Source of the DNA: Thiogranum sp.
GTDB taxonomy: Bacteria > Pseudomonadota > Gammaproteobacteria > DSM-19610
Assembly: GCA_030148805.1 (NCBI GenBank)
Contig: JASBSS010000021.1
Location: forward strand, 1 to 36,949
Direction: 5' to 3'
Length of the DNA stretch: 36,949 bases
This document shows positions 1 to 36,949 of the stretch, one piece after another. Position 1 is the first letter of the stretch; each line of letters starts with the position of its first letter. The notes beneath the pieces were generated by a model that searched no databases, was not told where the DNA came from, and worked only from the letters and a program-made list of their open reading frames with translations. Both the position numbers and the translations under genes were made by a program.

Positions 1-78
1 ACAGCTGATACCCGGCTGCTGACATTGTTCAACGGCGCCCTGCTTGAACTCCCGACTGTAACTTCTTCGCTTTGACAT
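1..78 (-). CDS. IS3-family transposase OrfA, N-terminal part
   Basis: The minus strand encodes 26 residues beginning MSKRRSYSREFKQGAVEQCQ before running off the window edge. The arrangement of basic residues, then Y-S-x-E-F-K and A-V, is the start of the helix-turn-helix domain of IS3-family OrfA proteins, which bind the element's ends. An AAGGAG Shine-Dalgarno sequence precedes the ATG at the right distance. In this family OrfA is normally followed by a frameshift-coupled OrfB (DDE integrase domain), which would lie to the left of the window. Confidence 0.8.
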   Translation of the reverse strand, partial: MSKRRSYSREFKQGAVEQCQQPGISC

Positions 79-147
79 AAACACTCCTTTTGCCCATTAT
101 CAGGCTTCTTTGAAGTGTCCGCAAAATCGGGGTAGAACCCTGGACCA
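1..147 (-). mobile_element. End of an IS3-family insertion sequence (partial)
   Basis: The first 147 bases read, on the minus strand, as the upstream end of an IS3-type element. From about 147 inward the minus strand starts with TGGTCCAGGG, the TG expected at IS3 termini, followed by a short leader and then the orfA start at 78. The opposite end lies outside the window, so the terminal repeat and any target duplication cannot be verified. The boundary at 147 is inferred from the TG and from where the reading frame of the interrupted neighbour begins to look protein-like. Confidence 0.65.
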
Positions 148-149
148 AA

Positions 150-509
150 CTTCCGGGGAAGGTTCATCATGAGGATATTGTTTTCAGTGTTTACAAGGCG
201 GGTTATCGGCAAGTATCGGATGGGGGGGGAACAGTATACCTGGTAAAAGACGAGAGAGGTGCAGAAGAACGTTTGCAATATATCTTGTATTCAGTGGTTT
301 CCTGCGGTGGAAGGCCCACGGCTTTCCGGTCCTTGGTCGAACTATATAAAGCGCTATACCAGGAAGTAGCAGGGTTGCCGGAATCGCATGAGCAGAAAAA
401 AATCAAACTGTGGTTGCAGAGCTTGATCGACGAAGATGAGATGGGCTTGGATAAGGCGCAAAAGCTGTATATTGAGAGGCTTAAGGTCTTGAACAGGAGA
501 CGCTTATGA
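150..509 (+). pseudogene. Small unknown protein truncated at its N-terminus by the IS insertion
   Basis: One reading frame is open from the IS boundary to the stop at 507-509 and encodes about 119 residues. It contains V-F-S-V-Y-K-A-G-Y-R, then Y-I-L-Y-S-V-V-S-C-G-G, and a charged helical C-terminus rich in K, E and L. There is no ATG or GTG in frame; the first usable codons are CTG at 240 and TTG at 273. The simplest reading is that the IS removed the true start. A shorter 78-residue product from TTG 273 remains possible, because GAGAGG lies upstream. The stop overlaps the ATG of the next gene (ATGA), so the two were probably cotranscribed. I do not recognise a family. Confidence 0.55.
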
Positions 510-2809
510 TGCCGCGATATTGGCTGGCTGTTGTCGTCTGTCTTTCCAGTGCGGAGGTGCCCGCTTACGAGTTGTCGACCCATGCGCGAATCAGTTACCA
601 AGCCTATCTGGCATCGACCTTTGAAAAAAGTCAGTACCTGTTTGATGGTTTGGGGCTGTCGGATGAGCCGAGTGTGTTCGGTGAAAGCTATATAGACAGC
701 AGCGGTTCGGAAATATTCGTCCGGCGGGCCGACGGGTTTGAGAAAGGGATTATTCAAAACGGTTTAAAGCTAGTGGAGGAAGTATCGACTATAAAGGGCT
801 GGCTCATGCGAGGCGCCATCCGCGAGGACGACGTGCCCATCTTCTTTGGTGACAATCCCCAGGATGATCCCTTTGGTCAGATTTTTCGTGTCGTAAATCA
901 TTTCTACGACCCGATAAAGGACAGACCACTGACGGTGTTGGGTCTGGTGTCCGGCGAGAAAGCCCCCGACTGGGCCATAGGCGCCGCGGACGTCTTCGCC
1001 GACGAGAACAGGGCCGATGGTTTTCGCCGCAACCACTTCACGGTGTTCGACGCGCACGAAGCGCTGTATCGGGCGTTGACGGGGCTGAGCGGCGGGGGCA
1101 GCGCGGCGATCGGGGAAGGGGGCGCGACGCCGGCGACGCCGGTGGCCCGGGAGGCGCTGCGCAAGGCCTATTGGGCGACGACCTTCCGCGCGCTGGGCGA
1201 TCTGGTGCACCTGATCCAGGACATGGCGCAGCCGCAGCACACGCGCAACGACGCGCACGCCGGCAGCGACGACTACACGCAGCCGGCGGGCCCCATCGGG
1301 CACAAAAGCTTTTACGAGGGCTACATCGACGAGCGCGCCCGCACGGGCGCGGCCGACAACTCCAACGGCAGTCGCCGCGGCCTGCGCCCGCTGGTGTATG
1401 GTGGTTATCCGGTGCCGGCATTCAACGATTACGTGTCCTATTTCAGTGTGCGGCACAAACTGGCCGCCGTGGGCGCACGCACGGGCTTGGCGGATTACTC
1501 CAACCGCGGATTTTTTTCGGTGGGCAAGAACCTGGGGCAGGGCGAGTACGACCTGCCGCCGAATACGCTGGCCGCTTATTCGCCCCAGCCGCGGGTGATC
1601 GACAGCCGGGGCAACAGCGTCGACCTGCTCTACGGCACGGTTTCCGATGCCTTCACCGGGGCCAGCGACACCGTGCCGCTGACCACCTGGGGTGCCTGGA
1701 ACGAGGCGGCCCAGACTTATGGTGTCGGCGAGCGTTTCAGTCTCATCCGCGAAAACTACGACGCCATGGCCGACCTGCTGATCCCGCGCGCGGTGGCCTA
1801 CTCGGCCGGTCTGATCAACCGCTTCTTCCGGGGGCGGCTGGAGATCTCGCCGCCCGACGAAGGGGTCTACGCGATCGTCGACCACGCGCTCACCAACGGC
1901 GTGGACGACGGCTTCACCAGGCTGAAGCTCAAGCTGCGCAATGCCACCCCGGATGTTGACGACGGCCAGGCGACCTATCCCCAGGCGATGACGGCCGGCA
2001 CGCTGCGCGCGGTGGCGAAGTACCGTCGCAACGGCTGTTACCAGCCGGATCTTTCCGGCGAACCGGGGTTGACCAGCTGCGATCTCAGTGCCAACCGGAC
2101 CACCTACGAGGAGGTGGCCGTCTCGCAGAGCGTGACGGTGGCCAGCCTGAGTGCGACCCAGCCGCAGGCGTTCAGTTTCGATTTCTCGGCCAACCCCATT
2201 CCGCTGAACGCCACCGATCTGTATTTGCAAGTGGTCTACCGGGGCGGGCTGGGCAGCGAAGCCGACGCAGTGGTGGTGGCCACCCGCGATATCGCCGAAC
2301 CGACCTACCTGTCGCTGGCCAATTACACCGATTACTACCTGCTCGATGGCGTTTTCTACAGGCCGCAGACCATTCTCGATACGCCTTCGTTGTTCAAGCG
2401 TATCGACAGCGACCGCGACGGCCAGTACAACCCAGCGATCGACGTAAATATCGATCCGCTCACCCTGGCCTACGTTGTCAACTTCGGCGGTCCGACAGTC
2501 GCCACGCTCAGTGTGCCGCCGGCGCGTTTCTCCCGTTTCGCCTTTTTGGTGGACGGCCCGAGCGTCAGTGTCAATATTCTCAAGCAGAGTTTCGGTTACT
2601 GGATCTCGCCGAGCATAAACACCAACCGGTTCCAGTTCGATCCCGCGACGGGCACGGTCAAGAGCAAGGGCTTCGGCAGCAGTCGCGGCTTCAACTGGCA
2701 GGTCAATTTCCCCGACTGGAAATGGCTGGGCTCTACCAGCCAGGGCGATACCTCGACCCTGGCCGATCTGGCCGACCCGACACCGGTACCTGTTCAACTC
2801 GATTTCTGA
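506..2809 (+). CDS. Secreted zinc-dependent phospholipase C / S1-P1 nuclease-fold protein
   Basis: This 767-residue protein begins with a hydrophobic signal peptide (about residues 1-20) and should be exported. Residues 26-250 carry the hallmarks of the bacterial Zn-dependent phospholipase C fold: His26 in S-T-H-A-R-I-S, the acidic G-A-I-R-E-D-D segment (103-109), N-H-F-Y-D-P (131-136), and the metal-binding L-V-H-L-I-Q-D-M-A-Q-P-Q-H-T-R-N-D (233-249). Members of this fold use three zinc ions to hydrolyse phosphodiesters. The remaining 480 residues are beta-rich, with no domain I can name; they could be a carbohydrate- or membrane-binding extension. An AGGAGA ribosome site precedes the first of two tandem ATGs, and the gene overlaps the preceding ORF by four bases. 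The substrate (phospholipid or nucleic acid) cannot be told from sequence alone. Confidence 0.7.
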   Translation: MMPRYWLAVVVCLSSAEVPAYELSTHARISYQAYLASTFEKSQYLFDGLGLSDEPSVFGESYIDSSGSEIFVRRADGFEKGIIQNGLKLVEEVSTIKGWLMRGAIREDDVPIFFGDNPQDDPFGQIFRVVNHFYDPIKDRPLTVLGLVSGEKAPDWAIGAADVFADENRADGFRRNHFTVFDAHEALYRALTGLSGGGSAAIGEGGATPATPVAREALRKAYWATTFRALGDLVHLIQDMAQPQHTRNDAHAGSDDYTQPAGPIGHKSFYEGYIDERARTGAADNSNGSRRGLRPLVYGGYPVPAFNDYVSYFSVRHKLAAVGARTGLADYSNRGFFSVGKNLGQGEYDLPPNTLAAYSPQPRVIDSRGNSVDLLYGTVSDAFTGASDTVPLTTWGAWNEAAQTYGVGERFSLIRENYDAMADLLIPRAVAYSAGLINRFFRGRLEISPPDEGVYAIVDHALTNGVDDGFTRLKLKLRNATPDVDDGQATYPQAMTAGTLRAVAKYRRNGCYQPDLSGEPGLTSCDLSANRTTYEEVAVSQSVTVASLSATQPQAFSFDFSANPIPLNATDLYLQVVYRGGLGSEADAVVVATRDIAEPTYLSLANYTDYYLLDGVFYRPQTILDTPSLFKRIDSDRDGQYNPAIDVNIDPLTLAYVVNFGGPTVATLSVPPARFSRFAFLVDGPSVSVNILKQSFGYWISPSINTNRFQFDPATGTVKSKGFGSSRGFNWQVNFPDWKWLGSTSQGDTSTLADLADPTPVPVQLDF

Positions 2810-2836
2810 CATTGCCCACAGGGAGGCGAGGTTCCT

Positions 2837-3358
2837 ATGCTGCAAACCCAGCGCAAGCGTGTTGACCCCTTCGGACTGTTCCTGGCGCTGACGCTGCTGG
2901 GTGTGGCGCCGGGTTCGCCCGGGGCGCCGCCGGCACAGGAAAGCGCGGCGGTGATTGCGCAGCGTGCCAGCATGCAGCGCCTGCACAACGCGGTGCGTAG
3001 CGGCGATCGGGAGGCGGTATTGGCGATTCTGGCCAGCGGGGTCGAGGTCAACCAGACCGAGGCGCTGCGGCTGGCGGTGCTGGCGCGACGGGTCGACCTG
3101 GTGGATCTGCTGCTGGCCCAGGGCGCCGACATCGACCGCGCGGGCCTGCAGGGCGAGCCGCCGGCGCTGACCGCCTTTCGCGACGGGCGTATCGATATGA
3201 TGAAACACCTGATAGACAAGGGCGCGGACATCAACCGGCCCGACACGCGCGGCCGGACCCTGTTGCAGCACGCCACCCGGCGTGGCGGTGATCCGAAGCT
3301 GATCGACTATCTGCGCGCCCACGGCGCCCGGCCCGGGGTTGAACGGCGCCGGCCCTGA
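2837..3358 (+). CDS. Ankyrin-repeat protein with N-terminal signal or anchor
   Basis: The 173-residue product starts with a basic stretch and a hydrophobic segment (F-G-L-F-L-A-L-T-L-L-G-V-A, residues 12-24), then A/P-rich sequence, consistent with export or an uncleaved anchor. From residue 48 it contains three to four ankyrin-type repeats: L-H-N-A-V-R-S-G-D with A-I-L-A-S-G-V-E-V-N, then L-L-L-A-Q-G-A-D-I-D, H-L-I-D-K-G-A-D-I-N, and T-L-L-Q-H-A-T-R-R-G-G-D. Ankyrin repeats mediate protein-protein binding. It lies 27 bp after the phospholipase-like gene with a GGAGG ribosome site and probably belongs to the same transcript. Small periplasmic ankyrin proteins next to secreted enzymes sometimes act as partners or inhibitors; here that is inference. 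Confidence 0.75.
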   Translation: MLQTQRKRVDPFGLFLALTLLGVAPGSPGAPPAQESAAVIAQRASMQRLHNAVRSGDREAVLAILASGVEVNQTEALRLAVLARRVDLVDLLLAQGADIDRAGLQGEPPALTAFRDGRIDMMKHLIDKGADINRPDTRGRTLLQHATRRGGDPKLIDYLRAHGARPGVERRRP

Positions 3359-3369
3359 ACGGCCGTGGT

Positions 3370-3398
3370 TTGCGGTCACTCGGGGGCTCACATACAAT
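3370..3398 (+). promoter_or_regulatory. Probable sigma-70 promoter of tRNA-Thr
   Basis: TTGCGG (3370-3375) and TACAAT (3393-3398) are separated by 17 bp. They are followed by a GC-rich discriminator, with the tRNA starting 24 bases after the -10 box. The layout suits a stable-RNA promoter. The call rests on motif match only. Confidence 0.5.
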
Positions 3399-3421
3399 AC
3401 CGGCTCAGCCCATCGGGTGTC

Positions 3422-3497
3422 GCCGGCGTAGCTCAGTTGGTAGAGCAGCTGACTTGTAATCAGCTGGTCGGGGGTTCAAGTCCTCTCGCCGGCTCCA
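3422..3497 (+). tRNA. tRNA-Thr (anticodon TGT), integration site of the downstream element
   Basis: The 76-nt sequence folds as a complete tRNA. The acceptor arm GCCGGCG pairs with CGCCGGC (3487-3493), followed by discriminator T and encoded CCA (3495-3497). The D arm contains AGCTCAGTTGGTAGAGC and the T arm GGGTTCAAGTCC. The anticodon stem GCTGA/TCAGC encloses loop CTTGTAA with anticodon TGT at 3455-3457, reading ACA codons (Thr). From base 3452 onward the 3' half recurs unchanged at 10799-10844, so the gene has been reconstituted by an integrated element. Confidence 0.97.
3452..3497 (+). repeat. attL: direct repeat inside tRNA-Thr
   Basis: These 46 bp are identical to 10799-10844. The preceding base (G versus C) and the following base (C versus A) differ, so the crossover core is confined to this interval. 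It spans the anticodon loop to the CCA end, a standard target for tyrosine integrases. Confidence 0.92.
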
Positions 3498-3513
3498 CAA
3501 AACGCGCTGATTT

Positions 3514-3552
3514 AAAAGGGCTTTCTAAGAATAGAGAGCCCTTTTCTTTTTT
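3514..3552 (+). terminator. Rho-independent terminator downstream of tRNA-Thr
   Basis: AAAAGGGCT (3514-3522) pairs with AGCCCTTTT (3537-3545), and the run continues as CTTTTTT. It lies 17 bases after the tRNA CCA and is contributed by the integrated element, so the element supplies a new end for the tRNA transcript and shields its own genes. Confidence 0.75.
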
Positions 3553-3556
3553 CTAA

Positions 3557-3777
3557 GGCGCACTCACGGCGCACTTCTGGGCAACAAACAGCGAGAATTT
3601 GCCCCGAAGGCGCATCGGTTCTACCGGGTTCCTGTTAGTGTCTTGCGTCGTTTAGAACAAGTCACTGTAGCATTCTGCTAAGGTTCTTCTTGCGTCAGCC
3701 TCACCTTGATACATTCCCGTGAAGCTCGCTTTTTGTGCCTTGGATGCGCCTCATGTGCGCCACATTATCGTGGCGCA
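3557..3777 (+). promoter_or_regulatory. Cluster of GGCGCA motifs, candidate integrase arm-binding sites (left)
   Basis: GGCGCACT occurs at 3557-3564 and 3568-3575, exactly 11 bp apart. GGCGCA occurs again at 3609-3614. The complement TGCGCC occurs at 3745-3750 and 3756-3761, again 11 bp apart, and GGCGCA at 3772-3777. The same 11-bp-spaced pair is found just inside the other end of the element (10665-10683). One-helical-turn spacing and presence at both ends fit arm-type sites for the integrase, by analogy with lambda-like integrases. The last two motifs also form a TGCGCCAC/GTGGCGCA hairpin (3756-3777) followed by TTTTT, which may instead act as a terminator. Confidence 0.5.
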
Positions 3778-3994
3778 TTTTTAAATATAAATATATTCAT
3801 ATCGTTATACTTATACATCTTCGCATTATTTATGTGTTGTTGCTATTTATCGGGGGTTGCCGTAGTCTGTTTCCCAGCCCTTTGAAACGAACAGGCCGCC
3901 AAGGTGGTGAGACACCCGGGCGGCCCTGACCACTACCCAACCTATGCGGAGGTTCGGCAATGACTGCGACCATGCTACCACTGGAGGCGATGTA

Positions 3995-5113
3995 GTGGCC
4001 TCCATACGCAAGCGGGCCAACAAGGACGGTACCGTTTCCTACCGAGTGGACGTGCGGTTGAAGGGTTTTCCACCGCAGCGTGCGACCTTCGCCAGGCTGA
4101 CGGATGCCAAGCAGTGGGGAAAGAACACCGAGGCGGCGATTAAGGAGAACCGGTACTTCAAGACGGCGGAAGCTCAGAAGCACACTCTGGGCGAGTTGAT
4201 CGATCGATACATCCGGGATGTGCTGCCAACCAAACCCAAGCAGGAGACCGACCAGAAGCAACAACTGGAGTGGTTCAAGGCAGAGATCGGTGATTACACC
4301 CTGGCGGACATCACGCCGGCGAAGATCGTGGAGTGCCGGGATAAGCTGCTTACCCAGGCGTCCGGCAAGACGAAGAAGCCGAGAGCCGCGGCAACGGTCG
4401 TTCGCTACATGGCGGCCCTATCGCATGCTTTCACCATCGCGGTTAATGAATGGGGCTGGCTCGACGATACCCCCATGCGCAAGGTCAAGAAACCTGCGCT
4501 GCCACGAGGGCGCGTCCGCTTTCTGTCCGATGACAGCCAGGCGCCGGACGGCTCGGTGATCGATGGCGAGCGTACCCGTCTGCTGGAGGCCTGTCAGGCA
4601 TCCGCGAACCCCTACCTGTACACCGTGGTGGTGCTCGCGCTGTCCACCGGTATGCGCCAGGGTGAAATCATGGGCCTGACCTGGGACGACGTGGACCTGA
4701 ATCAGGGACGGGCTACTCTCCATGACACCAAGAATGGGGAGAGAAGGGTCGTACCACTGGCAGGGAAGGCGCTGGAACTGCTGAAGGCACACGCCAAGGT
4801 GCGGAGCCTGCAAACGCCGTTGCTGTTCCCTGGTAAGCCCCTGAGGGGCGCAGACGGCAAGGTGACATACAAACCCATGGACCTGCGCGCCCCCTGGAAT
4901 GCGGCCCTGAAGATGGCTGGCCTTGAGGATTTCCGCTTCCATGACCTACGGCACTCCGCGGCCAGCTACCTGGCCATGAACGGAGCCAGTTTGGCCGAAA
5001 TCGCCGAGGTTCTGGGTCACAAAACCTTGCAGATGGTCAAGCGGTACAGCCACCTGTCAGAGGCTCATACCGCTGGCGTGGTGGCGCGTATGAATGCGCG
5101 GGTCTTCGGGTGA
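3995..5113 (+). CDS. int: Tyrosine-type site-specific integrase
   Basis: This 372-residue integrase/recombinase would catalyse integration into and excision from tRNA-Thr. The N-terminal part (S-I-R-K-R-A-N-K-D-G-T-V-S-Y-R-V-D-V-R) is the small arm-binding domain of phage-type integrases. A core-binding SAM-like domain follows at about residues 60-180, then the catalytic domain with Arg in S-T-G-M-R-Q-G-E-I, H-D-L-R-H-S-A (HxxR), L-G-H and the nucleophile Tyr in M-V-K-R-Y-S-H-L. I chose GTG at 3995 because GGAGG lies 7 bases upstream and the conserved N-terminus begins there; an in-frame ATG at 3944 has a poorer context. It overlaps the next gene by four bases (GTGA). The gene appears intact. 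Confidence 0.93.
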   Translation: MASIRKRANKDGTVSYRVDVRLKGFPPQRATFARLTDAKQWGKNTEAAIKENRYFKTAEAQKHTLGELIDRYIRDVLPTKPKQETDQKQQLEWFKAEIGDYTLADITPAKIVECRDKLLTQASGKTKKPRAAATVVRYMAALSHAFTIAVNEWGWLDDTPMRKVKKPALPRGRVRFLSDDSQAPDGSVIDGERTRLLEACQASANPYLYTVVVLALSTGMRQGEIMGLTWDDVDLNQGRATLHDTKNGERRVVPLAGKALELLKAHAKVRSLQTPLLFPGKPLRGADGKVTYKPMDLRAPWNAALKMAGLEDFRFHDLRHSAASYLAMNGASLAEIAEVLGHKTLQMVKRYSHLSEAHTAGVVARMNARVFG

Positions 5114-5970
5114 GCGGTCGCCGCGTGAAAGGCGAGATGGCGGAACCTGCCGGTCAGGATTTCGTCGACCGCATGCGCCAGGAACGGGCACGTTACCTGG
5201 AGAAGCGCGGCAAAGATTTCGGTCGGTCGCTTATAGCCAGAAAGACCGCTATTACACTATTAACTCGACATCGGTTGGAGCTTCGCAATGCTGACCGATT
5301 GACTAAAATCATACAGGCCTTTGTTGTTGGATCGAGGTATACGCGGCGGCGCTCCTCCGGCGCGGCGGGGACTCACAAAAGCGGTCACAAGCACCTTTCG
5401 TCTCTACAACGACATATTGAAGCCATCCACGGTTATTTGTCGCAGCAGGCTATATCAAGCCGTGGTCGCCAACAGCTGTCTGGCCGGGCAAAAAAAGCGT
5501 CCGGCCTTCTTGGCGAAGATCTTTATTGCGTATTGGCTCTAGCCGAACACGGAATCGACGGCGTTGCCCTTCTTGACGACTTAAAGCAACCGAAAAGGCT
5601 GCGGTTAGACTCTTTGAAAAATATAAGCTCGGCGATAAACATCGAGCTGCGGCGAAAGTCGTCAGCTGGAAGGCAAGGGAATGACTCCTTAAAAAGACTA
5701 ATAATTTCGCTTTCGATAATTTTTCGTGAGCAGGATAGGAATTTAACGGCTTACAAGGCCGCCGCTTCTGGCGAACCGAAAGGCGGGTTCTACAGATTCG
5801 TCGAAGACGTGTTGGCCAGTATTGAGCATAAACCGGTAAGTAAGATTGCGTTGCTGAAATCCGTCAAGAGGGCGTTGCCAAAACGTGACCGGCGCAATGA
5901 CGGGAACCATTCTCAGGATCGCAACCGGAGCAAAGGTATCGATCGTCGAGGCTGGGGGTTCGCCGACTGA
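5110..5970 (+). CDS. Unknown protein translationally coupled to the integrase
   Basis: The 286-residue product starts at GTG 5110, overlapping the integrase stop. It is basic and mostly helical by composition, with repeated K/R-rich stretches, a region R-H-I-E-A-I-H-G-Y-L and E-D-L-Y-C-V-L-A-L-A-E-H-G-I-D in the middle, and a strongly charged tail (K-R-D-R-R-N-D). I recognise no family, catalytic motif or membrane segment. Base composition in the second half is more AT-rich than the integrase, suggesting a separate origin. Coupling to int suggests a role in element maintenance or host interaction, but this is only contextual. Confidence 0.6.
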   Translation: MSGRRVKGEMAEPAGQDFVDRMRQERARYLEKRGKDFGRSLIARKTAITLLTRHRLELRNADRLTKIIQAFVVGSRYTRRRSSGAAGTHKSGHKHLSSLQRHIEAIHGYLSQQAISSRGRQQLSGRAKKASGLLGEDLYCVLALAEHGIDGVALLDDLKQPKRLRLDSLKNISSAINIELRRKSSAGRQGNDSLKRLIISLSIIFREQDRNLTAYKAAASGEPKGGFYRFVEDVLASIEHKPVSKIALLKSVKRALPKRDRRNDGNHSQDRNRSKGIDRRGWGFAD

Positions 5971-6064
5971 CGACGATCAAATCATCACCGTCGATGATGA
6001 CCTCTTGCAAAAAATTAGCCGATTCTGGGGTACATGTCGGCCCAGCGATCGTTACGTAGTATGC

Positions 6065-6097
6065 GTATCACCTATTAGCAGCACAGCAAGGTGATAC
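6065..6097 (+). promoter_or_regulatory. 9-bp inverted repeat occluding the alpA ribosome-binding site
   Basis: GTATCACCT (6065-6073) and AGGTGATAC (6089-6097) are perfect complements separated by 15 bases. The right arm contains the AGGTG Shine-Dalgarno sequence, four to eight bases before the ATG at 6101. In RNA the hairpin would hide the ribosome site; in DNA it could be the operator of a dimeric repressor. Both readings point to control of AlpA, the presumed switch for excision. Confidence 0.6.
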
Positions 6098-6100
6098 ACC

Positions 6101-6295
6101 ATGAAGCCATACCTCAGCACCAACGAAGCAGCAACGTTCCTAGGCCTATCACCCCAAACCCTCCAGCGCTGGCGGCTGGAGGGTAAGGGGCCGATGTTCC
6201 ACAAGTTCGGGCGCCGTGCCATGTACGCGGAGGCAGATCTGCAGGGATGGGCCAGTAAGCAGGCCCGAACCTCCACCAACTCACTGACTGACTGA
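6101..6295 (+). CDS. AlpA-family / MerR-type small DNA-binding regulator
   Basis: The 64-residue protein opens with L-S-T-N-E-A-A-T-F-L-G-L-S-P-Q-T-L-Q-R-W-R, a winged helix-turn-helix of the AlpA/HTH_17 type, followed by G-P-M-F-H-K-F-G-R-R-A-M-Y and D-L-Q-G-W, the wing and the conserved Trp of this family. Such proteins act in P4-like prophages and PICIs as activators of integrase or as excisionases. Its start lies directly behind the inverted repeat at 6065-6097. It is the first of a compact run of genes (alpA, HTH protein, 36-aa ORF, Toprim protein) that probably form one transcript. Confidence 0.85.
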   Translation: MKPYLSTNEAATFLGLSPQTLQRWRLEGKGPMFHKFGRRAMYAEADLQGWASKQARTSTNSLTD

Positions 6296-6312
6296 TTGAG
6301 GGTGGATTACCT

Positions 6313-6510
6313 ATGACAATCCCGACCCTTTTGACACTCAAACAGTTCAATCAGAAGCACCCGGCATTCCCCGTTGGCGGTCTTCGTCACCACATCTTCA
6401 ACGAGAGCCGGAACGGCATGAAGGAAGCCGGTGTCATCGTCCGTAATGGCCGGCGCATCCTGATCAACGAAGACAAGTTCTTCGCCTGGCTGGAGTTGAG
6501 GAACGCATGA
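6313..6510 (+). CDS. Small phage-type DNA-binding protein
   Basis: The 65-residue product begins T-L-L-T-L-K-Q-F-N-Q-K-H-P-A-F and continues G-G-L-R-H-H-I-F-N, N-G-M-K-E-A-G-V-I-V-R-N-G-R-R-I-L-I and F-F-A-W-L. This looks like the excisionase/HTH-like small proteins that accompany AlpA in gammaproteobacterial prophages and satellites: a recognition helix, a beta-wing with R-N-G-R-R, and a terminal W. It begins 17 bp after alpA, with GAGGGTGG upstream. Its stop overlaps the next ATG (ATGA). The precise role (excision factor or replication control) cannot be decided. Confidence 0.65.
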   Translation: MTIPTLLTLKQFNQKHPAFPVGGLRHHIFNESRNGMKEAGVIVRNGRRILINEDKFFAWLELRNA

Positions 6511-6617
6511 TGTCCGGTCGGTTGAAGGCGGCGATCGTCCGGCTTGTGCTATGGGGCCTTCTGCCGGCAGGGGTCGCGGAAGGTCTGCTACGCCTCCTGA
6601 ACCTGCGGGAGGTGTAG
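6507..6617 (+). CDS. 36-residue hydrophobic small protein
   Basis: A short ORF fits exactly between its neighbours. ATG 6507 overlaps the preceding stop (ATGATG/TGA), and the TAG ends at 6617, one base before the GTG start of the Toprim gene at 6619. The product is amphipathic: a basic start (M-M-S-G-R-L-K-A-A-I-V-R-L-V) followed by W-G-L-L-P-A-G-V-A-E-G-L-L-R-L-L-N-L. A GAG-rich ribosome site (TGGAGTTGAGG) precedes it. The tight junctions argue that it is translated. It could be a regulatory peptide, a membrane-active peptide, or a coupling leader for the primase. Confidence 0.5.
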   Translation: MMSGRLKAAIVRLVLWGLLPAGVAEGLLRLLNLREV

Positions 6618-6618
6618 T

Positions 6619-7791
6619 GTGGACCCAGTGACACAATTCGCGCAGGCGATGGCCGGCGCCGGCATTCCCTGCCCACGTATTCCCGTGCCTGATGGCAGGA
6701 TTCATCGTTTCAGCCCTGAAGGCGAACGCGCTGATAACCGGCATGCCTGGTACGTGCTTCACGGCGATGGCATCCCTGCCGGTGCCTTTGGCTCCTGGAA
6801 GACGGGGTATCAGGACACATGGTGCGCTCGTTCGCTAGACAGCCTCAACTCCGAGGAACTGACTGCTCATCAGCGCCGCATGGAGGCGGCCAGGGCGCAG
6901 CGTGAAGAGGAGCGCAAGCGGGCTACTGTCGATGCCGCGGCGAAGGCCCGCCGGATCTGGGAAAGCGCCAAGGCGGAAGATCACCCCTACCTGGTGGCAA
7001 AGCAGGTTCGTGCCCACGGCGTCCGTGTGACGGGGGACAAGCTTATTATTCCGGCCCGCAACCAGGCCGGGCAGATTCAAAGCCTTCAGTTCATCGGTCC
7101 TGACGGCGGGAAGCGGTTCCTACGGGATGGTCTGATCCGAGGGTGTTACCACAGCCTTGGCAAGCTTACGGACACGCTGTATATCGTCGAGGGTTACGCT
7201 ACTGGTGCCAGCATCCACGAGGTAACCGGTTGCGGCGTGGTGGTGGCCTTCAACGCCGGGAACCTTTTGGCCGTCTGTAGAGCAATCCGCAGCAAGTACC
7301 CAGACAAACACCTGACCGTCGCCGCGGACAATGACCGATGGACCGAGGGTAACCCCGGTCTTACCAAGGCCACGGAAGCAGCAAAGGCGATCAAGGCGAA
7401 GCTCTGTTATCCGTCGTTTACGGACATGGACTCGAAGCCTACGGACTTCAACGACCTGTACCGCCTGGAAGGGCTGGGGGCGGTGCGTACGGCCCTGGAG
7501 GCAGCTACTCGGCCAGGCCGCACACGATCCGAGGGTAAGCCCTCGAAGATTGACCGTGTGACGGCTGCCTTGGCTTCAGGAAAGTCGCTCAATCGGTTCG
7601 AGGCAGCGAGACAGATCAACGACCACTGCTTGCATTCCACGGTGTCGGCTATGGAGAAGCGCGGTATTGGAGTTGCGCGGAAGTGGGAAGTCGTCCCCGG
7701 TTACCAAGGTGAACCTACGCGTGTTATGCGCTATTGGCTGGATGAAGAGAACCAGGACAAGGCTCGGCGCATGGTGCCGACGCTGGTGTAA
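6619..7791 (+). CDS. Toprim-domain primase-like replication protein
   Basis: The 390-residue protein has an N-terminal segment containing W-Y-V-L-H-G-D-G-I-P-A-G-A-F-G-S-W, as in phage primases that read a CHC2/DUF3987-like fold. A coiled, K/E/R/A-rich helix follows (about 75-115), then L-I-I-P-A-R-N-Q-A-G-Q-I-Q-S-L-Q-F-I and a Toprim core: L-Y-I-V-E-G-Y-A-T-G-A-S-I-H (catalytic Glu) and T-V-A-A-D-N-D (DxD-type acidic pair), with N-P-G and A-A-K-A. The C-terminal 80 residues form a small domain that could bind DNA. No helicase P-loop is present, so it is a primase-type fragment rather than a P4-alpha-like primase-helicase. GTG 6619 is used; GGGAGG lies 10 bases upstream, inside the preceding ORF. 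It is probably the replication priming protein of the element. Confidence 0.8.
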   Translation: MDPVTQFAQAMAGAGIPCPRIPVPDGRIHRFSPEGERADNRHAWYVLHGDGIPAGAFGSWKTGYQDTWCARSLDSLNSEELTAHQRRMEAARAQREEERKRATVDAAAKARRIWESAKAEDHPYLVAKQVRAHGVRVTGDKLIIPARNQAGQIQSLQFIGPDGGKRFLRDGLIRGCYHSLGKLTDTLYIVEGYATGASIHEVTGCGVVVAFNAGNLLAVCRAIRSKYPDKHLTVAADNDRWTEGNPGLTKATEAAKAIKAKLCYPSFTDMDSKPTDFNDLYRLEGLGAVRTALEAATRPGRTRSEGKPSKIDRVTAALASGKSLNRFEAARQINDHCLHSTVSAMEKRGIGVARKWEVVPGYQGEPTRVMRYWLDEENQDKARRMVPTLV

Positions 7792-7796
7792 CTGCC

Positions 7797-8552
7797 ATGG
7801 CCAAGACGTACTCGAAAGCCAAGGGGCGCCGTGAAAATGGGGCGTTTCACGCAATACCGGTATCGGTGCTCAACCATGCCAACTTTAACAATCTGGGTGC
7901 GCATGCGGTCAAGCTGCTTATGCAGATGGTCGGCAAACTCCGCTACGCCAGGTTTGGCGGAACCCGAAACAATGGTGACCTCAGCGCGGCGTGGTCGGAC
8001 ATGAAGGCGTTGGGGTGGAAGTCAAAACAGACGATCGAGAATGCCAAGAAGGAGCTGCTGTACTACGGCTTTCTGATGATCACCCGCCAAGGTGGGCGAC
8101 ATGTCCCAACCCTCTACGCTATCACTTGGTTGGCCATCGATGATTGCAACGGAAAGCTCGATGTCAGGGCCACCTCAACAGCGCCAAGCAATTGGAAAGA
8201 GCTCAAGCCAGCGGGTGGCTGGAAGCAGGAGCGCGCCGCGAAATGCGCCCCATCAAAAACGAAAACGGTGCCCCGAAAATCGGACTCTATTGACCCGATA
8301 ATCAGGTCAATTGGTGATAAAAGTCAGCCCATTGACCTGATTGTCAGGTCAATAGACGGTGTTTACGGCCCGCCAATTGACCCGATAATCAGGCCCCTTC
8401 TTAGATCTACCATGGGGGGTAGTGCTGGGGCTGCGTGTGGGCGTGGTGCGACGCAGCCCGGCGGCTGCGCTGACGGAGCTTCCGACGCTGCGGAGGACTG
8501 CGAAGAGCGCGTTCTATTCCCGGCTGAGGTACCCAGCAGGATTCGGAGCTAA
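7797..8552 (+). CDS. Replication-initiator-like / winged-helix phage protein with repeat-bearing tail
   Basis: The 251-residue product begins five bases after the primase-like gene. Residues 15-115 form a conserved block seen in phage and satellite replication regions: F-H-A-I-P-V-S-V-L-N-H, L-G-A-H-A-V-K-L-L-M-Q, N-N-G-D-L-S-A-A-W-S-D-M, A-K-K-E-L-L-Y-Y-G-F-L and R-Q-G-G-R-H-V-P-T-L-Y-A-I-T-W. These are consistent with a winged helix that recognises DNA. After about residue 160 the protein becomes low-complexity and contains three copies of the peptide (P)-I-D-x-I-I/V-R, encoded by palindromic DNA repeats (8289-8393). The last 45 residues (G-S-A-G-A-A-C-G-R-G) look like read-through of non-native sequence. 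The initiator role is inferred from position and from the repeats. Confidence 0.6.
   Translation: MAKTYSKAKGRRENGAFHAIPVSVLNHANFNNLGAHAVKLLMQMVGKLRYARFGGTRNNGDLSAAWSDMKALGWKSKQTIENAKKELLYYGFLMITRQGGRHVPTLYAITWLAIDDCNGKLDVRATSTAPSNWKELKPAGGWKQERAAKCAPSKTKTVPRKSDSIDPIIRSIGDKSQPIDLIVRSIDGVYGPPIDPIIRPLLRSTMGGSAGAACGRGATQPGGCADGASDAAEDCEERVLFPAEVPSRIRS
8289..8393 (+). repeat. Three palindromic repeats inside the initiator-like gene, candidate replication origin
   Basis: Three related 23-bp units lie at 8289-8311, 8331-8353 and 8376-8393 (the last lacks its right edge). The middle copy is a perfect palindrome with arms ATTGACCTGA and TCAGGTCAAT around TTG. The first differs by one base in the left arm and has loop TAA. 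Starts are 42 and 45 bp apart, about four helical turns. Spacing preserves the reading frame. Iterated palindromes at the 3' end of a replication gene resemble the rep-adjacent origins of satellites. A peptide-level repeat is the alternative explanation. Confidence 0.6.
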
Positions 8553-8752
8553 TGGACAGGGAGCCCGCAAGATTTGGTACACCCGAACTGCGCAGGCTCC
8601 TAAAGCGCCACTACCTGGAGTGCGATAAGGTGTTCCAGAAGTGGAGGCGCAGGGGCCATCACTACCCACCGCCGCAGCTTCCGCCCTTCCCGGAAGACTG
8701 TCGCGGCATGATGTGCCGACCAGGCGGCGATCCGGGCTGGGTACAGCGCTAA
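8552..8752 (+). CDS. Small protein ending in terminase-derived sequence
   Basis: ATG 8552 overlaps the preceding stop (TAATG). The first 58 residues contain E-L-R-R-L-L-K-R-H-Y-L-E-C-D-K-V-F-Q-K-W-R-R-R-G-like charged sequence and a proline-rich segment. That part resembles the small proteins that precede terminase genes in prophages, but I cannot name it. The last few codons run out of frame through the first terminase small-subunit relic (from 8727), so the native C-terminus was probably lost by fusion. Confidence 0.4.
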   Translation: MDREPARFGTPELRRLLKRHYLECDKVFQKWRRRGHHYPPPQLPPFPEDCRGMMCRPGGDPGWVQR

Positions 8753-8876
8753 GACCGCCAGGAAAACAGCGTCAGAGAACATGACAAAACCTCACATCCG
8801 TGAGCGCATCATGGCCGCCCGGGATGGGGTGGTGGAGAAGGTCAAAGTCGACGCCTGGGTGTCGCTGGCTACCTGA
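8727..8876 (+). pseudogene. Terminase small subunit relic, copy A
   Basis: The frame from 8727 to the TGA at 8874-8876 reads A-I-R-A-G-Y-S-A-K-T-A, then H-I-R-E-R-I-M-A-A-R, V-D-A-W-V. This is the N-terminal helix-turn-helix block of phage terminase small subunits (TerS), which recognise pac/cos sites. The start and the usual preceding N-A-T-Q-A are missing, and the copy ends abruptly in copy B through a frame change near 8861. Confidence 0.65.
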
Positions 8877-9040
8877 AGGACGTCAATGCCACCAAAGCGG
8901 CTGTCAAGGCGAAATTCAGCAGGAAGACAGCCGACAGACAGGGAAGCCGATTGTTGAAGAATGTTGAAGTGGCACAGGCGGTCGCTGAGTGCCTTGCATG
9001 GCACAAGGATCAGCAGAAGGTAGACGCTGCCTGGGTGACG
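8861..9040 (+). pseudogene. Terminase small subunit relic, copy B
   Basis: In a different frame from copy A this segment reads Y-L-K-D-V-N-A-T-K-A-A-V-K-A-K-F-S-R-K-T-A, then G-S-R-L-L-K-N-V-E-V-A-Q-A-V-A-E and K-V-D-A-A-W-V. It is a second TerS N-terminal domain, of a type distinct from A and C (G-S-R-L-L-K-N-V instead of A-Q-N-L-A-K-L-H). It runs out of frame where copy C begins. No start codon or C-terminal oligomerisation domain is visible. Confidence 0.6.
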
Positions 9041-9252
9041 TTGGGCACCTGGAGGACTTCAACGCCACCCAAGCGGCGATTCGGGCTGGGTACAGCGCTA
9101 AGACCGCCAAGGAAATAGCGGCACAGAACTTAGCAAAACTTCACATCCGTGAGCGCATCATGGCTCTCGACACCCTGGAGTTATGGCCGGAGATACCGAC
9201 GCGGTTAGGGGCTAATCGAGCAGGACTGGGAGTACAGCGTTGCCGACGATAA
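8989..9252 (+). pseudogene. Terminase small subunit relic, copy C
   Basis: An ORF of 87 codons contains H-L-E-D-F-N-A-T-Q-A-A-I-R-A-G-Y-S-A-K-T-A-K, then A-Q-N-L-A-K-L-H-I-R-E-R-I-M-A-L-D: an almost canonical TerS DNA-binding domain from about 9046 to 9170. The first 19 codons are copy B sequence in another frame, and the C-terminal half of a normal TerS (usually 150-180 residues) is absent. It could still make a short DNA-binding polypeptide, but no Shine-Dalgarno sequence supports ATG 8989. Its tail overlaps the convergent membrane-protein gene. Confidence 0.6.
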
Positions 9253-9517
9253 GCGCCCAGAGCAGGCCCCACCCAATGACTTTGAGGAGGCCCGGATTAG
9301 AGGTTGCGGATTCTGTGTGGGGGAAAATCTCTGACGCGATCAGAGCCACTACCCCGGCGGGCGCAAGCATTCCGGCGCCTAGTACTGCGGCGAGAAACAG
9401 GTCTCCAGCGTCGCACTGGGTACGCAAGCATGCGGTCTGGTTAGCCAGGAGCCATGTAAGTCCGACCCATGAGAACAATCCCGCAGCCAGCCCTTTGCCT
9501 GTGATCTCGTCCATCAT
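9212..9517 (-). CDS. Small membrane protein (three predicted helices)
   Basis: Reading from ATG 9517 the product is 101 residues: a short polar start (M-M-D-E-I-T-G-K-G) and three hydrophobic stretches at about 10-25 (L-A-A-G-L-F-S-W-V-G-L-T-W-L-L-A), 41-61 (L-F-L-A-A-V-L-G-A-G-M-L-A-P-A-G-V-V-A-L) and 80-98 (V-I-G-W-G-L-L-W-A-L-I-V-G-N-A). A cysteine pair in C-L-R-T-Q-C may be extracellular. The ORF is open further upstream, but the clear membrane protein begins here; the ribosome site is weak. It is the last gene of the minus-strand module. Holin-like or superinfection-exclusion functions are possible by size and topology, without direct evidence. Confidence 0.55.
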   Translation of the reverse strand: MMDEITGKGLAAGLFSWVGLTWLLANQTACLRTQCDAGDLFLAAVLGAGMLAPAGVVALIASEIFPHTESATSNPGLLKVIGWGLLWALIVGNAVLPVLLD

Positions 9518-9633
9518 GCGTTCAACAGTGTCCTCCGCCTCTCTTGGTGCGGCCCAGGCCGACGCACAGGCCGCTGGAGGCGTTTTCGATGAGATGTGCC
9601 AACCCCACAAGGCATACTGTACGCATGAACAGA

Positions 9634-9822
9634 TCAGGGACCAGCTGACGGCTTGTGGATGTCTGCGCAGGCGCGTTTAACCAATCCTGCGGCGCCGCGG
9701 TTATGCGCGTTCCTGATGTTGATCAAGATACACTCGGCGTAGTTATCACCTGGCGTATAGCTATCCTGGCTACAGCCGGCGGCTAGGTATGCCAGCAGCA
9801 GAACTATGCCGCGTAAGGTCAC
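9634..9822 (-). CDS. Small lipoprotein
   Basis: From GTG 9822, with AGAGG five bases upstream, the 62-residue product has a basic start, a hydrophobic core (G-I-V-L-L-L-A-Y) and the lipobox L-A-A-G-C, so it should be lipidated at Cys16 and anchored to a membrane. The mature part, D-N-Y-A-E-C-I-L-I-N-I-R-N-A and R-A-C-A-D-I, has two cysteines spaced like those of small phage/plasmid lipoproteins that end in a C-x20-C helix pair. Its start overlaps the stop of the zinc-ribbon gene by four bases, so it is cotranslated with it. Function unknown; entry exclusion is one possibility. Confidence 0.65.
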   Translation of the reverse strand: MTLRGIVLLLAYLAAGCSQDSYTPGDNYAECILINIRNAHNRGAAGLVKRACADIHKPSAGP

Positions 9823-10043
9823 TCGTACCTCTTGGCGAAGAGCGGCACTTCCGGGGATGTCCGCCACTGGTGGCCGCAGGAACGGCAAGACCATTCAGGA
9901 TTATCAGCGAAGATGTCACACCCACCCAAGACAACCTTCCCGCTTTGAGATTCGTCCAGCAGTTCCTGGGATGGGTATCCGTAGACAATGGGGATTACCA
10001 GTTCTGATCTACACTCCGGGCAAGGTTCGTCGAACTTGCTCAT
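9819..10043 (-). CDS. Zinc-ribbon small protein
   Basis: The 74-residue product starts M-S-K-F-D-E-P-C-P-E-C and ends W-S-C-R-S-C-G-H-Q-W-R. These two CxxC pairs form a probable zinc ribbon, with I-P-I-V-Y-G-Y-P-S and G-K-V-V-L-G-G-C-D-I between them. The pattern CPEC, then IVYG.P, then VVLGGC, then CxxCGH.W is one I know from widespread small hypothetical proteins without an assigned role. It lies two bases after the upstream gene and overlaps the lipoprotein start (GTGA-type), so the three are an operon. Confidence 0.7.
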   Translation of the reverse strand: MSKFDEPCPECRSELVIPIVYGYPSQELLDESQSGKVVLGGCDIFADNPEWSCRSCGHQWRTSPEVPLFAKRYE

Positions 10044-10045
10044 CG

Positions 10046-10276
10046 TCAGAAATCCGCCCCATCGGTCAGACCGTTCGGTTTCGACATCGCTTCCTCGAGC
10101 TCCTTCAGCTCCTCCCACTCGGGCACCGGTGATCCTTTCTTCAAAGCTCGCGATGCTATCTCCTCCACCTTGCCACTGTACGCCCGATAAGCCGGCGCCG
10201 GTATCGAATCCGGCCCGAAGCGCTCGACGTATCGCATGATCGCGGTCGGTGACTGTGGTCGCGGTATTGAGGCCAT
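10046..10276 (-). CDS. Small unknown protein, first gene of the minus-strand module
   Basis: The 76-residue acidic protein contains P-T-A-I-M-R-Y-V-E-R-F-G-P-D, an S-G-K-V-E-E-I-A helix and W-E-E-L-K-E-L-E-E-A-M-S. The ATG at 10276 is preceded by GGAAGG. No catalytic or metal motif is visible. It begins a compact minus-strand run of four genes, transcribed away from the plus-strand gene at 10423, so the 146 bp between them should hold divergent promoters. Confidence 0.6.
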   Translation of the reverse strand: MASIPRPQSPTAIMRYVERFGPDSIPAPAYRAYSGKVEEIASRALKKGSPVPEWEELKELEEAMSKPNGLTDGADF

Positions 10277-10422
10277 TGTTACCTTCCTCCATCAGTGCGC
10301 CGGTCAATGAGTGTAGCAAACCGTAGGCTGTTGTTGGTAGCGGTGGAGTGTTATTGTCGGTAGCGCCATGGCCTGCTGGGTTGATGGCGCTCGCATCCGT
10401 AAAACGACAGGAAGGAGTTCTC
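10277..10422. promoter_or_regulatory. Divergent control region with a GGTAGCG repeat
   Basis: This 146-bp gap separates the minus-strand module from the plus-strand gene at 10423. It contains two imperfect copies of a TGTT-rich motif ending GGTAGCG (10336-10342 and 10359-10365), 23 bp apart. They could be regulator-binding sites. I see no convincing -35/-10 pair. Confidence 0.3.
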
Positions 10423-10641
10423 ATGAAAACTGAAAACGTCATCGATCTAAACAGTGATTCGACAATCGAAAAATTAAAGATTCAACACGATATTGAGTTG
10501 ATTCGTGGCACCCTGGATCTGATCGCCATGCTAAATGAAGCCGATAGTCTCGATACCCTGGAGAACGGCACCATCCTGGGGGTATGCTTGGGAGCTATCA
10601 ATCGGCTGAACGAGATAGAGGAGGCAGTCGAGCGGCTATGA
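10423..10641 (+). CDS. Small helical protein of unknown function
   Basis: From ATG 10423 (AGGAAGGAG upstream, a strong ribosome site) the product is 72 residues: M-K-T-E-N-V-I-D-L, then I-E-K-L-K-I-Q-H-D-I-E-L-I-R-G-T-L-D-L-I-A-M-L and A-I-N-R-L-N-E-I-E-E-A-V-E-R. Two amphipathic helices suggest a helical hairpin or dimer, resembling small phage regulatory or structural accessory proteins. It is the last gene before attR and is intact. Confidence 0.6.
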   Translation: MKTENVIDLNSDSTIEKLKIQHDIELIRGTLDLIAMLNEADSLDTLENGTILGVCLGAINRLNEIEEAVERL

Positions 10642-10664
10642 AGTATCCAGTTGGCGGACTTCAT

Positions 10665-10683
10665 GGCGCACTGGTGGCGCACC
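10665..10683 (+). promoter_or_regulatory. GGCGCAC pair, candidate integrase arm-binding sites (right)
   Basis: GGCGCACT (10665-10672) and GGCGCACC (10676-10683) are 11 bp apart and 116 bp inside attR. They have the same orientation and spacing as the pair at 3557-3575 inside attL. Confidence 0.5.
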
Positions 10684-10798
10684 TGCGTACAAGAAATGGC
10701 CATAAGAGGCGACAGTCTGCGACAAGACCGCTCGTGTAAGTCTTCAACTTTATTGCTGTAGTTTGCTGTCGGAAGTTGCCGATTACGGGCTTCGCGGC

Positions 10799-10844
10799 AC
10801 TTGTAATCAGCTGGTCGGGGGTTCAAGTCCTCTCGCCGGCTCCA
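10799..10844 (+). repeat. attR: duplicated 3' half of tRNA-Thr
   Basis: A perfect 46-bp copy of tRNA positions 3452-3497, including the anticodon loop, T arm and CCA. There is no matching 5' half, so it is not a tRNA gene. It marks the right end of the integrated element. Confidence 0.92.
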
Positions 10845-11278
10845 ATCAAATACTGAGTGATGCAATAGCGACTGCTTTTTATCCCCGTTTTCTGTGGCTG
10901 TGTAGCCAAAATTCAGCAAGGAACCGCCCCGTTCAGGCTCATTCGCCGCTGGGCCAGAGACCGCTGACGGACGTACTCACAGCGCCGGGTTCACTGGTCC
11001 TTTCCAAGTACCGCCACCCTCTTTGTAAGCACTTATCGAATCCACCATTAGCTGGCGCAGCCTATCGCGACGGCGAGTGGGCAATGGGGTGCTGACATTG
11101 GCCAGGTGGCATAAGGATTTCAACAGGAGAGACATTCTACGAACTAAAGCACCGCTCAATGCAGCAATGAGCCTTGGAAAGGTTACCGATGACGACTCTG
11201 ATAGCCAACCGGCGGCCGGGCTTGAAAACTGTCGCCAAACGACTACACTACGTTCATAACTATACCACGGAGGGAGTC
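10845..11278. other. Non-coding stretch to the right of attR
   Basis: About 430 bp with no ORF I can support. A TTG-started extension of the next gene into this region (from 11174) is possible but lacks a ribosome site. Nothing resembles the sequence normally found immediately downstream of a tRNA operon. It may be the decayed end of an older insertion. Confidence 0.3.
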
Positions 11279-11710
11279 ATGATAATCCAAGGCGATGACC
11301 CGGATTTCCACAGTGTGTACTGGTATCCTCCTGATAAAACTGAACTTAATGCTAAGGCACAGACATGCTGCTCATGTTTCAGAAGCATTTGTCGGGGTGA
11401 CGATATAGCCGAATTCCGGCGCACCCGGTGGCCCAAGAACTCCCTGGAAATCCTCATATACGGCTGGTCGGCAGAGTCGGTTAGGGTGCGTTCGCTCTAC
11501 CATTGCGCCGATTGCTGGGCCCTGTTTTTGGCGTTAACGGAAATCGGAGCGGAGCCATCGCCAGTAGATGACCTCAAAGGGATGGTCAGCGACTATATGG
11601 ATACACCCCCTGCCATCAAGATTAAACCATACACTCGGCGACAGCAGCCAGAACAAGGCAAGCGTCCGGCAGACCGTCAAGCCAAGCATACCCAAACCCA
11701 GCTAACGTAG
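11279..11710 (+). CDS. Cysteine-rich (zinc-finger-like) protein of phage or mobile-element type
   Basis: From ATG 11279 (GGAGGG five bases upstream) the product is 143 residues. It carries A-Q-T-C-C-S-C-F-R-S-I-C-R-G-D near residue 25 and Y-H-C-A-D-C-W-A-L-F near residue 75. These paired cysteines could bind one zinc ion in a treble-clef or ribbon. The C-terminus is hydrophilic (R-R-Q-Q-P-E-Q-G-K-R-P). Similar short cysteine-pair proteins are common in prophages. It lies outside the 46-bp repeats, between attR and ispG, so it is either from an earlier element or a remnant of a longer one. Function unknown. Confidence 0.55.
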   Translation: MIIQGDDPDFHSVYWYPPDKTELNAKAQTCCSCFRSICRGDDIAEFRRTRWPKNSLEILIYGWSAESVRVRSLYHCADCWALFLALTEIGAEPSPVDDLKGMVSDYMDTPPAIKIKPYTRRQQPEQGKRPADRQAKHTQTQLT

Positions 11711-11781
11711 AGAGTGCCAGGCGCACCTCCTTTATGGATTATTGCCCACAGCCCCGGCGTGCCTGAGCCTTTATTCCGCCT

Positions 11782-13041
11782 TTAGCCGTAGGTATTCTGC
11801 ACGTAAGCGTCGACCAGTTGCTGAAAGTCCTCGGCGATGCGCTCGCCTTTCAGCGTCACCGTTTTCTCGCCATCGACATACACCGGCGCCACCGGCCGCT
11901 CGCCGGTCCCGGGCAGGCTGATGCCGATGTTGGCGTGTTTGCTCTCGCCCGGGCCGTTGACCACGCAGCCCATCACCGCCACGGTCATGTTCTCCACCCC
12001 GGGATAGCGGCTGTGCCACTGTGGCATCTGGGCGCGCAGGTACTGCTGGATGTCCTGCGCCAGTTTCTGGAAATAATCGCTCGAGGTGCGACCGCAACCG
12101 GGGCAGGCGACCACGCTCGGGGTGAACGAGCGCAGGCCCATCGCTTGCAGGATCTCCTGGGCCACGATGACTTCCTGGGTGCGGCTGCCGCCGGGCTCGG
12201 GGGTGAGTGAAATCCGGATGGTGTCGCCGATGCCCTGCTGCAGCAGGATCGCCAGCGCGGCGCTGGAGGCGACGATGCCCTTGGCGCCCATGCCGGCCTC
12301 GGTCAGCCCCAGGTGCAGGGCGTAGTCGCACTGCGCGGCCAGGCTGCGATAGACGGCGACCAGGTCCTGCACGCCGCTCATCTTCACCGACAGGATGATC
12401 CGGTCGCCGCCCAGGCCCAGCTCCTGCGCGCGGCGGGCGCTTTCCAGCGCCGAGAGGATCATCGCCTGATGGATGACCACCCGGCTGTCGGCCGGTTCGG
12501 CGCGGCGCTGGTTCTCGTCCATCAGGCGCACCACCAGCTCCTGATCCAGGCTGCCCCAGTTGACGCCGATGCGCACCGCCTTGTCGTAACGGCAGGCCGT
12601 CTCGATCATGCTGGCGTAGTGTTCGTCGCGCTTCTTGCCGCGCCCGACATTGCCGGGGTTGATGCGGTACTTGGCCAGGGTCTCGGCGCAGGCCGGGTGC
12701 TTGGCCAGCAGTTTATGGCCGTTGAAATGGAAGTCGCCGACCAGCGGCACATCGAGGTTGCGGGCATCCAGCCGCTCGCGGATCCGCGGCACGGCGGCGG
12801 CGGCTTCGTCGCTGTTGACGGTGATGCGCACCAGCTCGGAACCGGCCTGTGCCAGCTGCGCCACCTGGCGGGTGGTGGCCTCGATGTCGGCGGTGTCGGT
12901 GTTGGTCATCGACTGCACCACGATCGGCGCGTTGCCACCGACCAGCACGTGGCCGACGCGCACGGCCCGGGTCTGGTGGCGGGTGACAGGGGTCATAGGG
13001 CTGGTCATGGACGGATCGTTGAAGTTCTGCCAGGCGCCCAT
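11782..13041 (-). CDS. ispG: 4-hydroxy-3-methylbut-2-en-1-yl diphosphate synthase IspG
   Basis: This 419-residue enzyme performs the penultimate step of the MEP isoprenoid pathway, reducing MEcPP to HMBPP with a [4Fe-4S] cluster. The N-terminal TIM barrel shows [20 protein letters not shown] and L-G-L-T-E-A-G-M. The C-terminal domain has A-C-P-G-C-G-R-T and [11 protein letters not shown], giving the C-x2-C...C ligands and the conserved Glu. It is of the longer, flavodoxin-type bacterial form with an insert after [10 protein letters not shown] chose ATG 13041 (AGGA eight bases upstream); ATG 13008 and 12996 are alternatives, and the open frame upstream to 13239 is not conserved. It is transcribed toward the tRNA element and divergent from the ExeA-like gene. 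Confidence 0.95.
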
Positions 13042-13383
13042 GATAGTCGTCCTGCCGCCGGGGCGGAAGGCGCTGGCGGTTTTCCCCCTGAGCTTGCAGG
13101 GTAGCTCCGTGCGTGAACTTTTCTGTCTCCTGGCTATCCATCGAATATTCAGTAATAACATGGTGTTATAGATGGGTCCGAGGGCCGGAAGGGGTCTCTT
13201 GGGCAGGTCGGCGACACCGAGGGAACCAACTCGCGGCAAGCAACGTGTTATATCTAATGTGAATTCGCCCTGTCCCGGAATGCGCTAGGCTGTGTGATAT
13301 AGTCCAATGACGAATCCTGCTCACAAGGAAAAGAACAGGCCAGGAATCGACGAGGGAGCGCTCGATAATGTACGAGAGAGTCT

Positions 13384-16047
13384 ATGTACGAGTCTTATTA
13401 TCACTTAAGCGCCAACCCGTTCCGGCTCACGCCTGATCCCCGATTCTGTTATAGCCATTCGGGCTATCAGGAGGCGCGCGCCTATCTGCAGTATGCCTTC
13501 GAGCTGGGCGAGGGTTTCATCCTCCTCACCGGCAGACCGGGCGCCGGCAAGACCACCCTGGTGGAAAGCTTCCTCCAGGCGCTGGCACGCCAAGGCGTGG
13601 TCGCCGCCCGTATCGCGGTGACCGATTTCGACGCCGCCGATCTGCTGCGCGCGGTCGCCTATCAGTTCGACATCCAGGCCGAGGGCCTCGACAAGGCCAC
13701 GCTGGTGCGGGCTATTCAAAAGTTCTTTACCGCCAAGGTGCAGGCCGGCCACCAGGTGCTGCTGGTCATCGACGAGGCGCAGCGGCTGTCCCACGCCTCG
13801 TTGGAGGAGCTGCGCATGCTGGCGGACATGCAGGTGGGCGTGAAACCCCTGCTGCAGATCTTCCTGGTGGGCCAGGAGTCGCTGCGCAGCCTGATGCGCG
13901 AACCGGACATGGAACAGCTGCAGCAGCGCGTGGTCGGCACCTGCCGGCTGAAATCGCTGGACGTGATGGAGACGCGCGCCTATGTCGAGCACCGTCTGCT
14001 GCGCGCCAACTGGCGTGGCGACCCGGCGCTGAGCGGCGGCGCGGTCTTCGCCGTGTATGAATACAGCAAGGGGGTGCCGCGGCATATCAACAAGCTCTGC
14101 ACCCGCCTGCTGTTGCAGGGTTATATGGAGAACAAGCACCACCTCGACCAGGACGATGTGCACCGCATCGCCAGCGAGTTGGGTGAGGAACAGCTGGCGC
14201 CGCTGGCGCTGGTGGAGAAGGCCGACGCCACCACCGGTCTGGTGGCGGCCGACGGTCGCCAGGTGCCGGATCTCTCGGCGCTGGCGTTGCGCGGCGAACC
14301 GCCGACCGAGGGGCAAACCCAGGCGCAACGCCAGGGGCAGAGCCCGACGCCACCCGCCGCGCGTCAGGTCGCGCCCGGTCGGTCCGCGGCCGCGGCGTCG
14401 ACGCGCACCCCGACGTCTGCCGCGCCCTTGCAGCGGCCTGCCGTCGCGCCGACCGGGCGCCAGCCCGCCCCCGCGGGTCCCCCTGTCGGTCGACCGGCGG
14501 CAGCGCGCAGTGCCGCCGCGCCCATGGGCGCCCGCGCGCGCGCCCACGGCGCGGTCCCCCGGTCCGCCGGCGGCCAGAGCGCGGTACCAACGCAGCCCGC
14601 CGCCGGCAGGCTGGCGCCGCTGGCCGGTGGCGCCAGCCTGTTGAAGGAAAAACCGGCCTTCCTGTTTGGCCTGGTGGCGGCGGTCACCCTGTCGGCCGGC
14701 GCCGTTACCACGCTGGTGCAGGGTGTCGACGATATGCACAAGCTGGATACCGCGGTGGCCCAGCGCGATGCCCGCCCGCCCGCGACAACCGCTGCGGTCG
14801 CGGCACGCGCCCAGGACGCCCAGGCCGAACTAGAAGCGACCATTTCCAGGGTGGCGGGCTCCGCCGGCGCCCAGCAGCCCCGGCAGCCGGTGGCTGCCGA
14901 GTCCAGCGCCGAGCAGCGGCAGACCGCGGCGACGGCGACGGCCGCCAAGCGCGATAACCTGCCCGGGGTCACGACGCAGCCATCGATCGAACGCGCGGCG
15001 GGCGACGACGCGGCGGTGGCGTCCCTGGAAGGTGCGGCACCGGCGCCTGCCGGGAACGACGCCCCAGCGCCCTCGGGGAGTGTCGCCGTCAAGGTGCCGC
15101 CGAGTCCGCAGCGCGGCGCTGTCGCGTCGATGCCGGCCGCGCCGGCGTCCGGGTCAGCCGGGGTGGCGGGCCTTTCAAGCACAACGCCAACCGTATCGGC
15201 GGCCGCGCCGGTCGAGGCCTCGGGAGCTTCCCGCGCCGCGTCCACCGTTGCCGCAGGGACGGAATCTGCACGGGTGTCTGCCGCCGACGAGACTTTGCCA
15301 TCCACCTCCACTGCATCCACTGCATCCACTGCATCCGCTGCATCCGCTGCATCCGCTGCATCCGCTGCATCCGCTGCATCCGCTGCATCCGCTGCATCCG
15401 CTGCATCCGCTGCATCCGCTGCATCCGCTGAGGTGGCGGCGGCTTCCGGGCCGCTCGTCACCGCGCAGCGGTCGCCCGGCGACGGCGCGCCGCGCAGCGC
15501 GGCGACGAGCCCAGGCGCTACCGAGCGCGCCGTCGGCGCGGAAAAAGGCGACCAGGTGGCCATTGCCTCCCTGGACGTGGCCGCGACGCCGCGTGCGGCC
15601 TCCGAGACGACCGAGACCCGGATTGCGGCGCTGCTCGAAAGCGCCTCCCGGGCCCTGGCCACCAATCGCCTGACCATCCCCACGGGCGACAACGCCTATT
15701 ACTATTACCAGCGGGTGTTGCGTCTCGATCCCGACAATGCCGCCGCGAAAAGCGGTGTGAACCGGGTGGTGGCGCGCTACCGCGGCATCGCCGCCAACGC
15801 CATCGCCCGCGGCGACATCGACAAGGCCAATCTTTACATCGACCGCGGCTTGCGCGTGCATCCGGGCGACGTGCGCCTGCTGGCGCTGCGCGACAATCTC
15901 AAGGTCGTCTTCCAGCGGCCCGCCGATCCTTATGTCGCCCCCGAACCGCTGCCGCCGCCGCAGCTCGAAGGCGTGCGCGGCGGCAACAACTTCCTGCAAC
16001 GCATCAAAGCGTTCTTCGCCGACAACGCCGGCGCCAATCACCCTTAA
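13384..16047 (+). CDS. ExeA/GspA-family AAA ATPase with low-complexity linker, membrane segment and C-terminal helical repeats
   Basis: The 887-residue protein opens with Y-Y-H-L-S-A-N-P-F-R-L-T-P-D-P, the signature of ExeA/MshM-type ATPases. Walker A is G-R-P-G-A-G-K-T (50-57), Walker B V-L-L-V-I-D-E-A-Q (125-133), and a sensor/arginine region follows around L-Q-Q-R-V-V-G. Residues 280-418 are a Pro/Ala/Gln-rich linker. A single membrane helix lies at about 426-447 (F-L-F-G-L-V-A-A-V-T-L-S-A-G-A-V). A further 250 residues of Ala/Ser/Pro-rich sequence include the 13 x 9 bp tandem repeat (residues 643-681). The last 130 residues contain TPR-like helices (Y-Y-Y-Y-Q-R-V-L-R-L-D-P-D-N-A). GspA-type ATPases help insert secretins through peptidoglycan; here the usual peptidoglycan-binding domain is not seen and the TPR-like part may replace it. 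No partner gspB or secretion cluster lies nearby. Confidence 0.75.
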   Translation: MYESYYHLSANPFRLTPDPRFCYSHSGYQEARAYLQYAFELGEGFILLTGRPGAGKTTLVESFLQALARQGVVAARIAVTDFDAADLLRAVAYQFDIQAEGLDKATLVRAIQKFFTAKVQAGHQVLLVIDEAQRLSHASLEELRMLADMQVGVKPLLQIFLVGQESLRSLMREPDMEQLQQRVVGTCRLKSLDVMETRAYVEHRLLRANWRGDPALSGGAVFAVYEYSKGVPRHINKLCTRLLLQGYMENKHHLDQDDVHRIASELGEEQLAPLALVEKADATTGLVAADGRQVPDLSALALRGEPPTEGQTQAQRQGQSPTPPAARQVAPGRSAAAASTRTPTSAAPLQRPAVAPTGRQPAPAGPPVGRPAAARSAAAPMGARARAHGAVPRSAGGQSAVPTQPAAGRLAPLAGGASLLKEKPAFLFGLVAAVTLSAGAVTTLVQGVDDMHKLDTAVAQRDARPPATTAAVAARAQDAQAELEATISRVAGSAGAQQPRQPVAAESSAEQRQTAATATAAKRDNLPGVTTQPSIERAAGDDAAVASLEGAAPAPAGNDAPAPSGSVAVKVPPSPQRGAVASMPAAPASGSAGVAGLSSTTPTVSAAAPVEASGASRAASTVAAGTESARVSAADETLPSTSTASTASTASAASAASAASAASAASAASAASAASAASAASAEVAAASGPLVTAQRSPGDGAPRSAATSPGATERAVGAEKGDQVAIASLDVAATPRAASETTETRIAALLESASRALATNRLTIPTGDNAYYYYQRVLRLDPDNAAAKSGVNRVVARYRGIAANAIARGDIDKANLYIDRGLRVHPGDVRLLALRDNLKVVFQRPADPYVAPEPLPPPQLEGVRGGNNFLQRIKAFFADNAGANHP
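15310..15426 (+). repeat. 13-copy 9-bp in-frame minisatellite
   Basis: Thirteen uninterrupted 9-bp units: three ACTGCATCC followed by ten GCTGCATCC. They encode T-A-S then A-A-S in the ATPase linker. The homogeneity of the ten identical units suggests recent slippage expansion. Length changes would alter linker length without shifting frame. Confidence 0.95.
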
Positions 16048-16277
16048 GAATCCGCCGCGCAGACTCTCGCCGGCGACTGCCGGCCGACGACCGCAACCGG
16101 TGCGCCGCGCTTGGCGCGCGTGCCGGTCGACTCTCTTATCATTTTTAAACGCGCCAGCCCCATCCCAGGTGTAGAAAAAGGCTCTCGTCCCACGGCGAAA
16201 AGGCCTGAGTCCGCAAGACCCGGGGAATTTGGACCGCCGCCTTCACGCGGCGCAGACGGATTGCGAGGATCGCTCAA
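16048..16277. promoter_or_regulatory. Leader region upstream of fdhA
   Basis: These 230 bp precede the formate dehydrogenase gene. A GC hairpin CGCCGC/GCGGCG with loop CTTCAC (16235-16252) lies 25 bases before the ATG. I looked for the conserved core of the molybdenum-cofactor (Moco) riboswitch and did not find it. A promoter cannot be placed with confidence; TTATCATTTTTAAA (16137-16150) is the only AT-rich stretch. Confidence 0.3.
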
Positions 16278-19247
16278 ATGTCTGAGTTACAGTTATGTAC
16301 CCTGACGGTCGACGGCAAACAGTACGCGGCGCCCAGTGGTACCCCCTTGATCGAATTCTTACGCCAACAGGGCATCGACCTGCCGCACATCTGCTACGAC
16401 CGTTTTCTGGGCCCGATCGAAACCTGCGATGTCTGTTGGGTGGAAGTCGACGGCCAGTTGCGGCGCGGTTGTGCCTTGACCGCTGAAGACGGTCTTAACA
16501 TCCGCATAGAAAATGACAAGGCAAAGGCCGCGCGCCGCGAGGGCGTGGACCGCGTGGTCGCCCGCCATGAGCTCTACTGCTCGGTGTGCGAGAACAACAA
16601 CGGCGACTGCCGCGTGCACAACGTGGTCAACCAGATGGACGTGCCCTACCAGCGTTATCCGCATCGGCGCAAACCCTACGCCGTCGACGCCAGCCACCCC
16701 TTCTACGTCTACGACCCGGACCAGTGCATTCTCTGCGGGCGCTGCGTCGAGGCCTGCCAGAACGTGCAGGTGACCGAGACGCTGTCCATCGACTGGCAGC
16801 GCGAAGACCCGCGCGTGCTCTGGGACGGCGGCGAGTCGGCGAACCATTCGAGCTGCGTGTCCTGCGGCCACTGCGTCACCGTATGTCCGTGCAATGCGCT
16901 GATGGAGAAGAGCATGCTCGGCGAGGCCGGGCCGCTCACCGGCATGCCGGGCAAGCTCAAGCGTTCGGCCATCGAATTCGTCAAAAGCATCGAACCGACG
17001 GTGGGCTTCGCGCCCATCTTCGGTCTGTCGGAAATGGACAGCGCCTGGCGGCGCCCGGAAATCAAACGCACCAAGACCGTGTGCACCTATTGTGGCGTGG
17101 GCTGTGCCTTCGAGATGTGGACCCGCGGGCGCACCATCCTGAAAGTGCAGCCGGTACCCGAGGCGCCGGTCAACGGCATCTCCACTTGCGTGAAAGGCAA
17201 GTTCGGCTGGGACTTCGTCAACGCCGAGGACCGCCTCACCCATCCGTTGATCCGCGAAAACGGCTTTTTCCGCAAGGCCAGCTGGGAGGAGGCCTACACC
17301 CTGATCGCGCGCCGCTTCGGCGAGATCAAACAGGCTCACGGGCCCGACGCGCTGGCTTTTGTGGCCTCCAGCAAGTGCACCAACGAGGAATCCTACCTGA
17401 TGCAGAAGCTGGCGCGCGCGGTCATCGGCACCAACAACATCGACAACTGTTCGCGCTACTGCCAGTCGCCGGCCACCCAGGGGTTGTGGCGCACCATGGG
17501 CTACGGCGGCGACGGCGGCTCGATCAGCGACCTGGAGAGCGCCGAGATGCTGTTGATCATCGGCTCGAATACCGCCGAGAGCCACCCGGTGATCGCCACC
17601 CGATTGAAACAGGCGCAAAAGCACCGCGGCCAGAAACACGTCGTGGTCGACCTGCGCCGCAACGAGATGGCCGCGCGCGCCGACGTCTTTCTCAGTCCCA
17701 ACCCCGGTACCGACGTCGCCTGGCTGAGCGCCATCACCCGCTACATCCTCGACCACGGTCTCGACGACACGGCCTTTCTCGCCCAGCGGGTGAACAACCT
17801 GGAGGACTACCGCAGGAGTCTCGAACCGTTCACCCTGCACCACGCCCAGGAGCTCACCGGCATCGCCGCCGGACGCCTGGAGGAGGTGGCGCGTATGATC
17901 GCCGGGGCCCGCACACTGTGCGCCATCTGGGCCATGGGCGTGACCCAGCACCGCGCCGGCTCGGATATCTCCACTGCTATCGCCAATCTGTTGCTGGTCA
18001 CCGGCAACGCCGGCCGGCCGGGCACCGGCGCCTATCCGATGCGCGGCCACAACAACGTGCAGGGTTGTAGCGATTTCGGTTCCATGCCCAAACGTTTCCC
18101 CGGTTACGAGTTCGTCAGCGACGACGAGGTGCGCGCCCGTTACGAAAAAGCCTGGGGCGTGAGCCTGTCGACCAACAAGGGCCATACCAACCACGCCATC
18201 CCGCGGGCGATACACGAGGGCGAGCTGAAATCGCTCTATATCGTGGGCGAGGACATGGCGCTGGTCGACGCCGACGCCCAGTACGTGCAGGCGGCTTTCG
18301 ACAAGCTGGATTTCATGGTGGTGCAGGACATTTTTTTCACCCGCACCTGTGAACACGCCGACGTTATCCTGCCCGGCGCGCCCAGCGTCGAGAAAGAGGG
18401 CACCTTCGTCAACACCGAGCGCCGTGTGCAACGCCTTTATCAGGTCATGGCGCCGCTCGGGGACTGCAAGCCCGACTGGCAGATCCAGACCGAACTGGCG
18501 CGCGCCCTGGGCGCCGACTGGAACTACCAAAGCCCCAAGGAGATTCTGCACGAGGCGGCAACGCTGGCGCCGATGTTCGCCGGTCTCACGTATGAACGGC
18601 TGGAAGGCTACAAATCCCTGCAGTGGCCCATTGACGCCGACGGCCGCGACACCCCGCACCTCTATAGGGACGGTTTTCACTTTCCCGACGGCAAGGCGCG
18701 CCTGTACCCGCTGGAATATACGCCGCCGAGCGAACAGACCGACGCCGAGTATCCCCTGCACCTGAACAACGGGCGTCTGCTGGAGACCTTCCACGAGGGC
18801 AACCTGACGCACCGCTCGGCCGGCTTGCGCAGCCAGGTGCCGACTAACTTCGTCGAGATCTCGCCGGCGCTGGCGCACCAGTACGGCGTGCGCAGCGGTA
18901 GCCTGGTGAAGCTGACCTCGCGCCACGGCCACATCGAAGTGCGCGCGCTGGTCACCGATCGGGTGCACGACGGCCAGCTCTACCTGCCGGAGAACGCCCG
19001 CAGCAACGCGCGCGCCATCAATATGCTTACGTCCAACGTGGCCGACAAGGACAGCGACACCCCGGCTTACAAGGAGATCGCCGTCAAGCTGGAGGTGTTG
19101 GAAGTCGATGGCGAATCGCCGCTGCCGGCGCACAACTTCCGCTTTTTCAAAGCCACCCCTGAGGACGGCGTGCACCCGCAACAGAAATGGCAGCGGCCCG
19201 ATTACGCCGCTCCGCCCCAGTCCATGCCTCACCCGGAGAAATTCTGA
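16278..19247 (+). CDS. fdhA: Formate dehydrogenase alpha subunit (bis-MGD, multi-FeS, cysteine type)
   Basis: The 989-residue enzyme should oxidise formate to CO2 in the cytoplasm. Domains in order: [2Fe-2S] ferredoxin (Cys39, 50, 53, 65); NuoG-like His/Cys [4Fe-4S] (H97, C101, C104, C111); two ferredoxin clusters (C150, 153, 156, 160 and C193, 196, 199, 203); the MGD-domain [4Fe-4S] (C269, 272, 276, C304); then the molybdopterin domains. Aligning by eye with E. coli FdhF, the selenocysteine is a plain cysteine here (Cys395, codon TGC). The next residue, the catalytic His in FdhF, is Gln396 (R-Y-C-Q-S-P-A-T). The catalytic Arg is kept in M-R-G-H-N-N-V-Q-G (Arg589). It forms an operon with the DUF1641 gene (TGATG junction) and fdhD, as in Bacillus yrhE-yrhD. 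The electron acceptor is unknown; no FdsB/FdsG-like NAD-binding subunits follow. Confidence 0.93.
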   Translation: MSELQLCTLTVDGKQYAAPSGTPLIEFLRQQGIDLPHICYDRFLGPIETCDVCWVEVDGQLRRGCALTAEDGLNIRIENDKAKAARREGVDRVVARHELYCSVCENNNGDCRVHNVVNQMDVPYQRYPHRRKPYAVDASHPFYVYDPDQCILCGRCVEACQNVQVTETLSIDWQREDPRVLWDGGESANHSSCVSCGHCVTVCPCNALMEKSMLGEAGPLTGMPGKLKRSAIEFVKSIEPTVGFAPIFGLSEMDSAWRRPEIKRTKTVCTYCGVGCAFEMWTRGRTILKVQPVPEAPVNGISTCVKGKFGWDFVNAEDRLTHPLIRENGFFRKASWEEAYTLIARRFGEIKQAHGPDALAFVASSKCTNEESYLMQKLARAVIGTNNIDNCSRYCQSPATQGLWRTMGYGGDGGSISDLESAEMLLIIGSNTAESHPVIATRLKQAQKHRGQKHVVVDLRRNEMAARADVFLSPNPGTDVAWLSAITRYILDHGLDDTAFLAQRVNNLEDYRRSLEPFTLHHAQELTGIAAGRLEEVARMIAGARTLCAIWAMGVTQHRAGSDISTAIANLLLVTGNAGRPGTGAYPMRGHNNVQGCSDFGSMPKRFPGYEFVSDDEVRARYEKAWGVSLSTNKGHTNHAIPRAIHEGELKSLYIVGEDMALVDADAQYVQAAFDKLDFMVVQDIFFTRTCEHADVILPGAPSVEKEGTFVNTERRVQRLYQVMAPLGDCKPDWQIQTELARALGADWNYQSPKEILHEAATLAPMFAGLTYERLEGYKSLQWPIDADGRDTPHLYRDGFHFPDGKARLYPLEYTPPSEQTDAEYPLHLNNGRLLETFHEGNLTHRSAGLRSQVPTNFVEISPALAHQYGVRSGSLVKLTSRHGHIEVRALVTDRVHDGQLYLPENARSNARAINMLTSNVADKDSDTPAYKEIAVKLEVLEVDGESPLPAHNFRFFKATPEDGVHPQQKWQRPDYAAPPQSMPHPEKF

Positions 19248-19738
19248 TGGCCAAAGCGATCAACTACAACGTGCCGCCGCCGCCGCGCGCCGACGCCGCC
19301 CGCGAGGAGCTGGACCAGTTGCTGCTCAGCCTGCACGATGAAGGCGTGCTGCGCTTTCTCAACGATTTTCTGCGCGCTTCGCCGCAGGTGCTGGAAATCG
19401 TGCTGCGCGGCCTCAACCACGAGGCCAGCCGCAACGCGGTGCAGAACCTGTCGTCGCTGCTGATCGCGCTCGGGCGCATCGAGCCCGAGCGTTTCGCCAC
19501 CGTGACCCGCGCCTTCAGTGCCGCGCTGGCGAGCATGGAGCGGGCCGCCGATCAGCCCCCGCGCGAGACCCGCGCGCCGGGGCTGTCGGGCGCCTACAAG
19601 GCCCTGCACGACGACGACGTCTGGCGTCGTCTGACCCCCTTGCTGCAGGGCGTGATGAGCTTCGCCAACACCCTGGGCGAGGCGCCCGAGAAAGCCGCGG
19701 CCAAGCGCAACGACGGGGTGGGTACCGGCCGTGAGTAG
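19247..19738 (+). CDS. DUF1641 protein, formate dehydrogenase partner
   Basis: The 163-residue protein starts at the ATG overlapping the fdhA stop. It contains the DUF1641 pattern: a helical region L-L-L-S-L-H-D-E-G-V-L-R-F-L-N-D-F, then N-A-V-Q-N-L-S-S-L-L-I-A-L-G-R-I and later G-A-Y-K-A-L-H-D-D-D-V-W-R-R-L-T-P-L-L. DUF1641 proteins are regularly encoded next to this cysteine-type formate dehydrogenase and are taken to be a subunit or assembly factor; a biochemical role is not firmly established. It has no cofactor motif or membrane helix. Its 3' end overlaps fdhD by eight bases. Confidence 0.85.
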   Translation: MAKAINYNVPPPPRADAAREELDQLLLSLHDEGVLRFLNDFLRASPQVLEIVLRGLNHEASRNAVQNLSSLLIALGRIEPERFATVTRAFSAALASMERAADQPPRETRAPGLSGAYKALHDDDVWRRLTPLLQGVMSFANTLGEAPEKAAAKRNDGVGTGRE

Positions 19739-20582
19739 CGTGGCGCCATTGAAAAGGCTCGCCGCGCGCCGCCAGGCACGCGTAGAAATCGTCTCCCTGC
19801 AAGCCGGTGCCCTGTCCGCGCGCGAAGATCCGGTGGTGGTCGAGGAGGCCTTGCAGATTCAGGTGGCCGCCGCCGCGCCGGTGCTCACCATGCGCACCCC
19901 CGGCAACGACTGCGAACTGGCCGCCGGCTGGCTGCTCAGCGAGGGGGTGATACAAAGCGCGGACGATATCGAAAGCATCGCTCACCGCCGCGGTCGGCCG
20001 CACGAGCTGCGTGTGCGGCTGAAGCGTTGCGGCGCGGCGCAGGCCGCGAGGCTGCAACGGGCGTCGCCGGTCAACAGCGCCTGCGGCGTGTGCGGCAAGA
20101 GCCAGCTCGACCTGGAAAGCCTGGAGGCGCTGGCGCCGTTGTCGCCGGGGCCGCGGGTGGACGCCGGGCTGTTGTGCTCGCTGCCTCCGCGCCTGCGCGC
20201 GCGCCAGGAACTGTTCGCCGACACCGGCGGCCTGCACGCGGCGGCCCTGTTCGACGCCGCCGGCAACCTGCTGGCACTGCGCGAGGACGTCGGCCGTCAC
20301 AATGCGCTGGACAAACTCAACGGCTGGGCGCTGTTTTCCGGCGAGCTGCCGCTGGCACAGCGCATCGTGCTGCTCAGCGGTCGGGCCAGCTTCGAGCTGA
20401 TGCACAAATGCATCATTGCGCGGGTGCCCCTGGTGTGCGCCCTCTCGGCACCCAGCAGCTATGCCGTCAGCCTGGCGCGACGCTTCGGCGTCACCCTGGT
20501 CGGTTTCCTGCGCCCGGGGCGCTGCAATATCTATTCGGCGCCCGAGCGTATCCGCGGTGCTGCCGTGACCGCTTCGGCTTGA
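19731..20582 (+). CDS. fdhD: Formate dehydrogenase accessory sulfurtransferase FdhD
   Basis: The 283-residue product inserts the sulfido ligand into the Mo-bis-MGD cofactor of formate dehydrogenase, moving sulfur from IscS. The sequence shows L-T-M-R-T-P-G-N-D-C-E-L-A-A-G-W-L-L-S-E-G-V-I (split here by the family's conserved E-L-A-x-G-x-L), the C-x2-C loop A-C-G-V-C-G-K holding the functional cysteines, F-A-D-T-G-G-L-H-A-A, R-E-D-V-G-R-H-N-A-L-D-K and S-G-R-A-S-F-E-L. The GTG start overlaps the end of the DUF1641 gene and keeps translation coupled. It ends seven bases from the convergent Fic gene. Confidence 0.95.
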   Translation: MSSVAPLKRLAARRQARVEIVSLQAGALSAREDPVVVEEALQIQVAAAAPVLTMRTPGNDCELAAGWLLSEGVIQSADDIESIAHRRGRPHELRVRLKRCGAAQAARLQRASPVNSACGVCGKSQLDLESLEALAPLSPGPRVDAGLLCSLPPRLRARQELFADTGGLHAAALFDAAGNLLALREDVGRHNALDKLNGWALFSGELPLAQRIVLLSGRASFELMHKCIIARVPLVCALSAPSSYAVSLARRFGVTLVGFLRPGRCNIYSAPERIRGAAVTASA

Positions 20583-20589
20583 GCGCTTT

Positions 20590-21177
20590 TCAGGAGCGCA
20601 CGAACGCGAGCAGCGGGCGCAGGTCGAAGCGGTCCGCAGCGCGCAGTGCTTCCACATAGGTGCGTCGCGTGTCACTGGCGTTCACCAGGTTCGCGCGTCC
20701 CCAGCTGAAACGGGGGCGACCCAGCGTCACCAGCAGGAGATCGGCGGCAAGGCGAGCATGGCGGCCGTTGCCATTCGGGAAAGGGTGGATCCAAACCAGG
20801 CGATGATGGAAGCGGGCCGCGGCCTCGTCCGCCGGATAGGACTGGTGGTCAATCCAATATTGGCAATCCTCCAACAGCTGGCGCAGTTCCACGGCGATCT
20901 TGTAGGCCTCGACACCGATATTGCGCTCTGTACGCCGCCAAGCGCCCGCCCAACGCCATACCTTGCCGAACATGCGCCGGTGCAGGTCGGCAAGAAAATC
21001 CTCGGATAGCACGTTCCGTTTACGCCGGAAGGCCCATTGCTCCGCTTGCAGTATGTTTCTTTGTTCCGCCTCGTTGAGCTCATGGCGCAGCGTGATATAG
21101 GCGGGAATCAAATTCCGCCGTTCCTCGGGTGTCAACGGCGTGCTGGCATCGTCGTCGCCCTCTAACGGGACATTCAC
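20590..21177 (-). CDS. Fic-domain protein ('mobile mystery protein B' type)
   Basis: The 195-residue protein carries the Fic core H-P-F-P-N-G-N-G-R-H (HPFx[D/N]GNGR), preceded by A-A-A-R-F-H-H-R-L-V-W-I. The N-terminus includes T-P-L-T-P-E-E-R-R-N-L-I-P and L-N-E-A-E-Q-R-N-I-L-Q-A. Fic proteins transfer AMP or other phosphate moieties onto hydroxyl side chains; all catalytic residues (His, Asn, Gly, Arg) are present. Together with the HTH gene it overlaps (ATGA, 21174-21177) it forms the pair known as mobile mystery proteins A and B, found mainly on mobile DNA. Whether B is a toxin restrained by A is plausible from the Fic toxin literature but not shown by the sequence. Confidence 0.88.
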   Translation of the reverse strand: MNVPLEGDDDASTPLTPEERRNLIPAYITLRHELNEAEQRNILQAEQWAFRRKRNVLSEDFLADLHRRMFGKVWRWAGAWRRTERNIGVEAYKIAVELRQLLEDCQYWIDHQSYPADEAAARFHHRLVWIHPFPNGNGRHARLAADLLLVTLGRPRFSWGRANLVNASDTRRTYVEALRAADRFDLRPLLAFVRS

Positions 21178-21644
21178 ACTTCGTCTTCCCAGAGTTCGGA
21201 GCCGCTCTTCTCAATCCATTGCTGGACAAGGCGTTTGACCTGCTCTTTCTCATCCGCCTCAGCGACGCTTTGTGCTTCCAGCAACATGCTATGACGCGTG
21301 TTTGCCAGGCGCGCGTTGACCTGCGCACGGGCGCGCTCGGCGACCAGGTCGTCGAGGGGTATCCTCGGTACCAATGCATACACCAGCCGGCAGTCCAGGG
21401 CGTGGGCCGCCCGTTCCAGCGTATCGAGGGTGACCGATTTTTCTTTTTCCGCTTTCTCGATGGCTACCACGCGCGGCTGACTGACGCCGAGCCGCCTTGC
21501 CAGCTGGGCTGTGGTCATGCCCAGGGCCTCGCGGATGGCTTTGATCCAACCTCGCGGTGGACAGCGAAGAGAATCTGCTTTGCCTAAATCAATCAATCGC
21601 TTATCCAGTTGTTTGCGGGCTATCGCACGGTCTTCCGGGCGCAT
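21174..21644 (-). CDS. XRE-type HTH protein ('mobile mystery protein A' type)
   Basis: The 156-residue protein has an XRE helix-turn-helix at about 38-90: W-I-K-A-I-R-E-A-L-G-M-T-T-A-Q-L-A, then R-L-G-V-S-Q-P-R-V and K-E-K-S-V-T-L-D-T-L-E-R-A-A-H-A-L-D-C. The flanking R-K-Q-L-D-K-R-L and L-V-Y-A-L-V-P are typical of mobile mystery protein A. The C-terminal helix is rich in E, K and R. It precedes and overlaps the Fic gene, so A is made first, the order expected for an antitoxin-like regulator. It probably represses its own operon at the AT-rich palindromes upstream (21656-21723). Confidence 0.85.
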   Translation of the reverse strand: MRPEDRAIARKQLDKRLIDLGKADSLRCPPRGWIKAIREALGMTTAQLARRLGVSQPRVVAIEKAEKEKSVTLDTLERAAHALDCRLVYALVPRIPLDDLVAERARAQVNARLANTRHSMLLEAQSVAEADEKEQVKRLVQQWIEKSGSELWEDEV

Positions 21645-21655
21645 GATAATAACCT

Positions 21656-21723
21656 ATACATTATTTAATGATGCTTAAATAATAATATATATATTATTAA
21701 TAAACAAGTATTAGATAATGTAT
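21656..21723. promoter_or_regulatory. AT-rich palindromic control region of the mobile-mystery operon
   Basis: ATACATTAT (21656-21664) and ATAATGTAT (21715-21723) form an inverted repeat flanking a 20-bp perfect AT palindrome (21680-21699, TAATAATATATATATTATTA). The composition contrasts sharply with the surrounding GC-rich DNA. Its place directly upstream of the XRE gene makes it a candidate operator and promoter. Confidence 0.5.
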
Positions 21724-21787
21724 TTATTATAATAAATCCCTCGATGTCGGCGCCGCCCGGCCTCAGCCCCCATACCGGAAAGCCGTC

Positions 21788-21815
21788 TTGCATCTGTCCG
21801 GAACCTGTATATAAT
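21788..21815 (+). promoter_or_regulatory. Sigma-70 promoter of lexA
   Basis: TTGCAT (21788-21793) and TATAAT (21810-21815) are 16 bp apart. The -10 element lies inside the first LexA box, giving direct repression when LexA is bound. Confidence 0.65.
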
Positions 21816-21820
21816 CACAG
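21805..21820 (+). promoter_or_regulatory. LexA box 1
   Basis: CTGTATATAATCACAG matches CTGT-N8-ACAG perfectly, the SOS box of gamma- and betaproteobacteria. It overlaps the -10 element of the lexA promoter, 31 bp before the start codon. Confidence 0.9.
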
Positions 21821-21824
21821 TATA

Positions 21825-21840
21825 CTGGATAAATAACCAG
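21825..21840 (+). promoter_or_regulatory. LexA box 2 (weaker)
   Basis: CTGGATAAATAACCAG is symmetrical (CTGG/CCAG) and lies exactly 20 bp after box 1. That is the tandem arrangement also seen at E. coli lexA, which has two adjacent boxes. Confidence 0.75.
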
Positions 21841-21851
21841 CAGGTGACCCG

Positions 21852-22463
21852 ATGGACGATCTGACCCGACGCCAGGCCGAGATCCTCGCCCTGATACAGG
21901 AATACGTGAACGACGAAGGCTATCCGCCGACGCGCATGGAAATCGCCCAGGCCTTCGGCTTCCGCTCGCCCAACGCGGCCGAGGAGCACCTGCGCGCTCT
22001 CGAGCGCAAGGGCTATATCGAACTGCTGCAGGGCTCGTCGCGCGGTATCCGCGTGCTGGAGGACGAAAGCGAGCCCGAAGGCATCCCCGTGGTCGGCCGG
22101 GTCGCCGCCGGCGAACCCATCCTGGCCGTCGAACATGTCGAGGACCACTATCCCGTCGACCCCGGCCTGTTCCACCCGCGCGCCCACTACCTGCTACGGG
22201 TGCGCGGCATGAGCATGAAGGACATCGGCATCATGGACGGCGACCTGCTCGCCGTGCACCGCACGCGCACCGCGCAGAACGGCCAGATCGTGGTGGCGCG
22301 GCTGGACGAGGAGGTCACCGTCAAGCGCTTTCGCCAGCGCGGCTCCATCGTCTATCTGTTGCCGGAGAACGAGGACTTCGAGCCCATCCGCGTCGACCTG
22401 CGCGAACAGTCCCTGGCCATCGAGGGGTTGGGCGTCGGCGTGCTGCGCAACCAGTCGCTATGA
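21852..22463 (+). CDS. lexA: SOS repressor LexA
   Basis: The 203-residue protein has the winged [22 protein letters not shown] and [14 protein letters not shown]. The cleavage site is G-R-V-A-A-G-E-P (Ala-Gly bond). The catalytic serine lies in R-G-M-S-M-K-D-I-G and the lysine in E-V-T-V-K-R-F. RecA-stimulated self-cleavage lifts repression of SOS genes. It is preceded by two LexA boxes, so it is autoregulated. It overlaps imuA by four bases (ATGA), putting that gene under direct SOS control. Confidence 0.98.
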
Positions 22464-23131
22464 ACGCCCCCATCGGCACGGCCCCCCTGACCGGCTGGCG
22501 GGAAGCCTCGCCGACGCCTGCCGCCGACGCGCTTTCCACGGGCCACGGCGAACTCGATGCCTTGCTGCCCGCGGGCGGTTGGCCGCGCGCCGCTTTGGCC
22601 GAGATTCTGCTGGCCCCGCAGTGCCTGGGCAGCCTGCGCCTGCTGCTGCCGGCATTGGCGCGGCTCAGCCGCGAGGAGGACCGCTGGTTGTGCTGGGTGG
22701 CGCCGCCGAACCTTCCCTATGCGCCCACGCTGGCCGCCGCCGGTGTCGACCTCTCACGCATCCTCCTGGTCCATCCGCGCGCGCGCCGCGACGGCCTGCG
22801 CGTGGTCGAACAGTGCCTGCGCTCCGGCCGCTGCAGCGCCGTGCTCGCCTGGCCCGCCGTGGGCGAGGCCCCCGTCCTGCGTCGCCTGCAACAGGCCGCC
22901 GCCGCCAGCGACACCCGCGGCTTTCTTTTCCGCCGGCTGCCGCTGGCGAAAAAAACCTCCCCCGTTCCCTTGCGCCTGCGCCTCGACGCCCACATCGACG
23001 GCACCCTGTCGGTCGACCTGCTCGGGCGGCGACAGGACCAGATCATCGGCAGCGCCTGTCTGGGCAGTGCCGGTGCCGTCAATGCCCTGAACGCGGGCGC
23101 CTTTTCTGGGCAGCGGCTGGCTTTGCAGTAA
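22460..23131 (+). CDS. imuA: ImuA (SulA/RecA-like) translesion synthesis-associated protein
   Basis: The 223-residue protein contains [16 protein letters not shown], then [47 protein letters not shown] and R-G-F-L-F-R. This is the ImuA pattern, related to the SulA cell-division inhibitor and to the RecA fold. ImuA normally works with ImuB and DnaE2 in error-prone repair; in this window neither partner follows, and the next gene is a sulfotransferase. A SulA-like role (FtsZ inhibition) is the alternative. Start overlap with lexA makes it SOS-induced. Confidence 0.8.
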
Positions 23132-23197
23132 CCGCCTGGCCCGGTGGGTCCTGAGGCAGATGATTCAAGGGGTCGATAGGCGACAAAAAGGAGTACG

Positions 23198-23330
23198 ATA
23201 AAGGGGTAAAGTCAGGGAACTGATTCGAATCCTCGAAGGCGACGGTGGGTATCAGGTGAGGATGAAAGGAGCCACCGACCATTCCGGCATGATGCTAAAA
23301 TGGGTTGGGTTACCGTCGCATCCAACGCGC
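23198..23330 (+). pseudogene. HicA toxin relic (frameshifted)
   Basis: One frame reads V-R-E-L-I-R-I-L-E-G-D-G-G-Y-Q-V-R-M-K-G (from 23211). Another, after a base change near 23270, continues H-R-P-F-R-H-D-A-K-M-G-W-V-T-V-A (from 23273). Joined, they match the HicA mRNA-interferase pattern (E-L-I-x-x-L-x-x-D-G-W, R-x-K-G-S-H, H, x-V-T-V). AAGGAG lies before an ATA (23198), where a start codon may have mutated. No HicB follows. It is a decayed toxin gene and part of the upstream region of the sulfotransferase. Confidence 0.5.
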
Positions 23331-23359
23331 CCCCACCGGGAGCGCCGGAGGCCGAGCCC

Positions 23360-24292
23360 ATGAGCGAGCGCAACCTGCCGGAAAAAACCCGGGAGCTGCA
23401 CAACCACCATTTCGATTCCACCATCTGGAACGATTTCCGCTTTCGCGACGACGATATCATCATCGCCACCTACGCCAAGTCCGGCACCACCTGGATGCAG
23501 CAGATCGTCGCCCAGTTGCTGTTCAACGGCGCCGAGGGCATGGAGGTGGCCGAGATGTCGCCCTGGCTGGACCTGCGCGTGCCGCCCAAGGCGGTGAAAC
23601 TGCCGGCGGTCGAGGCGCAGACCCACCGGCGTTTTCTCAAGACCCATCTGCCCGTGGACGCGCTGGTGTTCTCGCCCCGGGCCAAATACCTCTACCTCGG
23701 CCGCGACGGCCGCGACGTGGTCTGGAGCTTTTACAACCACCACGCCAACGCCAACCAGGCCTGGTACGAGGCGCTGAACGATACCCCCGGCCGGGTGGGC
23801 CCACCGATCGGTCCGCCGTGCGATTCGGTGGTGCAGTATTTCCGCGACTGGCTGGACCGGGACGGCCATCCGTTCTGGCCGCTGTGGGAGAACGTGCGCG
23901 GTTGGTGGGCCATCCGCGAACTGCCCAACGTGCTGCTGGTGCACTTCGCCGATCTCAAGGCAGACATGCCCGGCGAGATCCGCCGCATCGCCGCGTTCCT
24001 CGACACCCCCATCGACGAGTCCCGTTGGGACGACATCCTGCACCATTGCAGCTTCGACTACATGAAGGCCAACGCCTCCAGGAGCGTGCCCCTGGGCGGC
24101 GCCTTCTGGGACGGCGGCTGTGAAACCTTCATCCACAAAGGCACCAACGGCCGCTGGCGCGATGAACTCCCACCCGAGGATGTCGGGCGTTACGAACAGC
24201 GGGCGCTGGCTGAACTGGGGGAGGCATGTGCGCGGTGGTTGGCGAGCGGTGGGCGGGAAACGGTGGCTTGCAATAAAACCCACGCAGGTTGA
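23360..24292 (+). CDS. Sulfotransferase (PAPS-dependent, cytosolic type)
   Basis: From ATG 23360 (GGAGG nine bases upstream) the product is 310 residues. It has the 5'-phosphosulfate loop Y-A-K-S-G-T-T-W-M-Q-Q, the 3'-phosphate region Y-L-Y-L-G-R-D-G-R-D-V-V-W-S-F-Y and the C-terminal H-K-G-T-N-G-R-W-R-D-E, the G-x-x-G-x-W variant of Sulfotransfer_1 proteins. These enzymes move sulfate from PAPS onto a hydroxyl or amine of a small molecule, such as a lipid, steroid or phenol. The acceptor cannot be inferred. It stands alone, between the hicA relic and the OLD-like gene. An in-frame ATG at 23300 belongs to the hicA relic frame. Confidence 0.85.
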   Translation: MSERNLPEKTRELHNHHFDSTIWNDFRFRDDDIIIATYAKSGTTWMQQIVAQLLFNGAEGMEVAEMSPWLDLRVPPKAVKLPAVEAQTHRRFLKTHLPVDALVFSPRAKYLYLGRDGRDVVWSFYNHHANANQAWYEALNDTPGRVGPPIGPPCDSVVQYFRDWLDRDGHPFWPLWENVRGWWAIRELPNVLLVHFADLKADMPGEIRRIAAFLDTPIDESRWDDILHHCSFDYMKANASRSVPLGGAFWDGGCETFIHKGTNGRWRDELPPEDVGRYEQRALAELGEACARWLASGGRETVACNKTHAG

Positions 24293-24371
24293 TTGCAGGA
24301 TAACAAGCGCCTGCGCCAAAAATCGACACGGATCCACTTAGACTTAACGGCCGATGAAGAAGTGATTAGAC

Positions 24372-26060
24372 ATGATCAAAAAGCTAAAACTGAAGTTTGG
24401 TTCACACCAAACACGAAGCCCTCTGAATTTAGATATCACGCCAATTACTGTCTTCGTTGGGCCGAACAACTCTGGAAAGAGTAAAGTCTTAGCTGAGATC
24501 GAGCATTACTGCCGGCATACGTTTGCAAGCCCAGGGGATGTCGTACTGGATACATTGGAGCTAGAAGCGTATGAGCAAACAGCCCTGGAAGCGGAAATTG
24601 CTCGGCTTGAAAAGACTCCGGAGATCGGTGAAACCGTTAACCCAGGGCACATAATTCTAGGGAAAGTGAGCCCACAAGGTAATCAGATCCATCGGGTTCA
24701 ACTCTACAAACAAAGCTTGATTTCGGAAGCAAAAAATCCCCAGTCACAGTGTCATTGCTACTCTCACTTCTTGAGCATGTTTACGGTGAGGATGGATGGA
24801 ACCAATCGGCTCAATTTGTTGAGCGAACAAAGTGCTGGAGATTTACAAGCTACCCCCGAAAACTATTTTGCACATCTGTTTCTTGATAATGAGTTGAGAA
24901 AGCGTGTTAGAGACATCGTTTTTGATGCATTTAAGAAATATTTCGTTATCGACCCCACCAAACTGGGACAGCTGAGAATTCGCCTTTCAGATCGAGAGCC
25001 GTCAGATGAGAGTGAAGAAAAAGGGTGGGAGAAGAGGTCGGTTGATTTTCATAGAAACGCTGTTGAGGTGAAATATGCGAGCGATGGTGTTAAGGCATTT
25101 ATTGGTATTATCGTTACGATTCTTGCAGGTGATCCAAAGATCGTATTGATTGATGAGCCAGAGGCATTCTTACACCCCGCGTTATCGAGCAAACTAGGCA
25201 AAGAGATCGCGAAGGCGCTTCGGGAGTCGGGTAAGCGACTATTTGCAGCTACCCACAGCGCCAGCTTTCTAATGGGGTGTATTCAGTCCGGCTCTCCCAT
25301 GAACGTCGTGCGTCTTACCTATAACTACAGCGAGCCAACGGCGAGGGTTCTTCCAAACGACAAAGTCATTAAATTAATGAGGCATCCCCTGCTTAGATCG
25401 ACAGGCGTTCTTAACGGCCTCTTTTACGAGGCTGTTATTGTGACTGAAGCGGATAGCGACAGAGCCTTTTATCAAGAAATAAACGAAAGGCTCCTACATG
25501 CTAACGACTCTCGCGGAATTCATAGCTGTCTATTCATCAACGCACAAAATAAGCAAACTGTTTGGGAGGTGGTGAAGCCTTTGAGGGAGCTCGGTATACC
25601 TGCGCTCGGAATTGTGGATATCGACGTGATTAAGGATGGCGGCCAGGCTTGGAAAAAGCCTTTGGATGGCGCTTTTATTCCTGCGGCCAGTCACTCATCT
25701 CTATGTGCTCAGCGCGAATCACTGAAGACGTTATTTGATGAAACCTGTCGAGATATGAAGCGTGACGGAGGAATTAACCTTCTGTTCGGCTCGAACCGCG
25801 AAGCATGTGAAAATTTATTTTTTCAGCTTAAAGAATATGGTTGTCTAGTGGTTTCCGGTGGCGAGGTGGAGTCCTGGCTAAGGCATCTTGGTGCATCTGG
25901 GCATGGGTCAAAGTGGCTTATTAATATGTTCGAGAAGATGGGGGATTCTCCGGAGTCGACAAACTACCTGGCACCTGGTGAGGGGGATGTATGGGATTTC
26001 ATAGGGGTGGCGAAGTCTTGGCTTGCCGATCCAAACCGGAAGGGTATCCCAAGCCAATGA
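24372..26060 (+). CDS. OLD-like ATPase with Toprim nuclease domain (candidate defence protein)
   Basis: The 562-residue protein combines an ABC/SMC-like ATPase and a Toprim domain. Walker A is V-G-P-N-N-S-G-K-S (29-37). Walker B is I-V-L-I-D-E-P-E-A-F-L-H-P (about 257-269), followed by an A-A-T-H-S-A-S H-loop. The Toprim core has V-I-V-T-E-A-D-S-D-R-A-F-Y (from about 354, catalytic Glu and Asp) and G-I-V-D-I-D-V-I (DxD, about 414). Proteins of this architecture (OLD nuclease, GajA of Gabija, related AAA_21/Toprim proteins) cut DNA or RNA in phage defence. No UvrD-like GajB, PtuB or reverse transcriptase is adjacent, so this looks like a stand-alone class. The gene is noticeably AT-richer than its neighbours and was probably acquired recently. 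Confidence 0.85.
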   Translation: MIKKLKLKFGSHQTRSPLNLDITPITVFVGPNNSGKSKVLAEIEHYCRHTFASPGDVVLDTLELEAYEQTALEAEIARLEKTPEIGETVNPGHIILGKVSPQGNQIHRVQLYKQSLISEAKNPQSQCHCYSHFLSMFTVRMDGTNRLNLLSEQSAGDLQATPENYFAHLFLDNELRKRVRDIVFDAFKKYFVIDPTKLGQLRIRLSDREPSDESEEKGWEKRSVDFHRNAVEVKYASDGVKAFIGIIVTILAGDPKIVLIDEPEAFLHPALSSKLGKEIAKALRESGKRLFAATHSASFLMGCIQSGSPMNVVRLTYNYSEPTARVLPNDKVIKLMRHPLLRSTGVLNGLFYEAVIVTEADSDRAFYQEINERLLHANDSRGIHSCLFINAQNKQTVWEVVKPLRELGIPALGIVDIDVIKDGGQAWKKPLDGAFIPAASHSSLCAQRESLKTLFDETCRDMKRDGGINLLFGSNREACENLFFQLKEYGCLVVSGGEVESWLRHLGASGHGSKWLINMFEKMGDSPESTNYLAPGEGDVWDFIGVAKSWLADPNRKGIPSQ

Positions 26061-26247
26061 CCGTTTACAACTGTAACACGTGAGCAGCGAGAAGCGACGC
26101 TACTCGTTCTTGGATGCTCAGCCTTTCGAGGCTATGTGTACGCAGCAATCTCAAACGGGTGGTTGCTGGCGGTATTTACGGTGTTTGGAGAAATGGATGA
26201 GATTCTGGATTGATGGGAATAACGGAAGTTCGGGGGCAGGTGAAGTT

Positions 26248-26472
26248 ATGAAAGCGGAATATGATTTTTCGAACATGAAAAGCCGAAAGAATCCCTATGC
26301 GTCCAAATTAAAGAAACAGGTGACCATACGCATGGGCGAAGATGTTATCGAGTATTTCAAGGCAATGGCAGAGGAAACGGGGATTCCCTACCAGAGCCTG
26401 ATCAATCTCTATCTTCGCGATTGTGTTGCCAAGAACAGAAAGCTCAGCATCAATTGGCTGAAAAGGGCGTGA
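26248..26472 (+). CDS. BrnA/CopG-like antitoxin
   Basis: Starting at ATG 26248 the 74-residue product reads Y-D-F-S-N-M-K, then N-P-Y-A-S-K-L-K-K-Q-V-T-I-R-M-G-E-D-V-I-E-Y-F-K-A-M-A, and G-I-P-Y-Q-S-L-I-N-L-Y-L-R. This is the ribbon-helix-helix pattern of BrnA-type antitoxins (K-x-x-x-T-I-R-L, V-x-x-Y-F-K, Y-Q-x-L-I-N). It should bind DNA as a dimer. The expected BrnT toxin is not found upstream (26061-26247 shows only non-homologous sequence). It is an orphan antitoxin behind the OLD-like gene. Confidence 0.75.
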   Translation: MKAEYDFSNMKSRKNPYASKLKKQVTIRMGEDVIEYFKAMAEETGIPYQSLINLYLRDCVAKNRKLSINWLKRA

Positions 26473-26593
26473 CAACCTGACGACCACCTGCTCCATTCTC
26501 GGGCAGGTGGTCGGTGTACGTGAATGAAAAATGCAAGGAAGACAATCTTTATGGCTATGTGGTCATCGAGCACCGGGTGCCTTCTGAGGGAAA

Positions 26594-27157
26594 ATGACCG
26601 AGCCCATCGAATTCGATACCGAACGCCTGCGGTTGCGTCAGTGGTGCGCCGCCGACCGGGAGCCTTTCGCGGCACTCAACGCGGACCCCGATGTCATGGC
26701 GTTCTTTCCGGCGTCGCTCACGCGCGCGGAAAGTGATGCGCTGGTTGATCGTTGTCAGGCGCTGATCGCCGAGCGCGGTTGGGGTTTCTGGGCGGTGGAA
26801 ACAAGCAGCGCACGGGAGTTCATTGGTTTCGCCGGGTTGCACACCCCGGCGCCGGATCTGCCGTGCTCGCCCTGTGTGGAGGTCGGTTGGCGGCTGGCGG
26901 CAAAGCATTGGGGCAGGGGTTTCGCTACCGAGGCGGCGCGGGGCGCGCTTCGGGTTGGGTTCGAGCGGCTGGGATTGCTCGAAATCGTGTCGTTCACCCC
27001 GCTCGGCAATCTCAGATCACGTGCGGTCATGGAAAGACTGGGTATGCAGTACGCAAAGGAAACCTTCGAACACCCTGCGATTCCGGTCGGTCATGGGCTG
27101 CGAAAGCACTGCCTGTACCGGTTGTCGCGCGAGCGATGGCGGGCGACTGGCACATGA
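26594..27157 (+). CDS. GNAT N-acetyltransferase (RimJ/RimL-like)
   Basis: The 187-residue protein begins I-E-F-D-T-E-R-L-R-L-R-Q-W and contains D-P-D-V-M-A-F-F-P, W-A-V-E, I-G-F-A-G-L, V-G-W-R-L-A-A-K-H-W-G-R-G-F-A-T-E-A (acetyl-CoA binding loop) and N-L-R-S-R-A-V-M-E-R-L-G-M. This is the Acetyltransf_3 pattern of enzymes acetylating N-terminal or small-molecule amines. Acceptor unknown. GGAAAATG provides a weak ribosome site. Confidence 0.88.
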   Translation: MTEPIEFDTERLRLRQWCAADREPFAALNADPDVMAFFPASLTRAESDALVDRCQALIAERGWGFWAVETSSAREFIGFAGLHTPAPDLPCSPCVEVGWRLAAKHWGRGFATEAARGALRVGFERLGLLEIVSFTPLGNLRSRAVMERLGMQYAKETFEHPAIPVGHGLRKHCLYRLSRERWRATGT

Positions 27158-27257
27158 GAATGATCTCTTCTCTGGCATGCAAAGGCGTCGCTTGGTTCTG
27201 TTTTGTCGCCCAGGTTATGGTGACCGTCCTGCGTGGTACGGAGGGTGGTGGGCTGAC

Positions 27258-27806
27258 ATGAGATGGAAAGGCATTCATCACGTCGAGTTTTCGGTTCTCG
27301 ATTACGAACAGTCCCTGGCGTTTTTCGACAAGATGTTCGGGTGGCTTGGCTACAAGAGCTTCTGGACGCTGGATATCGGTTATCGCTCGACGTATTACAT
27401 GGCGCGGTTTCCGCTTTTCCATAGCTACATCGGCATTCAACCCGCGCAAGCGGGGGGCAAACTGGATTCGACGAGGCGCCAGCCGGGTATTCACCACATC
27501 GCGCTCTGGGCCAGAAATCGGCGGGAGGTCGACGAGTTCCATCAAGGGTTTTTGTTGCCCCATGGCGTGGAGGTGACCGATCCACCGGCCGAGTATCCGG
27601 TGTACACGCCGGGCTATTATGCGGTTTTCTTCAATGATCCGATTACCGGCCTGCACTTCGAGCTCAGCCACACGCCGCTTGTTCCTTCCCTCGCGGCCTA
27701 TAGAAGGTGGGTCGGTGCCCTCAAAGAAGAAGGGAAGCGACATCCGCAGTGGAAGCGACCACCCTGGAAGGAGGCGATGCGTGCACTTCCTTCAAAAACG
27801 GAGTAG
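27258..27806 (+). CDS. VOC-superfamily (glyoxalase/dioxygenase fold) protein
   Basis: From ATG 27258 the 182-residue product shows the VOC fold: G-I-H-H-V-E-F-S-V-L-D-Y-E-Q-S-L-A-F-F at the start (metal His), and G-I-H-H-I-A-L-W-A-R in the second half, with Y-A-V-F-F-N-D-P-I-T-G-L-H-F-E-L carrying the metal Glu. VOC proteins include glyoxalase I, fosfomycin resistance enzymes and dioxygenases; the substrate is not evident. GGAGGG upstream is rather distant. The reading frame is open further 5', but that part is out-of-frame GNAT sequence. Confidence 0.8.
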   Translation: MRWKGIHHVEFSVLDYEQSLAFFDKMFGWLGYKSFWTLDIGYRSTYYMARFPLFHSYIGIQPAQAGGKLDSTRRQPGIHHIALWARNRREVDEFHQGFLLPHGVEVTDPPAEYPVYTPGYYAVFFNDPITGLHFELSHTPLVPSLAAYRRWVGALKEEGKRHPQWKRPPWKEAMRALPSKTE

Positions 27807-27946
27807 GCATTGATAATGCCGTCAACAAGAACTGGCTCTGACCTTCCTGCCGGGGACGCCCCACGGCCGCTAGCACCTCGATCTGCTCCGCGCGCCCGGA
27901 GGAAAGATTGCCGCAAGAATGCGTGTTGTCGCCAGGGAATAACGCC

Positions 27947-28183
27947 GTGAAGACTACAAATTATTTCCAGTCCCTTCGAGGTCGCCCGGATCGGGCCATC
28001 ATCAAGCACGAGTGGATTCAGTACGTTATGGATAATCCCGAGCGCGAACACATTCAAGCTGACGGAAGAATCCGCAAATGGGCTAAAATCGGCGAATATG
28101 GAGACCGATACCTAAGGGTGATTCTGTTGCCGGATGGGGCGACCGTACATAACGCGTTTTTTGACCGAGGATTTAAGGAATGA
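27947..28183 (+). CDS. DUF4258-like small protein (probable toxin of a TA pair)
   Basis: From GTG 27947 the 78-residue product contains R-G-R-P-D-R-A-I-I-K-H-E-W-I-Q-Y-V-M-D-N-P, then Q-A-D-G-R-I-R-K-W-A-K-I, Y-L-R-V-I-L-L and V-H-N-A-F-F-D-R. The arrangement R-P-D-R, I, G-R-I-R, L-R-V, H-N-A-F-F-D-R belongs to a small family often found immediately before DUF2283 proteins, resembling RelE-fold toxins in size and fold signals. The stop overlaps the next ATG by four bases (ATGA). A toxin role is inferred from this arrangement. Start: GTG 27947 preceded by AGGGAA; no ATG fits. Confidence 0.65.
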   Translation: MKTTNYFQSLRGRPDRAIIKHEWIQYVMDNPEREHIQADGRIRKWAKIGEYGDRYLRVILLPDGATVHNAFFDRGFKE

Positions 28184-28377
28184 AAGTCAAGTATTTTGAC
28201 GATACAGACACTCTATACATTGAATTTCGTGATAGCGAAATAGTTGAGTCTAAGGACCTTGACGAAAATACGGTTCTAGATGTGGACGCGAATGGTAATG
28301 TATGTGCCATCACCTTCGAACATGCCAGCCAAAGGACGGATGTGCGTCAGCTTACGGTAGAAGGTATAGCGGCATAA
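28180..28377 (+). CDS. DUF2283 protein (probable antitoxin partner)
   Basis: The 65-residue acidic protein reads M-K-V-K-Y-F-D-D-T-D-T-L-Y-I-E-F, then V-E-S-K-D-L-D-E-N-T-V-L-D-V-D and G-N-V-C-A-I-T-F-E-H-A. This is the DUF2283 signature (Y-D-x-x-x-D-x-L-Y-I and the D-x-x-G-x-V-x-x-I-x-x-x-x-A). It is translationally coupled to the preceding basic protein, consistent with a toxin-antitoxin pair in which the acidic partner neutralises the basic one. Experimental proof for this pair is not known to me. Confidence 0.8.
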   Translation: MKVKYFDDTDTLYIEFRDSEIVESKDLDENTVLDVDANGNVCAITFEHASQRTDVRQLTVEGIAA

Positions 28378-28478
28378 CAACTGTTGAGCGCCCCTGCCGG
28401 GGCTCGGAAGCTACTTCCGGTCAGACGCAAACTTCGCAAGATCCGGAACAACGCTTCAAGACATTGTGCTCGGGGCCC

Positions 28479-28601
28479 GAGTTCAAAGTGCTTTTGGTTA
28501 TTCATGCTGAACTTAGGGAAAACCGTATTCGCATCATCTCCGCCCGGAAAGCGGATCGCGGTGAAACCCGGCAGTACCATCAAGGCCTAGGCTATGAGTG
28601 A
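28479..28601 (+). pseudogene. BrnT toxin relic (C-terminal part only)
   Basis: About 40 codons ending at 28601 read V-L-L-V-I-H-A-E-L-R-E-N-R-I-R-I-I-S-A-R-K-A, then E-T-R-Q-Y-H. The R-I-I-S-A-R-x-A and E-x-x-x-Y elements are the catalytic C-terminus of BrnT ribonucleases. The N-terminal half (W-D-x-x-K-x-x-x-N-x-x-K-H-G) is missing; the sequence before 28479 is unrelated. It overlaps the BrnA gene, as in intact brnTA operons. Confidence 0.7.
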
Positions 28602-28842
28602 AGATTTCAGTAAAGGAAAGCGTGGTGCCGTTGTCAAACCCGATCCGAACAAGCTTCGGATCACCATTCGGCTGGACGCGGACATCGTTGAGCACTTCAA
28701 GAGCCTGGTCCACGCCGCGGGGGGCGGGAACTATCAGTCTCTCATCAATGAAGCCCTGCGCGAGCACATCAAGGCCCACGACAAGTCGTTGGAAGATGCG
28801 CTGCGCAAGGTGATCCGGGAAGAATTGAAACAGGCTGGGTGA
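28594..28842 (+). CDS. brnA: BrnA-family antitoxin
   Basis: The 82-residue product contains D-P-N-K-L-R-I-T-I-R-L-D-A-D-I-V-E-H-F-K, then N-Y-Q-S-L-I-N-E-A-L-R-E-H-I, the BrnA ribbon-helix-helix core, with a helical tail (L-E-D-A-L-R-K-V-I-R-E-E-L-K). BrnA autoregulates brnTA and blocks the BrnT RNase. Its start lies inside the end of the BrnT relic. With the toxin truncated, it survives as an orphan that could still bind DNA or protect against a related toxin elsewhere. Confidence 0.8.
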   Translation: MSEDFSKGKRGAVVKPDPNKLRITIRLDADIVEHFKSLVHAAGGGNYQSLINEALREHIKAHDKSLEDALRKVIREELKQAG

Positions 28843-28877
28843 AGGGTATCGGGCTGCGGCCCGCTGCGGCGCGGCAA

Positions 28878-28901
28878 CGCCGGTGCCGGCCAGCACCGGC
28901 G
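28878..28901. other. Strong GC hairpin
   Basis: CGCCGGTGC and GCACCGGCG form a perfect 9-bp stem with loop CGGCCA, 35 bases after brnA. There is no T-tract, so it is not a standard terminator. It may stabilise mRNA ends or be a repetitive extragenic palindrome-like unit. Confidence 0.4.
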
Positions 28902-29019
28902 TGGTAATCGATCGGCTCCCGGTCGATCCCGCTGACCACAAGACCGGCAGCCCTACTACTCCCAGGCCCCGTTCTCCTCTATGATGCCCTGACCCTGAAC
29001 CGCCCTGTGGGGGCGCCCC

Positions 29020-29610
29020 ATGCCCGCTACCGCATCGACCCGCCGCGCGCTCTACGCCCTGACCATTTTTCTCAGCTCTGCCGGCCTGATGGCGCTGGAG
29101 ATCGCCGCGGCGCGCCTGCTGGCGCCTTACATCGGGGTGTCGTTGTACTCCTGGACCACCATCATCGGGGTGGTGCTGGGCGGGCTGTCGCTGGGCAACT
29201 GGCTGGGCGGGGTGTGGGCGTATCGCGGCGCCGGCGAGACCGCGGCCGGGCTGACGCTGGGCGCCGGCGCGCTGGCGTGTCTGGCGGTGTTGCTATTGCT
29301 GACGCTGGTCGCCGTCCCGCTGCAGAACAGCGAGCTGGGTCTGCTGACGATCCCCTTCCTGTTCGTGGTGGCGTTGTTTTTTCTGCCGAGTCTGTTGCTC
29401 GGCGTCGTCACGCCGCTGCTGACGACGCTGGCGCTGCGCAGCGGCGCTCGCACCGGTCGAACAGCTGCTCTCGCCGCTGATTTTCAGGGTTCTGGGAAGG
29501 TAGGGACGGCGCCGCCAAAGATGGCCTGCGGAGCGGCCCGCCGCCGACCGGCCGGGTGGGCGGGGACCCGGCAGCGCGACAGCGGGGAGCGGGCCAGGAC
29601 CGGGGCGTGA
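29020..29610 (+). pseudogene. Spermidine synthase-like membrane protein, truncated
   Basis: The frame encodes about 145 residues of a polytopic protein: L-S-S-A-G-L-M-A-L-E-I-A-A-A-R-L-L-A-P-Y-I-G-V, then S-L-Y-S-W-T-T-I-I-G-V-V-L-G-G-L-S-L-G-N. These are the first transmembrane helices of fused MFS/spermidine-synthase-like proteins. After about 29460 the sequence loses membrane character and continues as GC-rich non-coding DNA with a chance tail. The methyltransferase-like spermidine synthase domain that should follow is absent. The gene has thus been cut by a deletion or insertion. Confidence 0.7.
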
Positions 29611-29643
29611 GGACTCGCCACCCTGGAAGCCAGGGGGCCGTAG
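29461..29643. other. GC-rich non-coding segment between two gene fragments
   Basis: No supported coding frame. The stretch is G-rich and contains a CCCTGG/CCAGGG hairpin (29622-29636). It joins a truncated 5' gene fragment to an unrelated 3' fragment, so it may be the scar, or the inserted sequence, of a rearrangement. Any RNA function is speculative. Confidence 0.35.
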
Positions 29644-29823
29644 GCAGAGAAGATCGAAGTGAGGCCGGAAGGCAACCTGAGCGAAGCCGATAAGAGCAAC
29701 GGGGTTACCTGGCGGGGGAGCGTGCATATCAAGTACGCGATCAACAATCCCGAGAAAGACGCCTGGCAGGACGGCACCTCGACCTATCACCTGATCAAGA
29801 AGAACGGCGCGTTTCAAGTGTAG
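29644..29823 (+). pseudogene. C-terminal fragment of an unidentified protein
   Basis: A 59-codon frame, closed upstream by TAG (29641-29643) and ending at TAG 29821-29823, reads R-P-E-G-N-L-S-E-A-D-K-S-N-G-V-T-W-R-G-S-V, then Y-H-L-I-K-K-N-G-A-F. It looks like the end of a secreted or beta-rich domain but has no start codon or ribosome site. I cannot assign a family. Confidence 0.45.
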
Positions 29824-29879
29824 CTGGGCAGGGAATGCAGACTTAACGGCGCCCCTGAAATGGTGATACCTTAGCCGTC

Positions 29880-30917
29880 ATGCAGTATGACGATGTCTTG
29901 TACGGAGCGACGGAGATCACCGAGCCGGTCCTGCTGGAGCTGATGGCCAGCGAGGCGATGCAGCGTACCCGGGGGGTATTGCAGCACGGCATCACGGCGC
30001 TGCTGGGGATCACGCCGCCGTTCAGCCGTTTCGATCATGGCGTGGGGGCGATGCTGCTGGTGCGCCGCCTGGGCGCCGGGCTGGAAGAGCAGGTGGCGGC
30101 GCTGTTGCACGACGTCAGTCATACCGCCTTCAGCCACGTCATCGATTTCGTGTATGACGACCACGACGGACAGGGTTATCACGAGCAGATGAAGCTCGAG
30201 GTCGTCGCGCGTTCCGACATCCCCGGTATTCTGGCCCGCCACGGCATCGACTGGCGCGCGGTGATGGATGAAGACCGGTTCCCGCTGCTGGAGCAGCCCT
30301 CGCCGGCGTTGTGTGCCGACCGGCTGGATTATTTCCTGCGCGACCTGGAATTCCTGAAACTCGCCAACCGGCAGGAGATAGCGGCGGCGCTGGCGGCGCT
30401 ACGGGTCGTCGGGCGGCGCATGGTGGTCGCCGACGCCGACGCCGCGCGCTGGCTCGCCTATACCTTCATCGAGGCCGATCGGGCCAGCTGGTCGAGTCTG
30501 CGCGAAGTCGGCCTGTACCAACTCACCGCCGAGGCCATCAAGGCCGCCAAACGCCACGGCTGCGTCGCCGAGGCGGATCTGTGGGGCTCCGATGCCGCGC
30601 TGTGGCGCAAGTTGCAGGGCGCCGACCACCCCGAGGTCGCGCGACTGGTGAGCCGGATCACGCCGGGCACGCGTTTTGTGCTGGACGAGGCGCAAGCGGC
30701 CTTCCGGGTCACGACCAAGGTCAGAAGTATCGATCCCCCGGTCAGCCACGGGAGCGCGGTGACCGCCTTGTCCGCGCTCGATCCCGCGTTCGCGCGCCAC
30801 CGCCGGATTTACCTTGAGAGCAAGCGGGGGCCATGGTCGCTGGCGCTCGTCGGCCAGGGTCTGGAGGTCTCGGTTGCGACGTCGGTCGGTGCCGGTAGCC
30901 GGGCGTTGGGCAGCTAA
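29880..30917 (+). CDS. HD-domain phosphohydrolase
   Basis: The 345-residue protein begins L-Y-G-A-T-E-I-T-E-P-V-L-L-E-L. It has the HD motif set: R-F-D-H-G-V-G-A (first His), A-L-L-H-D-V-S-H-T-A-F-S-H-V (HD) and a later A-D-R-L-D-Y-F-L-R-D (the distal Asp). This is the pattern of dNTPase-like HD proteins, which hydrolyse nucleotides or phosphodiesters. The ATG has no strong ribosome site but is the first in frame. It lies nine bases before the GNAT gene, so the two are probably cotranscribed. Confidence 0.85.
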   Translation: MQYDDVLYGATEITEPVLLELMASEAMQRTRGVLQHGITALLGITPPFSRFDHGVGAMLLVRRLGAGLEEQVAALLHDVSHTAFSHVIDFVYDDHDGQGYHEQMKLEVVARSDIPGILARHGIDWRAVMDEDRFPLLEQPSPALCADRLDYFLRDLEFLKLANRQEIAAALAALRVVGRRMVVADADAARWLAYTFIEADRASWSSLREVGLYQLTAEAIKAAKRHGCVAEADLWGSDAALWRKLQGADHPEVARLVSRITPGTRFVLDEAQAAFRVTTKVRSIDPPVSHGSAVTALSALDPAFARHRRIYLESKRGPWSLALVGQGLEVSVATSVGAGSRALGS

Positions 30918-30926
30918 GAGGCTGGC

Positions 30927-31406
30927 GTGGAACTGCGCGCGGCGACGGAGCAGGATTTCGAGGCGATCGTCGGTCTGGTCCCGACGCGCGAGGAGCTGTT
31001 TTTCGTCTACCCCAAGGGCGAGCACCCGTTCAGCGTCGAGCAGGTGCGCGCCCTGGCCCGTTCCCGCGAAGCGCTGACGGTGGCGCTCGAGGACGCGGTG
31101 GTGATCGGCTTCGCCAACCTCTATGATGTCCAACCTGGGTGCTCGGCCTTCATCGGCAACGTCGTGGTGGCGCGGGCGTGGCGTGGACAAGGCGTCGGGC
31201 GGCGCTTGGTCCGGCACATGGTCGCCTTGGCGCGCGACGAGTATGGCGCGCGCGAGGTGAGGATTTCGGTCTTCAACACCAACACCCCGGCGTTGCTGTT
31301 GTACGCGGACGCCGGTTTCCGTCCCTACGCGCTGGAGCGGCGGACGGATCCGGCGGCGGCGCGGGTGGGGCTGATCCACATGAAGTTGGCGTTGCCTGGG
31401 CGTTAA
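30927..31406 (+). CDS. GNAT N-acetyltransferase
   Basis: The 159-residue product starts at GTG with an upstream AAGAGG. It begins M-E-L-R-A-A-T-E-Q-D-F-E-A-I and includes A-F-I-G-N-V-V-V-A-R-A-W-R-G-Q-G-V-G-R-R-L (split across the acetyl-CoA-binding Q/R-x-x-G-x-G/A loop), V-R-I-S-V-F-N-T-N-T-P-A and L-Y-A-D-A-G-F. This is a single-domain acetyltransferase of the Acetyltransf_1 type. Acceptor unknown. Confidence 0.88.
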   Translation: MELRAATEQDFEAIVGLVPTREELFFVYPKGEHPFSVEQVRALARSREALTVALEDAVVIGFANLYDVQPGCSAFIGNVVVARAWRGQGVGRRLVRHMVALARDEYGAREVRISVFNTNTPALLLYADAGFRPYALERRTDPAAARVGLIHMKLALPGR

Positions 31407-31448
31407 CGCCGCTCAGCCGCGGCGCCAGTTACCCTGGGAGGGCGTTCG

Positions 31449-31748
31449 ATGCAACGCAAGCAGTACTCGGGTCGGTGGACCTCCTTCGTTGGTTCGCGCG
31501 CTCGTGGCCGGGCGGTGCGCGGGCTGGAAGAGGAAGGCAACCCCAGGCATCGGGTCCGCGTCGAGCACAACCGGGAGACGCTGCTGGTGCACCTCTCGGA
31601 CGAGGACGGGAAAGGCTGGACCACGCTCGCCATCGACCGGTCCAGTCGGAGGTGGGCGGTGGCGCAGAACCGGCGCCAGCTGCGGGCCGCGACAGCGGCG
31701 TATGAACAGCTCTACCGAACGGGTGCCTTAACCCCGGAGGGAAGCTAG
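31449..31748 (+). CDS. Small basic protein of unknown function
   Basis: From ATG 31449 (GGGAGGG upstream) the 99-residue protein reads H-R-V-R-V-E-H-N-R-E-T-L-L-V-H-L-S-D-E-D-G-K-G-W-T-T-L-A-I-D-R, a beta-strand region of alternating hydrophobic residues. It ends with an R-R-Q-L-R-A-A-T-A-A-Y helix. It is arginine-rich, which suggests nucleic acid contact. I do not recognise the family. Confidence 0.55.
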   Translation: MQRKQYSGRWTSFVGSRARGRAVRGLEEEGNPRHRVRVEHNRETLLVHLSDEDGKGWTTLAIDRSSRRWAVAQNRRQLRAATAAYEQLYRTGALTPEGS

Positions 31749-31799
31749 GCGGCGGCCACCGCCGGTGGTGGTCGGCCATTGGAATGCAGGAGGAGTCTC

Positions 31800-32222
31800 G
31801 TGTCGTCATCGAAAGTGCTGGGTCAATGTTTTTGTGGCAGGGTGAGCTATGAAGTCAGCGGCAATCTGGGGATATTCCAGTACTGCCATTGCTCCCGCTG
31901 CCGGAAATTCACCGGCAGCGCGCACGCCGCCAATCTGCTGGTGTCTCCGGAGCATTTCAGGTGGCTGGGCGGGGAGGAACACGTCGGCCGGTATGAGCCG
32001 GAGGACACCAAGCATTTCGCGACGTCGTTCTGCAAGGTCTGCGGGTCGTCGCTGCCCTGGTTGGGCAAAACCGGAAAGGCGGTGGTGGTGCCGGCGGGCA
32101 CCCTGGACACCGACCCCGGGATCAGGCCGTTCCAGAACATCTTCTGGGGCTCGCGCGCGCCCTGGTACGAGGAGGCCAGCGGTTTGCCCAAGTATGACGA
32201 GCTGCCGCCCAAAAAACGCTGA
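31800..32222 (+). CDS. GFA/CENP-V family zinc-binding protein
   Basis: From GTG 31800 (AGGAGG seven bases upstream) the product is 140 residues. It has Q-C-F-C-G-R-V-S-Y-E-V (CxC), Y-C-H-C-S-R-C-R-K-F-T-G-S (CHCxxC) and F-C-K-V-C-G-S-S-L-P-W, the zinc-ligand pattern of the glutathione-dependent formaldehyde-activating enzyme fold. Most bacterial GFA-domain proteins have no proven substrate. With a formate dehydrogenase elsewhere in the window a C1 role is tempting, but distance and family breadth argue against concluding it. Confidence 0.88.
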   Translation: MSSSKVLGQCFCGRVSYEVSGNLGIFQYCHCSRCRKFTGSAHAANLLVSPEHFRWLGGEEHVGRYEPEDTKHFATSFCKVCGSSLPWLGKTGKAVVVPAGTLDTDPGIRPFQNIFWGSRAPWYEEASGLPKYDELPPKKR

Positions 32223-32447
32223 ACCTGCCCGTCAGGAACCGTGCGCCGCGCGCTCCAATTCTGGCACCGCATCGGTCCAGGTGGGTATCCCGGCTTCCCC
32301 GCGTTCACGAACCGCAGCCTATAATGGCCGGCGGCACTAATATCGTCTTCGCGGGTGGGCCAGGGCGTTGGACGTCCGGGTCGGCCGGTCGGCGGTAGCG
32401 ACGCTCCGCTCCCCATTATGTCGCGTTGTCTTTGACTGGAGGTCACC

Positions 32448-32966
32448 ATGCTCAAACCCGTTATCAACATCGCCGATATCCCCCTGGAACCACGCCCACC
32501 CGCGTTTGCCCCTTCCGGTGAGGCCGCCGAGCGTTTCGATGCCCGGATGGGGTTCATCTCCCCGCGCATCGGGGCGCAGAAGCTCGGCTACAACCTCACC
32601 GCCGTGCCTGTCGGAAAAAGGGCGTTTCCCGCGCACAACCATCACGCCAACGAAGAGATGTTCTTCGTCATGCAGGGGTGCGGCGAACTGCGCGTCGGTG
32701 AACAACGCTATCCCGTTCGCCTCGGCGACGTGATCGCGTGCCCACCGGGCGGACCGGAACTGGCCCACCAGATCGTCAATACCGGTGACGAGGAGTTGCG
32801 CTATCTCGCGGTCAGCACCATGATATCGCCAGAACTGGTCGAGTATCCGGACTCCGGCAAATTCGGCGTGCTCGCCGACCGGCCCCCGGGCGTGGACGGT
32901 ACGCCGCAACGTTTCATGTTCGTCGGGCGCGAAGGTGGGTCGCTGGACTATTGGGAGGGGGAGTGA
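32448..32966 (+). CDS. Cupin-domain protein
   Basis: The 172-residue product has one cupin: motif 1 F-P-A-H-N-H-H-A-N-E-E-M-F-F-V-M-Q-G-C-G-E (His, His, Glu ligands) and motif 2 R-L-G-D-V-I-A-C-P-P-G-G-P-E-L-A-H-Q-I-V-N (final His). A divalent metal should bind. The TGGAGG ribosome site lies seven bases before the ATG. The 225-bp gap before the gene contains a TATAAT (32320-32325) that could be a -10 element. Substrate unknown; sugar-binding, dioxygenase or isomerase roles all occur in the fold. Confidence 0.85.
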   Translation: MLKPVINIADIPLEPRPPAFAPSGEAAERFDARMGFISPRIGAQKLGYNLTAVPVGKRAFPAHNHHANEEMFFVMQGCGELRVGEQRYPVRLGDVIACPPGGPELAHQIVNTGDEELRYLAVSTMISPELVEYPDSGKFGVLADRPPGVDGTPQRFMFVGREGGSLDYWEGE

Positions 32967-33084
32967 CGCCAGCAACAGCGGGCGCCTCACGGGTTTGGCC
33001 AGAGGAGAAGGCAGGTTGGAGATGGCTTTCCAGGCATGCTGCGTGACCGCGGTTTTGCCGCCACCGTCTCCAGAGCGAGGGCTT

Positions 33085-33225
33085 CAGCAGCAGCGCCGGA
33101 TAGTGCAGCAGCGGCAGGTAGTGCAGTAGCAGCACGCCCAGGACCACCATCCACAACAGCTGCGACAGCGCGATCCAGTGCGCATGAAACGCCGGCAGCG
33201 GCATCGGCACCAAACCGGCCGCTGC
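33085..33225 (-). pseudogene. nnrS 3'-end relic (duplicate)
   Basis: On the minus strand this reads F-H-A-H-W-I-A-L-S-Q-L-L-W-M-V, then L-G-V-L-L-L-H-Y-L-P-L-L, closely matching the C-terminal helix of the intact NnrS at 34074-34200 (F-Y-G-H-W-I-E-L-S-Q-L-L-W-M-V). The DNA is also similar. A short TAGTGCAG duplication has added H-Y-P-A. Only the last helix remains; the rest of the gene is missing. Confidence 0.75.
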
Positions 33226-33262
33226 GTTATAGTATATCCGTATCGCAACCCGCGGGGGCGCC

Positions 33263-33997
33263 ATGATGGCCATAACCAACACCCAGTCCGGCACCAACGT
33301 TCATGAGGTCGCCGACGGTATCTACCGCATCAATACCCCGGTGAAGTTCGAAGGCGGTATGACCTTTTCCTTCAATCAGTATCTGATCGCCGACGACGAA
33401 CCCCTGTTGTTTCACACCGGACCGCGCGCGCTGTTCGCGCTGGTGCGCGAAGCGCTCGAAAGCGTGCTGCCGGCCGCGTCGCTGCGCTATATCGGTTTTT
33501 CCCATTTCGAGGCCGACGAGTGCGGTTCGCTAAACCAATGGCTGCAAGCGGCCCCGCAAGCCTCGCCGCTGTGCGGACGTATCGGGGCCATGGTTTCGAT
33601 CGAGGATATCGCCGAGCGTGCGCCGCGCGTCATGGCCGATGGCGAGGCGCTGGCGCTGGGCAGGCACCGCCTGCGCTGGTTCGACACCCCGCACCTGCCC
33701 CACGGCTGGGATGCGGGGCTGCTGACAGAGGAGACTACCAGGACGCTATTGTGTGGTGACCTGTTCACCCAAGGCGGCGGTTCCGAGCTTCCCGCGGTGA
33801 CGGCATCCGACATCCTGGGGCCCAGCGAGGCGTTTCGCGCCAGAATGGATTATTTCTCTCATGCAAGGAATACCCACGAGATGCTCGAACGGCTCGCCGC
33901 CACCGGACCGACCACCCTGGCGTGCATGCACGGCAGCGCCTGGCAGGGGGACGGCGCCGCCCTGTTGCGCGCCCTGGCCGCTGAACTGGACAGGTGA
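33263..33997 (+). CDS. Diiron-type metallo-beta-lactamase-fold protein (ODP-like)
   Basis: The 244-residue protein has the MBL fold with the oxygen-binding-diiron motif: F-S-H-F-E-A-D-E-C-G-S (HxExD instead of HxHxDH). Further ligands appear in D-T-P-H-L-P-H-G-W, C-G-D-L-F-T-Q-G-G (Asp) and A-C-M-H-G-S-A-W (His). ODP domains are the O2/NO-reducing module of flavodiiron proteins; this one has no flavodoxin or rubredoxin domain, so it would need an external electron donor or act as a sensor. It lies next to nnrS (convergent) and beside an nnrS relic, suggesting a nitric-oxide or oxygen stress role. Two tandem ATGs open the frame. Confidence 0.8.
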   Translation: MMAITNTQSGTNVHEVADGIYRINTPVKFEGGMTFSFNQYLIADDEPLLFHTGPRALFALVREALESVLPAASLRYIGFSHFEADECGSLNQWLQAAPQASPLCGRIGAMVSIEDIAERAPRVMADGEALALGRHRLRWFDTPHLPHGWDAGLLTEETTRTLLCGDLFTQGGGSELPAVTASDILGPSEAFRARMDYFSHARNTHEMLERLAATGPTTLACMHGSAWQGDGAALLRALAAELDR

Positions 33998-34073
33998 AAG
34001 CGCAGCTACGGGCCGCTGGCTTCGGGTCTTGGCGCGTGCTCCCAGGCCCGGTCCGACAGGTAGAGCGGCCGCC

Positions 34074-35246
34074 TCAGCCGCGCGCGGGCTTGAGCAGTAA
34101 CGGCAGGTAGTGCAGCAGCAACACGCCGAAGGCCACCATCCACAGCAGCTGCGACAACTCGATCCAGTGCCCATAGAACGCCGGCACCAGCACCGGCAGC
34201 AGCACCCGCACCAGGCCGGCGACCACCAGCAGCGCGAGTGCCAGCGGCATCAGCCGCAGCGGTTCATGCACGCTGCGCCCGGTGTGGCCCAGCGACACGC
34301 GCGTCATCATGCTCAAGGTCATCAGGCCGATACCGCCCACGGCAAAGGCGTGCAGCGCGGGAAACTTCAGCAGCGGCAGCCATGGGGCCAGCGCCGACAA
34401 CAAAAAGCCGCCGGTGATGAACGCATACGCCAGATAGAGGCTCCACAGCAACGGCTTGCGCCAGAGCCCCGCCGTATGCCAGCCCGCCAGGCGGTACAGG
34501 TGCAGCGCGAACAGTAAACCCGCCAGCACGCCGGCGACGCGCGCGTAGGGGGTGAAGACCGTCAACCCAAAAAATACCACAAACAACACCAGCGCCGCCA
34601 CATCCACCCGCCCCGAGTTGCGCAGCGCCACCGGTGCGTCCAGACCGCGCTCGATGAAAAACGGAATCAAGCGGCGGCTCATGGTCAGTATCAGACCGAT
34701 CACGAGATAGAAGCCGCCATACAGACCCCACTGCACACCCTGATCGACATACCCCAGCGCGCCCAGGTAAAACAGCAGATTGCCTACCCCCAACAGCAAC
34801 ACCTTGCTGAGGACGCCGCTTTGCTGCTTCTGCCGTTTCCGGACAATGGGTCGCGCCACGGCCAGCAACAGATAAAGACTGAACAAGCCGTCGAACCAGG
34901 CCGCCGCCGCCAGCCCGTTGCCCGGCAGATAGAAACTCACCCTTGCACTCAGCCACAACAACAGCAGCAGCAACAGGGGCCACCCGCGCAGCGTCGGCAG
35001 GCCCGTCCAGTTGGTCACCGCCGTGAGCAGAAAACCCGCAATCACCGCCAGCGCATAACCATAGACCATCTCGTGCGCATGCCAGAGCGCCGGCGCCAGG
35101 CCGTTGAACGTCGCAGGCAGCCCTAGCCCATAACTGGCGAACCACACCGCCATGGCGAACACGGCATAGACCACAGCCGCGAGAAAGAAAGGCCGGAAGC
35201 CCAGCGAAAGCACCGGCAGGCGCGCGACAGAAACGGTAGACATCAT
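34074..35246 (-). CDS. nnrS: NnrS family membrane protein
   Basis: Starting at ATG 35246 or 35243 (GGAG five or eight bases upstream), the roughly 390-residue protein is a polytopic membrane protein with about 12 hydrophobic segments. It has the NnrS signatures L-S-L-G-F-R-P-F-F-L, W-H-A-H-E-M-V-Y-G-Y-A, S-R-R-L-I-P-F-F and M-M-T-R-V-S-L-G-H-T-G, with conserved histidines likely to hold haem and copper. NnrS contributes to nitric-oxide tolerance in denitrifiers and pathogens. A clear NnrR or FNR half-site was not found upstream. The in-frame ATG at 35270 lacks a ribosome site. Confidence 0.93.
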   Translation of the reverse strand: MMSTVSVARLPVLSLGFRPFFLAAVVYAVFAMAVWFASYGLGLPATFNGLAPALWHAHEMVYGYALAVIAGFLLTAVTNWTGLPTLRGWPLLLLLLLWLSARVSFYLPGNGLAAAAWFDGLFSLYLLLAVARPIVRKRQKQQSGVLSKVLLLGVGNLLFYLGALGYVDQGVQWGLYGGFYLVIGLILTMSRRLIPFFIERGLDAPVALRNSGRVDVAALVLFVVFFGLTVFTPYARVAGVLAGLLFALHLYRLAGWHTAGLWRKPLLWSLYLAYAFITGGFLLSALAPWLPLLKFPALHAFAVGGIGLMTLSMMTRVSLGHTGRSVHEPLRLMPLALALLVVAGLVRVLLPVLVPAFYGHWIELSQLLWMVAFGVLLLHYLPLLLKPARG

Positions 35247-35599
35247 CCAGACTCCAAGCGATGAGGCCAAAGGCCGATAGGGAATATTAGCACTTCGTGA
35301 ATCAGGTGGTGTATAGGTGTGTGCAATGCCGGGGCGTCGAGGACAGGATCAGTGTGTAATGGAGCTCACAATTGTTAAGGCGGGAGAGGCTGAGAGCCGT
35401 GCGTGGGCGGGCTGTGGTGGACTGTTGAAGGTGCTCAAGAATTCAAGGAGACTATCAGCCACTTACAGGGAGATTAACTGCCGGCAACATGACGATGACA
35501 ACCACTCGCTCGATATCATCCCTCGCTCAGTGCGTAGCGGGCAAGCGCAGGGTGTTTGGTGCTGTCGAGCGTGTGCTCATAAGTTGGCTTTTCATAGAT
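35247..35599. other. Intergenic region between nnrS and the Abi_C gene
   Basis: About 350 bp of mixed composition; it should contain the promoters of both divergent genes. No supported ORF, hairpin or repeat. Short frames here show no recognisable protein. Confidence 0.3.
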
Positions 35600-36361
35600 A
35601 TGGATAATTTACAGTATTTGGAAAATGACTATGAAAAGGCGGAGTTCTTAATGAATACCCTGATAGGCCACGCCACGCAAGATGGTTGCGGCGGAACAGA
35701 ACAAGACTACGTTCAGTTGCGTAAATATTTTTTAGATAATCCCGCAACAAAAGAATTGTTACCAAGTTGGGTTAGGGTAAATCGAAATACCAGTCAGTTC
35801 TGGCAGTTTATAAAATATAAATTCACAACTTATGCGGAGCGAAGAGATTTCATTTGGAATGAAATGAATCCGTTACTCGAATTCTGTGAGTCAAGGCAGA
35901 GTTTCCCTGCTGAGAAGACAATTAGTGAAGTTTTTAGTAAGTTTGATGAGGCAGGTATTCACAGTGCTTGGCAAAAGGCGCTGGAGCGAAAGTCCTCTGA
36001 CCCGGAAGGCGCCATTACGATATCCAGAACAATCCTTGAGAGTGTATGCAAACATATCCTTGATGAAATAGGTGTTGAGTACGACTCAAACAAAATAGAG
36101 TTATCCGATCTTTATAAAAAAGCAGCAAATGAACTTAATTTATCACCTTCCCAGCACACAGAGGACATTTTTAAACAAATATTGGGTGGTTGCTCGGGCA
36201 TCGTTAACGGTCTGGGTTCATTAAGAAATAAGCTTGGCGATGCGCATGGGAAAGGCAAAACGAACATCAGGCCAGCGCCTAGACACGCCGAATTGGCAGT
36301 AAACTTGTCCGGCTCAATGGCCTTGTTTCTTTTGAAAACATTTAATGCGAGACAGAGCTAA
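35600..36361 (+). CDS. Abortive-infection protein with Abi_C domain
   Basis: From ATG 35600 the product is 253 residues. Residues 145-250 match the abortive-infection C-terminal domain: A-I-T-I-S-R-T-I-L-E-S-V-C-K-H-I-L-D-E, then L-S-D-L-Y-K-K-A-A, L-N-L-S-P-S-Q-H, I-V-N-G-L-G-S-L-R-N-K and G-D-A-H-G-K-G. The last element (R-N-K-x-G-D-A-H-G) resembles the R-x4-6-H signature of HEPN-type RNases, so a ribonuclease activity triggered by phage is plausible. The N-terminal 140 residues are helical and unassigned, perhaps the sensor. The gene is AT-rich compared with its neighbours and lies between nnrS and an IS element. Confidence 0.82.
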   Translation: MDNLQYLENDYEKAEFLMNTLIGHATQDGCGGTEQDYVQLRKYFLDNPATKELLPSWVRVNRNTSQFWQFIKYKFTTYAERRDFIWNEMNPLLEFCESRQSFPAEKTISEVFSKFDEAGIHSAWQKALERKSSDPEGAITISRTILESVCKHILDEIGVEYDSNKIELSDLYKKAANELNLSPSQHTEDIFKQILGGCSGIVNGLGSLRNKLGDAHGKGKTNIRPAPRHAELAVNLSGSMALFLLKTFNARQS

Positions 36362-36471
36362 CAAGGGGCACGTTCGGGCGCAAACCACGCTTCGCTTTCG
36401 CAGAAGCCGCTTTCTCGTTATATCGAGCATTCTCAAGCAGGCTGGTCTAAAATAGCCGTGAGGAGTATGGC

Positions 36472-36687
36472 ATGAAATGCATGGTGGTCATCGAAAAAGG
36501 GGAAGCCGGGTACGGTGCGCATGTTCCTGATTTGCCTGGTTGTGTCGCCGCAGGTAAAACCCGGGAAGAGGTTCTGGAGCTTATCAAGGGCGCCATCGAG
36601 TTTCATATCGAGGGTCTTGTTGAAGCAGGCGAGCCTGTTCCACCACCCTCTTCGGCAAGCGAAATCATTGAAGTTAACGCTGCGTAA
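36472..36687 (+). CDS. Orphan HicB-family antitoxin
   Basis: The 71-residue protein reads M-V-V-I-E-K-G-E-A-G-Y-G-A-H-V-P-D-L-P-G-C, then T-R-E-E-V-L-E-L-I-K-G-A-I-E-F-H-I and G-E-P-V-P-P-P. This is the HicB partial RNase-H-like fold (G-Y-x-A-x-V-P-D-L-P-G-C). There is no C-terminal HTH, and no HicA toxin gene on either side. A GTGAGGAGT ribosome site precedes ATG 36472. It is solitary, as many HicB-like proteins are. The only HicA-like sequence in the window is the relic at 23.2 kb. Confidence 0.85.
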   Translation: MKCMVVIEKGEAGYGAHVPDLPGCVAAGKTREEVLELIKGAIEFHIEGLVEAGEPVPPPSSASEIIEVNAA

Positions 36688-36829
36688 AAACACAGCGAAT
36701 TCGCGCCTTTTCAGGGCGCTTTACCTCGCTTGCGCGTGCCCGTTCATGCGCAATGTCGTTCATGATAGTGCGGCCAGATTGACGCATAACTCCACTCGCA
36801 ACTAGAGAAGAGAGTTCCCACGGTTTCGT

Positions 36830-36949
36830 TGACACCCTGAACTAACAGTTCAGGAGTGATTAAAGATGCCAAAACCAGGACCAAGAACGACGTACAAGTA
36901 CAGTGAGGAATTCAAGGCGACGGCCGTCAAGTTGAGCCAATTGCCCGGG
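36830..36949 (+). mobile_element. Left end of a second IS3-family element (partial)
   Basis: TGACACCCTGAACTAACAG from 36830 is a plausible IS3-type terminus (starts with TG). It includes a palindrome CTGAACT/AGTTCAG (36837-36853) and is followed directly by orfA. The element continues beyond the window. It differs in sequence from the IS at the left edge. Confidence 0.6.
36866..36949 (+). CDS. IS3-family transposase OrfA, N-terminal part
   Basis: The 28 residues visible begin M-P-K-P-G-P-R-T-T-Y-K-Y-S-E-E-F-K-A-T-A, the start of a helix-turn-helix OrfA of the IS3 family, different from the copy at the left edge. CAGGAGTG provides a ribosome site 11 bases before the ATG. The gene runs off the window. 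Confidence 0.85.
   Translation, partial: MPKPGPRTTYKYSEEFKATAVKLSQLPG

Follow-up and report, generated by a model that had tools for sequence, protein, structure and literature searches.

The window, by which we mean the whole 36,949-nucleotide stretch of Thiogranum sp. DNA analysed here, belongs to a 3.78-Mb assembly and contains an element lying between a tRNA-Thr gene and an exact copy of the 3′ end of that gene. Its features are as follows.

3422–3497, + strand: tRNA-Thr(TGT) (ARAGORN), of which the last 46 bases (3452–3497) are attL (repeat comparison)
3944–5113, + strand: tyrosine integrase (Pfam Phage_integrase 6.8e-34)
5110–5970, + strand: 286-aa protein overlapping the integrase gene by 4 nt; no family match
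6101–6295, + strand: AlpA-like or excisionase-like HTH protein (HTH_17 1.7e-12; phrog_66 excisionase 1.8e-9)
6313–6510, + strand: small 65-aa ORF; weak excisionase-like matches only
6619–7791, + strand: Toprim primase lacking a helicase and carrying an HTH_39 domain at its C-terminus (Toprim_3 5.3e-12; phrog_2249 8e-82)
7797–8552, + strand: Rep, a predicted small winged-helix initiator with weak fold and profile resemblance to RepA_N; its frame runs on through the iterons
8289–8398, no strand assigned: iteron array and putative origin of replication, with ATTGACC/GGTCAAT half-sites at 8289, 8305, 8331, 8347 and 8376
8552–8752, + strand: 66-aa ORF; no match
8709–9162, + strand: three tandem truncated remnants of a terminase small subunit (TerS) N-domain (Terminase_2 model match)
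9212–9610, − strand: 132-aa ORF; no match
9634–9894, − strand: 86-aa ORF; no match
10348–10641, + strand: 97-aa ORF, from the ORF list only and outside the family scans
10799–10844, + strand: attR, identical to the last 46 bases of tRNA-Thr (repeat comparison; assembly search)

The two 46-bp copies are identical and lie 7347 bp apart from start to start, giving an element of 7.35 kb; both this repeat and the tyrosine integrase beside the tRNA had been noticed in a preliminary description of the DNA, and both are borne out. When the tRNA was searched against the whole assembly, no further match spanned the 46 bp at 100%. The tRNA-Thr site is empty in one sister species, as the preliminary description had proposed to look for in close relatives, and in two further sister species it is occupied by elements of 7.9 and 13.2 kb with integrases 83–85% identical to this one and different interiors. 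The exact repeat and these occupied and empty sites uphold the earlier claim that the element is complete and att-delimited.

All genes from the integrase through the TerS remnants are on the + strand, unassigned ORFs at 9212–10276 are on the − strand, and no recognised gene is present at the right end. Position 3944 is where the longest integrase ORF begins; sibling integrases start at its residue 18. The AlpA and primase-like genes named previously were confirmed by the HTH_17 and Toprim_3 matches. The 65-aa ORF is conserved in both sibling elements (47% and 73%) and also occurs near Rep in one more distant locus (L056, 56%). The 286-aa protein shows short C-terminal similarity to the integrase-adjacent ORF of sibling L080, was found in 0 of 273 other genomes, which led us to reject it as a family marker, and gave no lead in a plasmid search. 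In sibling L077 a DUF3987 protein is present, and the integrase is adjoined by a protein with PF20109 and PF10074, which we take to be DUF6499 and DUF2285. Among the scanned ORFs (all except those at 10046–10276 and 10348–10641) there was no virion structural gene, as had been stated, and no relaxase was named; capsid and packaging genes of its own, as in capsid-forming PICIs, were likewise not found among them. The hallmarks of P4-like satellites are psu, delta and sid with an alpha primase-helicase, and none of these families was named in general Pfam, PHROGs and NCBIfam scans of the element.

The terminase-small-subunit gene of the preliminary description did not survive closer inspection. 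Its pieces (8709–8852 with one TGA inside, 8864–9040 and 9049–9162) align only to positions 10–68 of the 141-position Terminase_2 model, and an intact terS was rejected as N-domain fragments alone are left. Because TerS is now in fragments, packaging today would depend on the terminase of a helper. Terminase_2 matches in the whole assembly are confined to these remnants, and Phage_capsid (PF05065) and Phage_portal (PF04860) gave no match there; hence no resident helper of the HK97 type was found, and this candidate was rejected.

The replication-like gene named in the preliminary description, rep, had no significant family match in Pfam, PHROGs and NCBIfam scans of its product, and the Pfam scan named no RepA_N domain, but the best PDB rows for Rep are RepA_N proteins, weakly (Foldseek E 0.031; profile E 0.0095), and in VIA-align the RepA_N comparison reached Z 7.1, tied with unrelated winged helices. 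Predicted fold and profile thus point weakly to RepA_N initiators. The iteron array is palindromic, lies within the 3′ coding part of rep, and is the sole place in the element where a 7-mer occurs in at least 4 copies (400-bp scan).

We collected 92 relatives of Rep, mainly from Beta- and Gammaproteobacteria. Environmental relatives that can be cultured include Nitrosospira multiformis Nl7, Tamilnaduibacter salinus DSM 28688 and Litchfieldella qijiaojingensis KCTC 22228. A co-directional integrase lies upstream of rep in 71 of the 92 loci, with a tRNA or tmRNA adjoining in 41/71 (control 0/46), and was not detected upstream in the other 21; an AlpA-like gene stands between integrase and rep in 48/71. 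Using exact repeats of at least 15 bp at a tRNA/tmRNA or at least 22 bp elsewhere, att repeats were recovered in 16/71 loci, whose elements span 3.9–12.6 kb. Several of these repeats are only 16–18 bp long. A same-strand ORF of at least 100 aa adjoins the integrase in 49/66 relatives, and its start overlaps the integrase in only 11/66 (by 4 nt in 8 of these 11), so that an integrase-overlapping gene was rejected as a general feature. In 39 of 75 non-redundant loci, iterons in helical phase lie at the 3′ end of rep, compared with 2/199 control windows (2/59, 0/75 and 0/65 by set). The test failed in the remaining 36/75; in the first series a convincing array was absent from L047, L050, L054, L056, L058 and L059, and none was seen after the helicase-type genes of siblings L077 and L080. 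Rep similarity and iteron similarity are weakly linked (Mantel rho 0.12, a value reached in 21 of 2000 permutations) in a set of 35 of 48 iteron loci plus the window element, from which 13 were dropped by hand for irregular spacing or as near-duplicates; the AT peak was computed from 30 loci picked for a 43–45-bp pair. The element belongs to a widespread group for which we found no name. A small replication protein is common to its members, and in about half of them repeats at regular intervals lie next to the gene for this protein.

Head, portal or tape-measure genes are present in some Rep relatives, and certain att-delimited ones carry MCP, TerS or tape-measure genes in an incomplete structural set. 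One circular contig of 11.1 kb (L172) has MCP, protease, portal and tape measure, and no ORF is left in it to encode TerL. A few relatives (L168, L169 and L177) are on contigs carrying TerL, and the 32–39-kb contigs of L177 and L178 may be prophages. A degraded prophage, left by a temperate phage whose structural block has gone while integrase, AlpA, primase, Rep and pieces of the terminase remain, would account for the TerS pieces and the phage-type primase, and some Rep relatives do lie on contigs with both TerL and capsid genes. We nevertheless consider it quite improbable: of 50,697 phage records Rep matched only 2, and one of these, 16.2 kb long, has no capsid or terminase gene in its annotation; the att-delimited relatives are small; the structural set of the circular L172 is partial; and the sister-species elements at the same site have other interiors. 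Structural genes in relatives, which the preliminary description had named as a sign of a degraded prophage, are present, but where the relative is att-delimited or circular they form partial sets in satellite-sized elements rather than shrunken whole prophages. Tape-measure genes have been reported in PLEs, and putative tmp genes shown in cf-PICIs, in the relevant part of PMC12987554, so that we rejected them as a new discovery and take them as support only.

Among the commonest 25 cargo families per tally of the relatives are defence systems, e.g. Gabija and type I restriction, which from ORF size and order we place in L057 and L155, respectively; the tallies cover 139 of 193 ORFs of at least 80 aa in 21 elements, the omitted ones being nearly all integrases, Reps or shorter than 100 aa. 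Such cargo would also suit a non-phage integrative island, a plasmid-like replicon that carries an integrase and spreads through conjugation helpers, natural transformation or general transduction. The weak resemblance of Rep to RepA_N plasmid initiators fits this reading, as does the integrase-adjacent PF20109+PF10074 protein of L077, an architecture described for an ICE excision activator in part of PMC10359603. Against it, no relaxase was named in the scanned ORFs, the TerS remnants and the head and tail genes of relatives indicate phage particles, and RepA_N initiators with iteron origins are also used by PLE satellites, as described in a section of PMC8263062. We regard such an island as unlikely.

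The primase matched 118 phage records, and scans of viral_contigs with primase, Rep or tape-measure protein singly gave no lead. Top-ranked was phiAH14b (KU708005; Pseudomonas sp. ANT_H14), although full-size phages among the 118 have equally good E-values. In the relevant passages of PMC4936722 it is described as a putative satellite packaged in the capsids of a helper, and its authors found no terminase in phiAH14b. It has integrase, hypothetical gene, AlpA and Toprim primase in the order of our element, its primase is 42% identical, a second region matches the HTH_39 tail (43%), and six iterons follow its replication genes. In contrast, it is 16.8 kb long, has a separate helicase, encodes HTH_39 apart from the primase, and has neither a Rep of this family nor an integrase match at E ≤ 1e-3. 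Pseudomonas phage vB_Pae_U1 (PP003913; 16.2 kb) shows the order int–cox–Rep–primase, with iterons at the 3′ end of rep and a Rep whose N part is 36% identical to ours, but it is longer, carries other cargo (Rhs) and was deposited as a phage.

Among described satellites, the PICMIs of Vibrionaceae (PMC10803314) share integrase, a 4-nt integrase-overlapping gene, AlpA, small gene and primase, a size of ∼6 kb and the lack of capsid genes; HTH_17 is one model used in that work, and the overlapping gene occurs in 21 of 35 PICMI subfamilies. What had been called unknown cargo, at 5110–5970, occupies the position of the PICMI integrase-overlapping gene, a likeness of the 4-nt overlap alone, apart from the published iolg sequence. 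PICMIs, however, are integrated at fis rather than tRNA-Thr and have a DUF3987/DUF5906 primase, whereas ours is Toprim_3/HTH_39 only, and our element has a separate Rep with iterons, plus TerS remnants. Full PICMI membership was rejected because site and primase both fail. Gram-negative PICIs (PMC6092414) have int, alpA, primase/rep and optional terS, mostly in one direction, and iterons immediately 3′ of rep; our element has its own integrase and a specific attachment site, and its iterons lie inside the rep 3′ end, a likeness of position as distinct from two iteron sets on either side of an AT-rich region. PICI genes are also set apart by not being shared with other mobile elements; here Rep matched 1 of 72,556 plasmid records besides the 2 phage records, and the primase is shared with phages. 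It differs in its fragmentary terS, in a Rep family without a named model and in being known from sequence alone. The PICI composition claimed earlier is only partly borne out, with terS reduced to a remnant, and the element is most likely PICI-like, not a PICMI. In the parts of PMC8263062 and PMC5703833 concerned, PLE RepA and pSK41 RepA_N are likewise winged-helix initiators with predicted semi-palindromic iteron binding, and the latter source also places the pSK41 ori within rep. Fold and profile similarity to Rep is weak, many Rep relatives are of ∼150 aa, and the iterons of the Rep family step by ∼43–45 bp.

The order integrase, overlapping gene, AlpA-like gene, small ORF, primase, Rep with iterons and TerS remnants is probably that of a small, partly decayed phage satellite (probability roughly 0.7). 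The satellite character proposed in the preliminary description is supported through the relatives, and for this copy we infer helper-driven transfer. A helper phage or AlpA would trigger Int-driven excision, and Rep may bind the iterons within its own 3′ coding region, open the adjoining DNA and recruit a host or helper helicase. The Toprim primase would then prime synthesis of circles or concatemers, and a helper phage would package this DNA; formerly the element may have supplied its own TerS, now broken up. Whether it is in turn a reduced member of an undescribed Beta-/Gammaproteobacteria satellite lineage we hold to be evenly balanced. What unifies such a lineage would be neither integration site nor cargo but a small RepA_N-like initiator whose gene carries at its 3′ end an iteron origin in helical phase. 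Iteron sequence would vary with the initiator to give many origin types, packaging genes (none, TerS, a capsid set or tape measure) and defence cargo would be swapped behind, and the replication module would be swapped between sister species at tRNA-Thr.

If true, a single protein for which there is no named family model would locate satellites in bacteria including Nitrosospira, Gallionella, Woeseia, Marinobacter and Rhodanobacter, and minimal and capsid-carrying satellites would be joined by one replication backbone. There would also be a testable origin code matching each Rep to the iteron set that it fires, and one could ask whether phages attack such origins, as ICP1 attacks PLE origins according to the section of PMC8263062 on this subject.

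The candidate satellite lies in a tRNA-Thr gene, and the features of the window used below are as follows.

3422–3497: tRNA-Thr(TGT), called by ARAGORN
5110–5970: 286-aa ORF directly after the integrase gene
6313–6510: small ORF
6619–7791: Toprim primase
7797–8552 (+): Rep, a predicted small winged-helix initiator
8289, 8305, 8331, 8347 and 8376: ATTGACC/GGTCAAT half-sites
10799–10844: 46-bp exact copy of the tRNA-Thr 3′ part, 7347 bp start to start from the first copy

These borders confirmed the att-delimited element in tRNA-Thr of the preliminary description, and no other 100% match to the 46-bp repeat is present anywhere in its own assembly. The gene list given there stood for the integrase, the AlpA-like HTH protein and the Toprim primase and initiator Rep, all located between the repeats, and no structural gene was found among the element ORFs scanned; the terminase, however, proved to be three truncated tandem pieces. 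The TerS N-terminal domain occurs three times in tandem at 8709–9162, which suggests duplication before or during decay.

Using the tRNA and its upstream flank as query in 17 genomes of the genus, including the element's own, we located the tRNA-Thr site in sister species. In L078 (G379), ∼15 bp lie between the tRNA and a gene, which we take to be IspG, whose start in the window is near 11780, so the empty site that the preliminary description had proposed to look for in close relatives exists. In the window, ∼935 bp of other DNA (10845–11780), missing at the L078 empty site, separates attR from this gene; the right flank thus differs from a plain empty site, and the stretch could be left over from an earlier insertion. 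It contains a 178-aa ORF (11174–11710). At occupied sites, L077 (G378) carries a 13.2-kb element with an identical 46-bp repeat and an integrase 85% identical to that of the window, and L080 (G377) a 7.9-kb element with repeat copies 89% and integrase 83% identical. The small ORF is retained in both (47% and 73%), and no window protein besides it and the integrase gave a match in these two elements. As replication-type genes, L077 has DUF3987 and L080 has DUF927 with a weak Toprim match; the window has Toprim primase and Rep. Of the other 16 genomes, four have an integrase match at E ≤ 1e-60, with identity above 80% in two. A second att-delimited element in the window's own genome (L060, G000:C30:330001-350000, 5704–18264) is bounded by a 46-bp repeat of the tRNA-Phe 3′ end, 12.5 kb apart; it has an integrase 37% identical to that of the window, a second integrase, and AAA, BpsA_C, Fic and DUF6933 proteins.

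The 286-aa ORF begins with GTG, and this start codon overlaps the stop codon of int by 4 nt. In L077 this slot is occupied by a PF20109/PF10074 protein, and we take these Pfam names to correspond to DUF6499/DUF2285. Proteins built in this way activate ICE excision (PMC10359603), and excision of PICMI115 requires iolg, a gene with a 4-nt int overlap (PMC10803314). We infer that the protein encoded in this position serves as a partner in, or activator of, excision. The likeness of the L077 protein to ICE proteins would also fit a non-phage island, a reading that we regard as unlikely for the window element with its terminase-like pieces. PICMI115 also has alpA, a primase and small genes (PMC10803314), and the gene order of the window element is similar, but its site is tRNA-Thr and its primase is not DUF3987/DUF5906, so that by the test of that paper it is not a PICMI.

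Rep has no significant match in Pfam, PHROGs or NCBIfam, and we recognised no earlier description of this Rep-based lineage in the open-licence full-text literature. At E ≤ 1e-5, 14 of the 368 other class genomes have relatives; elsewhere, two matches were found among 50,697 phage records and one among 72,556 plasmid records. We compared 92 Rep loci, the best 80 of 85 in genome_contigs (some being places already found among the 368 class genomes) and 12 in viral_contigs; by record title the hosts are mostly Beta- or Gammaproteobacteria, except for MAGs labelled Thermodesulfobacteriota and Verrucomicrobiaceae. A co-directional tyrosine integrase lies upstream of rep in 71 of the 92 (median distance 1632 bp), and among these 71 an AlpA-like ORF was detected between int and rep in 48 with a local profile, a same-strand tRNA or tmRNA immediately upstream of int in 41 and one at the far repeat in 6 more (0/46 in control windows 5 kb upstream), and att repeats 3.9–12.6 kb apart in 16. 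An HTH_39-like ORF precedes rep in 14/90. The att-delimited elements of L162 (7385–11287, Inhella gelatinilytica, tRNA-Val, 3.9 kb) and L108 (761–5056, Nitrosospira sp., tRNA-His, 4.3 kb) are possible minimal replicons of the group.

The half-sites at the 3′ end of rep have counterparts in about half of these relatives. After clustering of Reps at 80% identity (92 to 78 clusters), 75 loci were testable, of which 39 had an array (at least three copies of an 8-mer with p ≤ 0.02 versus Markov shuffles) at the rep 3′ end, compared with 2/59 control windows at the int 3′ end, 0/75 upstream of rep and 0/65 three kb downstream. Among 95 spacings below 100 bp, 38 were 42–46 bp and many others 21–22, 32–33 or 52–54 bp, and phasing at 10.7 bp was strong (R 0.70; R 0.63, n = 57, without the 42–46 class). 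Iteron words vary from element to element; the two closest Reps in the set compared, L119 (58%) and L108 (53%), have words that agree with the window's in 6 and 7 of 8 letters, and the overall trend between Rep and word similarity is weak. In 30 selected loci, the array is followed by an AT-rich peak. The AlphaFold2 model of Rep (34 sequences) was confident over most of residues 21–150, and the first six Foldseek rows were plasmid replication initiators (best E 0.031, none <0.001). A profile search gave one plasmid replication initiator at E 0.0095, and VIA-align gave Z 7.1, a score equalled by unrelated winged helices. Each match is weak alone, and together with the iterons they support Rep as a putative iteron-binding initiator. 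The pSK41 ori likewise lies inside rep (PMC5703833), and PLE RepA binds three semi-palindromic iterons (PMC8263062).

The window primase matches 118 phage records, phiAH14b being first by coverage times identity (42%); because full-size Xanthomonas phages match at equal E-values, this link alone is not specific. The C-terminal part of the primase also matches a second phiAH14b region just after AlpA (43%). The phiAH14b record is annotated, in order, with integrase, hypothetical, AlpA, small genes, topoisomerase-primase and helicase, and we found six CTGTTCCCC iterons at 9300–9511, 3′ of the helicase gene. According to its published description, it is induced together with a 55-kb helper and packaged in the helper's capsids, and the pair is termed a putative helper-satellite system.

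Virion genes were found in several Rep relatives; the tape-measure genes of L094, L116, L164 and L171 lie in small elements that carry this Rep.

L094: protease-MCP fusion and adjoining tape measure (tape-measure region 11046–15992)
L098: MCP
L116: TerS, protease and tape measure (tape measure near TerS, 10962–15561)
L164, 12729–14783: tape measure
L171, 7886–9304: tape measure
L172: tape measure
L053: capsid
L129: portal
L168, L169 and L177: TerL

For the 139 proteins taken from 21 att-delimited elements, the PHROGs families listed include major head, head protease, tape measure and TerS, each with two members, and Phage_capsid occurs twice in the Pfam list; the systems listed by PADLOC in relatives' cargo include Gabija and type I restriction. 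In the Rep-bearing element of L129 (Nitrosospira multiformis Nl7), a 351-aa protein (14842–15897) with tail fibre/central tail fibre J matches is encoded 3′ of the portal gene. The L172 contig (IMGVR_UViG_3300042904_000283) measures 11.2 kb, its two ends overlap by 125 bp (99.2%), and its gene order is permuted compared with L173 and L129; it is apparently a circular 11.1-kb genome with the Rep backbone. Read as a circle, it carries int, AlpA-like, HTH_39-like, Rep with iterons, MCP, protease, portal, tape measure (665 aa) and HNH, the portal being called by DNA similarity to L129 and the AlpA-like and HTH_39-like genes by alignment. It has no tRNA gene, and the stretch between its right end and int has 15-bp words in common with both att ends of the L129 element. 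No candidate TerL was found in L172, and no further ORF >240 aa is left to encode one; this circle indicates that a genome with an incomplete set of structural genes can be stable. A prophage remnant, in which the truncated terminase pieces would be what is left of a phage, is quite unlikely for the window element. Tape-measure proteins of satellites have already been described in PLEs, and cf-PICIs have putative ones (PMC12987554). A 16.2-kb Pseudomonas record deposited as a phage (vB_Pae_U1, PP003913.1; L044, 3747–4290) has the order int, cox, Rep and primase, GGTACAGAA iterons at the rep 3′ end and no annotated capsid or terminase, and may be a satellite.

What is shown directly is limited to the element's anatomy, to sites with and without an insertion, and to incomplete sets of virion genes in relatives. 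The window element is probably a phage satellite (probability about 0.7), and in the best reading it would be excised by Int with AlpA and the int-overlapping gene, would replicate from an origin borne on rep, and would be packaged by a helper phage.
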